Shown piece after piece: positions 1 to 64,000 of a stretch of 64,000 nucleotides of DNA. The position numbers and the translations under genes were made by a program. The first letter of the stretch is position 1. Every line of letters starts with the position of its first letter. Origin of the DNA: Sphingomicrobium nitratireducens (GTDB lineage Bacteria > Pseudomonadota > Alphaproteobacteria > Sphingomonadales > Sphingomonadaceae); assembly GCF_026157035.1 (NCBI RefSeq), contig NZ_JANJZA010000001.1:1839001-1903000 (forward strand), read 5' to 3'. The notes beneath the pieces were generated by a model that was not told the DNA's origin, ran no database searches, and saw only the letters and a list, made by a program, of their open reading frames with translations.

Positions 1-1
1 C

Positions 2-130
2 AACCCCATCGCGGCGGCGCTGGTCGCGGCGGCGATGGTTGCGCTGACCTTGTGGCTGATCTTTGCGGCGCGGCGGGCGATCCGCAAGCTGCTCGGCCTG
101 TCGACGCGCCCCGCCGACGGATCCGACTGA
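2..130 (+). CDS. C-terminal end of a membrane protein (truncated by window edge)
   Basis: The reading frame is open from base 2 to a TGA at 128-130 and gives about 42 residues. They contain one hydrophobic helix rich in Ala, Val and Leu, ending in a Trp-Leu-Ile-Phe stretch, then a basic patch (Arg-Arg, Arg-Lys) and a short polar tail. This is how an inner-membrane protein typically ends, with the basic patch on the cytoplasmic side. The rest lies outside the window, so the family cannot be named. It converges on the gene at 218-1156, with a GC-rich hairpin between them. Confidence 0.55.
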   Translation, partial: NPIAAALVAAAMVALTLWLIFAARRAIRKLLGLSTRPADGSD

Positions 131-159
131 AGCGCTGCGAACCTCCGAGACCGCCGCAA

Positions 160-179
160 GCGCGCCCGCGTTGGCGCGC
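160..179. terminator. GC-rich hairpin between convergent genes
   Basis: A perfect 7-bp inverted repeat (GCGCGCC, 6-base loop, GGCGCGC) lies between two convergent genes. It lacks a T tract, so it may act only as a weak or Rho-assisted terminator for either side. Confidence 0.3.
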
Positions 180-217
180 GTCGGCCGGAAGAGCGCGGTA
201 GTGGCTTTGCCTGAGGC

Positions 218-1156
218 CTAGTCGCCGCGTCCCTGCGGATAGGTGACGGTGTTCGCATCGCCGGGGGGACGCAACAGCGCGCCTTCACCATTGTTGCCGC
301 GCACGGCGTCGTTATAGCCCTCGAGCGCATTCTGCTCGGACCGTTGGCGCCGGTTGGTGTTGGCGACGTCCTCGTCGGCGCGTGCCCATACGATCGGGTC
401 GCTCAGCACCGCCGAGCGCACCGGCGCGCCGCCGCCATCGGTGGCGGGGGCGAACTGCGCCTCGCTGCGGATCACACCGCACGCCTGTACCAGCGCAACC
501 GGATCGCCCTCGTGCTCGGTGAGCGTGCAGTCGATGATGGCGCCTTGCTCGTCGAGCAGCAGAAGCGCGCGGAAACGGCTCGGCGTCGTCGGATCGGCCG
601 CGACCGAAGCGTAGTCGAACGCGCCGAAGACGTCGGCGCCGCCCTCGCGCGCACCCGGCAGCTCGGGCAAATCGGCCCAGGTGGGGTCATACGCGCGCTG
701 CAGCATGAGCCGGCAGCGGTCGAGCGCGGGAACGAGGAACTGCATATTGGTGAGCGCCAGCGACACCGTCCGCTCGCCCAGCGTCAGCGTCAACGTGTCG
801 GCATCGAACAGCATCGAGCTGTCGCTCGCCATCCAGGTCGACACCAGCCGGTTGGCCTCGGCATGCGCGAACCGCGTGGCGGGCGCGGCGTCGCTCCCCG
901 TTTCGGTCCCGACCTGCCCGATCGCGGTCAGTTCGGGCGCGCTGGCCCCATCCTCGACGAGCGAGATGTCGAGACCCGGACCGATCCCGTAGGCCTTGAT
1001 CGCAAGATGCACCGGACCGTAGTCGCGCAGCGCGAGGCACTGCACCCCATCGAACCCCTGCGCCCACTTGGTGGTCGGCTGGAGCGGAGAAGCCGGCTGG
1101 GCGGTGACGGGCTGCACCAGCGCGGCCATCGCGAAAGCGGCGATCAAGGTATGCAT
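218..1156 (-). CDS. Secreted hypothetical protein with a TonB-C-like C-terminal segment
   Basis: 312 residues. The start at 1156 is preceded by AAGGAG at ideal spacing; a longer in-frame start upstream has no such support. Residues 1 to about 19 form a signal peptide (Met-His-Thr, hydrophobic core, Ala-Gln cleavage region), so the product should be periplasmic or outer-membrane associated. The C-terminal third has the pattern of TonB C-terminal domains: an 'I-D-C-T-L' strand, a Cys-containing helix, then 'F-A-P-A-T-D-G-G-G-A-P-V' before a closing strand. There is no membrane helix or proline-rich spacer, so it is not an energy transducer. Sphingomonad secreted proteins with such a tail are known but have no assigned job. 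The tail ends in a polar Asn/Gly-rich segment. Function unknown. Confidence 0.7.
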   Translation of the reverse strand: MHTLIAAFAMAALVQPVTAQPASPLQPTTKWAQGFDGVQCLALRDYGPVHLAIKAYGIGPGLDISLVEDGASAPELTAIGQVGTETGSDAAPATRFAHAEANRLVSTWMASDSSMLFDADTLTLTLGERTVSLALTNMQFLVPALDRCRLMLQRAYDPTWADLPELPGAREGGADVFGAFDYASVAADPTTPSRFRALLLLDEQGAIIDCTLTEHEGDPVALVQACGVIRSEAQFAPATDGGGAPVRSAVLSDPIVWARADEDVANTNRRQRSEQNALEGYNDAVRGNNGEGALLRPPGDANTVTYPQGRGD

Positions 1157-1203
1157 GGCATCATCTCCTTCGATGCCGATCAAAGCACCGATGGCCTGCG
1201 ACC

Positions 1204-2433
1204 TCAATCGTGCTTGGCGACGAATTCCTCGACCACCGGAGCGATCGTGTCGCGCCACTTGCCACCGTGGAAGATGCCGTAATGGCCCACGCCCTCGGCC
1301 ATGAAATAGCGCTTCTTCTTCTCGGGCAGGTCGCTCGCCAGGTGGAGCGCCGCCTTGGTCTGGCCGAGCCCCGAAATATCGTCGCGCTCGCCCTCGATGG
1401 CGAGCAGGGCCGTATCCGTGATCCCGGCCAGGTCGACCAGCTTGCCGCGGTGCATGAACTCGTTCCTCGGCAGCAGGTGCCGCTGGAACACGACGTCGAC
1501 CGTCTGCAGGTAGAATTCGGCCGTCATGTCGGCCACCGCGCGATATTCGTCGTAGAATTCGCGGGTCTTGTCCGCGCTTTCCTCATCGCCCTCGATGAGA
1601 TGCTTGAACATCTCCCAGTGGCTCATCAGATGGCTGCCCAGATTCATGGTCATGAAGCCAGCCAGCTGGAGGAAGCCCGGATAGACCTTCCGCCCCGCGC
1701 CCTTGTAGAAATAGGGCACGGTGGCGATCACGTTCTGCTGGAACCAGGCGTGCGGTCGCTGGGTGGCGAGGAGGTTCACCGCGGTCGGCGCCTCGCGCGT
1801 ATCGATCGGCCCGCCCATCATCGTCAGCGTGGCCGGCCGCGCCGGATTCTTCGCCCCGCCCATGATCGCGGTCGCCGCGAACGCAGGCACCGAGGGCTGG
1901 CACACCGCCAGCATGTGCGGGCGCACGCCGTGCTTCTCGTGGATCGTCTCGAGGAAATCGATCAGGTAATCGACATAGTCGTCGAGGTCGAAACTGCCCT
2001 CGGACAGCGACACCGTCTTCGCGTCCGCCCAGTCGGTGATGTAGACGTCGTGGGCCGGCAGCATCCGCTCGACCGTGCCCTTGAGCAGCGTCGCGAAATG
2101 ACCCGACATCGGCGCGACGATCAGCATCGGCGGCTGCGAAACCTCGGCGTCCTTCCTGAAATGCAGCAAATTCCCGAACGGGCGGTAGGTCACGACATCC
2201 TCGTCGACCGCAACGGTTTCGCCCTCGACCTCCGTCTCGTTAATCTCGAAGTCGGGCTTGCCGCGCGTTGCGGTGGCGTGCGCGAACACGTCGAGTCCCG
2301 CGGCCACGACCGGCCCCATCGAATGGTAGGCGAAGGGATTGGCGGGGTTGGCGATCCAGCCCGCGCCGAGGCCGGCCATGCGGCTGGCACCCGCCAGCAG
2401 CGAGCGCTGCACCTCATAGGCGTCGTAAAGCAT
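1204..2433 (-). CDS. phaZ: Intracellular polyhydroxyalkanoate (PHB) depolymerase
   Basis: 409 residues, the usual length for the intracellular PhaZ family. It hydrolyses stored polyhydroxybutyrate granules in the cytoplasm to recover carbon. The N-terminus (YEVQRSLLAG, then a WIANPANPFAY stretch) is typical of the family. In place of a Ser lipase box there is a Cys nucleophile, Cys178, in 'AVCQPSVP', as in the characterised intracellular depolymerases. The C-terminal half carries the PHB_depo_C region, with 'EGERDDISG' supplying the likely catalytic Asp and 'GVGHYGIF' the His. No signal peptide is present, consistent with granule mobilisation in the cytoplasm. It is divergent from the ABC transporter at 2570. 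No phaC or phasin gene is adjacent, so it is probably monocistronic. Confidence 0.93.
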   Translation of the reverse strand: MLYDAYEVQRSLLAGASRMAGLGAGWIANPANPFAYHSMGPVVAAGLDVFAHATATRGKPDFEINETEVEGETVAVDEDVVTYRPFGNLLHFRKDAEVSQPPMLIVAPMSGHFATLLKGTVERMLPAHDVYITDWADAKTVSLSEGSFDLDDYVDYLIDFLETIHEKHGVRPHMLAVCQPSVPAFAATAIMGGAKNPARPATLTMMGGPIDTREAPTAVNLLATQRPHAWFQQNVIATVPYFYKGAGRKVYPGFLQLAGFMTMNLGSHLMSHWEMFKHLIEGDEESADKTREFYDEYRAVADMTAEFYLQTVDVVFQRHLLPRNEFMHRGKLVDLAGITDTALLAIEGERDDISGLGQTKAALHLASDLPEKKKRYFMAEGVGHYGIFHGGKWRDTIAPVVEEFVAKHD

Positions 2434-2569
2434 GCTGTTCCTTGGGAGATTTCATGATGTTGCAACCAGCTTGGGCGCGATTGGCTCCCCCGGCAACCCC
2501 CATGTTGCGATGCAGCGACCGCAACGCGGCAATTGAGGCCTGCGCGACACACTGCTAGGCGGCTTGGCG

Positions 2570-4324
2570 ATGGCCACAGAAGCTCCCCCGAAAAAATCGC
2601 TCTCCAACCTGAAGATGGTGTGGGACCGCGTACTGCGTTACCCCGGTCATCTCGTCATGGCGGGCATCGCGCTGCTGCTCGCCGCGGGCGCCACGTCGGG
2701 CATTCCCTACGCCTTCAAGCTGATCATCGATCGTGGCTTCACCAATGACGGCGATATCGCGCGCTGGTTCCAGTATCTGCTCATCCTCGTCCTCGTCATG
2801 GCGGTCGCCACCGCGACGCGCTTCTACTTCGTGTCCTGGCTCGGCGAGCGGGTCGTCGCCGACATCCGCCGCGACGTCCACGCCAACCTGTTGAAGCTCT
2901 CGCCCGCCTATTTCGAGGAAAACCGCCCCGCCGAGATCACCAGCCGCATCACCGTCGACACGACCGTGATCGAACAGGTCGTCGGCACCACCATCTCGGT
3001 CGCGCTCAGGAACCTCATCATGGGCCTCGTGTGCACCGCGATCATGTTCACGCTGTCGCCCAAGCTTGCCGGTATGCTGCTCCTTGGCATTCCCGTCGTC
3101 ATCGTCCCGCTTACCATCCTCGGGCGCAAGGTGCGCGCGGTCTCGGTCTCGAGCCAGGACCGCATCGCCGACGTCGGCACGCTCACCAGCGAGGTGCTCG
3201 GCGCGATGAAGATCGTCCAGGCGTTCGGCCAGCAGGAGCGCGAGAGCGAGCGCTTCTCCTCGGCCACCGAGACCGTCTTCGCGGTCGCCAAGAGGCGCAT
3301 CTTCCTGCGCGCTCTTTTGACCTTCATCGTCATCGCCCTCCTGATGAGCGCGATCACGCTGATCATCTGGCAGGGCGCCACCGACGTCGCCGCGGGCCGC
3401 ATGAGCGGCGGCACCATTGCCGCCTTCGTCCTCTACGGCGGGCTCGTCGCGGGCGCGTTCGGCGCGTTGAGCGAAGTCTATGGCGACCTGTTGCGCGCCG
3501 CGGGTGCCTCGCAGCGCCTCGATGAACTGATGCAGGTCCAGCCGGTCATCACCGCGCCTGCCGATCCGGTCGAGCTCCCCTCCCCGCCCGAGGGACGCCT
3601 GACCTTCGAGAACGTCACTTTCCGCTATCCCACCCGCCCCGACACCGAGGCGCTGGCGGACTTCGATCTCGACATCCGCCCCGACGAGCTGGTCGCGATC
3701 GTCGGCCCCTCGGGCGCGGGCAAGACCACCCTTTTCCAGCTCGCCCAGCGCTTCTACGATCCGCAGGACGGGCGCATCCTGATCGACGGCGTCGACCTCA
3801 AGGACACCGATCCGCAGGCGCTGCGCCGCCGCATCGCGATGGTACCGCAGGAAGTGATGATCTTCGCCGCCAGCGCGCGCGACAACCTGCGCTACGGCCG
3901 CTGGGACGCCAGCGACGAAGACATCTGGGAAGCCGCCGCGCTCGCCAACGCGACCCAGTTCCTCAAGAGTCTACCCGAGGGCCTCGACACCTATCTCGGC
4001 GAAGGCGGCGCGCGTCTCTCGGGCGGGCAGCGCCAGCGCATCGCCATCGCCCGTGCGCTGCTGCGCAAGGACGCCCCCCTCCTCCTCCTCGACGAGGCTA
4101 CCAGCGCGCTCGACGCCGAAAGCGAGGCCAAGGTCCAGGCTGCGCTCGACAACCTCATGGGCAAGCGCACCACGCTCGTCATCGCCCACCGCCTCGCCAC
4201 CGTGCGCGCGGCCGACCGCATCGTCGTGATGGACGAAGGCCGCATCGTCGAGCAGGGCACCCACGACGAGCTCGTCGCCAAGGACGGCCTCTACGCCCGC
4301 CTCGCCCGCCTCCAGTTCGACTAG
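2570..4324 (+). CDS. ABC transporter, fused permease-ATPase (MsbA/ABCB-type exporter)
   Basis: 584 residues, a half-transporter that should work as a homodimer in the inner membrane. The N-terminal half (about 1-330) carries six hydrophobic helices of the exporter fold. The ATPase half has Walker A G-P-S-G-A-G-K-T-T at 379-387, the signature L-S-G-G-Q at 483-487, Walker B L-L-L-L-D-E-A with Asp508, and the H-loop in 'IAHRL'. ATG 2570 was chosen over the in-frame TTG two codons upstream. The substrate cannot be read from sequence; the family exports lipids, peptides or drugs. Its stop codon is shared in a CTAG palindrome with the convergent gene at 4321-5001. A divergent PHB depolymerase lies upstream with about 136 bases of shared promoter region. 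Confidence 0.93.
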   Translation: MATEAPPKKSLSNLKMVWDRVLRYPGHLVMAGIALLLAAGATSGIPYAFKLIIDRGFTNDGDIARWFQYLLILVLVMAVATATRFYFVSWLGERVVADIRRDVHANLLKLSPAYFEENRPAEITSRITVDTTVIEQVVGTTISVALRNLIMGLVCTAIMFTLSPKLAGMLLLGIPVVIVPLTILGRKVRAVSVSSQDRIADVGTLTSEVLGAMKIVQAFGQQERESERFSSATETVFAVAKRRIFLRALLTFIVIALLMSAITLIIWQGATDVAAGRMSGGTIAAFVLYGGLVAGAFGALSEVYGDLLRAAGASQRLDELMQVQPVITAPADPVELPSPPEGRLTFENVTFRYPTRPDTEALADFDLDIRPDELVAIVGPSGAGKTTLFQLAQRFYDPQDGRILIDGVDLKDTDPQALRRRIAMVPQEVMIFAASARDNLRYGRWDASDEDIWEAAALANATQFLKSLPEGLDTYLGEGGARLSGGQRQRIAIARALLRKDAPLLLLDEATSALDAESEAKVQAALDNLMGKRTTLVIAHRLATVRAADRIVVMDEGRIVEQGTHDELVAKDGLYARLARLQFD

Positions 4325-5001
4325 CTCAGCACCAGCGTTACTGCGACCGCCAGCAGCAGCCACTGCAGAAGCAGCACGAACGCATGCCCCATGGCGCGCA
4401 GACGCGTCGTTTCCAGCCGCCGGTGGAACCAGCGCGTCTCCACGAAGCCGACCCACAGCGCCGAAACCAGCAGCCCACCGAACAGGATCGCGGCGCCCAG
4501 TGCGGGCTTGGTCGTGATCAGGTCGTGCGCGGCGAAATAGGTGGCGTTGACCAGCACCGCGTAGCCTGCGGCCGGATAGCATTGGGCGTAAAAGGGCGCC
4601 TGCAGCGCGGACTTGGTCATCCGGATCCCGCGCACCTTGAGTTCGCGGGCTGCGGCGAGCAGCGGGAGCGCGCCGAACAGGACGATGCGCACCGCAAGCA
4701 GGTTGGTGTCGTTGCTCATCAACTCCTTGATCGCTTCGTTCTGATAGCTTTCCACGGCGTCGATCCCGATCCCGATCTCGATCCCGTGAATCACCGCCAG
4801 CGTGAGCGCGAGAAACAGCGGTGGGCCGATCCGGTCGCCCCATGCCGGATCGGGGTCCTCGTCCATCCTTTTCTCGGTATCGAGCATGAGTCCGAACGGC
4901 GTCAGCAGTGTGCGGATCAGGGTGCGCGGGTAGAAATAGAGCCAGCTCAAAATCTCGAATACGAGCTCGTCGAGCGACTTGATCAGCTTGTAGAAGTCCA
5001 C
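4321..5001 (-). CDS. Polytopic inner-membrane protein of unknown function (Yip1-like layout)
   Basis: 226 residues from a GTG start at 5001, which has GGAGG about ten bases upstream; longer in-frame starts lack a ribosome site and would add low-complexity sequence. The N-terminal 40 residues form an amphipathic segment ('LYFYPRTLIRTLLTPFGLM') before the first helix, and about five hydrophobic segments follow, with the last at the very C-terminus. This layout (short cytoplasmic N-terminus, five helices) resembles Yip1/permease-like alphaproteobacterial proteins, but no diagnostic motif was recognised. The stop codon overlaps that of the ABC transporter. Role unknown. Confidence 0.72.
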   Translation of the reverse strand: MDFYKLIKSLDELVFEILSWLYFYPRTLIRTLLTPFGLMLDTEKRMDEDPDPAWGDRIGPPLFLALTLAVIHGIEIGIGIDAVESYQNEAIKELMSNDTNLLAVRIVLFGALPLLAAARELKVRGIRMTKSALQAPFYAQCYPAAGYAVLVNATYFAAHDLITTKPALGAAILFGGLLVSALWVGFVETRWFHRRLETTRLRAMGHAFVLLLQWLLLAVAVTLVLS

Positions 5002-5113
5002 CTCACGCCCCTCCAACCGACAGGCTAGCAGTCTTCCGACATTAGCGGGCGAGTGCAAGCGTACGGCTCGGCGCCCGTGTAACCTTTTGCCGCCGATTGG
5101 CGTATCAAGGGGC

Positions 5114-5614
5114 ATGACCGACCCGCTTTTCGACCGCCGCGCCCTGCTGGGCCTTGCCGGGGTTTCGCTCGCCGCGCTGTCGCTCGGCACGACCCGAGGG
5201 TATGCCAACCCCCACGCCAAAGGCCGCTTCAAGGTCATGAAATCGGACGCTGCATGGCAGCGCCAGCTTGGCCCCAAGGCCTACCGCATTCTCAGGAAAG
5301 CGGGCACCGAGCCGCCCTTCTCGCATCCCTACAACCGCCTCAAGGCGACCGGCACCTACCACTGCGCGGGCTGCGACGCGCCGCTCTTCTCGAGCCGCAC
5401 CAAATATGACAGCCGCACCGGCTGGCCGGCCTTCTGGGCCGCGCTGGACGGGCGCGTCGCCTACAGCCGCGACAGCAGCTACCTGATGGTCCGCACCGAG
5501 GAACATTGCGCACGCTGCGGCGGTCATCTCGGCCACGTCTTCGACGACGGCCCCAGGCCGACCGGCAAGCGCCACTGCATCAACGGCCTCGCGCTGAACT
5601 TCAAACCGGCATGA
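5114..5614 (+). CDS. msrB: Peptide-methionine (R)-S-oxide reductase, exported
   Basis: 166 residues. It reduces methionine-R-sulfoxide in oxidised proteins. Zinc ligands are two CxxC pairs (Cys84/87 and Cys132/135) and the catalytic Cys155 sits in 'RHCIN'. The core 'GWPAFW' and 'EEHCARCGGHLGHVF' motifs are intact. Unlike cytosolic MsrB, it begins with a 30-residue leader containing Arg-Arg at 8-9 followed by a hydrophobic stretch, which looks like a Tat signal, so it should act in the periplasm. The start at 5114 is preceded by CAAGGGG. The stop overlaps the start of the next gene (ATGA at 5611), so the two are translationally coupled. The partner is a DipZ-type thiol transporter, a plausible electron source. 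Confidence 0.94.
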   Translation: MTDPLFDRRALLGLAGVSLAALSLGTTRGYANPHAKGRFKVMKSDAAWQRQLGPKAYRILRKAGTEPPFSHPYNRLKATGTYHCAGCDAPLFSSRTKYDSRTGWPAFWAALDGRVAYSRDSSYLMVRTEEHCARCGGHLGHVFDDGPRPTGKRHCINGLALNFKPA

Positions 5615-7326
5615 TCCTGTTCGTTCTGCTCGCCTTCCTCGGCGGCATCCTCACCATCCTCTCGCCCTGCATCCTGCCGGTGCTCCCGTTCGTCTTCGCG
5701 CGCGCCGAAAAGAGTTTCGCGCGCCACGGTCTGCCGATGCTCGCCGGGATGGCGCTGACCTTCGCCGCGGTCGCCACCCTCACCGCCTTTGCGGGCGAAT
5801 GGGCGGTGTCGGCCAACGCGGCCGCGCGCAACGTCGCGCTCGCCGTCATGGCCGTGTTCGCGCTGATGCTGCTCCTGCCCGCGCTGGCCGATCGGGTCAT
5901 GGCGCCTGTCGCGGGTCTCGGCGACCGCCTGTCGCAAGGCGCCGATGACGGCTCGCCCTTCGGCTCGGCCCTGCTCGGCGTCGCCACCGGCCTTCTCTGG
6001 GCACCGTGTGCAGGCCCCATTCTCGGCCTCATCCTCACCGGGGCCGCGCTGTCGGGGGCGAGCGGCGAGACCGCATTGCTCCTCTTCGCCTACGCCGCGG
6101 GCGCCGCGACCAGCCTCGCCGCCGCGCTGCTCGTCGGCGGCAGATTGTTCGCGCGCATGAAGGCCTCGATCGGCGCGGGCCAGCGCGTGCGCCAGGTCCT
6201 CGGCCTTCTCATCCTCGTCGCGGTCGGCGCGATCGCGCTGGGGCTCGACACGCGCGTCCTCGCGCGCCTTTCGGCCGGCCCCACCAACGCCATCGAGCAG
6301 CGTCTCGCAGGCGTGCTCGGCATGGAGGAACGCGACCTCACCACCGCGCTCAGCGACGCCCCGCTGCCCGACGAAGGCCCCTTCCCGGGTCTTGCGGGCG
6401 CGACCGGCTGGCTGAACGGCGAACCGCTCGCCGCCGCCGACCTTCAGGGCAAGGTCGTGCTCGTCGATTTCTGGACCTACAGCTGCATCAACTGCATCCG
6501 CTCGGTCCCGCACGTCGAGGCTTGGCACCGCCGTTACGCGAAGGACGGGCTCGTCGTGGTCGGCGTCCACACCCCCGAATTCGCGTTCGAGCGCGAGCCC
6601 GTAAACGTCGCCAGGGCCATCGCCGACCAGCGCCTGACCTACCGGACCGCGATCGACAATGACTGGGCGATCTGGCGCGCCTTCGACAACCGCTTCTGGC
6701 CCGCCCATTACCTGCGCGGCGCCGACGGCCGCCTACGCTACCACCATTTCGGCGAGGGCGGCGTGCGCGAGACCGAAGCCGCCATCCGCAAGCTGCTGGC
6801 CGAAGCCGGCGCCGACCTCTCCTCCGACTGGGCCGAGGTCGACGCGAAGGGCCGCGCTGCGGCCGCGAACTTCGCCGACGTCGACACGCGCGAGACCTAT
6901 CTGGGCTACGCCCGCGCGGACAATTTCGCCTCGCCCGGCGGCTTCGCGCGCGGCGCCCCGCGCACCTACCGTCTTCCCGACCGGCTGGGCCGCAACCAGT
7001 GGGCGCTCGACAAGCGCTGGTGGGTCGAAGAGCAACGCGCGCGCAGCCTCGATCCGGGCGCCGCGCTCACCATCGATTTTGCCGCGCGCGATCTCCACCT
7101 CGTCCTTGGCAGTGCGGACGGCCGGCCCCGCCGCTTCCGCATCCTCCTCGACGGCAAGGTGCCGGGCGATGATGCGGGTCTCGATGTCGACGCGATGGGC
7201 CGCGGCGTGATCGAGGGCGAGCGCCTCTACCAGCTCGTGCGCCAGAAGGACGGCGCCCAGCGCCGCCGCTTCACCATCGTGTTCGACGACCCTGGCGCCG
7301 CCGCCTACGCCTTCACGTTCGGGTGA
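5611..7326 (+). CDS. dipZ: DipZ-type protein: CcdA membrane domain, thioredoxin domain and C-terminal beta domain
   Basis: 571 residues in three parts. Residues 1 to about 230 form six membrane helices of the CcdA/DsbD type, with the paired reactive cysteines Cys20 ('LSPCILP') and Cys133 ('APCAGP'). Residues about 260-400 form a TlpA-like thioredoxin domain with Cys292-x-x-Cys295 in 'YSCINCIR'. The rest (about 410-571) resembles the carbohydrate-binding-like domain at the end of mycobacterial DipZ. The family moves reducing power from cytoplasmic thioredoxin across the inner membrane to periplasmic clients. It overlaps the exported msrB upstream by four bases, which points to that enzyme as a client. 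It ends at TGA directly abutting the convergent stop at 7327 (TGATCA). Confidence 0.9.
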   Translation: MILFVLLAFLGGILTILSPCILPVLPFVFARAEKSFARHGLPMLAGMALTFAAVATLTAFAGEWAVSANAAARNVALAVMAVFALMLLLPALADRVMAPVAGLGDRLSQGADDGSPFGSALLGVATGLLWAPCAGPILGLILTGAALSGASGETALLLFAYAAGAATSLAAALLVGGRLFARMKASIGAGQRVRQVLGLLILVAVGAIALGLDTRVLARLSAGPTNAIEQRLAGVLGMEERDLTTALSDAPLPDEGPFPGLAGATGWLNGEPLAAADLQGKVVLVDFWTYSCINCIRSVPHVEAWHRRYAKDGLVVVGVHTPEFAFEREPVNVARAIADQRLTYRTAIDNDWAIWRAFDNRFWPAHYLRGADGRLRYHHFGEGGVRETEAAIRKLLAEAGADLSSDWAEVDAKGRAAAANFADVDTRETYLGYARADNFASPGGFARGAPRTYRLPDRLGRNQWALDKRWWVEEQRARSLDPGAALTIDFAARDLHLVLGSADGRPRRFRILLDGKVPGDDAGLDVDAMGRGVIEGERLYQLVRQKDGAQRRRFTIVFDDPGAAAYAFTFG

Positions 7327-8070
7327 TCAGGCGACCAGCCTGACAGTCTCGCCGAATTCGTGATCGAGCCGCTGGCGCTCGGTGCGGCGGCGCTGCTCGG
7401 CGAGCTTTTGCTGCAAATCGAAGAAGTGCCGCGCCGGGTTGGCAGCGAAATCCTTGGGCATCGCCTTGTGGAAGATCACCGCGCGTTCCGCCTTGGCCCA
7501 GCCCTTTGCCGCCCCGCGCGACAACGCCTCGAGCAGCATCGCCTCGATCGCTCCCGCGCCTGCAGGCGCCTCGAGCTTGACCGACCGCCAGCCTAATCCG
7601 GAAAACCCGACCCACTCGGACTTCGTCGCCGCGTCGCCGCGCTTTTCCGCAAGCGCGGGCGCGAGCCGCCGCGAGGCTGCCCAGCAGGCGATCGCCCCGT
7701 TGGCGCGCACCACCGAGCCCGGATCGACCACGCGGTGGATCCGCTCGAGCGCCTCGCGCAGCGTTCCGTCGAGCCGCCGCTCGGCTTCGCCCTCGAGCGC
7801 CTTCATCGCGGTCATCCGGTAGCCCGCGAGTAGGCTCGCGCACAGTTTCGCGTCGCCCTCTTCCCAGCCCCGGGCCAGCTTCGATTTCGGCGCCCACAGC
7901 GCGAGCTGCGCCAGTACCAGTGCGAGCGGGAAACGTCCCTGACTGTGCTGGTAGAGGTGGAAATAGGTCGCCACGCGGCGCAGCCGGTCGCCCGGCGCCC
8001 CGGCAAGATCGCGTGCGTCGTTGGCGACTTCGTCGGCAAGTCCGGCCTGGTAGGAGGCGATGAGGTCCAT
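7327..8070 (-). CDS. Conserved hypothetical protein, mostly helical
   Basis: 247 residues with no signal peptide or membrane segment. It is Ala/Arg/Leu-rich and probably all-helical, with a charged C-terminal section rich in Gln, Arg and Glu ('QQKLAEQRRRTERQR') that could form a short coiled coil. No catalytic motif was recognised. The ATG start is near the 5' end of the longest open frame, after a 170-base gap from the exbD terminator, so it should have its own promoter. Codon use and GC match the neighbours. Function unknown. Confidence 0.65.
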   Translation of the reverse strand: MDLIASYQAGLADEVANDARDLAGAPGDRLRRVATYFHLYQHSQGRFPLALVLAQLALWAPKSKLARGWEEGDAKLCASLLAGYRMTAMKALEGEAERRLDGTLREALERIHRVVDPGSVVRANGAIACWAASRRLAPALAEKRGDAATKSEWVGFSGLGWRSVKLEAPAGAGAIEAMLLEALSRGAAKGWAKAERAVIFHKAMPKDFAANPARHFFDLQQKLAEQRRRTERQRLDHEFGETVRLVA

Positions 8071-8194
8071 CCATCCTCGCTAGGGCGCGAGAGGTAGCCG
8101 GAAGGTTAAAGTGCGCGCCACCGCAACGATTTTTTCGCCAGAAATTGCAGGACCTTAACGCGGATCAAGCTGAGCCGCGCAACTCCAACGAAAA

Positions 8195-8220
8195 AGGGCG
8201 ACCCGTCGCCGGGCCGCCCT
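8195..8220 (-). terminator. Rho-independent terminator of the tonB-exb operon
   Basis: On the minus strand an AGGGCG/CGCCCT outer stem with a CCCG/CGGG inner stem is followed directly by TTTTT. It begins 24 bases after the exbD stop and closes the operon. Confidence 0.85.
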
Positions 8221-8243
8221 GTTTCGTACGGTTCCTGGTCCGA

Positions 8244-8669
8244 TCAGAATTCGGCGTAGGCCTCGTTTCCGACGAACCCCATCTTCTCCACGCTCGCGCG
8301 CTTGGTGATGGCGAGCACTTCGTCGACCAGCACGTAGCGGGCGTTCGGCTCGGGCTGCAGGTGCAGCTCGGGGGTCGGGTTCATCTGCTGCGAGATGTCG
8401 AGGAACTGGCGCAGCTGGACCTGGCTGACCGGCGCGCCGTTCCACAGGATCTCGCCACCCGCCGTGATGACGACCTTGTTCTTGACCGGGTCGACCGGCG
8501 GCGGGGTGGTCGAATCCGCGTCCTGGGGAAGGTCGAGCTTCACCGCATGGGACTGGATCGGAATGGTAATGATGAACATGATGAGGAGAACCAACATGAC
8601 GTCGATGAGCGGCGTCGTGTTGATGTCCATCATCGGTTCGCCTTCTTCGCTAAGGGTAGCGGCAGCCAT
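8244..8669 (-). CDS. exbD: ExbD/TolR-type biopolymer transport protein (second copy)
   Basis: 141 residues with a short cytoplasmic N-terminus, one membrane helix (about 20-40) and a periplasmic domain. The family signature 'DINTTPLIDVMLVLLI' contains the essential Asp that carries protons in the ExbB-ExbD motor. It is the last gene of tonB-exbB-exbD-exbD. Two ExbD paralogues are common in this lineage and probably form a mixed complex or serve different TonB receptors. It lies 18 bases after the first exbD and is followed by a strong terminator. Confidence 0.94.
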   Translation of the reverse strand: MAAATLSEEGEPMMDINTTPLIDVMLVLLIMFIITIPIQSHAVKLDLPQDADSTTPPPVDPVKNKVVITAGGEILWNGAPVSQVQLRQFLDISQQMNPTPELHLQPEPNARYVLVDEVLAITKRASVEKMGFVGNEAYAEF

Positions 8670-8687
8670 TGCTGTAGTTCCTTTCGC

Positions 8688-9179
8688 TTAGAGGCGCTCG
8701 ACGGCGGTACCCGCCGGCGGTTCGGAGATGAAGCCGACACGGGCGAAGCCCGCGCGCTGCATCGTGAAGATCGCGCCACCGATGCACTTGTAGGGCGTGT
8801 CGACGTCGCCGCGGATATGCGCTTCGGGCATATTCTCTTCGGTGATGTTCTCGACGCCGCCGGCCTTTTCGATCGTGTCCTCGAGCTTGGCGACCGCCGC
8901 GTCGAGCAGCTCTTCGCTGTTCATCGGCGTGAGGTCCCAATAGACTTCGCAGGTCCCGCCGGGTCCGCCACGGACCGACAGGTTGACGTTCTCGGGCTTG
9001 GTTTCGGTCGGTTCGAAGACGACCTCGGGCAACTTGACCGGGACCGTTTCGAGCACGATCGGGATGGCGATCAGGAAGATGATCAGGAGAACCAACATGA
9101 CGTCCACGAGAGGCGTCGTGTTGATGTCGGACATCGGGATGTCCTCGCCCGACTGCTCCATGCCAACGTTCATACCCAT
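8688..9179 (-). CDS. exbD: ExbD/TolR-type biopolymer transport protein (first copy)
   Basis: 163 residues. The membrane anchor has the same 'DINTTPLVDVMLVLLI' signature with the proton-carrying Asp. The periplasmic part is longer than in the second copy, with two cysteines (in 'GGTCEVYW' and 'YKCIGG') that could form a disulfide, and a 'GDVDTPYKC' strand. The two copies differ clearly outside the anchor, so they are old paralogues, not a recent duplication. It sits between exbB (79 bases away) and the second exbD. Confidence 0.94.
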   Translation of the reverse strand: MGMNVGMEQSGEDIPMSDINTTPLVDVMLVLLIIFLIAIPIVLETVPVKLPEVVFEPTETKPENVNLSVRGGPGGTCEVYWDLTPMNSEELLDAAVAKLEDTIEKAGGVENITEENMPEAHIRGDVDTPYKCIGGAIFTMQRAGFARVGFISEPPAGTAVERL

Positions 9180-9258
9180 AGGGCGGTCTTCCTTCGTTTA
9201 TCGTTGCGGCTAGGGGTGGATCCGGGCCGGCCTCTCGGGCCGGCCCGGTGTGAACCCG

Positions 9259-10035
9259 TTAGCTGCGGGCAGCCGGCTTGACCGGGGCGCCACCGGTGGT
9301 GGTGCCGGGCTTCGGCGCGGCGGCAGGAGCGGCCATGACCGGCTTCACCGTGCCGTTCGACATGATGTAGCCGTGGATGTCGTTGGTGAAGGCCGAAAGG
9401 TCTTCCATGATCGACTTGTTGCGACGGATCAGCCAGTTGTAGGCGAGCACCGCCGGCACCGCGACGACGAGGCCGAGCGCGGTCATGATCAGCGCTTCGC
9501 CGACCGGGCCGGCGACGGTCGAGATCGACGCCTGACCGGCCGCACCGATCTTCACCAGCGCGCGGTAGATGCCGACGACGGTACCGAACAGGCCGATGAA
9601 CGGCGCGGTCGAACCGACGGTCGCGAGGAAGGCGAGGCCTTCGCCCAGGCGGTTGCCGATCGAGTTCTTCGAACGCTCGAGCGAACCGTGCATCCAGTCA
9701 TGCTGGTCGACCGGGTTGGTCAGCTTGCCATGCTGTTCGTCGGCGAGGATCGCGTCCTCGACGATCGCGCGGTAGGCGCTCTTCTTCTCGAGCTTGTTGG
9801 CGGCTTCCTTGAGGTTGGCCGACGCCCAGAAGTTGGCGCGCACCTTGTTCGACTGATTGATGATCTTCTGCTGCTGCAGGAGCTTGGTGAACAGGATGTA
9901 GAACGAGAAGATCGACATGCCGACCAGGATCGCGAAGGTCGCGATCGTGATGATGCCGCCTTCCTTGAGCGCGGCGACGATACCGTAGGGATTCTCGCCC
10001 GCGGCCGGGGCAGCTGCCAGGATGAAATTGAGCAT
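9259..10035 (-). CDS. exbB: ExbB/TolQ-type proton channel protein
   Basis: 258 residues with three membrane segments typical of MotA/TolQ/ExbB: one near residues 25-48 and two around 140-210. The conserved small-residue helices ('TVGSTAPFIGLFGTVVGI' and 'ALIMTALGLVVAVPAVLAYN') match the channel family. With ExbD it converts the proton gradient into motion that TonB passes to outer-membrane receptors. The C-terminal tail is Ala/Pro/Lys-rich. It is preceded by tonB (45-base gap) and followed by exbD. Confidence 0.95.
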   Translation of the reverse strand: MLNFILAAAPAAGENPYGIVAALKEGGIITIATFAILVGMSIFSFYILFTKLLQQQKIINQSNKVRANFWASANLKEAANKLEKKSAYRAIVEDAILADEQHGKLTNPVDQHDWMHGSLERSKNSIGNRLGEGLAFLATVGSTAPFIGLFGTVVGIYRALVKIGAAGQASISTVAGPVGEALIMTALGLVVAVPAVLAYNWLIRRNKSIMEDLSAFTNDIHGYIMSNGTVKPVMAAPAAAPKPGTTTGGAPVKPAARS

Positions 10036-10080
10036 GGGTTCGTTTCCTAGATAGTGAGACGGGAAAATATGTTTTGAAGC

Positions 10081-10743
10081 TTATCTGTCGGGCAGGACCC
10101 AGCGGATCGAGCTCGTCACCGTATCGGTCACCTGCTTGCCGGTGCTGTCGGTGGCCGGGGTGAACCGGGCGCGACGCTCCATGATGCTGCAGGTGGTCTG
10201 GTCGAGAGTCGACGAGCCACTGGAGCCGACGATCTCGCACTTGCTGACGCGTCCGTTCGCCCCGACCGTCAGGCGGAACCGCGTCGTGCCCTGCTCCTCG
10301 TTACGGATCGCGCGCGACGGATAATCGTCGTTCGAGATGTACGAAGCGAGGTTGGCCTTGGCACGGGCGGGTTCGATGCGCGGCGGCGGCGGCGCAGGCG
10401 GAGCCGGCGGCGCGACCGGAGCGGTCGGCGTCACGACCGGCGGCGGAGCGACGGGAGTCGCCACGACCGGCGGGGGCGCGACATTGGTGCGGACGATCGG
10501 CGGCGGAGCCACGACCGGCGGGGGAACATCGGGAATGTTCTCGGGCGGGGGCGGCGGCTCTTCCGGCGGGGGCGGCGGCTCATCCTCGACGTCGAAAGTC
10601 TTCAGGTCTTCGACCGTCTTCTTCACCACGTTGTAGGCCAGACCGCTGACAAGCGCATAGCCCAGGATCACGTGGAGGAGGATGACGATTGCGATCGAAA
10701 CCGTGCGGTTCGATCCCATGTCTCTGCGATTTGCGTAGGACAT
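10081..10743 (-). CDS. tonB: Energy transducer TonB
   Basis: 220 residues. A single membrane helix (about 12-33, containing the conserved His in 'LLHVILGY') anchors the protein. A long Pro/Glu then Pro/Val/Ala-rich spacer (about 48-135) spans the periplasm, and the last 80 residues form the TonB C-terminal domain ('GTTRFRLTVGANGRVSKCEIV', shortened here to its pattern G-R-V-S-K-C, then 'RFTPATDSTGK'). The start at 10743 was chosen because a GGAG lies about 12 bases upstream and the resulting N-terminus matches sphingomonad TonB. First gene of the tonB-exbB-exbD-exbD operon. The promoter probably lies in 10744-10925, where no other feature was seen. Confidence 0.94.
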   Translation of the reverse strand: MSYANRRDMGSNRTVSIAIVILLHVILGYALVSGLAYNVVKKTVEDLKTFDVEDEPPPPPEEPPPPPENIPDVPPPVVAPPPIVRTNVAPPPVVATPVAPPPVVTPTAPVAPPAPPAPPPPRIEPARAKANLASYISNDDYPSRAIRNEEQGTTRFRLTVGANGRVSKCEIVGSSGSSTLDQTTCSIMERRARFTPATDSTGKQVTDTVTSSIRWVLPDR

Positions 10744-10925
10744 TAAGTCGCTAATCTCCTCGGCTTGCCACGGAGGGATCCGTGGCCGAACCGGGCTTAC
10801 GACAAGCGCCCGGCTCATTTATTCGAAATCGCCGTGTACTAAAGTTACATGGCAATAGCGGGCTTCCTTATAGGGACGAAAAACGCGTGGCAACGCATTT
10901 GTTCCCTAACCGACAAAGCGAGTGC

Positions 10926-11333
10926 CTATTGCGGTGAACCGCCCGTAAAGGACGCAATTTCGACACCGACTGCCTCTGCATCGCCATAAATATCGGGCTT
11001 CACCGAGCGGATTCGCAGCGCGCAAACGCCGTTCGCGGCGGCGATCCGGTCGAACAATGCGCGCAGGAACGTTTCCTGCAGATTGTAACGCCGCTCGGTC
11101 GCGAGCCGAATCACTTCGGCGCGCAGGAAATCGTAATTCCACGCCCGGTCGGGGTCGTCGCCATGATCGGCGTCGGGCTCGTCCAGCCACAGCTCGACCG
11201 ACACCAGCAGCCGCTGCGGCGTGCCCACCTCGTGCGCGTGAAAGCCGATGTCGGCATCGACCTCGAGCTTGTCGAGCACGATCTTGGCGGACCTCGGCAC
11301 CAGCGGCACCATCCCGTCGAGCTTGGCGCTCAT
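10926..11333 (-). CDS. folB: Dihydroneopterin aldolase
   Basis: 135 residues, slightly longer than the roughly 120 typical of FolB because of an N-terminal extension. It makes 6-hydroxymethyl-dihydropterin in folate synthesis. Family features seen are 'DIGFHAHEVGTPQR' near residue 28, a conserved Glu in 'LQETFLRALFDRI' and the Lys of 'SVKPDIYG' followed by 'VGVEI'. Its start overlaps the stop of the upstream SDR gene (ATGA at 11330-11333), so the two are coupled and probably share a pterin pathway. Confidence 0.9.
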   Translation of the reverse strand: MSAKLDGMVPLVPRSAKIVLDKLEVDADIGFHAHEVGTPQRLLVSVELWLDEPDADHGDDPDRAWNYDFLRAEVIRLATERRYNLQETFLRALFDRIAAANGVCALRIRSVKPDIYGDAEAVGVEIASFTGGSPQ

Positions 11334-12115
11334 GCATCATTCCTTTCGTCGAGAAATTGCGTGTCTTCGTCGAGAAACGGCGAGTTCTCGAGAAACTGCA
11401 CGTCGCGATCCAGCGCCATGAAGCGCTGCCCGCCGTCGAGCCACAGCGTCTGGCCGGTCACGACGGTGGCGGCAAGCAGGTAGTCGATCGCCGCCACCAC
11501 GTCGTCGGGGCGCACGCCGCGGCCCAGCGGATTGAGCGCATGTACCTTCTCGAAATCGCGCTGTCCCTGCGCGCCCGAGGGCAGCATCAGCGCGGGGGCG
11601 ACGGCATTCACCCTGACCCCCTCGCCTGCCCACGCGCGCGCGGCGATGTCGGTGAAGCCGGCCAGCGCCTGCTTGGCGAGCGTGTAGCTCAGGAAATCGG
11701 GATTGGGCGCGGCGAGCTTGGCGTCGAGCAGGTTGACCACCAGCGCGTCTTCGCCGCGTCCCCCTGCCCGGCGCGCGAACGCTTCGGCCAGCATCGCGGG
11801 CGCGCGCGCGTTCACCCTCATGTGCGCCTCGAACAGGTCGGGATCGAGCGCGCCGAGCCGGTCGTCCTCGAACATCGCCGCATTGTTGACGAGCAGCCGC
11901 GGCGCCCCGCCCAGCCCGTCGACCACCGCGAAGATTGCCCGGGCGCAGTCCGCCGCGGCGAGGTCGGCGACCGCCTTGACGGCGCCGTCGGCCACTTCGT
12001 CGCTGTCGCGCCGCACGTGCGCCACCACCTGCCAGCCGCGCGCTAGCAGCGCGTCGACCAGATGCGCGCCGATCCGCCTCGCGGCGCCGGTGACGATGGC
12101 GATGGGCCGAGCCAT
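11330..12115 (-). CDS. SDR-family oxidoreductase, probably a pteridine/dihydromonapterin reductase (FolM-like)
   Basis: 261 residues, a classical Rossmann short-chain dehydrogenase. The nucleotide-binding turn reads 'TGAARRIG', where the Arg is typical of pteridine reductases that prefer NADPH. Further on are 'NNAAMF' and the catalytic Tyr-x-x-x-Lys in 'YTLAKQ', preceded by 'NPDFLS', also seen in pteridine reductases. Translational coupling to folB supports a role in reducing dihydropterins or dihydrofolate. A general SDR role is still possible. It is divergent from the gene at 12180, with about 64 bases between them. Confidence 0.82.
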   Translation of the reverse strand: MARPIAIVTGAARRIGAHLVDALLARGWQVVAHVRRDSDEVADGAVKAVADLAAADCARAIFAVVDGLGGAPRLLVNNAAMFEDDRLGALDPDLFEAHMRVNARAPAMLAEAFARRAGGRGEDALVVNLLDAKLAAPNPDFLSYTLAKQALAGFTDIAARAWAGEGVRVNAVAPALMLPSGAQGQRDFEKVHALNPLGRGVRPDDVVAAIDYLLAATVVTGQTLWLDGGQRFMALDRDVQFLENSPFLDEDTQFLDERNDA

Positions 12116-12179
12116 GAGCGCCCCATGCCCGCTTGCACGGCATCTGGCAACTTGGGGCGGGCTCGCCTATCTCGCCCCC

Positions 12180-12743
12180 ATGCCCGAACGCCGCCCCCCG
12201 CTCGATATCGAAGGCCAGTCGCTCGCCCGGCTCGCCGAGGTCCTCGCCGATCGCGGCCTGCCGCCCGTCGACCAATGGAACCCCGATCATTGCGGCGACA
12301 GCGAGATGGAGATCCTGCGCGACGGGACCTGGCTCCACCAGGGCCGCCCGCTCACCCGTCCCGCCATGGTGCGCCTCTTTTCCACCGTCCTGCGCCGCGA
12401 GGAAGACGGCAGCCATGTCCTCGTCACCCCGGTCGAGAAACTTTCGATCCGTGTCGAGCGCACGCCTTTCCGCGCGCTCAAGATGACGATGGAGGGCGAA
12501 GGCGAGAAGCGCCGGATCGCTTTCGAACTCGACAGCGGCGATGCGGTCATCGCCGGCCCCGACCATCCGATCACGCTGGCCGAGGCAGCGGACGGCCCGT
12601 CGCCGCGCGTCCTCGTGCGCCACGGCCTCGAAGCCGAGATCGCGCGCCCGCTCTACTACGAGCTGGCCGAGATCGCGCTGGCAGAAGACCACGACCCGCC
12701 CGGCATCTGGTCGGACGGCGCCTTCTTCGCGCTCGCTTCATGA
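12180..12743 (+). CDS. DUF1285 family protein
   Basis: 187 residues. The order of conserved blocks ('WNPDHCGD', 'DGTWLHQGRP', 'VRLFSTVLRRE', 'TPVEKLSIRVE') is that of DUF1285, a two-barrel fold of unknown function common in proteobacteria. There is no signal peptide. First gene of a tight operon: its stop overlaps the next start (ATGA at 12740). The neighbours, a NUDIX hydrolase and the CCA-adding enzyme, are its usual company in alphaproteobacteria. The start at 12180 leaves only 64 bases to the divergent SDR gene. Confidence 0.88.
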   Translation: MPERRPPLDIEGQSLARLAEVLADRGLPPVDQWNPDHCGDSEMEILRDGTWLHQGRPLTRPAMVRLFSTVLRREEDGSHVLVTPVEKLSIRVERTPFRALKMTMEGEGEKRRIAFELDSGDAVIAGPDHPITLAEAADGPSPRVLVRHGLEAEIARPLYYELAEIALAEDHDPPGIWSDGAFFALAS

Positions 12744-13315
12744 CGATCGACCTGCGCCTTCGCGCCGCGCTCGCTGCACCCTCGCCGGGCGAATCGCGCG
12801 ACGATCTCGACCCCTCGGAATTCGGCGAGGTGACCCCAGCCGCCGTGCTCGTCCCGATCACCCGCCGCGCGCGTCCTGGCCTCATCCTCACCGTGCGCCA
12901 TGGCGACCTTCGCAACCATGCCGGCCAGGTCGCTTTCCCTGGCGGGCGCATCGATCCCGGGGAAAGCCCCGAGGAGGCCGCGCTGCGCGAGGCGTTCGAG
13001 GAACTCGCCATCCGCGCCAACGACGTCGACCTCCTCGGCACGCTCGATCCCTATCTCACCGGCACCGGCTTTGCCGTCACCCCGTGGGTCGGGCTGCTCC
13101 CGCCAGACCTCCCGCTGGTGCCCGCTCCGGGCGAAGTCGAGGACTGGTTCGAGGCCCCGCTTGACCGGCTGCTCGATCCCGCCCACCACCACCGCGAAAG
13201 CACGATGTGGAAGGGGCGCATGCGCAATTACTGGCGGATCGATTACGAGGGTCGCAACATCTGGGGCGCGACCGCGGGCATGATCGTCGGCCTGTCGCGC
13301 CGGATGGCCGCGTGA
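12740..13315 (+). CDS. NUDIX hydrolase, CoA pyrophosphatase type
   Basis: 191 residues. The NUDIX box is readable as G-x5-E-x7-R-E-x2-E-E at about residues 74-93 ('REAFEEL'), though the usual Gly after Glu-Glu is replaced by Leu-Ala. Immediately before it, 'LRNHAGQVAFPGG' is the extra motif that marks CoA pyrophosphatases (NudL/YeaB group), which cut CoA or oxidised CoA to phosphopantetheine and 3',5'-ADP. Its start overlaps DUF1285 by four bases and its stop overlaps the GTG start of cca. Activity on other nucleotides cannot be excluded. Confidence 0.88.
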   Translation: MTIDLRLRAALAAPSPGESRDDLDPSEFGEVTPAAVLVPITRRARPGLILTVRHGDLRNHAGQVAFPGGRIDPGESPEEAALREAFEELAIRANDVDLLGTLDPYLTGTGFAVTPWVGLLPPDLPLVPAPGEVEDWFEAPLDRLLDPAHHHRESTMWKGRMRNYWRIDYEGRNIWGATAGMIVGLSRRMAA

Positions 13316-14484
13316 AGCTCGACGTCGCCCCCTTCCGCGCCCGCCCGGGCATGGAGAAACTGCTCGCCGCGCTCGGCGAAGAGGACGGCGCGATCCGCTT
13401 CGTCGGCGGCGCGGTGCGCGACAGCCTGATGGGGATCGCGGTGGAGGATATCGACTGCGCCACGCTCCACGACCCGCACGAGGTCGTCCGCCGCCTCGAG
13501 GCCGCGGGCATTAAGGCGGTCCCGACCGGGATCGAGCACGGCACCATCACCGCCGTCTCGAACGGCACGGTGGTCGAGGTCACCACGCTGCGCGCCGACG
13601 TCTCGACCGACGGGCGCCGCGCCACGGTCGCCTTCTCCTCCGACTGGCAGGAGGACGCCGCGCGCCGCGACTTCACCATCAACGCACTCTACGCCGACCC
13701 CGCCACCGGCGAGATTTTCGACTTTTTCGGCGGCAAGGACGACCTTGAAGCCCGCCGCGTGCGTTTCATCGGCGAGCCGCTCCAGCGTATCGCCGAGGAC
13801 CATCTACGCATCCTGCGCTTCTTCCGCTTCCACGCCCGGTTCGGCCAGGGCGCCCCGGACGCGGCGGGCCTTGCCGCCTGCACAAGGCGCGCCAACGATC
13901 TCATGGCGCTGTCGCGCGAACGTGTCGCCGACGAACTGCTGAAGCTCCTCCGCCTCCCCGACCCGCGCGAGACGGTCGCGCTGATGCACGACGGCGGCAT
14001 CTTCGCCCCCGTCCTGCCCGAAATCACCGCGCAAGGCATCGAGCGCCTCGCTAGCCTGATCGATACCGAGCAGGCTGCCGGTCTCGAACCCGCCGCGATC
14101 CGCCGCCTCGCCGCGCTGTTGCCGCAGGACGAGAAGTCCGCCCGCGACGTCGCCGCGCGCCTGCGCCTCTCCAAGGCCCGGACCCAGCGTCTCGCCCGCG
14201 CCGCCGCGCCCTGCGCCATGCTCCCCCACGAACAGGCCTATCGCCAGTCGAAGGAGGCCGCGCTCGACCGCCTCGCCATCGAGGGCCGCGCCGACGCGAT
14301 GGCCGACCTCGCCGACTGGGACGTCCCCGTCCTGCCCCTGAAAGGTGGCGACCTCATCGCGCGCGGCATCACGCAGGGTCCCGAAGTCGCCCGTACGCTG
14401 CGCGCGATCGAGACTGCGTGGATCGACGCCGGCTTCCCCACCGGCGAAGCGTTCGAGAAAATCGTCGCGAAAGCGCTCGCCTAG
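13312..14484 (+). CDS. cca: CCA tRNA nucleotidyltransferase
   Basis: 390 residues from a GTG start overlapping the NUDIX stop (GTGA). It adds or repairs the 3' CCA end of tRNAs. The nucleotidyltransferase head has 'FVGGAVRDSLMG' and the metal-binding 'DIDCAT', followed by 'RRDFTINALYAD', which recognises the nucleotides, and the 'RFIGEPLQRIAEDHLRILR' linker. The C-terminal half is the helical body and tail. The tRNA-Val in this window already encodes its CCA, so the enzyme may serve mainly in repair. It ends in a CTAG palindrome shared with the convergent PilZ gene. Confidence 0.93.
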   Translation: MKLDVAPFRARPGMEKLLAALGEEDGAIRFVGGAVRDSLMGIAVEDIDCATLHDPHEVVRRLEAAGIKAVPTGIEHGTITAVSNGTVVEVTTLRADVSTDGRRATVAFSSDWQEDAARRDFTINALYADPATGEIFDFFGGKDDLEARRVRFIGEPLQRIAEDHLRILRFFRFHARFGQGAPDAAGLAACTRRANDLMALSRERVADELLKLLRLPDPRETVALMHDGGIFAPVLPEITAQGIERLASLIDTEQAAGLEPAAIRRLAALLPQDEKSARDVAARLRLSKARTQRLARAAAPCAMLPHEQAYRQSKEAALDRLAIEGRADAMADLADWDVPVLPLKGGDLIARGITQGPEVARTLRAIETAWIDAGFPTGEAFEKIVAKALA

Positions 14485-14750
14485 TCGAGGACCGGCGCGC
14501 CCGCAGTGAAGTGCAGTCCGGCCTCGTGCCCCAGCGCCCAGCGCACCTGCGCGGGCACGTCGCCCGCCTTGCCGACCCGAAGCACGACATGTTCGCCGAT
14601 GATCGGCGTCCCGTCGGTGATCAGCCGGCAGCCTTCCTTGGAGATGTCGGTGACGGTCACCCGGCTCTCGACGCCCTCGCTGTCGACGAGGATGCCGCGC
14701 TGGTCGACCTCGATCCTGGTATCGCGCTTGATCTGCCCCGGTTCACGCAT
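14481..14750 (-). CDS. PilZ domain protein (possible c-di-GMP receptor)
   Basis: 89 residues, essentially one PilZ domain. The C-terminal signature 'DISKEGCRL' matches D-x-S-x-x-G. The upstream Arg motif is slightly off: the sequence is Lys-Arg-Asp-Thr-Arg, so the first Arg of R-x-x-x-R is Lys or is shifted by one, and c-di-GMP binding needs testing. The start at 14750 has a G-rich site upstream; a longer in-frame start at 14825 would add an unrelated hydrophobic stretch. It lies upstream of and divergent from the TIR gene pair, and a GGDEF-EAL gene lies beyond that pair. Confidence 0.82.
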   Translation of the reverse strand: MREPGQIKRDTRIEVDQRGILVDSEGVESRVTVTDISKEGCRLITDGTPIIGEHVVLRVGKAGDVPAQVRWALGHEAGLHFTAGAPVLD

Positions 14751-14907
14751 GCTCACCCCCCGTATCGCCGCGTTCGTTCCGCCTGCGATATAACCTAGAT
14801 TAAGGAAAATCGCCGTGTCGTGCAACCGACATGCCCGTATTTGCTGATGCGGATACTTTATCTTTGGCAGGCAGGTGCTAGCCTAGGCGCTCCACGCGGG
14901 GGGTTCG

Positions 14908-16920
14908 ATGGCGGATATTTTCCTTTCTTATGCAAGGCCCGACCAGCCGGTCGTCGAGGAACTCGCGGCCGCGCTCGAGCAAGCGGGCTTTTCGGTCTGG
15001 TGGGATCGCCAGCTGACCGGCGGCCACGACTTCTCCGACGATATCGAGCACGAGATCGAGGCCGCCCAAACCGTGCTCGTCGCCTGGTCCGAGCATTCGG
15101 TGAAAAGCCACTGGGTGCGCGACGAGGCCGCCTTCGGGCGCGACCATCACAAGCTGCTGCCGATCCAGATCGACGACAGCCTGCCCCCGATGGGATACCG
15201 CCAGCTCCACACGATCGACTATCGCGAGGGGAACCGCGGGGCCGGCCTCGCCGCGCTCGTCAGCGCGGTCTCGATGCGCCTCGACAGGGACGAGCCCCCC
15301 TCACCGCCGCCCGCGCCCGTCCCCGTAGCCCCCGCCAAGCGCCTGTCGAAGAAATGGCTTGCGGGCATCGCCGCAGCATTGCTCCTCGTTCTCGCGGGAG
15401 TCGCCGCGTTCCAGGGCGGCTACATCCCGGGCGCCCAGAGCGAGCAGGCGCAGTCCCTCAGCCTCGCCGTCACCCCCTTCACCTCGCCCGGCGATGAAGA
15501 CCTCTCCACCGTCGGCGAACGTATGGCCGCGACCGTCGCCAGCCGCCTGTCCGACCTGCCCGGCCTGACGCTCGCTTCGACCAATTCGGTCAACGCCGCG
15601 GTCCGCGCGGGCGCCACCGCGCGCAAGCTAGGCACCGACATGGGCGTCACCCACGTCCTCGAGGGCCAACTGCTTCCCGTCGGCGACGACATGCTCCAGC
15701 TCGACCTCGCCCTGATCGACGCCGCCAGCGGCAAGCGGGTGTGGACCAAGACCATCGAGGAACGCCGCGCGCTTCCCGAAGAACTGGCGCAGCAGTCCGC
15801 ACAGGCCGCCGGCATCGCGCTCCAGATCCGCCAGGGCGTCGGCTTCGGCGGCTCCCCGCTGCCTGCCGACATCCCGGCCAAGGCGCGCGACCCCTATCTT
15901 TCCGGAATGGCGAGGCTTGCCGAGCGAAGCGATCTGGAATCGCGCGCCGCCGCCTATCGCGACTTCGTGCGCGCGGCCGAACTCGCCCCCGACTTTGCCC
16001 CCGCTCATGCCGGCGCCGCCTACATCCTCTCGCTCTCGGATTCCGACACGTTCGGCTTCGACGACGAGCGACGCAAGAGTGCCTTTCACGAGCATCTCGA
16101 CCGCGCGCTCGAACTCGACCCCGACAATATCATGGCACGCGCCGCCGCCTCACAGGGCGCGGCGCGGATCGATTACGACTTTGCGAAATCCGTCGAGATT
16201 GGCGAGGCATTATTGGCCGACGCGCCCGACGACGGTCTGGTCAACTACAAGATGTTCCAGATCGCACAGGTCCGGGGCGATCTCGCCAGTAGCCGCGCCT
16301 ATATCGAGCGCGCCGTTGCCCGCGATCCGCTCAACCCCCTCTTGAGAACGGCACGGGCCAACGTACTCATGGAAACGGGCAATCTGGAGCTGCTCGGCGC
16401 AGTGATCCGCGAATGCGACATGTGCCGCACCAACAACCAGTTCAGGCTCATCTCCATTCTTGCCCACGGCTCGCAGGACAATATCGACAGGAGTTGGGAC
16501 AAGCTCGATACTTATTTCAGGAGGGACGGCACCCCTCCCGAAATCCTTGCGCAAGCGCGCAGTGCGCTGGAGGCCTATGTCGCCAACCGCAAGCAACCGC
16601 TGCCCCCGTTCATGGACCGGCAGAACAACGCGAACAAGGTGGTCTTCCAGTCGAGGCTGGTGGGGATCGACGCCGCGCTGGACACGCTTGCCGAGGTCGT
16701 CGAGGCGAACCCGGACGAGCTGACGATGCTGCTGACCGACATGCGCACCGCGTTCCCGCCCGAAGCGCGCGCCGATCCGCGCTACCACAAGATCCTCGAG
16801 GATCCGTGGATCGCGATGTTGGTCAACGCCCGCCGCGAGAACGGCGTCATGGGCGGACTTCCCCTCGCCCCCGAGGAAGTCGAGGCCGAAAAGGCCCGGC
16901 TCGCGAAGCTGCGCCGCTGA
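14908..16920 (+). CDS. TIR-domain membrane protein with TolB-like and TPR-like periplasmic region (paralogue 1)
   Basis: 670 residues. Residues 1 to about 125 form a bacterial TIR domain ('FLSYARPDQP', 'GFSVWWDRQLTGGHDF', 'VLVAWSEHSVKSHWVRDEA') in which Glu73 is the candidate NAD-cleaving residue. A proline-rich linker leads to one membrane helix at 150-168. Beyond it, about 183-310 resembles the TolB-like domain of CadC- and adenylate-cyclase-type sensors ('VTPFTSPGDEDLSTVGERMA', 'HVLEGQLLPVGDDM'), and the remainder is TPR-like helical repeats ending in a conserved 'ARADPRYHKIL' block. The TIR part should be cytoplasmic and the repeats periplasmic. The next gene is a full-length paralogue overlapping by one base. 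No sequence for a Thoeris effector (ThsA) is nearby. Role unknown; a membrane stress sensor is a guess. Confidence 0.85.
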   Translation: MADIFLSYARPDQPVVEELAAALEQAGFSVWWDRQLTGGHDFSDDIEHEIEAAQTVLVAWSEHSVKSHWVRDEAAFGRDHHKLLPIQIDDSLPPMGYRQLHTIDYREGNRGAGLAALVSAVSMRLDRDEPPSPPPAPVPVAPAKRLSKKWLAGIAAALLLVLAGVAAFQGGYIPGAQSEQAQSLSLAVTPFTSPGDEDLSTVGERMAATVASRLSDLPGLTLASTNSVNAAVRAGATARKLGTDMGVTHVLEGQLLPVGDDMLQLDLALIDAASGKRVWTKTIEERRALPEELAQQSAQAAGIALQIRQGVGFGGSPLPADIPAKARDPYLSGMARLAERSDLESRAAAYRDFVRAAELAPDFAPAHAGAAYILSLSDSDTFGFDDERRKSAFHEHLDRALELDPDNIMARAAASQGAARIDYDFAKSVEIGEALLADAPDDGLVNYKMFQIAQVRGDLASSRAYIERAVARDPLNPLLRTARANVLMETGNLELLGAVIRECDMCRTNNQFRLISILAHGSQDNIDRSWDKLDTYFRRDGTPPEILAQARSALEAYVANRKQPLPPFMDRQNNANKVVFQSRLVGIDAALDTLAEVVEANPDELTMLLTDMRTAFPPEARADPRYHKILEDPWIAMLVNARRENGVMGGLPLAPEEVEAEKARLAKLRR

Positions 16921-18938
16921 TGGCCGACGTGTTCCTTTCCTATGCCAGGGGTGACCAGCCCCGCGCGGAAAAGATCGCGGCTGCCATCGAGCAGGCCGGG
17001 CGCAGCGTGTGGTGGGACCGCCACCTCGTCGGCGGCCACGAATTCTCGCGCGACATCGAAAGCGCACTCGCCGATGCGCGCCATGTCCTCGTCCTGTGGT
17101 CGAAGGAGGCGGTGCAATCGCGCTGGGTCCGCGACGAAGCCAGCGAAGGTGCCGAACGCGCCAGCCTCGTCAGCGCGACCATCGACGGCACCCTGCCTCC
17201 CTTGGGTTTTCGACAGTTCCACACGGTCGACCTGTCGGGCTGGACAGACGGCGACCCGCTCCCCGACGGGCTCGCGGTCGCGCTCGGCCTGATCGACAAC
17301 GAGGCGGCGCACCCGCACGCCGAGCCGGCGCCCGCCACCCGCTCCAAACGCCCGCTTGCCTGGGCAGTCGGCGCGCTTGCCGGCCTCGCCGCAATCGGCG
17401 GCATCACCTATGTCGCCGCCCCCGGCCTGTTCGGCGGCGCCAGCGCAAGGGCGGACGGCGCACGCGTCGCCATTCTGCCCTTCGCGGTCGCGGGCGACGA
17501 GGCGCAAGCCTATCTCGGCCGCGGCGTCGCCGCCGCGATCGTCGACGGGTTGGCCGGGCTCGAGGGCCTGTCGATGCCGACGACCACGTCGACCTTCGCG
17601 ATTGCGTCGGAAGGGCTCACTGCCGCGGCCATGGCGGGCCGCCTCGACGTCGACCACCTCGTCGAAGGGGACGTCAGGATCATCGGGGACCAGGTCACGC
17701 TCACCGCGCGCCTCGTCGACCCGCAAGCCGACACACCGCTCTGGTCGAACAGCGTCTCAGGCGAACTCCACAAGCTCCCCACGCTCCAGCGCGAATTGAC
17801 CGCCTCGCTTGCCGCCGCGCTCCAGGCCCGGCTCGGCGTGGGCAGTGGCGATTGGCGCGCGGCGAGCGACGAGGTCGATCCCGAAGCGTACGACTATTAC
17901 CTGCGCGGCGTCGAACGGCTCCACAGCGCCTTCAACGCCAACGATTATGCCGAGGCCTACCGGCATTTCGCGCGCGCCCTCGAGCGACAGGAAGACTTCG
18001 CCGACGCCCATGCGCTCAAGGCGATGGCGATGCTGTGGACCGGTCCGCAAACCCTCTCTCTGTCCCCCGACGCCTTCCGCCGCGAGATGCGCGCTGCCAC
18101 CGACCGCGCGCTCGAACTCGACCCCGACAATCGCCTTGGCCAGATCGCGCGCGCGGGTCTCCTCTACCGCGACGAGGGCCGCGTCTCCGAAGCGCTCGCC
18201 ATCCTCCAGTCACTGGTCGACAAGGACCCGGACTTCGCCCTCGCCCAGGCCGAACTCGCCCGCGTCAAACTGGTCGCGGGCGATGCCGAGGGCGCCTTCG
18301 CCCATTTCCAGCGCGCAAGGCAGCTCGACCCCACCAACATCTATTTCCAGGTCGGCGGAGCCCATGCCCGCTATTTTACGGGCGATTACGACTTCGTCCG
18401 CCAGGAAGCCGCCGACTGCTCCTCCGATTGCACCACGATCCTGACAGCGTGGCTGGCCGCGATCGCCGCGCTGGCCAACGCTTCCGATGCGCGCCGCGAT
18501 ATCCCGGTGGTGCTCGAACGCCTACGCGAAGACCAGGGCGAAGCGCCCGACGCATTCTTCGCACGCTGGGAAAACCGACTGGAATCGATGACTCTGGGCG
18601 TGCCCAACACCGACCCCGACGGAACCTGTCGGCCCGGTTCCTACTACGCGGTCGCCTATTGCGCGCGGACCGTCTCGCCGGATCGCGCGCTCGACATGCT
18701 CGACGCGGTCGCGCAGAACGAGGCGCCGGACAATATCATCCGCATCCTCAACGACAGTCGAATGAGCCTGCCGGTCGAGGCCCGCGCCGACCCGCGCTAC
18801 CACGATTTCGTCAAGCGCCACCCGGCCATCGCGCGAATCATCGACTATCGCCGCAAGAACGGCGTTCTTGCCGGCCTGCCGATCGCGCCCGATGAAATCG
18901 CGAAGGAAAAAGCCCGTCTCGCGGCGAAGGGTTTCTGA
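16920..18938 (+). CDS. TIR-domain membrane protein with TolB-like and TPR-like region (paralogue 2)
   Basis: 672 residues with the same architecture as the preceding gene: TIR domain at 1-125 with 'FLSYARGDQP', 'SVWWDRHLVGGHEF' and Glu73 in 'WVRDEA'; a membrane helix at about 146-166; a TolB-like segment ('VAILPFAVAGDEA', 'HLVEGDVRIIGDQ') at about 180-305; then TPR-like helices and the shared C-terminal 'ARADPRYHDF' block. Identity is scattered along the whole length, so the pair arose by an old tandem duplication. Its ATG overlaps the upstream stop (TGATG), implying coupled translation and perhaps a hetero-oligomer. A run of cysteines around 'AADCSSDCTT' is absent from paralogue 1. It converges on the GGDEF-EAL gene three bases away. 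Confidence 0.85.
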   Translation: MADVFLSYARGDQPRAEKIAAAIEQAGRSVWWDRHLVGGHEFSRDIESALADARHVLVLWSKEAVQSRWVRDEASEGAERASLVSATIDGTLPPLGFRQFHTVDLSGWTDGDPLPDGLAVALGLIDNEAAHPHAEPAPATRSKRPLAWAVGALAGLAAIGGITYVAAPGLFGGASARADGARVAILPFAVAGDEAQAYLGRGVAAAIVDGLAGLEGLSMPTTTSTFAIASEGLTAAAMAGRLDVDHLVEGDVRIIGDQVTLTARLVDPQADTPLWSNSVSGELHKLPTLQRELTASLAAALQARLGVGSGDWRAASDEVDPEAYDYYLRGVERLHSAFNANDYAEAYRHFARALERQEDFADAHALKAMAMLWTGPQTLSLSPDAFRREMRAATDRALELDPDNRLGQIARAGLLYRDEGRVSEALAILQSLVDKDPDFALAQAELARVKLVAGDAEGAFAHFQRARQLDPTNIYFQVGGAHARYFTGDYDFVRQEAADCSSDCTTILTAWLAAIAALANASDARRDIPVVLERLREDQGEAPDAFFARWENRLESMTLGVPNTDPDGTCRPGSYYAVAYCARTVSPDRALDMLDAVAQNEAPDNIIRILNDSRMSLPVEARADPRYHDFVKRHPAIARIIDYRRKNGVLAGLPIAPDEIAKEKARLAAKGF

Positions 18939-18941
18939 CGC

Positions 18942-20681
18942 CTAGCGGCGCTTGTCGACGGCGACCGAGCGCTCGCGATAGTAGCGCAGCGCGTCCTCGG
19001 CGGGCAGCGGGCGCGCGAAGTGGTAGCCCTGGCCCGAGCCGCAGCCCAGCGCCGACAGGGTCGTTGCCAATTCCACGCTCTCGATCCCTTCGGCGGTAGT
19101 CGACATGCCGAGCGCCTCGGCAAGGCTCAGGATCGCGCGCACGATCGCCACGCTGTCCTGGTCCGACAGCATGTCGCGCACGAAGCTCTGGTCGATCTTG
19201 AGAACGTCGATCGGCAGTTTCTGGAGGTAGGCGAGGCTCGAATAGCCGGTGCCGAAATCGTCCATCGCCAGTGTCGTGTCGAGCGCCTTCAGTCCTTCGA
19301 ACACGCGCGTCGCACGGCTCGGGTCCTGAACGATCGCGCTTTCGGTCAGCTCGAGCCGCAGCCGGTTGCCCGGAATGCGGTGCGCGCGCATCGCGTCCTC
19401 GACGCAGCCCGCGACGTCGTCGCGCGCGATCTGGATCGCCGACAGGTTGACCGCGACGTAGAAGGGCAGTTTCTCGCCCACCGCGCGGTCCCACTCGGCC
19501 ATCGTCGCGGCCGCGCGGTCCATCGCCCAGCGACCGAGGTCGAGGATCAGCCCGCTCTCTTCGGCCACGGGGATGAATTCGCCCGGGCTGATCGGCCCGC
19601 GCTCCGCGTGCGTCCAGCGCGCCAGCGCCTCGTAACCCGCGACCGTGCCCGAGCGCAGGTTGATGAGCGGCTGGTAGTAGAGTTCGAGCTCGTCGCGATC
19701 GATCGCGCGCCGAAGCTCGGTCTCGATCGAGAAACGACGCCGCGCATCGGCGGCCTCGCCCGGCTCGTAGACGGTGGGCTTGCCGACCTGCTTGGCCTGC
19801 TTGACCGCGAACTGGGCGTTGCGGAAGAGTTCCTCGGCGTCCTGCTCGCCGTTCATCAGCGCGATGCCGATGGCGCAGTCGACCTTGATCTCGAGTTCGG
19901 ACAATTTGAACGGCGTCGAGAGCAATTCCTGGATGCGGGCGGCCGCGGCCAGCGCGTCCTGCACCCCGCGCTTGAGCGCCACGAGGATGCCGAACTCGTT
20001 GCCGCCCGTGCGGGCCAGCGTGTCGCCGGCACGCAGCGCGCTCATCAGGCGACGCGCGAAGGTGATCAGCAGTTCGTCGCCCGCAAGGCTGCCCATGCTC
20101 TCGTTGATGCGCGAGAAGCGCAGCACGTCGATCACCAGCACCGCGTGGTCGACCGAACGCGTCGGCATCTCGCCAAATTTCTCGATCGTCTCGGTGAAGG
20201 CGAGACGGTTGGGCAGGCCGGTCAGGCTGTCGCGCAGCATCTCGGCGCGCAGGTTGCGCTCGGCCTGCACCTCGACTGTCTTGTCGACGAGGCTGAGGAG
20301 GCAGCACGGCGTCCCGTCTTCCTGGGCATGGAGCGGGGCGAGCTTCAGCGTGAAGTGGCGGCTGCCGATCCCCTCGCCGTCCTGCAGCGCCAGTTCGCTC
20401 TTGGCGCCCGCCGGATCGGCGAGGAAGGCGCGCACGAAATCGCCCACCGGTCCCTCGCCATGGCTGTCCATCGCGTCCTTGGCAGGCGCCGCCGCGCCCG
20501 GCCCGCTGATCGCCTCGGCAAAGCGCGAGTTGAACGCGTAGACCCACAGTTTCTCGCCCTTTAGCCCGACCACCGTCGCCGCGATCGGCAACGCGTCGAG
20601 CAGCGCCTGATCGGACTGACGCTCGCGCGCGGGAAGCGCACGGGAATTCGTCTCCGGCACGTGGTGAGCGACAGCCTGCAT
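18942..20681 (-). CDS. PAS-like, degenerate GGDEF and EAL domain protein (probable c-di-GMP phosphodiesterase)
   Basis: 579 residues, soluble. Residues about 25-140 look like a PAS sensor. The GGDEF domain (about 145-305) has Gly-Gly-Asn-Glu-Phe at 226-230 in place of GGDEF, and the upstream 'NESMGSLAGDE' has lost the usual Gly-His, so cyclase activity is doubtful. The EAL domain is complete: Glu-Ala-Leu at 351-353, 'ELTES' at 446-450, 'DDFGTGYSSL' at 474-483, Lys495 in 'LKIDQSF', Glu531 in 'AEGIE' and Gln551 in 'GQGYHFARPLP'. It therefore should hydrolyse c-di-GMP, with the GGDEF part as a possible GTP-sensing regulator. It is convergent with the TIR pair. Confidence 0.92.
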   Translation of the reverse strand: MQAVAHHVPETNSRALPARERQSDQALLDALPIAATVVGLKGEKLWVYAFNSRFAEAISGPGAAAPAKDAMDSHGEGPVGDFVRAFLADPAGAKSELALQDGEGIGSRHFTLKLAPLHAQEDGTPCCLLSLVDKTVEVQAERNLRAEMLRDSLTGLPNRLAFTETIEKFGEMPTRSVDHAVLVIDVLRFSRINESMGSLAGDELLITFARRLMSALRAGDTLARTGGNEFGILVALKRGVQDALAAAARIQELLSTPFKLSELEIKVDCAIGIALMNGEQDAEELFRNAQFAVKQAKQVGKPTVYEPGEAADARRRFSIETELRRAIDRDELELYYQPLINLRSGTVAGYEALARWTHAERGPISPGEFIPVAEESGLILDLGRWAMDRAAATMAEWDRAVGEKLPFYVAVNLSAIQIARDDVAGCVEDAMRAHRIPGNRLRLELTESAIVQDPSRATRVFEGLKALDTTLAMDDFGTGYSSLAYLQKLPIDVLKIDQSFVRDMLSDQDSVAIVRAILSLAEALGMSTTAEGIESVELATTLSALGCGSGQGYHFARPLPAEDALRYYRERSVAVDKRR

Positions 20682-20737
20682 GAGGCCGACTTAAACGAAA
20701 GGGGTTAACGCCCCGTTGTCGCCGTCCTTAACCTGGA

Positions 20738-22987
20738 TCAATCGTCGTCGGACTTCTCGACCGGCGGCTCGAAGCGGTTCGACTGCGGAAAGCCCATCGG
20801 CGCCATCCGCCCGGCCGCCCCGCGCGCCACCTTCCAAGGCGACACGTCGCTCTCGGTGCGGTTGCGCTTGCCCCCGCCCATCGCCCAGCTCAGCCCGTCC
20901 TCGAGCCGGAACGCGATCGCATCGGAGAGGCCCCCGTCGCGGTAGCGCTGCAGCTGCACCCCGGCCCCGCGCCCCATCTCCTTCAATTCGTCGAGCCTAA
21001 ACACCAGGAGCTTGCGGTTCTCGCCCACCACCGCCACCGCGTCCGCGCCTTCGGGCACGGGCTTGAGCAGGTGCAATTTGTGCGGCGCCTTCAAGTTCAT
21101 CAGCTGCTTGCCCTTGCGCGTCTCGGCGATCACCTGCTCGCCCCGCGTCAGGAAGCCGCGCCCGTCCGACGCCGCGGTCAGCAGCTGCATCTGCGCGCTC
21201 ACCGGGAACATCGCGACAATCTCGACCTCCGCCTCGAGGTCGATCAGGAGCCGCACCGGCTCGCCGAACCCGCGCGCGCCCGGCAGCTTGTCGCCCCCCA
21301 GCGTGTAGACCCGCCCGTCCTCCGCCGCGACCAGCAGCTTGTCGGTCGTGTAGGCGTGGAAGTGGAGGAACGCCTCGTCGCCCTCGCGAAACTTCATCTC
21401 GGGGATCGCGGCCAGCTCGCCATGCCCCTTCATCGCCCGGATCCAGCCCTTCCTCGACAGGATCACCGTAATCGGCTCCTTCTCGATCATCTGGCTCCAG
21501 TCGAGGTCGCGCGGCGCCTCCTGCTCCTCGACCAGCGTACGCCGGGGATCGTCGGCATAGTCCTTCGCCAGCGCGCGCAAATCGGCCTTCAGCCTTTTCT
21601 TCTGCAGCCCCTCGTCGTCGACCAGCGCCTGCAGCCCCGCCCGCTCGAGCACCAGCGCGTCGCGCTCCTTGCCGAGCTCCATTTCCTCGAGCTTCCTCAA
21701 GCTGCGCAGCCGCATGTTGAGGATCGCCTCGGCCTGCCGGTCGGTCAGTTCGAACTCCGCGATCATCACCTGCTTGGGCTCGTCCTCGGTGCGGATGATC
21801 TCGATCACCCGGTCGAGGTTGAGGAACGCCTTCAAAAACCCCTCGACCAGCTCGAGCCGGTCGTCGATCTTTCCAATCCGGTGGACCGAGCGGTTGACCA
21901 GCACCTCGATCTGGAAGCGGATCCAGCTGAGCAGCGCTTCCTTCAGGCTCATCACGCCCGGCGTCCGCCCGTTCTCGAGCACGTTCAGGTTGAGCGAGAA
22001 GCGGCTCTCGAGGTCGGTCAGCTTGAACAGGCTCTCGAGCAGCAGTCCCTCGTCGACCGTCCGGCTCCTCGGCTCGAGCACGATGCGGATATCCTCCGCG
22101 CTCTCGTCGCGCACGTCGGCGAGGATCGGCAGCTTCTTGCTCGCGATGAGGTCGGCGATCTGCTCGATCAACTTGCCCTTGGCCACGCCATAGGGGATCT
22201 CGGAGACGACGAGGTGCCAGCCCCCGCCTTTCTCCTTCACCGTCTCGATCTTGGCGCGGATGCGGAAAGACCCCCGCCCCGTCACATAGGCCTTCTCGAT
22301 CGTCTTGGGATCGTCGACCAGCACGCCGCCCGTGGGAAAGTCCGGCCCCTTCACGTAATTCATGATCGTCGCGTCGAGCGCGCTCGGCGTATCGACCAGG
22401 TGCACCGCGGCCGCGACCAGCTCGCCCACATTGTGCGGCGGGATCGAGGTCGCCATCCCCACCGCGATCCCCGCCGCCCCGTTGGCGAGCAGGTTGGGAA
22501 ACAGCCCGGGAAACACCTCGGGCTCCTCTTCCTCGCCATTATAGGTCGCGCGGAACGGCACCGTTCCCTCGTCGAGCCCGTCCATCAACCGCATCGCGGT
22601 CTTGGTCAGCCGCGCCTCGGTATAGCGGTAGGCGGCCGCATTATCCCCGTCGATATTGCCGAAATTCCCCTGCCCCTCGACCAGCGGGTAGCGCAGCGAG
22701 AAATCCTGCGCCAACCGCACCATCGCGTCATAGACCGAGGCATCGCCGTGCGGGTGATACTTGCCGATCACGTCGCCCACCACGCGCGCGGATTTCTTGT
22801 ACGCCCCCGCCGGGTTCAGCTTGAGCAGCCGCATCGCCCACAAGAGGCGGCGGTGGACGGGTTTGAGGCCGTCTCTGACGTCCGGAAGCGAGCGGGCGGT
22901 AATCGTCGAGAGGGCGTAGACCAGGTAGCGGTCGGAAAGCGCGGCGGAGAAGGGTTCGTCGATGATGGCGGTGTCGGATTCGGTCAT
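20738..22987 (-). CDS. parC: DNA topoisomerase IV subunit A
   Basis: 749 residues, normal for alphaproteobacterial ParC. It cuts and rejoins DNA to unlink sister chromosomes, working with ParE, which is not in this window. '[17 protein letters not shown]' and '[13 protein letters not shown]' form the DNA-gate winged helix, and the catalytic Tyr lies in 'AYRYTEARL'. The C-terminal part is a shortened beta-propeller-like region rather than the full GyrA propeller, which supports ParC over GyrA. The C-terminus is acidic (Lys-Ser-Asp-Asp-Asp). Start codon ATG 22987. The low-GC block begins about 53 bases upstream. Confidence 0.95.
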
Positions 22988-23040
22988 GGCTTATGGGTAG
23001 CGACAGACCCCCAATGTGTCATGCGCTTGAATCGGATATT

Positions 23041-23946
23041 TCAGTCCGTTGCTTCCAACGAAAGAACGTGATTTGCAATCACCTCTGCACTTGGCATCGG
23101 TCGCAATCGTAATTCCTCGATGTCAGCCTGCTTTTCCAACGCGTCCAAAGCCTCATTGACCCGATCTCGACCGCCTTCATCCAACTCCGGGTCGTCTTTC
23201 TTCGGCACTTGAACAAGTAATTCATGTACACGACGAGAGAAGGTCCTTTTCTCCTGATCTCGCTCGATCGCTAAGTCCCAAAGCTTTCGCTTGATTGCGT
23301 TGGAAGAATGCCCTGTAAATTTCGGCTTCAAAAGTCCGAAGTTCGCTACCACTCGCGAGCCTGCAAAATCGATTCTCACGTCATGGCTCTTCTTCCTAGG
23401 CGTACCTCTCAAACCTCTGGCGAAACACGTCTCCAACCCTTGTCGCTCACGCGTGACAAGCTCAAATACCAGATGACCTAGGTCGCGATGGGAACTGGGT
23501 TCTCGATGGGAAGCATATGCTACAGGCGCCTCAAAATAGCGCTCTGTCATCACCGCCAAAAAATCTTTCTTGTAGAGTGAGGAAGTCTGACTCAGCCAAT
23601 TAATTGCTATGTCCGCAACCGTGCGCCCCTCGCCCCTCCGAACATCTCCTATGGTGACCCCGTTCAGTGGCGCTTCGGATGAAAGAACACTTTGGAAATT
23701 CCGATCAAGCTCGCTCTGAAAGTGAGTTCGGACTAACTCGAGCGCGTACTTAATAGCGCCGAAATCCTGACCATACAGGCACTCCAAACGCTCGAAAGCA
23801 TTCACGAATTCTAGATGTGCACCTTCCGCTGAAACGGCCAAAACTCCGACCACAAGCCTCTCACCCGATCCACGAATAGGCTGGTAGTAGATAGGTGCCC
23901 AATCGGCTTGGGCAAAATGGTCGGACCGTGGAAAATCTAAGGTCAT
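23041..23946 (-). CDS. Unknown protein paired with a HipA-like kinase (possibly DUF3037-like N-terminus)
   Basis: 301 residues from ATG 23946, which has GAGG at good spacing and follows the kinase stop by seven bases; an in-frame GTG 27 bases further up would overlap the kinase. No signal peptide or membrane helix. The N-terminus ('YYQPIRGSGERLVVGVLAV') recalls DUF3037 proteins, which are commonly encoded beside HipA-like kinases, but the match is only by pattern and the protein is about twice that size. The C-terminal half is helical and charged. Base composition is well below the neighbours, with codons such as AAT and TTA rare elsewhere in this window. It probably belongs to an acquired two-gene unit. 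Confidence 0.7.
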   Translation of the reverse strand: MTLDFPRSDHFAQADWAPIYYQPIRGSGERLVVGVLAVSAEGAHLEFVNAFERLECLYGQDFGAIKYALELVRTHFQSELDRNFQSVLSSEAPLNGVTIGDVRRGEGRTVADIAINWLSQTSSLYKKDFLAVMTERYFEAPVAYASHREPSSHRDLGHLVFELVTRERQGLETCFARGLRGTPRKKSHDVRIDFAGSRVVANFGLLKPKFTGHSSNAIKRKLWDLAIERDQEKRTFSRRVHELLVQVPKKDDPELDEGGRDRVNEALDALEKQADIEELRLRPMPSAEVIANHVLSLEATD

Positions 23947-23953
23947 AACATCC

Positions 23954-24742
23954 TCACACGAGGCTTCCGGCACCCAAAGATGCCTTTGAACACTTTGATA
24001 CGTGCATTTGTCGTTTATTCAGAAAACCTTCTGCCGCGTCCCGATCAGTCTCGGTTAGCAGATTCTCAATCTGTGATGCGCTTCGACAGGAGCCGACCCT
24101 CACGGACAAAATTTCGGCAACGAAAGCATCAATTTCCTTGCACTTCTTTTCGCGTTCGGCGTCATCCAACTCTGCCTTGAGCATTGCAGCAATTTTATTC
24201 CGGTATACCTTATCTTCGACCAAATCTGATGGTGTCCACTTATTGCCAGTTAGACAGTGACCGTGGTCAATAAGCCAGAATTCGTCGCTTCCACCGACAA
24301 GCAAATTTCCGCCATGGCGATCGATGTTTGCCACCCAAGTGTCAAAAGCAACTGTCGCGCTAATCCCTTTCCAAGCTCGCAAGTCACCGAGTAGCTTTTC
24401 TTTTGCCTCATCATTTGCCTCTTCGATCTGAAAAGCGACGTTCGGGACTTTCACATCGGCACTGGCGAAGCACAGCCGTCCTTCGCCAGATATGGGCCCG
24501 TTCTTCAAGTTTAGGCGGTCCGTTGGCGCATAAGCGAGAAATGCAGCGGGCACAGGAAGCTCTAGGGGCTCTGCGAGAGACGCGACAAACAATTCGTTCA
24601 ACAGCTGACGCTCATCAAGATCTTTGATGATCGCCTGAACCGTCTCCCCCTCAGAAAGAAGTATTTGGCCTCTATAGGTATCATTATAGGTCTTTTGTGT
24701 CAGTGGTTCCGCCCCAGCTAACACGGTCGCTAATTTTACCAC
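23954..24742 (-). CDS. HipA-like kinase (HipA_2 type) on a low-GC insert
   Basis: 262 residues from a GTG start at 24742 with a G-rich site upstream. Kinase features are visible: a probable ATP-binding Lys40 in 'QAIIKDL', the catalytic loop 'NIDRHGGNLLV' with Asp141 and Asn146, and the metal-binding Asp159 in 'WLIDHGH'. This is the compact HipA-like family, not the full-length HipA toxin of about 440 residues. The first 20 residues ('TYNDTYRGQILL') precede a glycine-poor loop. The substrate is unknown; classical HipA phosphorylates glutamyl-tRNA synthetase. There is no HipB-like HTH gene in the same orientation. GC here is about 42-50% by hand count. Confidence 0.78.
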   Translation of the reverse strand: MVKLATVLAGAEPLTQKTYNDTYRGQILLSEGETVQAIIKDLDERQLLNELFVASLAEPLELPVPAAFLAYAPTDRLNLKNGPISGEGRLCFASADVKVPNVAFQIEEANDEAKEKLLGDLRAWKGISATVAFDTWVANIDRHGGNLLVGGSDEFWLIDHGHCLTGNKWTPSDLVEDKVYRNKIAAMLKAELDDAEREKKCKEIDAFVAEILSVRVGSCRSASQIENLLTETDRDAAEGFLNKRQMHVSKCSKASLGAGSLV

Positions 24743-24835
24743 CCTCAGCCCCTCTACTTACTCGGCCGAGACTACCTAGATAAATATAGATCAAAGTACA
24801 ACTTGAAAGCGTTAAACGCACAACTTTAGAAAGCT

Positions 24836-24938
24836 GGGTCAGGGCGGCCTGACCCCGTCGGACGGGCTGGCCCTTGGGCCACCCGCCGGCCGAGCGGATT
24901 TCGGCTCTACGCCTAGCTCACGATTGCTCGCGCAATCG
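24836..24938. repeat. Cluster of three perfect hairpins at the edge of the low-GC insert
   Basis: The 255-base gap between the divergent kinase and HTH-like genes holds three inverted repeats. They are an 8-bp stem with GCGG loop (24836-24855), a 6-bp stem with TT loop (24868-24881) and a 7-bp stem with TCGC loop (24921-24938). Composition flips here from AT-rich (before 24830) to GC-rich. None has a T tract. They could be a mobile-element scar, a folded leader or a protein-binding site. Confidence 0.6.
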
Positions 24939-24997
24939 CTTCGCTACGCTCGGCGAAATTGCTGTCCTACAGCCAACCAAATAGGTTAGGAGACGGC

Positions 24998-25711
24998 ATG
25001 GGCGCGCCTTCTTCTTCTGCCGACGATGTGTCCTATCTCGTCGCGCTCGGGCGGCGCGACGGGTTTACGCCCAGGAAACGCGCGCGGTTTCTCGATCGGC
25101 TGGCGTGCGGGGCGGTGGTGTCGGCGGCGGCGCGCTATGCCGGGATTTCGCCCGGGGCCGCCTACCGGCTGCGCGCGCGCTGCTACCTCTTTTCCGCCGC
25201 CTGGGACGCCGCGATCGAGCTGGCCCGCGCCCCGCTCGCCGACGCGCTCTACGAACGCGCCGTGCTCGGCGTCACCTCGACCTATTTCCGCGACGAGAAT
25301 ACGGGCGAAATCCACCGCCACGCCCACGACAATCGCCTCGCCTTCGCCGTCCTCACCCGCCTCGATGCCCACGCCCGCGCCGCGCGCCACGCGCTGCGGC
25401 AAGAGGACGGCGCCGACGAGGAGGTCGAGATCGCGGACAATATCCGCGCCCACTGGGACGCCTTCCTCCTCGCCCTCGACCGCGCCGACGAGGACGCCCT
25501 CATGGCAATCGCCGAAGGCCACTCGCCGCCCGCCCCAGAGGACGGGGACGAGGACGAGGACGGGGACGCCGCCCCCCTCTTCTACGCCCCCAAAGACGAC
25601 GGCGACGACGCTCCGCAAGCGGCAGGGGACCACCCCCCGACCCACCGTGGACTTTCTGCACTTCGCGAGGGGAAATCCTCCTACGCCCCGCCCCGGCAAG
25701 ACGCGCCGTGA
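24998..25711 (+). CDS. Hypothetical protein with a helix-turn-helix-like N-terminus and acidic tail
   Basis: 237 residues from ATG 24998 with AGGAG upstream. Residues about 25-60 ('RFLDRLACGAVVSAAARYAGIS', pattern L-A-x-G-x-V-x-x-A-A-x-x-A-G-I-S) look like a helix-turn-helix of the terminase-small-subunit or resolvase kind. A middle helical section contains 'LARAPLADALYERAV' and 'FRDENTGEIHRH'. The C-terminal third is low-complexity and acidic ('EDGDEDEDGD'), then Pro-rich. GC is that of the host chromosome, so it is probably not part of the low-GC unit. DNA binding is an inference only. Confidence 0.65.
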   Translation: MGAPSSSADDVSYLVALGRRDGFTPRKRARFLDRLACGAVVSAAARYAGISPGAAYRLRARCYLFSAAWDAAIELARAPLADALYERAVLGVTSTYFRDENTGEIHRHAHDNRLAFAVLTRLDAHARAARHALRQEDGADEEVEIADNIRAHWDAFLLALDRADEDALMAIAEGHSPPAPEDGDEDEDGDAAPLFYAPKDDGDDAPQAAGDHPPTHRGLSALREGKSSYAPPRQDAP

Positions 25712-25792
25712 GCGACTTCTCGCGCACAAGCGAATTGAACCCGCGCGCTGCCCGCCCTATAGCCCGCGCTCAACCTTACGAGCGGGAACCCC

Positions 25793-26575
25793 ATGGCACG
25801 GCGCAGGCAGATTTACGAAGGCAAGGCGAAGATCCTCTACGAGGGTCCCGAGCCCGGCACGCTGATCCAGTATTTCAAGGACGACGCGACCGCCTTCAAC
25901 GCGCAGAAGAAGGGCCAGATCGCCGGCAAGGGGGTGCTCAACAACCGTATTTCAGAGCACATCTTTTCCTCGCTGGCGGGCATCGGGGTCCCGACCCACT
26001 TCATCCGCCGCCTCAACATGCGCGAGCAATTGATCCGCCAGGTCGAGATCGTGCCGATCGAGGTGGTCGTGCGCAACGTCGCCGCGGGCTCGCTCTCCAA
26101 GCGGCTCGGCATCGAGGAAGGCACCCAGCTCCCGCGCACCATCATCGAATATTACTACAAGGACGACGCGCTCGGCGATCCGCTGGTCGCCGATGAACAT
26201 ATCGCCTGCTTCGGTTGGGCGAGCCAGGACGAGATGAACGACATCGCCGACATGGCGATCCGCATCAACGACTTCATGTGCGGCATGTTCTCCGCGATCG
26301 GCATCCGCCTCGTCGACTTCAAGCTCGAGTTCGGCCGCCTCTACGACAACGACTATTCGCGCATCATCCTCGCCGACGAGATTTCCCCCGACGGCTGCCG
26401 CCTGTGGGACATGCGGTCGAACGAGAAGCTCGACAAGGACCGCTTCCGCCAGGACCTCGGCGGCGAAGCGGAAGCCTATCAGGAAGTCGCGCGCCGCCTC
26501 GGCCTGCTCCAGCGCGAAGGCGAGGATGCGGGCGCGGTGCTCGACCTCGACGCGCACCGCAACAAGAGGAAGTGA
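25793..26575 (+). CDS. purC: Phosphoribosylaminoimidazole-succinocarboxamide synthase
   Basis: 260 residues, normal length. It joins CAIR to aspartate using ATP in purine synthesis. '[12 protein letters not shown]' at the N-terminus, '[15 protein letters not shown]' and '[12 protein letters not shown]' followed by '[14 protein letters not shown]' are family landmarks for ATP and substrate binding. The next gene, priA, begins by overlapping its stop (GTGA at 26572), so the two are cotranscribed although functionally unrelated. Confidence 0.96.
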
Positions 26576-28737
26576 GCGTCAGGCGCACCCGCGTCGTCAC
26601 CCTGAACGCGGCGCTCGGTCCGCTCGACTATCGCCTGCCCGACGGCATCGAGGTCGCCCCCGGTGACCTCCTCCAGGTCCCGCTGGGTCCCCGTCAACTG
26701 GTCGGCGTCGCGTGGGAACCCGACCGCCTCCCCACCGAGGAAGTCGGCGACAACCGCCTCCGCCCGATCCTCGCCAAGCTCGACGTCGCGCCCGTCCCCG
26801 AACCCCTCCGCCGCCTCGCCGAATGGACCGCGGACTATTACCTCTCCCCCCTCGCCAGCGTCCTGCGCATGGTGCTCCCCAACGCCGCCTTCGCCTCGCC
26901 CCGCCAGCTCGTCGAATACCGCCTCACCGGCACCGCGCCCGCGCGTCTCACCCCCCAGCGCCAACGCGCGCTCGAAACGCTCGAAGGCCGGCAGGGCAGC
27001 GTGCGCGAACTCGCCGCCCACGCCGAAGTCTCCGACGCCGTCATCCGCGGTCTCGTCAACGTCGGCGCGCTCGAGCCGGTGGAGATCGACGCCGACGCCC
27101 CCTTCCCCCTCCCCGACCCCGACTACGCCCCGCCCACGCTGAGCGAGGAGCAGGCAGCCGCCGCCTCCCGCCTCTCGGGCGCGATCGGCCAGGGCTTCGC
27201 GCCGATCCTCCTCGACGGCGTCACCGGCTCGGGCAAGACCGAGGTCTACTTCGACGCGATCGCCACCGCGCTCGGCGCAGGCCGGCAGGTGCTCGTCCTC
27301 CTGCCCGAGATCGCGCTGACCGAACCCTTCCTCACCCGCTTCACCCGCCGCTTCGGCTGCGAGCCCGTGGCCTGGCATTCGGATTTGCGCGCTTCCGAGC
27401 GCCGCCGTGCCTGGCGCGCGATCGCCAGCGGGGAGGCGAAAGTGGTCGTCGGCGCCCGCTCAAGCCTGTTCTTGCCGTATCGAGACCTCGGTCTGATCGT
27501 CGTCGACGAAGCCCACGAGACCAGCTTCAAGCAGGAAGACGGGGTCCAGTATCACGCCCGCGATGTCGCGGTGATGCGCGGACACTTCGAGCAGATCCCC
27601 GTGATCCTTGCCTCCGCCACGCCTGCCATCGAGACGCGCCACATGGTCGAGGTCGGGCGTTACGAGGAAGTCAGGCTCACCGAGCGCCACGCCGATGCAG
27701 CGCTGCCCGAGATCGCCGCGATCGACCTGACGCAGGACCCGCCCGAACGCGGCAGCTGGCTAGCACCGAAACTCGTCGACGAGCTTGCCGCAAATCTCGA
27801 GGCGGGCGAGCAGTCGCTGCTCTTTCTCAACCGCCGCGGCTTCGCGCCGCTCACGCTGTGCCGCCACTGCGGCTACCGCTTCCAGTGCCCCAACTGCACC
27901 GCCTGGATGGTCGAGCACCGGCTGATGCACCGCCTCGCCTGCCACCATTGCGGCCACGTCATGCCGCCGCCCGACGAGTGCCCCGAATGCGGCGAGGAAG
28001 ACAGCCTCGTCGCCTGCGGTCCGGGGGTCGAGCGGATCGCCGACGAGGTCGCAGCGCGCTTTCCCGAGGCACGCACCGCGATCGTCACCTCGGACACGCT
28101 GTGGAGTCCCGCCCGCGCCGCCGAATTCGTCCGCGCCATGGAGGCGCGCGAAATCGACATCGTCGTTGGCACCCAGCTGGTCACCAAGGGCTATCACTTC
28201 CCCGACCTGACACTGGTCGGGGTGGTCGATGCAGATCTCGGGCTCCAGGGGGGTGACTTGCGCGCGGCAGAGCGCAGCTTCCAGCAGATCGCGCAGGTCG
28301 CGGGGCGCGCGGGGCGCGGCGACAAGCCGGGGCGCGTGCTGGTCCAGACCCACGATCCCGATGCACCGGTCATCGCGGCGCTCGTCTCGGGTGACGGGCC
28401 GGGCTTTTACGCCGCCGAGACCGACGCGCGACGGGACGCCGCCATGCCCCCCTTCGGCAGGCTCGCCGCCATCATCGTTTCCGCAGAGGACGAAAAGGAA
28501 GCCGAAAGCGTCGCCGCCCGGATCGGTCGCGCGCGGCCCGAGGTCGAGGGAATGGCGGTCTACGGTCCGGCCCCGGCCCCGCTCGCCATGCTGCGCGGGC
28601 GCCATCGCCAACGCATTCTCGTGCACGCCGAACGCAAGCTCGACGTGCAGGACGTGATCCGCGACTGGCTAGGCGGGGTCGAGTGGCCCGGACGCGTTCG
28701 CGTCGCGGTCGACGTCGACCCCTACAGTTTCGTCTGA
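26572..28737 (+). CDS. priA: Primosomal protein N' (replication restart helicase)
   Basis: 721 residues from a GTG start overlapping purC. It recognises stalled forks and reloads the replicative helicase. The N-terminal DNA-binding domain runs to about residue 190. Helicase motifs include Walker A G-V-T-G-S-G-K-T at 216-223 and the DEAH box in 'VVDEAHE'. The zinc-binding insertion has '[13 protein letters not shown]', 'CHHCGH' and 'CPECGEE', eight cysteines as expected. Later motifs '[12 protein letters not shown]' and '[13 protein letters not shown]' are intact. The last 69 bases overlap the convergent CPBP protease gene. Confidence 0.95.
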
Positions 28738-29628
28738 AGCGAGTGCGCGCGCACGGCGGCGGCGGACCCACCAGGGCTGCATGACCTCGCCCTTGCGGAC
28801 CGCCTTCATCAGCAACCACAGGCCCGCCGCAGTCGCGAGCACCAGCGCGATCAGCGAGGCCTCCAGCCCGAATGCACCGCCCGAGAGGAGTTCGGGGCCG
28901 CTCATCTTCGCCGTCACCAGCCCTTCGACGTCATGGCCGGAGACGGGCACGTCGAAGACGAAGCCTTGCGTCACGTTCCAGCCGAAATGGATACCAATCG
29001 CGAGCCATAGCGATCTCGTCAGCATGTAGGCCGCACCGAGCAGCAGTCCCGCCTCTACTGCAATCGCGATCGAGGAGAACGTGGTGGCGTTGTCGTTCAT
29101 CTGGTGCGCGAAACCGAACAGGAGGGCGGTAATCGCAAGGGCCGCCCAGCTGCCGAGAAATTCCTCGATCCAGCGGAACAGGATGCCGCGGAAGACGAGT
29201 TCCTCCATGAAACCCGCGATCAGCCCGCCGCCCGCCAGGATGTAGACGAAGCCGTCGAAACCGCCCTCGCCGATAATGTTGTAGACGTCGAACAGCGCCG
29301 CGACGCCGACGATCGCGGACATCAGCAGGAACGAGCCGCCCACCCCGAGGCCGAGATCGCGCAAGGCATGTTCGCTCCGCAGGTCGTCGCGCTTGATCTC
29401 GCCGAGATGGCGGATGACCAGCTTGTAGGCCGCATAGCCGAGCCCGATGACGATGAAGGCGCCGACGAGGAGATCGTAAGGCGCAGGCACCGCGGACTGC
29501 ACATAAGGGCCGATCCGGCCGGTCACGAAGGACAGCGCCAGCATGATCGCCAGCGCGATCAGCATCGCGACCAGTGGAAAATCGACGATCTTTCGCCACA
29601 TCGGCTTGGTTGCGACGACGTCTGCCAT
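28669..29628 (-). CDS. CPBP family intramembrane metalloprotease
   Basis: 319 residues from ATG 29628, which has GGGGGAGG upstream. About eight hydrophobic helices. The protease signature is complete: Glu-Glu in 'FMEELVFRGILFRW' (E-E-x-x-x-R), 'FGFAH' and 'HFGWN' supply metal ligands and catalytic residues of the CAAX/bacteriocin-processing family. Bacterial members act in stress responses or peptide maturation, and the substrate here is unknown. The 3' end overlaps the end of priA on the opposite strand by 69 bases, adding a charged C-terminal tail of about 25 residues (Arg-rich, then Asp-rich). Confidence 0.9.
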   Translation of the reverse strand: MADVVATKPMWRKIVDFPLVAMLIALAIMLALSFVTGRIGPYVQSAVPAPYDLLVGAFIVIGLGYAAYKLVIRHLGEIKRDDLRSEHALRDLGLGVGGSFLLMSAIVGVAALFDVYNIIGEGGFDGFVYILAGGGLIAGFMEELVFRGILFRWIEEFLGSWAALAITALLFGFAHQMNDNATTFSSIAIAVEAGLLLGAAYMLTRSLWLAIGIHFGWNVTQGFVFDVPVSGHDVEGLVTAKMSGPELLSGGAFGLEASLIALVLATAAGLWLLMKAVRKGEVMQPWWVRRRRARALASDETVGVDVDRDANASGPLDPA

Positions 29629-29686
29629 GGACTTGCCTCCCCCTCGGTATGACGGGAGCGTGCGACCAAGGCGGACGCGTTGCAAG

Positions 29687-30736
29687 CTAAAGGTCGAGGC
29701 GGGACTGGTCTTCGCTCACTCCTTCGGCGGCAAGCAGCCTAGCCTTTCGCTCCAGCCCGTAGGCGTAGCCGCCGAGACTGCCGTCCGAGCGTACGACGCG
29801 GTGGCAGGGAATGAGGACGGCGACGTTGTTGGCCCCGTTCGCGCTCCCGGCCGCGCGCACCGCGCCGGGCTTTCCGACGGCAGCCGCGATATCGGCGTAA
29901 CTGCGCGTCTCGCCCGGCGGGATGCGGCGGAGCTCCTGCCACACGGCTTCCTGGAACGCGGTGCCCGCGACATCGAGCGGCAGGTCGGGCATGGCAAGCG
30001 GGGCGTCGACCGCCGCCAGTGCGCCCTCGACCCAGGCCCTGATGGTGCCATCGTCGGGCAGGATCCGGGCGTTAGGGAAGCGTGCGCGCAGGGCGTCCTC
30101 GTTCTCGTCGAAGCTCAAGCGGCAGATGCCCTTGGTCGTCGCCGCGACCAGCATCGGTCCTAGCACGCTGTCGGCGAGCGCGTAGCGGATGGTGACGCCC
30201 TCCCCGCCTTTCTTCCAGGCGGACGGCGCCATGCCGATGCGCTCGTCGGCATAGAAGCGGCTCGGGCTTTCGTAGCCGGCTTCGTAGACCGCGTCGGTCA
30301 CGCGCGTTTCGGTGGCGAGCGCGACTTCGACGCGCTGGGCGCGGCGGCGGCGGGCATAGTCGGCGGGAGAGACGCCGAGCGCGCGCTTGAAGACGCGCTG
30401 GAGGTGACCGGGGGAATAGCCAGTCGCTTCGGCGAGTTCGGCGAGGCTGGAAGGCCCCGCGTCGAGGAGGCGGGCGGCCTTCGCCACGGCGGCTTCGTCG
30501 GGCGCGACATCGTCCGGATGGCAGCGCTTGCAGGGCCTCAGACCCGCCTCGCGGGCGCCGGCACCATTTTCGAAGAAGCGGACATTCTCGCGTTTGGGAT
30601 GCCGCGCGGCGCAGGACGGTCGGCAATAGATGCCGGTGGTCAACACGCCGGTGACGAAGGCGCCGTCGGCGCGGCGGTCGCGGGCCAGCACGCGCTGCCA
30701 GCGTTCGTCGTCGGACAAGGTCATGAAATGGATCAT
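29687..30736 (-). CDS. ada: Bifunctional Ada: DNA repair methyltransferase and transcriptional activator
   Basis: 349 residues with the full three-part Ada layout. The N-terminal zinc domain has the phosphotriester-accepting Cys in 'GIYCRPSCAAR' and the second pair in 'PCKRCHP'. An AraC-type HTH follows ('ATGYSPGHLQRVFKRALGVSP'; key pattern G-Y-S-x-x-H-L-x-R-x-F). The C-terminal O6-methylguanine methyltransferase has 'IPCHRVV' with the acceptor Cys. It repairs alkylated DNA and, once methylated, activates its own regulon. The start is ambiguous between 30736 and an ATG four codons downstream; neither has a strong ribosome site. Divergent from the GNAT gene. Confidence 0.93.
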   Translation of the reverse strand: MIHFMTLSDDERWQRVLARDRRADGAFVTGVLTTGIYCRPSCAARHPKRENVRFFENGAGAREAGLRPCKRCHPDDVAPDEAAVAKAARLLDAGPSSLAELAEATGYSPGHLQRVFKRALGVSPADYARRRRAQRVEVALATETRVTDAVYEAGYESPSRFYADERIGMAPSAWKKGGEGVTIRYALADSVLGPMLVAATTKGICRLSFDENEDALRARFPNARILPDDGTIRAWVEGALAAVDAPLAMPDLPLDVAGTAFQEAVWQELRRIPPGETRSYADIAAAVGKPGAVRAAGSANGANNVAVLIPCHRVVRSDGSLGGYAYGLERKARLLAAEGVSEDQSRLDL

Positions 30737-30835
30737 GGCAGCAACTTCTAGCCGCGCCAATCTCGCGCGGCTTCCCGAAGCTTGCGGTCAATGTTTCACC
30801 TTGTGCGCGCCACCCTTCCGGCCCAGCGCCATCGC

Positions 30836-31303
30836 ATGGCCGGACGCACGATACACGAAGGGCAACTCGACCGTGACGACGTGCGCGCATTGCTCGCGCA
30901 GCATCACGCCGAGATGCGCGCCGACAGCCCGCCCGAGGCCTGTCACGTAATGACGGCCGACGGACTTGGCGCCCCGTCCATCCTGTTCCTGGCGATGCGC
31001 GAGGAGAACGGCACGCTGGTCGCGGTCGGGGCCCTGCGCTCGCTCGGAGACGGGCACGGCGAAGTGAAGTCCATGCGCGTAGCGGATGCCGCCCGCGCCA
31101 CCGGCGCCGGCAGGGCGATGCTGGAGGCCCTCCTCGAACGGGCACGCCGCGCAGGGATGACGCGCGTGTCGATGGAGACGGGCAACAGCCCGCTGTTCGC
31201 GGCGGCAAACCGGCTCTACGAACGCGCCGGTTTCGTGCGGTGCGGCCCGTTCGCGGGCTACAGCGACACCCCCTTCACCCATTTCTTCACGCGCGAAATC
31301 TGA
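30836..31303 (+). CDS. GNAT family N-acetyltransferase
   Basis: 155 residues from ATG 30836; an earlier ATG at 30791 would add 15 residues and cannot be excluded. The acetyl-CoA site is clear: strand 'GEVKSMRV' then 'ATGAGRAMLEALLERARRAG' (pattern G-A-G-R-A-M), and the later 'LYERAGFVRCGPF' motif. This group (COG0454-like, with 'METG') acetylates small amines or proteins; the substrate is unknown. It reads away from ada, and the shared promoter region invites, but does not prove, co-regulation by Ada. Confidence 0.85.
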   Translation: MAGRTIHEGQLDRDDVRALLAQHHAEMRADSPPEACHVMTADGLGAPSILFLAMREENGTLVAVGALRSLGDGHGEVKSMRVADAARATGAGRAMLEALLERARRAGMTRVSMETGNSPLFAAANRLYERAGFVRCGPFAGYSDTPFTHFFTREI

Positions 31304-31323
31304 CGTCAAAACGCGGGTGCGAC

Positions 31324-31431
31324 GCGCTTTTTTCCAAAAGCGCCGAGCCACGCCTTGCATCCTCTCGCACCCCTTGCTAGGGGCGCGCCAACCCATGGGG
31401 GGCGCACGGTTTTTTCCAAGACCGCAGCGCC
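31324..31431 (+). promoter_or_regulatory. Structured leader with three hairpins upstream of atpH
   Basis: The 164-base gap between the GNAT stop and atpH holds three inverted repeats: GCGCTTTT/AAAAGCGC (31324-31343), CGC-CCCC/GGGG-GCG (31366-31387) and GGCGC-CGGT/ACCG-GCGCC (31401-31431). The first and third share a TTTTTTCCAA loop sequence. The first could end the GNAT transcript. The others would lie in an atp leader RNA if transcription starts upstream. No confident -35/-10 was seen. Confidence 0.45.
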
Positions 31432-31467
31432 CCGTTCGTTGCATGGGCAATATACTCTGTTCGGAGC

Positions 31468-32031
31468 ATGACACGCGTGGAGAATTCCGGCGGCATCCGG
31501 GCCAGCTTGGCGGGGCGTTACGCCTCGGCGCTCTTCGGCCTGGCGCGAGACGAAAACCAGATCGACACGGTGGCGGCGAGCCTTGATTCGCTGCGCGCCG
31601 CGCTCGCCGAATCGGCCGAGCTCAAGGCGGTGGCGACTTCGCCGATGATCGACCGCGCCGCGGCCGTGAAGGCGATGGGCGCGCTGGCCAAGGAAATGAA
31701 GCTGGACGGGCTGACCGCCAACTTCCTCGGCGTGCTCGCCGACAAGGGCCGCCTGTCGCAGCTTGGCGCCGCGCTCGGTGCGTTCGACACGCTGCTCGCC
31801 GCCCATCGCGGCGAGGCCAAGGCCGAAGTGACCAGCGCCCACCCGCTCGACGACGCCCAGATCGAGGCGCTCCGCAAGAAGCTGTCGGCCCGCGTTGGCC
31901 GCGACGTTTCGGTCGAGCCCAAGGTCGACCCCGCCCTTCTCGGCGGCATCAGGATCCAGCTGGGCAGCCAGCTGATCGATGCCTCCGTCCAAACCAAACT
32001 CAACACCCTCGCTCAGGCGATGAAAGGCTGA
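31468..32031 (+). CDS. atpH: ATP synthase F1 subunit delta
   Basis: 187 residues, normal for OSCP/delta. It connects the peripheral stalk to the F1 head. '[10 protein letters not shown]' near residue 16 is the family's N-terminal hallmark, and the C-terminal '[22 protein letters not shown]' (pattern D-P-x-L-x-G-G-I-x-I) closes the family signature. First gene of the F1 operon; the F0 genes (atpB, E, F) are not here, as usual in alphaproteobacteria. A CGGAG site precedes the ATG. It is followed by atpA after two bases. Confidence 0.95.
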
Positions 32032-32033
32032 AC

Positions 32034-33563
<1,530 letters not shown>

Positions 33564-33592
33564 TCAGAGGGACGAGCAGGAGACGCTAGCCG

Positions 33593-35942
<2,350 letters not shown>

Positions 35943-35947
35943 GCTCG

Positions 35948-36136
35948 ATGGCGGGGAGCGATCTTCGCCTCGAGGACTGCATCAACCGGGTCTGCCCGTG
36001 GTCGGGCGACCCGGTGCAGGCCGACAGCCTGACGCTCTACCAGGGCAAGGTGGTCGGCTTCTGCAACCCGGGCTGCCGGGACAAGTTTGAGAAAGCCGCT
36101 TCGCATTTCGACGCGGCGATCGATGGGAAGAATTGA
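35948..36136 (+). CDS. Small YHS/TRASH-like metal-binding protein inside the atp operon
   Basis: 62 residues. The spacing of cysteines and aromatics ('[12 protein letters not shown]', '[14 protein letters not shown]', then 'DKFEKA') follows the YHS/TRASH zinc- or copper-binding fold: C-P-x-x-G-x-P-V, a Y-x-G-x-x-x-x-F-C-x-x-C core and a helix starting Lys-Phe. One further Cys lies earlier ('EDCINRVC'). It begins five bases after the atpD stop and ends four before atpC, so it is cotranscribed with F1. No SD is evident, so coupling to atpD is likely. Related sphingomonad proteins are sometimes labelled glutathione S-transferase, which the sequence does not support. Role unknown; a metal chaperone or assembly factor is a guess. 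Confidence 0.8.
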
Positions 36137-36140
36137 GACC

Positions 36141-36401
36141 ATGGCCGACCTTCAGTTCGAACTGGTGACCCCGGAAAAGCAGCTGCGCTCGGAGAGCGTC
36201 CACATGGTCGTGGTGCCCGGCGTCGAGGGCGACTTCGGCGTGATGGCGGGCCACGCCCCATTCATGACCACGCTCAAGGACGGCTCGCTGGAAATCTACA
36301 AGACCGCCGGCGGCGAACCCGAGCGCGTGATGGTCTCGGGCGGTTTCGCCGAAGTCGGCGACAAGGGCCTCACCGTCCTCGCGGAGAAGGCGGAAGGCTG
36401 A
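36141..36401 (+). CDS. atpC: ATP synthase F1 subunit epsilon
   Basis: 86 residues, limited to the beta-sandwich domain. '[15 protein letters not shown]', '[23 protein letters not shown]' (pattern P-G-x-x-G-x-F-G-x-x-x-x-H-A-P) and 'VSGGFAEV' are typical. The C-terminal helical hairpin found in enterobacterial epsilon is missing, as in other alphaproteobacteria, so ATPase inhibition probably relies on another factor such as the zeta subunit, not seen here. Last gene of the operon, with a terminator 29 bases downstream. Confidence 0.96.
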
Positions 36402-36429
36402 CATTTCTCGACCACTTGCGGACGTTGTC

Positions 36430-36455
36430 GGGCGGGCCTTCGGGTCCGCCCTTTT
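36430..36455 (+). terminator. Rho-independent terminator of the atp operon
   Basis: A 9-bp stem (GGGCGGGCC pairing with GGTCCGCCC, one G-T wobble) closes on a TTCG tetraloop and is followed by TTTT. This is a near-ideal intrinsic terminator. Confidence 0.93.
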
Positions 36456-36549
36456 CGTTTCTGACGACACCCTCATCAACCTTTTTGAAGGGTTTGCCGC
36501 TTATTTACCCAATAGATTTCCGATGAATTCGAACGGGGATGGGTTAGGC

Positions 36550-38085
36550 ATGAACGCTTTCGGTAACCGCAACGGCATGGGCGGCAAGGGCCAGCGCAAG
36601 AGCTTCGGCGTCGCGCGTCCGATGCAGGGCGCGCCGTCGAATCCCGCCCGCGAACAGCACGCGCCCGACGGTGGCGGCGAGCAGTTCCCCCCGCTCGACG
36701 AGCTCGAACAGGCCGGCACCGAAATCCCTGCGCCCAAGCCGCAGGGCGGCAGCCTGTCCGCGATGGACAAGCTCAACCAGCGCATGAACGACGAGGGCGG
36801 CAAGGAAGACAAGGCCGAGGGCTTCGAAGCCAGCGTCAACAAGATCAAGGACCAGGTCCTGCCCCGCCTGCTCGAGCGCGTCGACCCGGAAGCCGCCGCA
36901 ACGCTCGGCAAGGACGAGCTGGCCGAGGAATTCCGCCCGATCATCTCCGAGGTGCTCGCAGAGCTCAAGATCACGCTGAACCGCCGCGAACAGTTCGCGC
37001 TGGAAAAGGTGCTGGTCGACGAACTGCTCGGCCTCGGCCCGCTCGAGGAACTGCTCGCCGATCCGGCGGTCAGCGACATCATGGTCAACGGCCCCGACCA
37101 GACCTTCGTCGAGCGCAAGGGCAAGCTCGAACTGTCCAAGATCCAGTTCCGCGACGAGGAGCACCTGTTCCAGATCGCGCAGCGCATCGTGAACCAGGTC
37201 GGCCGCCGCGTCGACCAGACCACGCCGCTGGCCGACGCCCGCCTCAAGGACGGCAGCCGCGTCAACGTCATCATCCCGCCGCTGTCTCTCAAGGGCACGG
37301 CGATCTCGATCCGTAAGTTCTCCGACAAGCCGATCACCGTCGACATGATGCGCGGGTTCGGCTCGATGTCGGAAAAGATGGCGACGTGCCTCAAGATCGC
37401 GGGCGCGAGCCGCATGAACATCGTCATCTCGGGCGGTACCGGTTCGGGTAAGACGACGATGCTCAACGCCCTGTCGAAGATGATCGACCCGGGCGAGCGC
37501 GTGATCACGATCGAAGACGCGGCCGAACTTCGCCTGCAGCAGCCGCACTGGCTGCCGCTGGAAACCCGCCCTGCCAACCTCGAGGGCCAGGGCGCGATCT
37601 CGATCCGCGACCTCGTCATCAACGCGCTGCGTATGCGTCCCGACCGCATCATCCTGGGCGAAATTCGCGGACAGGAGTGTTTCGACCTCCTCGCTGCGAT
37701 GAACACGGGCCACGACGGCTCGATGGCCACGCTCCACTCCAACTCCCCGCGCGAATGTCTGGCGCGTATGGAGAACATGGTCATGATGGGCGACATCAAG
37801 ATCCCGAAGGAGGCGATCAGCCGTCAGATCGCGGATTCGGTCGACCTCATCGTCCAGGTGAAGCGTCTTCGCGACGGTTCGCGCCGTACCACCAACATCA
37901 CAGAGGTGATCGGGATGGAAGGCGACGTCATCGTGACGCAGGAACTGTTCAAGTTCGAGTATCACGACGAGACTCCCGACGGGAAGATCATCGGCGAGTA
38001 TGCCTCGATGGGCCTTCGCCCCTACACGCTCGACAAGGCCAAGCAGTTCGGCTTCGACCAGCCCTATCTCGAGGCCTGCCTCTAG
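36550..38085 (+). CDS. cpaF: CpaF/TadA-type secretion ATPase
   Basis: 511 residues. Hexameric motor of Flp/tad pilus assembly. ATG 36550 was chosen for its G-rich ribosome site; an ATG nine codons upstream has none. The N-terminal 110 residues are polar and low-complexity. The core has 'LGLGPLEELLADPAVSDIMVNG', Walker A 'GGTGSGKTTML', the Asp box 'ITIEDAAEL', Walker B 'RPDRIILGEIRG' and the His box 'TGHDGSMATLHSNSPRE'. No other pilus gene (cpaB, C, E, tadB, C) is adjacent, so it works with a distant cluster. Downstream is an imperfect hairpin at 38097-38119 without a T tract. Confidence 0.95.
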   Translation: MNAFGNRNGMGGKGQRKSFGVARPMQGAPSNPAREQHAPDGGGEQFPPLDELEQAGTEIPAPKPQGGSLSAMDKLNQRMNDEGGKEDKAEGFEASVNKIKDQVLPRLLERVDPEAAATLGKDELAEEFRPIISEVLAELKITLNRREQFALEKVLVDELLGLGPLEELLADPAVSDIMVNGPDQTFVERKGKLELSKIQFRDEEHLFQIAQRIVNQVGRRVDQTTPLADARLKDGSRVNVIIPPLSLKGTAISIRKFSDKPITVDMMRGFGSMSEKMATCLKIAGASRMNIVISGGTGSGKTTMLNALSKMIDPGERVITIEDAAELRLQQPHWLPLETRPANLEGQGAISIRDLVINALRMRPDRIILGEIRGQECFDLLAAMNTGHDGSMATLHSNSPRECLARMENMVMMGDIKIPKEAISRQIADSVDLIVQVKRLRDGSRRTTNITEVIGMEGDVIVTQELFKFEYHDETPDGKIIGEYASMGLRPYTLDKAKQFGFDQPYLEACL

Positions 38086-38190
38086 GGTTCCCGGGCGGGC
38101 GAAGGCGTCGCTTTCGCCCTCCACCCCCTTGCGTCCGTCGGCTGCGCCCTTCATGCAGGGCGCAACGATGTTGTTGCGGGGCCTTTCACC

Positions 38191-38973
38191 ATGCGTCTGT
38201 TCCTGATTGCGCTGGCCGGTTTGACGGCGTGCGCGGATGCGCCCGTGCGGGCCGAGCCCGTCACGCTCCAGGCAGCGATCGCGTCTCCCGTCCGCAGCGC
38301 GGCCAACCGCGCCCGTGACACACAGCGCCATCCTGCGCAAACGCTCGCCTTTTTCGGCGTCGAGCCCGACGACCGGGTCGTCGAACTGTGGCCGGGCGGC
38401 GGGTGGTACACCGAAATCCTTGCCCCCTATCTCGCCGATGCCGGTGAACTGGTGCTGGTGTCGAGCGAGGGCGGGCTCGGACCCGCGCGCGCCAAGGCGG
38501 GCGCCGACCCGGCGACCTACGGCAAGGTAAGGTTCGCGTCCCTCCCCGCTCCCGGCGGCGACGCGGGGCTCGGCGGAACTGTCGACGTGGTGCTGACCTT
38601 TCGCAACACGCACAGCTGGCTCAATGCCGAGCCGCCCCACGCGGCCGCGATGTTCGCCTCGGCTTTTGCCATGCTCAAGCCCGGCGGCACGCTCGGCCTC
38701 GTCCAGCACCGCCTGCCCGAGAACGGCGCGGCCGCTCTCGAAGGTCGCTCGGGGTACGTGAAGCAATCGACCGTCATCGCGCTGGCACAGGCTGCCGGTT
38801 TCGAGTTGGTCGAGACCAGCGAGATCAACGCCAATCCCAACGATAGCGCCGACCATCCCAACGGGGTGTGGACGCTGCCGCCGCGGCTCGACGCGTTCGA
38901 GGGCGAGCGCGCGCACTACCTCGCGATCGGCGAGAGCGATCGCATGACCCTCAAGTTCCGCAAGCCGGACTAG
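38191..38973 (+). CDS. Class I SAM-dependent methyltransferase with a signal peptide (COG4798-like)
   Basis: 260 residues. It starts with a 21-residue signal peptide ('MRLFLIALAGLTACADAPV'; the Cys at 14 might be a lipobox variant). The methyltransferase fold has motif I 'VVELWPGGGWYTEIL' and a Gly-rich acidic loop, then 'VVLTFRNTHSW' and 'LKPGGTLGLVQH'. The combination of an export signal with a SAM-using fold is unexpected, because SAM is cytoplasmic. COG4798 proteins with this feature are known but uncharacterised. It starts a run of genes: the acyl-adenylating enzyme begins ten bases after its stop. Confidence 0.85.
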   Translation: MRLFLIALAGLTACADAPVRAEPVTLQAAIASPVRSAANRARDTQRHPAQTLAFFGVEPDDRVVELWPGGGWYTEILAPYLADAGELVLVSSEGGLGPARAKAGADPATYGKVRFASLPAPGGDAGLGGTVDVVLTFRNTHSWLNAEPPHAAAMFASAFAMLKPGGTLGLVQHRLPENGAAALEGRSGYVKQSTVIALAQAAGFELVETSEINANPNDSADHPNGVWTLPPRLDAFEGERAHYLAIGESDRMTLKFRKPD

Positions 38974-38983
38974 GGAAAGAAGA

Positions 38984-40453
38984 ATGGGGGCGGACATCGA
39001 ACGCGACTGGGACACGCTGGCACAGGCGATCGGTCGGCACGAAGATGCGCGCGTCGCGGTGCGGTTGCCCGGAGGGGCGATCGACTTAGCTCGCTTTCGC
39101 GCCGACATCGCCGCGACGACGAGCTGGCTGCGCCGGCAGGGGGTCGGGCCGGGTAAGCGGGTCGCGGTGGGGTTTCCCGCCGACGGGCGCACGATGGCCT
39201 ACCAGGACTGGCTGCTCCTGCTGGGGACGATCCTTTCGGGCGCGCGGCACACCAGCGTCGGCGACCCCGCGACCTACCATGCGCTGGCCGAAAGCGGGCC
39301 GATCGATGCCGCCGTCGGCGACCTGCCGCCCGACGCGAAAGACCCGATCGGGTTCGCGATGTCGATGCTCGAGGATCACCGCGACGCGACGTGGCCGCCC
39401 GATCCGGGCCTCGAGACGGAGGCGGTGCGGATCAACCTTACCTCGGGCACGACCGGGCGCGCGAAGCTGGTCGAGTGGGACCACGCCATGCTGTGCGGCC
39501 GGATCGCCCAGCTGCTCGGCGACGTTGGACCCGACGACGTCCTCGTCTCGCAGCTTCTCCCGCGCACCACCGCGGGCTTTCGCTATCCGCTCGCCGTGTG
39601 GGCGGCGGGTGGCACGGTCGCGCTGGCGGACGAGAACCGCCAGCCGGTGATCGCCAATGAGGCGACGGTTTCGGTGATGTCGCCGGTGCAACTGCGCAAC
39701 ATCGTCAATCAGGGCGCGCGGGTCGTCGACCCGGGCAACCGGCGCATCCTGCTGTTTGGCGGTCGCCTGCCGCGCCAGGTCGGCGCGCTCGCCACCCGGC
39801 GGCTCGCCCATGACGTGCGTATCCACTACGGTTCGACCGAAACCGGCAACATCTCTTCGGGCGCGGCGCAATTCACCGCGCGGCATCCCGGCGCGGTGGG
39901 CCACGTCCGCGAGGGCGTGACGGTCGAGATCGTCGACCCGGCCGGCAACCCCGTCCCGCCCGGCACGATCGGATCGCTGCGCGCGAAGACCCCGTTGATG
40001 GTCGAAGGCTATGCCGCACGCCCCGACGACACGTCGCAGGGCAGTTTCCGCGACGGCTGGTTCCAGCCGGGCGACCTTGCCATCCTCTTCGAGGACGGGC
40101 TGCTCGCCATCGAGGGCCGCGCGAGCGACACCCTCAACGTCGGCGGCTGGAAGCTCAACGCGCCCGACGCCGAGGAACGGCTTGCCGAGATCGAGGGCGT
40201 CGAGGACGCGGCCTGCGTCGTGCTCCAGCTGCCGGGCGGCGACCGGCTCGGCGTGGCCGCGATCGCCGAGGGTCCCGAGACGATGAAGAAGGTGCGCGCG
40301 GTGATCGCCCAGATCGCGCCGAAGACCGTGCCGACCATGTTCGTGCGCGTGACACATTTGCCACGCAACGCGATGGGAAAGCTGCCAAGGCTTCAAATCG
40401 CGCAACAAATGACACAGACTTTTCTTAATCAACGTTCTAAAGGTTCAGTATGA
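38984..40453 (+). CDS. ANL-superfamily acid-CoA ligase / acyl-adenylating enzyme
   Basis: 489 residues. All core ANL motifs are present: the phosphate loop 'TSGTTGRAK' at 153-161, 'YGSTETG' at 282-288, 'WFQPGDLA', the hinge 'GRASDTLNVGGWKLNAP' and the C-terminal catalytic Lys466 in 'NAMGKLPR'. It should activate a carboxylic acid as acyl-AMP and probably transfer it to CoA. The N-terminal domain is short compared with fatty-acyl-CoA ligases. The stop overlaps the next start (ATGA at 40450). Its neighbours are a dehydrogenase and a hydrolase-ALDH fusion, pointing to a dedicated acid pathway. Substrate unknown. Confidence 0.88.
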   Translation: MGADIERDWDTLAQAIGRHEDARVAVRLPGGAIDLARFRADIAATTSWLRRQGVGPGKRVAVGFPADGRTMAYQDWLLLLGTILSGARHTSVGDPATYHALAESGPIDAAVGDLPPDAKDPIGFAMSMLEDHRDATWPPDPGLETEAVRINLTSGTTGRAKLVEWDHAMLCGRIAQLLGDVGPDDVLVSQLLPRTTAGFRYPLAVWAAGGTVALADENRQPVIANEATVSVMSPVQLRNIVNQGARVVDPGNRRILLFGGRLPRQVGALATRRLAHDVRIHYGSTETGNISSGAAQFTARHPGAVGHVREGVTVEIVDPAGNPVPPGTIGSLRAKTPLMVEGYAARPDDTSQGSFRDGWFQPGDLAILFEDGLLAIEGRASDTLNVGGWKLNAPDAEERLAEIEGVEDAACVVLQLPGGDRLGVAAIAEGPETMKKVRAVIAQIAPKTVPTMFVRVTHLPRNAMGKLPRLQIAQQMTQTFLNQRSKGSV

Positions 40454-41631
40454 CGAGTGCGTCCACCCTTCTCGAGGCCGGCGATGAGAAATTGGCCATG
40501 ATGCCCGCGCCGCGGCTCTCCGAAACGCTCGAACGGCCAATTCCGGCGTTCGACCCGACCGCGACCCATCACATCGGCATGTTCCTCGGCGAGGGCGTGG
40601 GCCCCGAAGTCGTGCCGGTGGCGATGCGGATGCTGGAAATCCTGTCGCGCAACAGCCATCGCCGGTTCGACATTCACGAGGGCGGCCTCATCGGCCTGCC
40701 CGCCAAGCTCAAGCACGGCTCGAGCCTGTCGGACGAGGCGATCGACTTCGCCAAGGACGTTTTCGCACGTAATGGCGCACTGTTCTGCGGCCCGGGCGGC
40801 GACCGCTTCGTCTACGAGACGCGCCGCGAATTCGACCTGTACTGCAAGTTCACCCCGCTCGAGCCGCAGCCCGCCCTCAAGGGCGCGGGCGTGGTCCGCG
40901 ACGAAACCGTCGCCAAGACCGACATCATCGCGGTGCGCGAGCAGAAGGGCGGCATCTACCAGGGCCAGTGGGACGAGGAAGACGGCCAGGGCGGCCGGAT
41001 CGCGACCCACAAATTCTCCTATCTCGAGCACGACGTGGTACGCATCCTGGGCGTCGCGATGCGGCTTGCCAACACGCGACGCAAGAAAGTCCACCTCGTC
41101 ACCAAGCCGGGCGGCATCCCCTCGATCAGCGGCATGTGGAAGCGCTGCGCGCAGGAGATGGCCGAGGCCGCAGGCGTCGAGCTGATCGAGTTCGAGATCG
41201 ACAATGCGGTCTACCAGCTGGTTGCCAACCCGGGCCAGTTCGACGTGCTCGTCTCGCCCAACATGTTCGGCGACGTGCTGGCCGATTGCGGCTCGCTGCT
41301 GCTCGCTTCGCGCGGGCTGTCCTATTCGGGCAACTTCAACGATGCCGGCCAGGCGGTCTACCAGACCGGCCACGGCGCGGCGCGCGACATTGCCGGCCAG
41401 GGCATCGCCAACCCGTCGGGGCAGATTCTCTCGCTCGGCATGATGCTGCGCGAAAGCTTCTCGTGGGGCCAGGCCGATGCGGCGCTCCGCGCGGCGCTCG
41501 CGGCGACGCTCGAGGAAGGCTATCGCACCTCCGATGTCACGACGTCGGGCTGCCAGACGGTCGGGACGCAGGCCTTCTCGGACCGGGTCGCCTATCATCT
41601 CGAACGCGTGATCGACGACGCGGGACTGTAG
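40450..41631 (+). CDS. Isocitrate/isopropylmalate dehydrogenase-like enzyme
   Basis: 393 residues of the beta-decarboxylating dehydrogenase family. Recognisable parts are 'GMFLGEGVGPEVVPVAM' (start of the nucleotide fold), the substrate Arg in 'YETRREFDLYCKF', the Tyr in 'GGIYQGQWD', the catalytic Lys in 'HLVTKPGGIPS', and the metal-binding block 'DNAVYQLV' with 'FDVLVSPNMFGDVLADCG'. 'HGAARDIAGQGIANPSGQ' shapes the cofactor site. It is clearly distinct from leuB and icd, so the substrate is likely a different 2-hydroxy acid. The start overlaps the ligase gene by four bases; the fusion gene follows nine bases after the stop. Confidence 0.86.
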   Translation: MTSASTLLEAGDEKLAMMPAPRLSETLERPIPAFDPTATHHIGMFLGEGVGPEVVPVAMRMLEILSRNSHRRFDIHEGGLIGLPAKLKHGSSLSDEAIDFAKDVFARNGALFCGPGGDRFVYETRREFDLYCKFTPLEPQPALKGAGVVRDETVAKTDIIAVREQKGGIYQGQWDEEDGQGGRIATHKFSYLEHDVVRILGVAMRLANTRRKKVHLVTKPGGIPSISGMWKRCAQEMAEAAGVELIEFEIDNAVYQLVANPGQFDVLVSPNMFGDVLADCGSLLLASRGLSYSGNFNDAGQAVYQTGHGAARDIAGQGIANPSGQILSLGMMLRESFSWGQADAALRAALAATLEEGYRTSDVTTSGCQTVGTQAFSDRVAYHLERVIDDAGL

Positions 41632-41640
41632 GCGCGGCGC

Positions 41641-43536
41641 GTGGGCGACACGCCGCTGCTCCTGCTGGTCGACTGCCAGGAAGATTTTTTCGCGCGGAGC
41701 GGGCTGGAGCCCGAGCGCACGGCACTGGCCGCGAAAATTGCTCGGTTGCTTGGAGCGGCGCGCACGAAAGGCTGGCCGATCGCCCACGTCCATACGCGCG
41801 TGTCCGCGGACGGGAGCGACGCGATGCCGCACCGCCGCGATCCGGCGCGGCGCGAGGTGGTCGAGGGGACGCCCGGCGCCCTGCCCATTCCCGAAGCCGC
41901 GCCGCGCGAGGGCGAACCCGTCTTCATCAAGCACTTCTTTTCCGCGTTCGACGCGCCGGGACTGGCCGAGCATCTGGGCAAGGCCGCGCCGGGCCCGCTG
42001 CTGATCGCCGGCGTGCACAGCCATGCCTGCATCCGCGAGAGCGCGACCGACGCCTACGCGGCGGGCCACGACGTGGTGATCGTTTCCGATGCCGTGGGAA
42101 GCGACGATCCCGCACACGGCCGAAGTGCGCTTGCCTGGCTTGACGGGCGCGCGGCACGCATGGCGACCATCGACGAGGTTGTCGGGACCGGGAGCGGTCC
42201 CCTCGCCCATCACGATCCGTGCGATCGAGCGCGGGTCCTCTTCGACCTGGAGGACGACGATGCGCCGACGATCGCGCGCAAGGTCGCCGCGTTGCGGGAC
42301 ACTCAGGCCGACTGGGCCGGGCTATCGATCGAGGAGCGCAAGCGGCGGCTGGCCGGGGGCATCGAGACCATCGAGGCGGCCCGGGACGCCCTGATCGCGC
42401 TGCTGGTCGAGGATCTGGGCAAGCCGATCGCCGACGCGGAGGGCGAATTCGGCTACGGGCAGAGACTTTCCCGCCACGTCATCGACACCGCCGAGGACCG
42501 CGAATTGGCGGGCATTGCCGAGGTCGCCTATCGCCCGCACGGGCTGGTCGGACTGATCACGCCGTGGAACAACCCGTTCGCGATACCGCTCGCCAAGCTG
42601 CTCGCGGCGCTCGTCTACGGCAACTCGGCGATCTGGAAGCCCGCCCCGCCCGCGCTGCGCCTGTCGCGCCGCATGGCCGAATTGCTGCGCGCCAGCCGTG
42701 CGCCGTTCGAGCTGGTCGCGGGCGACGCGCAGGCGGGTCGCATCATCGCGCGAGAGGTCGATGCACTCTCCTTCACCGGCTCGGACCGGGTCGGGCGCCA
42801 ACTCGCTGCCGAGGGCGCCGCGCGCGGCATGCCGGTACAGGCCGAAATGGGCGGCAGCAACGCCGCCATCATTGACCGCGACGCCGATCTCGACGCCGCG
42901 GCGCATGACCTCGCGGTCGCCATGTTTAGCTACGCCGGCCAACGCTGCACCGCGATCCGGAGGCTGATCGTCCACGAGGACGTGGCCAGCGCCTTTTCGA
43001 CCAAGCTGGCCGCGGCGATGGAGCGGCTCAAGGTGGGGCGTCCCGAGGAACGAGAGACGCAACTGGGCCCGATGATCGATCCTGCATCGCGCCGCCGGAT
43101 CGAAGGCGCGCTGCAAGAGGCGCGCGATGCCGGCGCGCGGCTAACACGGTCCAGCCTTTCCGATGGTCATGACGGTGGCTGCTGGCTTGCACCGACATTG
43201 GTCGAGGGGCTTGCGGGCGATCACCCGCTGGGCCTTCGCGAATGGTTCGGCCCGATCGCGTTCCTGTCGACCTTTGCGACCTTCGACGAAGCCCTGGCGC
43301 TGCACGATGCCGGTCCATTCGGGCTCGTCGGCGTCTATTACGGGTTCAACGAGGCGGCACGCGAGCGTTTCCTTGCGCAGGCGCAGGCAGGGATGCTCTC
43401 GCTTGGAGAGGCGCGGCCCGCCTTCGACCCGGCCGCGCCCTTCTGCGGATGGGGACATTCTGGCTGGGGTCCGCCCGAACATGGTCGCTGGGACCGCGAC
43501 TTCTTTACCCGCCCGCAGGCGCGCTATGGACGATAA
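41641..43536 (+). CDS. Fusion of isochorismatase-family hydrolase and aldehyde dehydrogenase
   Basis: 631 residues from a GTG start. Residues 1 to about 180 are an isochorismatase-like cysteine hydrolase with the full triad Asp11 ('LVDCQEDF'), Lys97 ('FIKHFF') and Cys130 ('GVHSHACIRES'). A short linker leads to an aldehyde dehydrogenase (about 205-631) with Asn at 310-311 ('PWNNPF'), Lys333 ('IWKPAPP'), 'SFTGSDRVGR', Glu402 ('EMGGSN') and the catalytic Cys436 ('AGQRCTA'). Both halves appear active and the reading frame is continuous, so this is a true fusion. Such a pair could cleave an amide or enol ether and oxidise the aldehyde released. It overlaps the downstream dksA-like gene by 11 bases. 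Confidence 0.88.
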   Translation: MGDTPLLLLVDCQEDFFARSGLEPERTALAAKIARLLGAARTKGWPIAHVHTRVSADGSDAMPHRRDPARREVVEGTPGALPIPEAAPREGEPVFIKHFFSAFDAPGLAEHLGKAAPGPLLIAGVHSHACIRESATDAYAAGHDVVIVSDAVGSDDPAHGRSALAWLDGRAARMATIDEVVGTGSGPLAHHDPCDRARVLFDLEDDDAPTIARKVAALRDTQADWAGLSIEERKRRLAGGIETIEAARDALIALLVEDLGKPIADAEGEFGYGQRLSRHVIDTAEDRELAGIAEVAYRPHGLVGLITPWNNPFAIPLAKLLAALVYGNSAIWKPAPPALRLSRRMAELLRASRAPFELVAGDAQAGRIIAREVDALSFTGSDRVGRQLAAEGAARGMPVQAEMGGSNAAIIDRDADLDAAAHDLAVAMFSYAGQRCTAIRRLIVHEDVASAFSTKLAAAMERLKVGRPEERETQLGPMIDPASRRRIEGALQEARDAGARLTRSSLSDGHDGGCWLAPTLVEGLAGDHPLGLREWFGPIAFLSTFATFDEALALHDAGPFGLVGVYYGFNEAARERFLAQAQAGMLSLGEARPAFDPAAPFCGWGHSGWGPPEHGRWDRDFFTRPQARYGR

Positions 43537-43864
43537 GGCGGCCCGCAAGGCGCTCGAGACGCAACTGGCAGCGCTGGAGGACGAGGAGGCGCTGGGCGAG
43601 AGCGACCGCGCGACGGTCGAGCTCGACCAGGAATCGGTTGGACGCCTGTCGCGCATGGACGCGCTCCAGGTGCAGGCGATGGCGCAGGCCCAGTCGCGCC
43701 GCCGCGCCGTACAGAAGGACCGTATCCGCGCCGCGCTCGCGCGGATCGACGAGGGCGAATTCGGGTACTGCCTCGCGTGCGGCGAGGAGATCGCCGCCAA
43801 GCGGCTAGAGAATGACCCCAGCGTCACCCATTGCATCGGCTGCGCGGGAAATCAGGGAACCTGA
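43526..43864 (+). CDS. DksA/TraR-type C4 zinc-finger protein
   Basis: 112 residues. An N-terminal coiled-coil-like section ('LETQLAALEDEEALGES', 'RRRAVQKDRIRAALARIDEG') precedes the zinc knuckle 'YCLACGEEI' and 'HCIGCAGN'. This is the fold that inserts into the RNA polymerase secondary channel. The coil-tip acidic pair of DksA is not obvious, so it may be a TraR-like variant. Its start lies inside the end of the fusion gene, so expression follows that operon. It might adjust transcription when the pathway's substrate is present, which is speculative. Confidence 0.88.
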   Translation: MDDKAARKALETQLAALEDEEALGESDRATVELDQESVGRLSRMDALQVQAMAQAQSRRRAVQKDRIRAALARIDEGEFGYCLACGEEIAAKRLENDPSVTHCIGCAGNQGT

Positions 43865-43916
43865 AGACGCCTCCGGCCCTTTTGTTCGAAAGAACGCAAG
43901 TTACGGGGACGCAACG

Positions 43917-44294
43917 TTGAACGACCATTCAGAGGATAAGGGCCGCATCCTCGTCGTCGAGGACAGCCCGGTCCTTTCTCTTCGCGCGGAAGACATCCTG
44001 ACCGACCGGGGCTTTTTCATCGTCGGGCCGGCGTACGACATGATGCAGGCGATCGACCTTGCCAAGCGCGAGCAGATCGACGCGGCGGTGATCGACCTCA
44101 ACATTCGCGGCGAGAAGAGTTTCGACGTCATGAAGACGCTCGAGGAGCGCGGCGTACCGTTCGTCATCACCAGCGGCTATGCCGACTGGTCGATGCCCGA
44201 GGAATGGCGCGAACGCCCGCGGTTGCAAAAGCCGTTCGAGGACGATGCGCTGGCCGGCGCGGTGCGCGACCTGTTGCGGTCCGAGGACGACTAA
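43917..44294 (+). CDS. Single-domain response regulator (receiver only)
   Basis: 125 residues from a TTG start with GGGGAC upstream; an in-frame ATG at 43812 lies inside the dksA-like gene and would add 35 non-receiver residues. The receiver has an acidic pair in 'VVEDSP', the phospho-acceptor Asp60 in 'AAVIDLNIRG', Ser in 'VITSGYAD' and Lys in 'LQKPF'. No output domain follows, as for CpdR- or SdrG-type regulators. 'PFVITSGYA' is near the PFxFATGY pattern of alphaproteobacterial stress receivers. No histidine kinase is adjacent. Confidence 0.82.
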   Translation: MNDHSEDKGRILVVEDSPVLSLRAEDILTDRGFFIVGPAYDMMQAIDLAKREQIDAAVIDLNIRGEKSFDVMKTLEERGVPFVITSGYADWSMPEEWRERPRLQKPFEDDALAGAVRDLLRSEDD

Positions 44295-44316
44295 TTCTCT
44301 GAGATCAGGGAGGAAA

Positions 44317-44391
44317 TGGTGGGCGTGGCAAGGATTGAACTTGCGACCCCTACGATGTCAACATAGTGCTCTACCACTGAGCTACACGCCC
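44317..44391 (-). tRNA. tRNA-Val (anticodon GAC)
   Basis: The minus strand folds into a full cloverleaf: a GGGCGTG/CACGCCC acceptor stem, GCTC/GAGC D stem, a CTATG/CGTAG anticodon stem with loop TTGACAT (anticodon GAC), and GCAAG/CTTGC T stem with TTCAATC loop. A discriminator A and an encoded CCA end follow. It reads Val codons GUC and GUU. Confidence 0.95.
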
Positions 44392-44477
44392 ACATTTCCT
44401 CGCGCGCGGCAGCGATATGCCGCGGTGGTGTGGGGGCCTTTAAGGCCCGAATCATCGCTTGCCAAGCCCAAACTCGC

Positions 44478-44855
44478 CTAAAGGCGGCCGTGCTGGTCTT
44501 CGGTCTGGAAAATCCGGTCGACCTCGGCAACGAGGTCCTTGAGGTGGAACGGCTTGGAAAGCAGTTTCGCCTCGGGCGCGGCCTTGCCGCCCTGCAGTGC
44601 GACGGCCGCAAATCCGGTGATGAACATGACGCGGATCGAGGCGTCGATGGTGCTCGCCTTCTGCGCCAGCTCGATCCCGTCCATTTCGGGCATGACGATG
44701 TCCGTGAGGAGGAGGTCGTAGCGCTGCTTCTCGAGGAGCGGGAGCGCCTCGGTACCGCAGCCCACGCTGTCGACTTCATAACCGACGCGTTCCAGCGCCC
44801 GCGCGAGATATTCGCGCATCGAGTGGTCGTCTTCTGCCAGCAGGATCTTCGCCAT
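44478..44855 (-). CDS. cpdR: CpdR, single-domain cell-cycle response regulator
   Basis: 125 residues, receiver only. Acidic residues in 'LLAEDDHSMREYLARAL', phospho-acceptor Asp52 in 'LLLTDIVMPEMDGIEL', Thr in 'MFITGFA' and Lys in 'LLSKPFHLKDLV' match CpdR. In Caulobacter unphosphorylated CpdR guides ClpXP to degrade CtrA and other proteins, with phosphate coming from CckA through ChpT. Those partners are not in this window. It lies upstream of and reads into the tRNA-Val region. Confidence 0.9.
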   Translation of the reverse strand: MAKILLAEDDHSMREYLARALERVGYEVDSVGCGTEALPLLEKQRYDLLLTDIVMPEMDGIELAQKASTIDASIRVMFITGFAAVALQGGKAAPEAKLLSKPFHLKDLVAEVDRIFQTEDQHGRL

Positions 44856-44951
44856 AGGCTCCTCTATGCGCGTTGAAGAACGCTTTTTCCAGCCACCTTG
44901 GCCCGATCAGGCGATTGATGTTGCAAAACGGCACGCCTAGCCTCGACGCCA

Positions 44952-45785
44952 TTGATCGAGCCCCCCCTCCCCTTGCCCGCCGTTCACCAGGGGAACGGCC
45001 GATGGCCGATCGTCCTGTCGGTCCCGCATTCGGGGCGCGGCAAGCTCGCCGATCTCGCCCCGCTCGCGCATGGCGGCAAGGCGGCGCTGATGGCGCTCGA
45101 GGACCCGTTGGTCGATGCGCTGGTAGAGCCACTCGTGCGCCAGGGGTTCGCGGCCGTAATCGCTAAGGCGCCGCGCGCGGCGATCGACTGCAACCGGGCG
45201 CTGGACGAACTCGATCCGCTGTGCGTCGAAGGCGCGTCGCCACCGCCGGCTGGTAGCCGCGCCGCGCAGGGGCTCGGGTTGATACCCTCGCGCTCGCATC
45301 GTCAGCCGCGATTGTGGAAACGCCCCTTGTCGCGCGCGCAGCTCGACCTCAGGATCGCGCGCGGCTGGACGCCCTATCATGATGCGTTGACCGGCCTGCT
45401 CGGTTCTGCCGCGGCGCGCCATGGCGGGGCGATCCTGATCGATTGCCACTCAATGCCGCCGCGCCGCCGGGGCTTGCCGCGGATCGTGCTGGGCGATCGC
45501 CACGGTACCAGCGCGGCGCCGTGGGTCAGCCGGCTCGCGGCACAGCTCGTCAAGGAGGTGGGCGAGGAATGCGGGTTCAACCATCCCTATGCAGGCGGGC
45601 ACATCACGGCGTGCCATGGCGCCCCGTCGTTCGATGTCCATGCGCTGCAAGTCGAGATCGACCGGGCGGCCTATCTCGACGCGAGCCTCACCGCGCCGGG
45701 GCCCGGCATGGGCCGAATGCGCCTGCTCTTCTCGCGCTTGGCCCATGGGCTTGCCGAGGGATGGATGCGGGCGGCGGCGGAATGA
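44952..45785 (+). CDS. N-formylglutamate amidohydrolase family protein
   Basis: 277 residues, from a probable TTG start at 44952; no better in-frame start with a ribosome site was seen. 'IVLSVPHSGRG' near the N-terminus, 'AIDCNRALDELDP', 'AILIDCHSMPP' and 'NHPYAGGHIT' are the zinc-binding and substrate blocks of the FGase (HutG) family. It could release glutamate from N-formylglutamate, but there is no hutU, hutH or hutI beside it, so histidine degradation is not shown. It ends at a bidirectional terminator shared with the SapC gene. Confidence 0.85.
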   Translation: MIEPPLPLPAVHQGNGRWPIVLSVPHSGRGKLADLAPLAHGGKAALMALEDPLVDALVEPLVRQGFAAVIAKAPRAAIDCNRALDELDPLCVEGASPPPAGSRAAQGLGLIPSRSHRQPRLWKRPLSRAQLDLRIARGWTPYHDALTGLLGSAAARHGGAILIDCHSMPPRRRGLPRIVLGDRHGTSAAPWVSRLAAQLVKEVGEECGFNHPYAGGHITACHGAPSFDVHALQVEIDRAAYLDASLTAPGPGMGRMRLLFSRLAHGLAEGWMRAAAE

Positions 45786-45789
45786 AAAA

Positions 45790-45818
45790 GGCCGGCCCCG
45801 CACGTGGCGGGACCGGCC
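45790..45818. terminator. Bidirectional Rho-independent terminator
   Basis: The stem GGCCGG-CCCGC pairs with GCGGG-CCGGCC across a short loop, with AAAAA on one side and CCCTTTC on the other. It lies between convergent genes 45785 and 45844 and can serve both strands, better for the minus strand, where T5 follows. Confidence 0.85.
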
Positions 45819-45843
45819 CTTTCATCAGGTCGCAGTCCTGGCG

Positions 45844-46650
45844 TCAGGCGTTTTCGGTCGCCTTGTCGCGAGCCTTCTTGAGCTCGACGATCTCCTTGGG
45901 ACCCTTGCCCAGGTCGACCTGACGCGCGAACACTTCGCGGATCTGGCCGAGCGAGAAGAGGTGCGCCATGATGACCGGCAGCATGCCGTTCTGGTTCATC
46001 TTGCGCAGCTTGTCGCCGCTGAGTTCGCGCAGCTTTTCCTCGTTGATCATCTGGAAGCCGCGATAGATGAACGGCTTGTCCATGCCTTCCGGCTGTACCG
46101 ACACTTCGCCGCCCATCAAGAGGTCCATGTCCATCAGCTCCTTCATGAAGGCGCCGGTGCGCTGGGCAGCCTGTTCGAACTGCTCGCAGAACTTGAGGAT
46201 CTTGGTGGTCTGCTCCGACGCCTTGCCGTCCTTGTCGAACAGCGGCTCGCCCTTGCTGCCGAGCGCACCCGAGGTCGGGTCGTAGCACAGCGAGAGTTCT
46301 TCCGACTGCTCGTTGAGGCGCGCCAGCATGAACGGATAACGGCGCACGTAGGCGGGCAGGTACAGATAGTCGTCAGTCAGCTTGCCGTTGTCGTCGACGA
46401 AAGCGTTGACGCCCTCATGGAGGCCCATCAGCGCCAGCGGCACGGGGCTCTCGCCGGCCGAGAAGATGACCGGGAAGTTGCGCTGGAGAAGGTGGAACTC
46501 CTCGACGGTGACGGGAACGGCGTGCACCTTCGCGAGCACCTTGCCCGCATCGACGCGATCGATCTTGAGCTTGCCGTGCTTCTCGGTGCTGATCGGTTCG
46601 AGACCCTCGTAAAGGATCGGCAGGCCGGCGTTCGGCGCTTCACTCGCCAT
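45844..46650 (-). CDS. SapC family protein
   Basis: 268 residues from ATG 46650 with AGGAG upstream. The order of blocks ('HAVPVTVEEFHLLQRNFPVIFS', 'YLPAYVRRYPFML', 'GFQMINEEKLRELSGDKLRKM') is that of the SapC family (PF07277). Despite the S-layer/peptide-resistance name there is no signal peptide or membrane helix. In sphingomonads and Caulobacter these proteins often sit near TonB receptors; here the neighbours are an amidohydrolase and a small secreted protein. Function is not established. Confidence 0.88.
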   Translation of the reverse strand: MASEAPNAGLPILYEGLEPISTEKHGKLKIDRVDAGKVLAKVHAVPVTVEEFHLLQRNFPVIFSAGESPVPLALMGLHEGVNAFVDDNGKLTDDYLYLPAYVRRYPFMLARLNEQSEELSLCYDPTSGALGSKGEPLFDKDGKASEQTTKILKFCEQFEQAAQRTGAFMKELMDMDLLMGGEVSVQPEGMDKPFIYRGFQMINEEKLRELSGDKLRKMNQNGMLPVIMAHLFSLGQIREVFARQVDLGKGPKEIVELKKARDKATENA

Positions 46651-46876
46651 CAAATTACTCCTGTTTGAAGACCGGTTCGTCCAACGGATCAACCACTTGG
46701 TCCCGGTCGGAAATTTCGAAGCCATGCCTCTAGGCGTTCGAATGGCCGCGTGCAAGCCGCATCCCCTTGAAAGCGGCGGGCAAATCGCGGATTTTGTCGA
46801 CGAGTGTTGCGTTTGGGGTTCATTTCCGGTTCAAGGCCCGCATGCCAGCAGGGGCGAAAGGATCGATTTCGCACGC

Positions 46877-47344
46877 ATGTTCTCGCTGATCACCGGCATT
46901 GCCCTCATGAGCTCGACGATCGCTGCCCCCGACGGGCCGCGACCGAGCGGGCTCGTCACCGGCACCCGGCTGGCGAGCGCGGACGCGGTGCCGCCCGTGC
47001 GCAGGGTGATCATCCGCAACCAGCTGATCCTGCGTATCCCCCTGCAGCCCAAGAAGAAGACCGACGCCAGCTACCGCGTGCTCAATGCGCCTAAATGCTT
47101 CGCGACCCGCGGCATCGCCGGGGCACGGCTGGCTGGCGAGCGCACGATCGACTTCCTGATGCGCGGCAATCAGCGCGTGCGCGTCCAGACCGACCGCGAC
47201 TGCAAGAGCCTCGATTTCTACGGCGGCTTCTACCTCCAGCCGACCGACGGACAGCTGTGCGTCGGGCGCGATGCGGTGCGCACCCGCATGGGCGGGTCGT
47301 GCCGGATCGAACGGGTCCAGCTCCTCCAGCCGCTTTCCAAGTAG
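46877..47344 (+). CDS. Small secreted protein with four cysteines, unknown function
   Basis: 155 residues from ATG 46877. The first 17 residues form a signal peptide ending near 'TIAAPDG'. The mature part is basic and beta-rich with four cysteines ('APKCFATRG', 'DRDCKSLDF', 'GQLCVGRD', 'GGSCRIERV'), spaced so that two disulfides are possible. No domain recognised. Divergent from the SapC gene with 226 bases between, where no other feature was seen. Confidence 0.62.
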   Translation: MFSLITGIALMSSTIAAPDGPRPSGLVTGTRLASADAVPPVRRVIIRNQLILRIPLQPKKKTDASYRVLNAPKCFATRGIAGARLAGERTIDFLMRGNQRVRVQTDRDCKSLDFYGGFYLQPTDGQLCVGRDAVRTRMGGSCRIERVQLLQPLSK

Positions 47345-47434
47345 ATTTCTTGACTTTCGAGCCGTTTAGGGGCAGTCAGCCGCCGCGTCCGGCTCGCGTC
47401 GGACAAGCCTGAAATATTTCCGGAAAAACCCTGC

Positions 47435-48841
<1,407 letters not shown>

Positions 48842-48844
48842 GCG

Positions 48845-51037
<2,193 letters not shown>

Positions 51038-51038
<1 letters not shown>

Positions 51039-51694
51039 CAGCTGTCGGCGCTGTCCTCGGCGACCTCGTCGCTCTCGGTCGCGACCGTCTCGGTCACCAT
51101 CGGCGCGGCCGGGAGCGGGCCCCCGAGGCGCGCGGCGAGAATCTTGGTCGGCTGCGCGGGCGGTTCGCCCGGCGCGATCGCGTCGACCGCGTCCATGCCG
51201 CCCATCACGCGGCCGACGACGGTGTAGTCGAAGTCGAGTTTCAGCACGCTGTCGAACATGATGTAGAACTGGCTGTTGGCGCTGTTCTCGTCCTCGGCGC
51301 GGGCCATGGCGAGCGCGCCGCGCACGTGCGGCAGGCGATTGAATTCGGCCGGAAGATCGGGGAGCGAGGAGCCGCCCGAGCCGTTACCCGCCGGATCGCC
51401 GCCCTGCGCCATGAAATTGGGGATCACGCGATGGAAGCTCAGGCCGTTGTAAAAGCCCGAGCTGGCCAGCTGCTGGATCCGATAGACGTGCAGCGGGGCG
51501 ACGTCGGGACGCAGCAGCACCTCGACCGTGCCGCCGTTCGACAGGTCGAGGTAGAGGTGGTTGGCTGGATCGGCTTTGATCTCGTCGGGCGCCTTGTGCG
51601 AGACATATTTGGGCAGCGGAAGTGGGTCCTTCGCGACCGCAGGCGCGCTCATCGCCGCCAGACCGAGAGCCAAACCGAAAACCAACTTGCGCAT
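51038..51694 (-). CDS. Periplasmic cyclophilin-type peptidyl-prolyl isomerase
   Basis: 218 residues from ATG 51694, with GGAGGGGAAG upstream. A clear signal peptide ('[18 protein letters not shown]') targets it to the periplasm. The catalytic core is visible: '[15 protein letters not shown]' contains the active Arg and Phe/Met, then '[19 protein letters not shown]' (pattern A-M-A-x-x-x-x-x-x-x-S-Q-F-Y). A short acidic C-terminal tail follows. It helps fold secreted proteins. First of a three-gene unit with queA and tgt. Confidence 0.93.
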
Positions 51695-51794
51695 GTCTTC
51701 CCCTCCACCGGTAAATGCCTGCACCGCCTAGCGAAAAGGCCGGCGGCTCGCCAGCCCCTTTAGCGCTGCAAAGATGAATGGCGGATGGCGCTGC

Positions 51795-52277
51795 CTAGAG
51801 CTTGGCGGCGACGTCGGCGGCGACCGCGGGCGTCACGAACTTGTCGATCGGCCCGCCGTAGCGCGCGATCTCCTTGACCAGCCTGGAGGCGATCGGTTGG
51901 AGCGAAACGTCGGCCATCAGGAAGACGGTCTCGATTTCGTCGTTCAGCTGCTGGTTCATGCCCGCCATCTGATATTCGTATTCGAAATCCGCGACCGCGC
52001 GCAGACCGCGCACGATCAGCGAGGCGTCCTGGCTTTGCGCGAAGTCCATCAGCAGCGAATCGAACGAGACGACGTCGATCTCGCCGGGCAGCCCCTCGAC
52101 TTCGCGGCGAACCATGTCGAGCCGCTCCTCGACCGTGAACATGGGCGATTTTGACGGGTTGGTGGTGACCCCGATGACCAGCCGGTCGACGAGGTGCGCC
52201 GAGCGCCGGATGATGTCGAGATGCCCCAGCGTGATGGGGTCGAACGTGCCGGGATAAACGCCGATGCGCCGGGTCAT
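51795..52277 (-). CDS. coaD: Phosphopantetheine adenylyltransferase
   Basis: 160 residues. Fourth step of CoA synthesis. 'VYPGTFDPITLGHLDIIRR' holds the H-x-G-H-like nucleotide motif (T-x-G-H form), and 'SLIVRGLRAVADFEYEYQM' and 'SSxxxRE'-type end ('QPIASRLVKEIA') follow. Start 52277 lies only one base after the ispA stop, so it is coupled. A CoA-pyrophosphatase-type NUDIX gene also lies in this window, at 12740. Confidence 0.96.
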   Translation of the reverse strand: MTRRIGVYPGTFDPITLGHLDIIRRSAHLVDRLVIGVTTNPSKSPMFTVEERLDMVRREVEGLPGEIDVVSFDSLLMDFAQSQDASLIVRGLRAVADFEYEYQMAGMNQQLNDEIETVFLMADVSLQPIASRLVKEIARYGGPIDKFVTPAVAADVAAKL

Positions 52278-52278
52278 A

Positions 52279-53193
52279 TCAATGGTCCCTTTCCACCGCA
52301 TAGCGGGCGATGGCGCGAAGCAGGTCCGCTTCCTTGCCGTGGCCCGAGAGATGTTCGATCGCCTGGTCGACGAGCATGTCGGCCTGCGCGCGGGCACGCT
52401 CCTCGCCGAGCAGCGAGACGAAGGTCGCCTTACCGGCCGCAGCGTCCTTGCCGACCCGCTTGCCCGCCTTTTCCTCGTCGCCGCCATGGTCGATCAGGTC
52501 GTCGGCGATCTGGAAGGCGAGCCCGACATTGCGGGCATATCCGTGATAGGGGGTACGCTTGTCGGCGGGTAGACGCGCCATGATGCAGGCGGCCTCGACG
52601 CAATATTCGATCAGCGCGCCGGTCTTCAACTGCTGGAGCCGCGTGATCGCGCCGAGGTCGAGCTGCTCGCCTTCGGCGACGAGGTCCATCATCTGCCCGC
52701 CGGCCATGCCCTGCGGTCCCGACGCCCGCGCCAGCGCGCGCACCAGTTCGGTGCGGACGGAGGGACGCTCGTGCGTGGCCTCGTCGGCGAGGATGTCGAA
52801 GGCAAGCGCATGGAGGCTGTCGCCCGCGAGCACCGCGGTGCATTCGTCGAACGCCTTGTGGACGGTCGCCTTGCCGCGCCGCAGGTCGTCGTCGTCCATG
52901 CAGGGCAGGTCGTCGTGGATCAGCGAATAGACGTGGATCGCCTCGATCGCGGTGCCGACGCGCAGCGCACGCTCCTCGTCGATCGCGAACAGGCGCGCGG
53001 CGGCCACGGTGAGGAGCGGACGCATCCGCTTGCCCCCGCCGATCGCGGCATGACCCATCGCTTCATAGAGGCGGTCGCGGCGATCGCCGGGCAGCGCGAG
53101 AATAGTCGTGAACAGCGCATCGACCTTGGCGGCGACGCGCGCGGCTTCCTCGCCCAGGAGCGGCGGAAGTCCGGCCACGGCCTCAGCCGGCAT
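52279..53193 (-). CDS. ispA: Farnesyl diphosphate synthase / polyprenyl synthetase
   Basis: 304 residues. It condenses isopentenyl and allylic diphosphates. First Asp-rich motif 'LIHDDLPCMDDDDLRRG' and second 'QIADDLIDHGGDEE' are both present. The two residues before the first motif and the overall length fit short-chain (C15) synthases. It begins inside xseB by 11 bases, a pairing common in bacteria that form an xseB-ispA unit leading toward isoprenoid synthesis. No dxs follows here; coaD does. Confidence 0.95.
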   Translation of the reverse strand: MPAEAVAGLPPLLGEEAARVAAKVDALFTTILALPGDRRDRLYEAMGHAAIGGGKRMRPLLTVAAARLFAIDEERALRVGTAIEAIHVYSLIHDDLPCMDDDDLRRGKATVHKAFDECTAVLAGDSLHALAFDILADEATHERPSVRTELVRALARASGPQGMAGGQMMDLVAEGEQLDLGAITRLQQLKTGALIEYCVEAACIMARLPADKRTPYHGYARNVGLAFQIADDLIDHGGDEEKAGKRVGKDAAAGKATFVSLLGEERARAQADMLVDQAIEHLSGHGKEADLLRAIARYAVERDH

Positions 53194-53431
53194 CGAACTG
53201 GGCGGCACCGCTCGGCTGCCCCTTCTCGTCGAAGGTCAGCTGTTCGATCCGCATGCGCGCATCCTTGAGGCGCGCCTCGCAATGCTTCTTGAGCGCTTCG
53301 CCGCGCTGGTAGAGCGCGATCGAGGCGTCGAGGCTCTCGTCCCCCGCCTCGAGCGAGCGGACGATGGTTTCGAGTTCGGCGAGCGCGGCCTCGAAATCGA
53401 GGCTCGCAACATCGGGTTTCTGGTCGGTCAT
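53183..53431 (-). CDS. xseB: Exodeoxyribonuclease VII small subunit
   Basis: 82 residues. 'FEAALAELETIVRSLEAGDESLDASIALYQRGEAL' contains the family pattern (L-E-x-I-V-x-x-L-E-x-G-x-x-x-L-x-x-S-I-x-L-Y-x-R-G). It binds the large subunit XseA (absent here). Its end overlaps ispA by 11 bases, so translation is coupled. Confidence 0.95.
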   Translation of the reverse strand: MTDQKPDVASLDFEAALAELETIVRSLEAGDESLDASIALYQRGEALKKHCEARLKDARMRIEQLTFDEKGQPSGAAQFDAG

Positions 53432-53462
53432 GGCGCGACTGTGCCGAGGGACCGGCCCCGAA

Positions 53463-54152
53463 TCAATGCTTGAACGGGTCCTTGATGCCCGGGACGATCT
53501 CGTCCGACCCGTCGTCGGCCTCGGCGGCCAGCGCGGCTTCGGCCTGGGCGGCTTGGCGCTCGCGCTCGGCGCGCAGCTGGCTGATCAGCGCTTCGCGGTC
53601 CTCGGCGCTCGGCGCGGTGTCGGCCACGGCGTTACCACTGGCCTTGGCCGCCTTGGCGACCGCGGCATCGAGTTCGCGCTGCGAGGTCAGGCCGAGGGTG
53701 ACCGGATCCTTGGGCTGGATGTTGGCCATGTTCCAGTGCGAGCGGTCGCGGATCGAGGCGATCGTGGTACGCGTGGTGCCGATCAGCTTGGAAATTTGGC
53801 CGTCGGTGACGTCGGGGTGGTTCTTGATGATCCACGCGATGCCGTCGGGCTTGTCCTGGCGCTTGGAGACCGGCGTGTAGCGCGGGCCCTTGGTGCGCAC
53901 CGGCGCGTCGTTCGCCTTGATGATGTGGAGACGATAGTCGCCGTCGGCCTGGCCCTTCTCGATCTCCTCGTGGGTCAGCTCGCCCGCACGGATGGGATCG
54001 CGCCCGGTCAGCTTGGTCGCGGCGGTATCGTCGGCAATCGCCTGCACCTCGAGGATGTGAAGACCGCAGAATTCCGCGATCTGGGTGAAGCTCAGCGAAG
54101 TATTGTCGACCAGCCAGGCGGCGGTAGCGTGCGGCATGAGGGGGTGGGCCAC
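53463..54152 (-). CDS. trcR: Cell-cycle transcriptional regulator TrcR (DUF1013)
   Basis: 229 residues from a GTG start at 54152 with a textbook GGAGG. 'SLSFTQIAEFCGLHILEVQAIAD' is an HTH-like segment, and a second HTH in 'VTDGQISKLIGTTRTTIASIRDR' with 'SHWN' is the DUF1013 hallmark. TrcR in Caulobacter binds RNA polymerase at cell-cycle promoters. The C-terminal 70 residues are Ala/Glu/Arg-rich and could form a coiled coil. Alone on its strand, about 30 bases before the xseB promoter region. Confidence 0.93.
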   Translation of the reverse strand: MAHPLMPHATAAWLVDNTSLSFTQIAEFCGLHILEVQAIADDTAATKLTGRDPIRAGELTHEEIEKGQADGDYRLHIIKANDAPVRTKGPRYTPVSKRQDKPDGIAWIIKNHPDVTDGQISKLIGTTRTTIASIRDRSHWNMANIQPKDPVTLGLTSQRELDAAVAKAAKASGNAVADTAPSAEDREALISQLRAERERQAAQAEAALAAEADDGSDEIVPGIKDPFKH

Positions 54153-54320
54153 GGTGGATCCTCCAAAAACAATAAGGGCCGCCCCTCCCCGGGACGGCCA
54201 GCGTCGGGGGACGATGTAGGCTTTTCGCGCCAAGAGAGCAAGACACGCTTGAATTGCTCGTTGCGGACAGTTGCGGACACGTATCGAAAATTAACTGGTG
54301 TTAAAGATTCGACTCGTTAA

Positions 54321-54611
54321 ATGGCATTTTCAAGAGTTGCGTTGTTCGGGAAGTTAATCGTGGAATTCCGCTTCAAGAAGATCGGCTGGTGGTCGAGGTT
54401 GCGTGTCAGCCTCCCCGACCACGCGTTCCACGTCTACCATGGCGGGCAATGGCTGGGTTACGTCTGGCGCGCGGGGCCTGGTCTGTGGCACGCCGACGTC
54501 GAGGCGGCCATGGAACAGCGCGCCAGCGTCAGCGGCGTCACGCGCGATCGCGCGGCCGAAGCACTCAAGGCGCGCGTGCTCGCGACCTCTGCCGGAACGG
54601 GTGAAGCCTAG
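54321..54611 (+). CDS. Small hypothetical protein (96 residues)
   Basis: 96 residues, basic N-terminus ('FRFKKIGWWSRLRV') and an aromatic core ('FHVYHGGQWLGYVW'). No signal peptide or known motif. It is supported as real mainly because its stop forms the same CTAG palindrome with the convergent gene as other convergent pairs here, and codon use is normal. No clear ribosome site. Function unknown. Confidence 0.5.
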   Translation: MAFSRVALFGKLIVEFRFKKIGWWSRLRVSLPDHAFHVYHGGQWLGYVWRAGPGLWHADVEAAMEQRASVSGVTRDRAAEALKARVLATSAGTGEA

Positions 54612-55846
54612 GCCAGCGCCGCGTCGAGGTCGGCGAGGATGTCCTCTGGCGCTTCCAGGCCCACCGAAAGACGGACCAGCCCTTCCGAAATGCCGTGAAG
54701 CGCGCGCGCCTCGGGCGCGTAGGTCGAATGGGTCATCGAGGCGGGGTGCTGGATCAGCGTCTCGGCATTGCCGAGGCTGACCGCGCAATGGATCAGCTCG
54801 ACGCGGCGGATGAGATCCATGCCGGCGCCCATGCCGCCCTTCAGTTCGAATGCGACCATACCGCCGAAATCGGCCATCTGGCGCTTGGCGACTGCGTGGC
54901 CCGGATCGTTTTCGAGGCCCGGGTAGAAGACCGTGTCGACCGCAGGGTGCGCGTCGAGCCAGCGCGCGACGATGCCGGCGCTGTGCGAATGACGCTCCAT
55001 GCGCAGCGGCAGCGTCTTCAGACCGCGCATCACCAGCATGGCGGCCAGCGGGTTCATCACCGCGCCGGTCATGTCCTTGAGGCCCTTCATGCGGATCTCG
55101 CCGATCAGCTCGGCCGAGCCCGCGACGATACCCGCGACGACGTCGCCGTGACCGCCCAGATACTTGGTCGCGCTGTGCACGACGAGGTCGGCGCCGAACG
55201 AGATGGGACGCGTGAGGTATGGCGTCGCATAGGTGTTGTCGACGATGGTCAGCGCGCCGCCGCCGCGCGCCAGCGAAGACACGGCTTCGATGTCGACGAT
55301 GCGCATATTGGGGTTGGCGGGCGTCTCGAAATAGACCGCGCGGGTTTTCGGCCCGATCGCTGCGGCAAGCGCGTCGAGATCGGTCAAGTCGACGTGGCGC
55401 ACGACGATGCCGAACTTGGCGAGGCCTTCGTGGAGCAGCGCGTAGGTACAGCCGTAGAGCGTCTTGTCGGCGACCAGCTCGTCACCGGGCGACAGCAGCG
55501 TCCACAGCGCCGCCGAGATCGCGCCCATTCCAGAGCCGGTGCCCAGCGCGGCTTCGGCGCCTTCGAGCACCGCGATGCGGCGTTCGAGCAAGTCGACGGT
55601 CGGGTTGGAGATGCGCGAATAGATGTGGCCGCCTTCCTCGCCCGCGAAGCGTGCGCCGAGCGTTTCGGCGGTCTGGGTGGTGAAGGTCGAGGAGAAATGC
55701 ACCGGGGCGCTCAGCGCGCCCTGTTCGTCGGCAGGATCGTACCCGGCGTGAATCGCCTCGGTCGCAAAAGCGCGGTCGCGGCGGCCTTCGCTCTTGGCGG
55801 CGGCTTGGTTCTCGCGGTCGATCATGTCGAAGAAATCGGTGGCCAT
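54608..55846 (-). CDS. mdeA: Methionine gamma-lyase
   Basis: 412 residues, PLP enzyme of the Cys/Met-metabolism family. The order 'GHIYSRISNPTVDLLE', 'TLYGCT' with Cys133 (the Cys that marks gamma-lyases), PLP-Lys228 in 'HSATKYLGGHGD' and 'GLKDMTGAV' fits Pseudomonas MdeA closely by eye. It would split methionine to 2-oxobutanoate, methanethiol and ammonia. A Lrp-type gene is divergent, as in the Pseudomonas mdeR-mdeA pair. A sulfhydrylase role (MetZ) is the main alternative. Start 55846; an ATG five codons upstream has no ribosome site. Confidence 0.86.
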   Translation of the reverse strand: MATDFFDMIDRENQAAAKSEGRRDRAFATEAIHAGYDPADEQGALSAPVHFSSTFTTQTAETLGARFAGEEGGHIYSRISNPTVDLLERRIAVLEGAEAALGTGSGMGAISAALWTLLSPGDELVADKTLYGCTYALLHEGLAKFGIVVRHVDLTDLDALAAAIGPKTRAVYFETPANPNMRIVDIEAVSSLARGGGALTIVDNTYATPYLTRPISFGADLVVHSATKYLGGHGDVVAGIVAGSAELIGEIRMKGLKDMTGAVMNPLAAMLVMRGLKTLPLRMERHSHSAGIVARWLDAHPAVDTVFYPGLENDPGHAVAKRQMADFGGMVAFELKGGMGAGMDLIRRVELIHCAVSLGNAETLIQHPASMTHSTYAPEARALHGISEGLVRLSVGLEAPEDILADLDAALA

Positions 55847-55962
55847 TTCGGGCGACTCCATGGGTGATGATGCTGTTCGAAAGACAAAATATGCGCAATG
55901 TCGCAGCATGAGTGACCAATGATGTCTGGTTACTGCGTGAAATTTGGCATAACCTGCCAATC

Positions 55963-56424
55963 ATGAAGCTGGACAAGACCGATATCGCCATCTTGCGCGC
56001 CCTCCAGGAGGACGGGCGCCAGTCGAATCTCGCCTTGGCGGAGAAGGTGCACCTCTCCCCCTCCCCCTGCCTGCGCCGCGTGCGCCAGCTCGAGGAAGCG
56101 GGCGTCATCCGCGGATACACCGCGATCCTCGACGAAAAGGCCTACGGGCTGCCGCTTACCTTGTTCGTGCGCATTTCGCTCGAACGCCATTCGAGCGAGG
56201 CGGTCGAGGGGTTCGAGGAGGCGATCGCGGGGCTCGAGGAGGTGGTCGAGTGCCACCTTCTAACCGGCAGCGCGGACTATCTCCTGCGCGTCGTCGTTGC
56301 CGACCTCGACGATTACCAGCGCTTCATGCGTGAGGAGATCCACCAAATTACGGGCGTGTCGTCGATCGAGACGAGCTTCTCCCTGAAGCGCGTCAAGGAA
56401 GCGCGCGTCTATCGCAAACCCTAA
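55963..56424 (+). CDS. Lrp/AsnC-family regulator, probably of methionine gamma-lyase
   Basis: 153 residues from ATG 55963. HTH at about 1-55 ('LDKTDIAILRALQEDGRQSNLALAEKVHLSPSPCLRRVRQLE'; pattern S-x-S-x-C-x-x-R-V-x-x-L-E) and the RAM/effector domain with 'TGSADYLLRVVV' after it. In Pseudomonas a Lrp-type MdeR activates mdeA, and this gene sits in the same divergent place. It ends in an overlap with the convergent oxidoreductase stop (56421-56424). Confidence 0.9.
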   Translation: MKLDKTDIAILRALQEDGRQSNLALAEKVHLSPSPCLRRVRQLEEAGVIRGYTAILDEKAYGLPLTLFVRISLERHSSEAVEGFEEAIAGLEEVVECHLLTGSADYLLRVVVADLDDYQRFMREEIHQITGVSSIETSFSLKRVKEARVYRKP

Positions 56425-57416
56425 GTCGTCGTCAGCACGATCTTGCCGACATGGTCGCCCGCTTCCATCCGGGCGTGCGCCGCTCCGGCTTCTTCCAGCG
56501 GATAGGCCTTGTCCATGGCGGGGTGCAGGCGGTTGCCCTCGACATAGGGCCACACCGTCTCGAGAAGCGTGTCGCGCACCATGCCCTTATAGTCGAGGCC
56601 GCGCGGCCGCAGCGTCGAGCCGGTCAGGATCAGGCGGCGGCGCATCACGTCCATGATGTTGACGCTGGCCTCGGCGCCGCGCTGGAAGGCGATCGAGACG
56701 TGACGCCCGCCGAGCGCAAGGCAGGCCAGGTTGCGCGGGACATAGTCGCCGCCGACCATGTCGAGCACGACGTCGACCCCGCGCCCCTCGGTCATGTCCT
56801 TGACCCGGCTCTCGAACTCTTCGGTCCTGTAGTTGATCGCCTGGTTGGCGCCCAAATCGAGCGCCGCCTCGCATTTTTCCTCGCTGCCGCAAGTGACGAT
56901 GACCTGCAGCCCGAACAGGCGCGCGAGCTTGATCGCCATCGTCCCGATGCCGCTGGTCCCGCCATGCACGAGGACGATGTCGCCGTCGGCGGCGAAGCCT
57001 CGTTCGAACAGGTTGGTCCACACGGTGAACAGCGTCTCGGGCAGCGCCGCGGCTTCTTCCATCGAAAGGATTTCGGGGACGTCGAGCAGGGTCTCGACAG
57101 GCGCGAGGCAATAGTCGGCATAGCCGCCGCCCGCGACAAGTGCGCACACCTTGCGGCCGATCCAGTGGGTCGCCCCCTCGCCTCCTGCGACCACCTCGCC
57201 CGCAATCTCGAGACCGGGCGTGTCTGGCGCGCCCGGCGGGGGCGGATAGAGGCCCATGCGCTGGAGCACGTCGGGGCGGTTGACGCCGGCCGCGGCGACG
57301 CGGACGAGCACTTCGCGAGGGCCCGGCCGGGGCACCGGCAGCTCGGCGATCTGCAACTGTTCGGGACCTCCGGGAGCCGCGATCGCGATCGCGCGCATCG
57401 TCGTGGGCAGGCTCAA
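56421..57416 (-). CDS. NAD(P)H quinone oxidoreductase (zeta-crystallin/PIG3 type)
   Basis: 331 residues of the zinc-free medium-chain dehydrogenase family. 'VAAAGVNRPDVLQRMGLYPPPPG' near the N-terminus (with R-P-D in place of the zinc Cys) and the Rossmann 'VLVHGGTSGIGTMAIKLA' identify the quinone oxidoreductase group; 'GRHVSIAF' follows. It reduces quinones or enones with NADPH. Divergent from DUF1192. Confidence 0.9.
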   Translation of the reverse strand: MSLPTTMRAIAIAAPGGPEQLQIAELPVPRPGPREVLVRVAAAGVNRPDVLQRMGLYPPPPGAPDTPGLEIAGEVVAGGEGATHWIGRKVCALVAGGGYADYCLAPVETLLDVPEILSMEEAAALPETLFTVWTNLFERGFAADGDIVLVHGGTSGIGTMAIKLARLFGLQVIVTCGSEEKCEAALDLGANQAINYRTEEFESRVKDMTEGRGVDVVLDMVGGDYVPRNLACLALGGRHVSIAFQRGAEASVNIMDVMRRRLILTGSTLRPRGLDYKGMVRDTLLETVWPYVEGNRLHPAMDKAYPLEEAGAAHARMEAGDHVGKIVLTTT

Positions 57417-57484
57417 CGCGAAACTCCTAGCAAGACGTGAGTCGGCTTATTGACTCGGGGGGCGCACGGGTCAACGCTGCTGCC

Positions 57485-57676
57485 ATGGACGAAGAAGACG
57501 ACTTCCGCGCCGACGATCCCATCAACCTGCTCGGCAAGGAAGACCTCGACCCTCTCTCGCTCGCCGAACTCGACAGCCGCGTGGCGCTCCTGAAGGCCGA
57601 GATCGTGCGCACCGAGGCCCACAAGGCCGGCAAGTCCAGCCATCTCAGCGCCGCGGACGCCCTGTTCAAGAAATGA
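57485..57676 (+). CDS. DUF1192 family protein
   Basis: 63 residues. 'MDEEDDFRADDPI' then 'LDPLSLAELDSRVALLKAEIVRTEA' is the DUF1192 pattern: an acidic head and one long helix that may form a coiled coil. Common in alphaproteobacteria, with no assigned role. It lies 93 bases upstream of clpA. Confidence 0.85.
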   Translation: MDEEDDFRADDPINLLGKEDLDPLSLAELDSRVALLKAEIVRTEAHKAGKSSHLSAADALFKK

Positions 57677-57769
57677 GGCGTGCGGGGGGCCTTTGCCGAC
57701 CGTTTCGGGGCTCGCCCTTGATTGCCCCCGCCGCCCTCCCGATGTTGTTTGGGTAAGGAGAAGTCATCG

Positions 57770-60127
57770 ATGCCCAGTTTCGCCCGTGAACTCGAACAGA
57801 CGCTGCACAACGCCCTCGGCGAGGCGTCCAAGCGCCGCCACGAATACGCGACGCTCGAGCATCTCCTGATCGCGCTGATCGACGACGAGCATGCCGCGCA
57901 GGTGATGGCGGCCTGCGGAGTCGACCGCGAGGAATTGCGCGCGACGGTCAAGCAGTATCTCGACAGCGAACTGGGTGCGCTGGTGTCCGACAGCGCGACC
58001 GATCCCAACCCCACCAGCGGCTTCCAGCGCGTCGTCCAGCGCGCCATTCTTCACGTCCAGTCGTCGGGCCGCGACGAGGTGACGGGGGCGAACCTGCTGG
58101 TCGCGCTCTTCTCCGAGCGCGAGAGCTATGCAGTCTATTTCCTCCAGCAGCAGGACATGAGCCGGCTCGATGCGGTGACCTATATCAGCCACGGCGTGGG
58201 CAAGGGCGAGCCGAGCATCTCGGAGACGCCCGAGACCTCTTCCAACGACGAGCCGACCGAGACTAAGTCAAGCGACAAGAAGGAGAGCGCGCTCCAGCAG
58301 TTCACGGTGAACCTCAACCAGAAGGCCAAGGACGGCAAGATCGACCCCCTGATCGGGCGATCGAGCGAAGTCGACCGGACTATCCAGATCCTGTGTCGCC
58401 GCTCGAAGAACAACCCGCTCTATGTAGGCGATCCGGGCGTCGGCAAGACCGCGATCGCGGAAGGCCTCGCGCGCAAGATCATCGAAGGCGACGTCCCCGA
58501 CGTGCTCAAGGAAGCGGTCATCTACGCGCTCGACATGGGCGCGCTCCTCGCCGGCACGCGCTATCGCGGCGACTTCGAGGAGCGGTTGAAGCAGGTCGTC
58601 ACCGAGCTCGAGAAGATGCCCCACGCGGTACTGTTCATCGACGAGATTCACACGGTGATCGGCGCGGGCGCGACCTCGGGCGGCGCGATGGATGCGTCGA
58701 ACCTCCTGAAACCTGCGCTGTCGTCGGGCGCGATCCGCTGCATCGGGTCGACCACCTACAAGGAATTCCGCAACCATTTCGAGAAGGACCGCGCCCTGCT
58801 GCGGCGCTTCCAGAAGATCGACATCACCGAGCCGACGGTCGAGGACACGATCAAGATCCTGATGGGCCTGCGGTCCAATTTCGAGGAACACCACAAGGTC
58901 CGCTACCTGCCCGATGCGATCAAGAGCGCGGTCGAACTGTCGGACCGCTACATCAACGACCGCAAGCTGCCCGACAAGGCGATCGACGTGATCGACGAAG
59001 TCGGCGCGATGCAGATGCTCAAGCCGCCGTCCAAGCGCAAGAAGACCATCGCGGTCGCCGACATCGAGGCGGTCGTGGCGACGATGGCGCGCATCCCGCC
59101 CAAGAGCGTGTCGACCGACGACAAGCGCGTGCTCGAGACGCTCGAGACCGACCTCAAGCGCGTCGTGTTCGGGCAGGACATCGCGATCGAGAAGCTCGCC
59201 TCCGCGATCAAGCTGTCGCGTGCGGGCCTGCGCGATCCTGACAAGCCGATCGGCAACTATCTCTTTTCGGGGCCCACCGGCGTCGGCAAGACCGAGGTCG
59301 CGCGCCAGCTCGCCTCGATCATGGGCATCCCGCTCCAGCGCTTCGACATGTCCGAATATATGGAGCGCCACGCGGTCAGCCGCCTGATCGGCGCGCCTCC
59401 GGGCTATGTCGGCTACGATCAGGGCGGCCTCCTGACCGACGCGGTCGACCAGCATCCGCACTCGGTGCTGTTGCTCGACGAGATCGAGAAGGCGCACCCC
59501 GACCTGTTCAACATCCTCCTTCAGGTGATGGACAACGGGCAGCTGACCGACCACCACGGCAAGACGGTCGATTTCCGCAACACTATCCTCATCATGACGA
59601 CCAATGCGGGCGCTGCCGACATGGCGCGCGAGAGCATCGGTTTCGGCAACGTCACGCGCGAGGACGCGCAGGAAGACGCGGTCAAGAAGATGTTCACGCC
59701 CGAGTTCCGCAACCGTCTCGATGCGGTGGTCCCGTTCGGCTACCTGCCGCCCGCGGTGGTCGCGCGAGTGGTCGACAAGTTCATCCTCCAGCTCGAACTG
59801 CAGCTTGCCGACCGCAACGTGCACATCGACCTCGACGACAAGGCGCGCGAGTGGCTCGTCGCGAAGGGATACGACAAGCTCTACGGTGCTCGTCCGATGG
59901 CGCGCCTGGTGCAGGAGAAGATCAAGCAGCCGCTCGCCGAGGAACTATTGTTCGGCAAGCTTGTCGATGGCGGCGAGGTCAAGGTGTTCATCAAGGACGA
60001 CAAGCCGGTCTTCGAGATCGTGCCGACCCCGCCCAAGCCCAAGCGCAAGCCGCCCGCGAAGAAGAAGCCCGCGGCCAGGAAGGCGGCGCCGCGCAAGAAG
60101 GACACTGCGGAAAAGTCCGGCGAATAG
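57770..60127 (+). CDS. clpA: ATP-dependent Clp protease ATP-binding subunit ClpA
   Basis: 785 residues from ATG 57770, with AAGGAG upstream. The N-domain (1-140) is the ClpN repeat. Two AAA+ rings carry Walker A G-D-P-G-V-G-K-T at 220-227 and G-P-T-G-V-G-K-T at 501-508, with arginine-finger regions. The ClpP-docking loop Ile-Gly-Phe is at 623-625, so it feeds ClpP. The C-terminal 35 residues form an unusual Lys/Pro/Ala-rich tail ending 'KKDTAEKSGE', absent from E. coli ClpA. No clpS precedes it here. A strong terminator follows. Confidence 0.94.
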   Translation: MPSFARELEQTLHNALGEASKRRHEYATLEHLLIALIDDEHAAQVMAACGVDREELRATVKQYLDSELGALVSDSATDPNPTSGFQRVVQRAILHVQSSGRDEVTGANLLVALFSERESYAVYFLQQQDMSRLDAVTYISHGVGKGEPSISETPETSSNDEPTETKSSDKKESALQQFTVNLNQKAKDGKIDPLIGRSSEVDRTIQILCRRSKNNPLYVGDPGVGKTAIAEGLARKIIEGDVPDVLKEAVIYALDMGALLAGTRYRGDFEERLKQVVTELEKMPHAVLFIDEIHTVIGAGATSGGAMDASNLLKPALSSGAIRCIGSTTYKEFRNHFEKDRALLRRFQKIDITEPTVEDTIKILMGLRSNFEEHHKVRYLPDAIKSAVELSDRYINDRKLPDKAIDVIDEVGAMQMLKPPSKRKKTIAVADIEAVVATMARIPPKSVSTDDKRVLETLETDLKRVVFGQDIAIEKLASAIKLSRAGLRDPDKPIGNYLFSGPTGVGKTEVARQLASIMGIPLQRFDMSEYMERHAVSRLIGAPPGYVGYDQGGLLTDAVDQHPHSVLLLDEIEKAHPDLFNILLQVMDNGQLTDHHGKTVDFRNTILIMTTNAGAADMARESIGFGNVTREDAQEDAVKKMFTPEFRNRLDAVVPFGYLPPAVVARVVDKFILQLELQLADRNVHIDLDDKAREWLVAKGYDKLYGARPMARLVQEKIKQPLAEELLFGKLVDGGEVKVFIKDDKPVFEIVPTPPKPKRKPPAKKKPAARKAAPRKKDTAEKSGE

Positions 60128-60150
60128 TCTTCACCGAGGCTTCACAGCAG

Positions 60151-60180
60151 CGGCGCGGCCGTTATGGTCGCGCCGTTTCT
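60151..60180 (+). terminator. Rho-independent terminator after clpA
   Basis: A 10-bp stem (CGGCGCGGCC with GGTCGCGCCG, one G-T pair) and GTTAT loop are followed by TTTCTGTTT. It separates clpA from the M28 peptidase gene. Confidence 0.85.
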
Positions 60181-60197
60181 GTTTGTTGGAGCCTGCC

Positions 60198-61850
<1,653 letters not shown>

Positions 61851-61913
61851 GCCATTGCCACCTCGCGCCCCGGTCGCCAGCCTCGCACGCGGTTGAACGA
61901 CAGGGGACGAGGC

Positions 61914-63644
61914 ATGGCGAAGGCGGGCAGAAGCGACTGGGTGCCCTGGGCGATCCTGGCAATCGTCGCGCTGGTACTCGTCGGGCTCGTGCTGGCCAAC
62001 CGCCCGCCTGCCCCGCTTGCCGAAGGGACCGCCGCCACCGGTCGCCCACTGACCGCCGAGCAGCAATCGGTCGCGTTTCGCGCTGCCGATCTCACCATCG
62101 AAGTCTTCCCCGACGACAAGGCGATCGAGGGGCGGATGGTGATGGCGCTGCGCATCGACAAGCCGATCGAGCGGATCCAGTTCGACCTCGACGAGCGGCT
62201 CGCCATCTCGGTAATCGAAGCGGACGGCGCGCGGATTACTGACTTTACCCGCACCGACGGGCAGGTCGGCGTCCCCCTGCCCCGGCGCTACGAGGCGGGC
62301 GAGGCCCTCAGCCTGCGCATCGACTATTCAGGCAAGCCCCACGTCGCTGCGCGCGCACCGTGGGACGGCGGCTTCGTCTGGTCGCAGACGCCGGACGGTG
62401 CGCCCTGGATCGCGACCGCGGTGCAGGGCGAAGGCTGCGACCTGTTCTGGCCCTGCTTCGACAACAGCCTCGTCGAGATCGGCACGCTCGCGCTCCACGT
62501 CATCGTGCCCGAGGGCCTGGTAGCGCCCGCCAACGGTCGCTTCATGGGCAAGGAAGAGCTGCCGGGCGGCCGCGTGCAGTGGAACTGGCAGACGCGCGAG
62601 CCCAACAATTACGCCGTCGCGCTCAACATCGCGCCCTACGAGGAACTGAGCGGCAGCTACGAGAGCCGCTACGGCAACACGATTCCACTTCATTTCTGGT
62701 ATTTGCCGGGCAACAAGAAGGGTGCCGAGGCGCTGTTCTCGACCTGGCCCGAGATCGTCGATTTCTTCGAGGAGACGGTCGGCCCCTACCCGTTCGGCGA
62801 CGAGAAGCTCGCCGCGGTCGAGACCCCGCACCTCGGCATGGAGCACCAGACGATCAACGCCTACGGGCAAAAGTTCGTGCCCATTCCCGAAGGGTTTGAC
62901 TGGCTGTTCCAGCACGAGCTCGCGCACGAATGGTTCGGCAACCAGCTGACCAACGAGGACTGGGACGACATGTGGCTGCACGAGGGTTTCGGCGCCTACA
63001 TGCAGCCCGCCTTCCTCAAGTGGCGCGACGGCGAGGCGGCCTACCAGTCTGCAATGTGGAAGCAGCGCCAGACGATCATGAACCGCTTCCCCGTCGTCTC
63101 GGGCGAGCACCGGCTCGAGGATGAAGTCTACAACCCCGAAATGGGGCCCGGGCAGGACATCTACGTCAAGGGGAGCTGGGTACTGCACACGCTGCGCGGG
63201 CTGATCGGCGAGGACGCGTTTTGGACCGCCACGCGCCGGCTAGTCTACGGCCGCCCCGACCCAGTGCCCGGCAATTTCCGCCCCCGCTTCGGCACCACAA
63301 ACGAGTTCGTCGAGATCGTCAGCGAGGAAGCGGGCCGCGACATGGGCTGGTTCTTCGATGCCTATTTGCGAAAGGCCCAGCTGCCGCGCCTCGCCAGCGA
63401 GCGGCAAGGTGGCGACCTTTTGCTGCTATGGCAGACGCCGGACGACATTCCCTTCCCGATGCCGGTCGAGATCAGCGTCAACGGCGAGAGGCGCACCGTG
63501 GAGATGGGGCCGGGCTGGAACCGCGTGGGCTTGCCCTCGCCCGAGGCGCGCGTCATTCTCGATCCAGACGCCCGCGTCCTGAAGTTTTCGGATGCGATCC
63601 ACGCCTACCAGACCCACCTGGCGACACAAGGAGGCCACCCATGA
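61914..63644 (+). CDS. M1-family aminopeptidase, membrane-anchored
   Basis: 576 residues from ATG 61914 with GGGGACGAGG upstream. A hydrophobic helix at about 10-28 anchors or exports it. The zinc site is complete: His334-Glu335-x-x-His338 with Glu357 18 residues later. The exopeptidase motif reads 'GMEHQ' (G-x-M-E-N variant). It removes N-terminal residues from peptides; with the M28 enzyme before it, periplasmic peptide use is likely. Its stop overlaps the next start (ATGA). Confidence 0.92.
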   Translation: MAKAGRSDWVPWAILAIVALVLVGLVLANRPPAPLAEGTAATGRPLTAEQQSVAFRAADLTIEVFPDDKAIEGRMVMALRIDKPIERIQFDLDERLAISVIEADGARITDFTRTDGQVGVPLPRRYEAGEALSLRIDYSGKPHVAARAPWDGGFVWSQTPDGAPWIATAVQGEGCDLFWPCFDNSLVEIGTLALHVIVPEGLVAPANGRFMGKEELPGGRVQWNWQTREPNNYAVALNIAPYEELSGSYESRYGNTIPLHFWYLPGNKKGAEALFSTWPEIVDFFEETVGPYPFGDEKLAAVETPHLGMEHQTINAYGQKFVPIPEGFDWLFQHELAHEWFGNQLTNEDWDDMWLHEGFGAYMQPAFLKWRDGEAAYQSAMWKQRQTIMNRFPVVSGEHRLEDEVYNPEMGPGQDIYVKGSWVLHTLRGLIGEDAFWTATRRLVYGRPDPVPGNFRPRFGTTNEFVEIVSEEAGRDMGWFFDAYLRKAQLPRLASERQGGDLLLLWQTPDDIPFPMPVEISVNGERRTVEMGPGWNRVGLPSPEARVILDPDARVLKFSDAIHAYQTHLATQGGHP

Positions 63645-64000
63645 GCCTTGCCTTCTACACCAATCCCCATTCGCGCGGGGCGATCGTGCGCTGGGCGCTC
63701 GAGGAAATCGGCTGCGCCTACGAGACGCGTCCCGTCCCCTACGGGCCGGAAATGAAGAGCGACGCCTATCGCCTGATCAACCCGATGGGGAAGGTCCCCG
63801 CCATCGTCCATGACGGCGCGGTGGTGACCGAGGTCGCGGCGATCTGCGCCTATCTTGCCGAGGCGTTTCCCGACGCGGGACTTGCGCCGACCGATGAGGA
63901 ACGCGCCGCCTATCTTCGCTGGCTGTTCTTCGCGGCGGGTCCGCTCGAGGCGGCGATCACCAACAAGGCGATGGGCTTCGCCCCGACCGAGGAGCAGGGC
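63641..64000 (+). CDS. Glutathione S-transferase family protein (truncated by window edge)
   Basis: The first 120 residues are visible. The thioredoxin-like N-domain begins 'LAFYTNPHSRGAIVRWALEE' and has 'NPMGKVPAIVHDGAVVTEVAAICAYLAE' (pattern N-P-x-G-K-V-P, then E-x-x-A-I), the glutathione-binding part. The start of the helical C-domain follows. Coupled to the M1 peptidase by ATGA. The substrate is unknown. Confidence 0.88.
   Translation, partial: MSLAFYTNPHSRGAIVRWALEEIGCAYETRPVPYGPEMKSDAYRLINPMGKVPAIVHDGAVVTEVAAICAYLAEAFPDAGLAPTDEERAAYLRWLFFAAGPLEAAITNKAMGFAPTEEQG

Follow-up and report, generated by a model that had tools for sequence, protein, structure and literature searches.

Within the window, the 64,000-nucleotide stretch of the Sphingomicrobium nitratireducens genome analysed here, five open reading frames follow one another closely on the forward strand (Table 1). 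They encode an exported-type protein, an AMP-forming (ANL) ligase, a LeuB-like dehydrogenase (IDH), an isochorismatase-like hydrolase fused to an aldehyde dehydrogenase (ALDH; the fusion is called FUS below) and a DksA-like protein; IDH and FUS together are referred to as the cassette core. Successive frames are spaced by +10, −4, +9 and −11 bases, the second value being a 4-base overlap of the ligase with IDH, and the coordinates bear out the layout described in the initial annotation. The start of the fifth frame falls within a longer frame listed from 43163. A scan of positions 37900–44600 for sigma-70-type promoters found none, but since only 0.3 are expected in shuffled sequence, the scan is uninformative.

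Table 1. Features of the locus in window coordinates
Feature	Position	Strand	Evidence
TadA/VirB11-type ATPase, left flank of variable slot	36523..38085	+	T2SSE, 207.7 bits
Putative methyltransferase-like protein, exported type; local neighbour outside the core	38191..38973	+	Homologues in G176, G201
AMP-forming (ANL) ligase, stand-alone	38984..40453	+	AMP-binding (PF00501), 90.9 bits (cut-off 29.9)
LeuB-derived beta-decarboxylating dehydrogenase (IDH), cassette core	40450..41631	+	Iso_dh (PF00180), 225.1 bits (cut-off 27)
IDH substrate loop (residues 114-136), altered: Lys133 present, position 135 not Arg	40789..40857	+	
IDH Gln305-Thr306, cofactor loop	41362..41367	+	Replaces Glu/Asp-Pro/Ala
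Isochorismatase-like cysteine hydrolase fused to aldehyde dehydrogenase (FUS), core	41641..43536	+	Pfam; 631 aa, GTG start
Isochorismatase-like domain, Asp11-Lys97-Cys130	41656..42174	+	Isochorismatase (PF00857), 113.7 bits (cut-off 27)
Aldehyde dehydrogenase domain, Asn310-Glu402-Cys436	42208..43515	+	Aldedh (PF00171), 313.4 bits (cut-off 23)
DksA/TraR-type C4 zinc-finger protein; local neighbour outside the core	43526..43864	+	zf-dskA_traR (PF01258), 38.3 bits (cut-off 24.9)
tRNA-Val(gac), right flank of variable slot	44317..44391	-	ARAGORN

A variable slot beside tRNA-Val

The first gene gave no Pfam or NCBIfam match at E ≤ 0.001, and we take its label 'methyltransferase' to stem from a stretch resembling a SAM motif. 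The fifth gene belongs to the C4 zinc-finger family, yet falls below the DksA equivalog model TIGR02420 (45.9 versus 115.5 bits). We compared the window genes with the 13 other cassette loci by tblastn. Homologues of the first gene adjoin the cassette in genomes G176 (locus L018; 55% identical) and G201 (L020; 58%), with none in the other 11 loci, and the DksA-like gene has a homologue only in L020. The proposal that all five genes form a unit is thus not borne out.

The ATPase of the left flank has homologues in G176, G199 and G201 that are 85–92% identical, located beside atp genes in G199 and G201. In G201, tRNA-Val(gac) stands at the place corresponding to the right flank, and it does so too in G199, whose site (L093) lacks the cassette and carries, in the slot beside the tRNA, genes for a hydrolase and for cytochrome bd oxidase; no cassette-free site was found in the examined part of G297. 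The first gene and the DksA-like gene, then, occupy a variable slot beside tRNA-Val. They would be passengers of this local slot, and for these two genes a chance neighbourhood is possible.

Linkage of the dehydrogenase and the fusion enzyme

Each of the 14 loci found to carry one of the two proteins carries the other next to it; these loci belong to Pseudomonadota, Planctomycetota and one Syntrophaceae metagenome-assembled genome. Searching with IDH gave nine loci besides the window, each with FUS beside it, and searching 392 Planctomycetota genomes with FUS gave four new loci, each with IDH adjoining; in L087 an oxygenase gene lies between IDH and FUS, on opposite strands. Co-occurrence, the check suggested in the initial annotation, is therefore far from rare for this pair. 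Among 61 genomes of the genus, IDH is present in four and FUS in the identical four. The distances among IDH proteins correlate with those among FUS proteins (Mantel r 0.75, none of 20000 permutations as high), also when the eight loci outside the genus are taken separately (r 0.57, 90 of 20000 permutations as high). The loci lie at different chromosomal places, even within one genus, and 4-base overlaps are frequent. That three unrelated enzymes came to lie together by chance would fit the variability of the tRNA-Val slot, which in G199 holds other genes, but is exceedingly unlikely given the invariable adjacency in three phyla, the different chromosomal places and the correlated divergence; for IDH and FUS the linkage contradicts it.

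The conserved unit is smaller than five genes, consisting of the IDH–FUS core, usually with an AMP-forming ligase. An ANL or adenylation (A) domain stands beside the core in 11 of the 14 loci, so the ligase's place in the linked set holds for these, and fails for L086, L088 and L089, where no ligase was found near the core. Since these three genes are found together in bacteria that are scattered and only distantly related, ligase, IDH and FUS probably form one metabolic pathway. The set is small and well bounded, and because it is inherited jointly across three bacterial phyla, its enzymes probably cooperate. In agreement with the initial annotation, which knew of no pathway with such a set, a literature search of titles and abstract openings found no description of it.

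Outside the window genome the dehydrogenase is rare: it was found in none of 148 genomes of the family (E ≤ 1e-80), in one of 295 of the order (1e-60), that one being of the same genus, in none of 384 of the class (1e-70) and in none of 397 of the phylum (1e-85). The rarity is an estimate, since scoring in the class, phylum and Planctomycetota scans was limited to a few top candidates from each genome. A contig scan with a single-protein query found no relatives, whereas an alignment-based query did; no relatives were found among the viral contigs searched. IDH matched 693 plasmid and 22 phage records, every one below 60% identity (31–37% among the matches listed), and a plasmid or phage origin of the cassette was rejected on this ground. 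FUS matched 1688 plasmid records, likewise all below 60% identity, and in three of them a single place matches at least 80% of its length; of these three, the one among the matches listed has 30.7% identity and is annotated not as a fusion but as two genes.

A dehydrogenase in a clade of its own

The claim that the dehydrogenase is distinct from leuB, icd and tartrate dehydrogenase is supported both by model score and by phylogeny. IDH falls below the cut-off of every NCBIfam model scored, icd models included; it reaches 201.9 bits with the leuB model TIGR00169 (cut-off 353.2), with which four LeuB comparison rows score 426–516 bits, and 129.9 bits with the tartrate dehydrogenase model TIGR02089 (cut-off 470.4). 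In the tree, 13 cassette IDHs form a separate clade (support 100/100), apart from the TTC (100/98) and icd (100/100) clades. The LeuB, TTC and icd labels were checked on sample rows. L030, in which the frames of both IDH and FUS are split, was omitted from trees and residue tables; L086–L089 are included in both, and an earlier tree lacking them also gave the clade at 100/100. On the second check named in the initial annotation, a place inside the LeuB clade, the tree allows either outcome: the cassette IDHs join the tree on the side of LeuB, and an arrangement with LeuB as one clade without them is not rejected (p-AU 0.382; 24% of bootstrap trees).

The catalytic residues are intact, as had been read from the window sequence alone: Tyr170 and Lys219 and the metal-binding Asp251, Asp275 and Asp279, as expected of the isocitrate/isopropylmalate dehydrogenase superfamily, are kept in 13 of 13 cassette IDHs, and both triads of FUS in 13 of 13 aligned members, along with both domains. 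The outer two substrate-binding Arg residues are likewise kept in all 13 IDHs, and the cofactor Asp313 in 12. The middle substrate Arg (NLRP motif), however, is absent from all 13 and replaced by T, N, V or S, whereas the 39 comparison rows have Arg at 135 (34 rows) or at 134 (five icd rows). Conversely, Lys133 and Gln305-Thr306 occur in every cassette IDH and in no comparison row. LeuB thus shares with IDH the fold, the catalytic Tyr-Lys pair, the metal Asp residues and the outer Arg pair; it differs in the middle Arg, in Lys133, in having Glu-Pro rather than Gln-Thr in the cofactor loop and a KANVL motif in place of the KPGGIP type, and in its position in the tree. The predicted structure of IDH (AlphaFold; pLDDT 78.6, pTM 0.84) is weak in the cofactor loop, residues 309–318 being under pLDDT 50. 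Instead of marking a new substrate, the altered residues could have to do with how the enzyme handles its cofactor or metal.

The nearest solved folds and closest sequence relatives of IDH are 3-isopropylmalate dehydrogenases. Together with the attachment of the clade on the LeuB side, this is what one would expect if IDH were a divergent LeuB (or a tartrate or isocitrate dehydrogenase) with incidental neighbours. We consider that explanation highly improbable in view of the missing middle Arg, the scores under all model cut-offs and the gene content of the carriers. The window genome (G000) has no leuB over cut-off, and no leuC either, its best LeuC match being a 918-aa frame with 107.3 versus 560.25 bits; its one other member of the family is an NADP-dependent icd (L048; 770.4 versus 335 bits). 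IDH is therefore hardly a leucine enzyme. The Methylohalomonas and Syntrophaceae carriers, moreover, possess a separate LeuB over cut-off besides IDH (L034, L035). An orphan LeuB was rejected on the lack of leuC, the altered residues and these separate LeuB proteins. Lys133, Gln305-Thr306 and the missing middle Arg, together with the isochorismatase::ALDH fusion, can serve as markers in searches for further members.

The fusion enzyme, its partners and a candidate pathway

FUS carries the Asp-Lys-Cys triad of isochorismatase-like cysteine hydrolases (the group of N-carbamoylsarcosine amidase, biuret hydrolase and nicotinamidase), from which it differs by its fusion to ALDH; the best solved matches of this domain are 3hu5 and 3eef. 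With the semialdehyde dehydrogenases of the ALDH superfamily it shares the fold and the Asn-Lys-Glu-Cys catalytic set (Asn-Glu-Cys being the triad scored), and differs by the N-terminal hydrolase domain and by scores below cut-off: the best two named NCBIfam models, for alpha-ketoglutaric and succinic semialdehyde dehydrogenases, give 205–210 bits where 521 and 770 would be required. The best named solved relatives of the ALDH domain are 2-aminomuconate 6-semialdehyde dehydrogenases. The predicted model of FUS has a pLDDT of 84.1 and a pTM of 0.65. PutA is an ALDH fusion enzyme with two activities, and PaaZ is described as another (PMC6739347). FUS resembles both in joining two activities, one of them ALDH, in one polypeptide, but its partner domain is an isochorismatase-like hydrolase.

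The ligase, by contrast with the core, varies between loci. That of the window has the SGTT, YGSTE and GD motifs, the GK motif near the C-terminus and the C-terminal catalytic Lys of the ANL superfamily (K466), all of them shared by the four aligned sequences (the window's included) without variation, and Pfam found no carrier domain (PP-binding) in it. Carrier domains are present on the ligases of L029, L031, L032 and L087, followed by a Lip_A_acyltransferase-like domain in L031, a thioesterase in L032, and condensation and thioesterase domains in L087; the L029 ligase has a stretch similar to the acyltransferase-like region of L031. The window ligase is 25–29% identical to these four over parts of their length, and has no match to that of L028. 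Since the ligases are so different, and three loci have none near the core, activation may not belong to the core. The A-PCP-TE layout of the L032 ligase is that of A-T-TE NRPS-like enzymes such as RalA and the atromentin synthetases, whereas the window ligase has neither carrier nor thioesterase and is linked to IDH and FUS. At what we take to be the adenylation-code position where Asp holds the alpha-amino group, alignments of the L031, L029 and L032 ligases show Ala, Ser and Ala, respectively, which argues against alpha-amino acids as their substrates; other code positions differ between loci, so no substrate was named.

There is, in our estimate, an even chance that the cassette is a rare module of specialised metabolism that has been transferred, or lost time and again, as one piece, and in which IDH and FUS are constant and the acid-activating partner varies. 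The chemistry that we infer for it from sequence is plausible. IDH would oxidize, with NAD, a 2-hydroxy acid bearing a 3-carboxylate, releasing CO2. Given that IDH lacks the middle Arg that binds a carboxylate, for which the Lys two residues earlier may stand in, this substrate would be none of isopropylmalate, isocitrate and tartrate. The Asp-Lys-Cys site of FUS would remove an amide, ureido or related group and its ALDH site would turn an aldehyde into an acid, both sites probably acting on one intermediate. Adenylation of the resulting acid and its transfer to CoA or a carrier would fall to the stand-alone ligase in Sphingomonas and to A-PCP-acyltransferase, thioesterase or NRPS proteins elsewhere. 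PhyH-like oxygenases are encoded in L029, L086 and L087, and in some Planctomycetota such an Fe/2-oxoglutarate enzyme could first install the hydroxyl group. If true, this chemistry would give the isopropylmalate/isocitrate dehydrogenase family a new substrate class, make FUS a new two-step fusion enzyme, and point to a Sphingomonas/Planctomycetota metabolite of which titles and abstract openings gave no report. A more specific version, in which the hydroxy acid is bound as a thioester to a carrier or to CoA when IDH decarboxylates it, and the intermediate then goes to the bifunctional amidase–aldehyde dehydrogenase, would explain the loss of the middle Arg; we know of no LeuB-family enzyme acting on a tethered substrate, and regard this version as decidedly improbable.

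Isochorismatase-like and ALDH enzymes are commonly degradative, and the cassette might instead serve catabolism or salvage, an environmental amide- or ureido-bearing acid being hydrolysed, oxidized, decarboxylated and made into a CoA ester, with the A-PCP forms as later exaptations. The kinship of the ALDH domain with semialdehyde dehydrogenases, among models and solved relatives alike, and the stand-alone Sphingomonas ligase accord with this. We nevertheless find it rather doubtful, because Pfam places a thioesterase, acyltransferase-like or condensation domain alongside the carrier in three of the four loci that have one (a similar stretch is present in the fourth), which points to biosynthesis, and because the distribution is rare and scattered and no recurring transporter was seen among the cassette neighbours scanned.

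A further alternative is decoration of the cell surface or of lipids, the module making a small acid that an acyltransferase attaches to lipopolysaccharide, capsule or a lipid. The HX4D/E motif of LpxL is not visible in L031 or L029, and the scanned neighbours of L019 and L021 include no glycan gene, so we consider decoration unlikely, even with the acyltransferase-like domain that follows A-PCP in L031 and the similar stretch in L029. Several neighbours would suit it: after the L031 cassette come epimerase-family and cytidylyltransferase genes, presumably HldD- and KdsB-like, a glycosyltransferase and a UDP-glucose/GDP-mannose dehydrogenase are encoded near the L028 cassette, and the G201 slot contains a glycosyltransferase gene.

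Linkage of the dehydrogenase, the fusion and the ligase

The five genes and their spacings of +10, -4, +9 and -11 bases agree with the initial annotation. Pfam assigns the ligase, the dehydrogenase (IDH; Iso_dh) and the DksA/TraR zinc finger, and places Isochorismatase and Aldedh in one protein (the fusion, FUS); for the first gene, neither Pfam nor NCBIfam gave a match. The proposal that all five form one unit did not hold; the unit consists of IDH and FUS plus a ligase that varies between loci. IDH adjoins FUS in all 14 loci (the window, the same-genus carriers G176, G199, G201 and G297, L028-L032, and the planctomycete loci L086-L089); in L087 the two genes are divergent, with an oxygenase gene in between. 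Within the genus sample, both occur in the identical 4 of 61 genomes (the FUS profile match in G201 is to the ALDH part, the whole fusion being visible in the neighbourhood).

An ANL or A domain adjoins this core in 11 of the 14 loci; searches with the window ligase and three distant ligases found none in the 20 kb around L086, L088 and L089. The ligase of L028 is 366 aa long and lacks the C-terminal domain; that of G176 (the CAN_BIN37 MAG, in which L018 and L027 are the same contig) is interrupted, giving two open frames. The first gene and the zinc finger are rarely found beside other cassettes: in tblastn against the 13 other loci, homologues of the first gene appeared only in L018 (a contig of only 7449 bases) and in the G201 locus (L020), the latter being the only one with homologues of the zinc finger and the response regulator. 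The L030 locus, like that of G176, is a MAG contig; its IDH and FUS genes are each split into two frames, its name gives coverage near 2, and the split could be error or decay. L089 also carries another gene of the Iso_dh family (197.9 bits), ~3 kb away from the cassette IDH.

Coordinates of the cassette, its flanks and features at other loci
Locus	Feature	Position	Strand
Window	tadA	36523-38085	
Window	first gene (exported-type, putative methyltransferase-like)	38191-38973	+
Window	ligase	38984-40453	+
Window	IDH	40450-41631	+
Window	FUS	41641-43536	+
Window	zinc finger	43526-43864	+
Window	tRNA-Val(gac)	44317-44391	
L019 (Sphingomonas)	PCu(A)C and SCO1/SenC	6059-7117	
L020 (G201 slot)	phosphoesterase, glycosyltransferase, thiolase/KAS III-like	12345-15985	opposite to cassette
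L021 (Sphingomonas)	PCu(A)C and SCO1/SenC	12702-13852	
L029	A-carrier protein, LpxL-like end	3434-6271	
L030 (alphaproteobacterial MAG)	split IDH and FUS	1815-4936	
L031	A-carrier protein, LpxL-like end	6236-8959	
L089 (planctomycete)	second Iso_dh-family gene	15018-16634	opposite to cassette IDH

Dehydrogenase and fusion protein

The dehydrogenase does indeed appear distinct from LeuB and Icd, as had been proposed, and also from tartrate dehydrogenase, both by a separate clade and by altered residues. In a 52-row IQ-TREE phylogeny, with labels checked on 10 rows and otherwise given by search or position only, the 13 cassette proteins form one side of a branch (support 100/100), apart from tartrate/D-malate (TTC, 100/98) and isocitrate (icd, 100/100) dehydrogenases; LeuB as a single clade was not rejected (p-AU 0.382). 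The stem of the cassette clade measured 2.44 changes per column in an earlier 48-row tree. On the LeuB side, L005, L034, L035 and L076 exceed the leuB cut-off; L038 exceeds that of TTC, L048 and L014 those of isocitrate dehydrogenase models, and L046, which stands beside TTC, that of another 3-isopropylmalate dehydrogenase model (PRK03437). L036 passes no model, and L057 matches none at E <= 1e-100.

All 13 cassette enzymes keep R125, R163, Y170, K219, D251, D275 and D279, and all carry K133, Q305 and T306; neither K133 nor Q305-T306 occurs in any of 39 comparison rows. Position 135 is T, N, V or S in the 13, in contrast to the Arg of NLRP in LeuB; the comparison rows have Arg at 135 (34 rows) or at 134 (five icd rows). 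Judging from the spacing of both positions on a strand, Lys133 may stand in for the missing Arg. The cofactor-site residue Asp313 is present in 12 of the 13 and replaced by Ala in G199. The predicted structure, built from 8 sequences (pLDDT 78.6; under 50 at residues 1-18, 167-169 and 309-318), best matches isopropylmalate dehydrogenases (TM, normalised by query length, up to 0.80).

In FUS, D11-K97-C130 and N310-E402-C436 are kept in all 13 aligned members, and the closest solved structures are those of hydrolases of the isochorismatase family and of dehydrogenases for aldehydes and semialdehydes. The residues and relatives support two working sites but point to no particular substrate. The domain arrangement is unsure, because the model has a pTM of 0.65 (pLDDT 84.1).

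Distribution and chromosomal place

Besides the window genome, a close IDH relative was found in 3 of 60 genus genomes (E ~1e-158 or better), none of 148 family genomes (E <= 1e-80) and one of 295 order genomes (E <= 1e-60; a fourth relative, of the same genus); the class (384 genomes, 1e-70) and phylum (397 genomes, 1e-85) samples gave none when only the best few candidates per genome were scored, and all these samples overlap. Named organisms with cassette relatives include Sphingomonas alba, S. rhizophila and the MAG CAN_BIN37. A one-genome-per-species scan with a five-row IDH alignment gave eight loci, of which three were copies of known loci (L025-L027) and five were new: Methylohalomonas lacus and Planctomycetales, alphaproteobacterial, Syntrophaceae and Phycisphaeraceae MAGs. 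No close relative was found among 154 other genomes of the Syntrophaceae MAG's class (1e-85). The FUS profile, again scoring the best few candidates per genome, was found in 5 of 392 Planctomycetota genomes, one already holding a query row.

Twelve further genus genomes gave only 29-36% identical IDH matches, placed by the tree on the LeuB side (9) or with an isocitrate dehydrogenase type (3). At E <= 1e-20, PF00180 picks out two genes in the 2.27 Mb window genome, one for the cassette IDH and one for an isocitrate dehydrogenase that depends on NADP; no protein there exceeds the LeuC family cut-off. Many members of the genus may be leucine auxotrophs, since 45 of 61 genomes have no match to the cassette dehydrogenase at E <= 1e-20 and, in a seven-genome leuC screen, four of the five carriers showed no more than a weak match, in a long frame the size of an aconitase, and the fifth, an incomplete MAG, showed none.

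The cassette changes place within one genus. In the window, tadA and tRNA-Val(gac) enclose a slot that holds the first gene, ligase, IDH, FUS, zinc finger and response regulator; G201 has the same series, flanked on either side by several kb of other genes, and its slot also contains genes for a calcineurin-like phosphoesterase, a glycosyltransferase and a thiolase/KAS III-like protein. The corresponding slot of G199 holds a hydrolase gene and both cytochrome bd oxidase subunits, none of the six window genes has a match there, and the G199 cassette sits elsewhere; the G297 cassette adjoins tRNA-Cys. Two Sphingomonas loci have genes for a PCu(A)C copper chaperone and SCO1/SenC immediately next to the cassette, on its upstream side in one locus and on its downstream side in the other; this may reflect a link to copper or a common site of insertion.

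Partner proteins and the possible role of the cassette

Proteins joining A and carrier domains are encoded at L029, L031, L032 and L087. In L032 these domains are followed by a thioesterase, in L087 by condensation, second carrier and thioesterase domains, and in L031 (by Pfam) and L029 (by a similar stretch only) by an LpxL-like domain. A PhyH-like oxygenase adjoins the core in L029, L086 and L087. The L087 protein alone exceeds the Pfam cut-off (23.8 vs 22 bits); those of L029 and L086 were assigned from an alignment, in which they are 42-43% identical to the first row, and all three retain H-x-D...H. L088 has an adjoining Rieske oxygenase. These partners lean towards biosynthesis, and a specialised-metabolism module is our preferred reading, at about even confidence. 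A catabolic module ranks next and seems distinctly less probable than specialised metabolism. A full-text literature search, with most subscription papers outside its reach, found no description of this gene set. The acyltransferase-type, LpxL-like ending of the L031 and L029 proteins is odd for an NRPS-like protein; the HX4D/E motif of LpxL is not visible in either.
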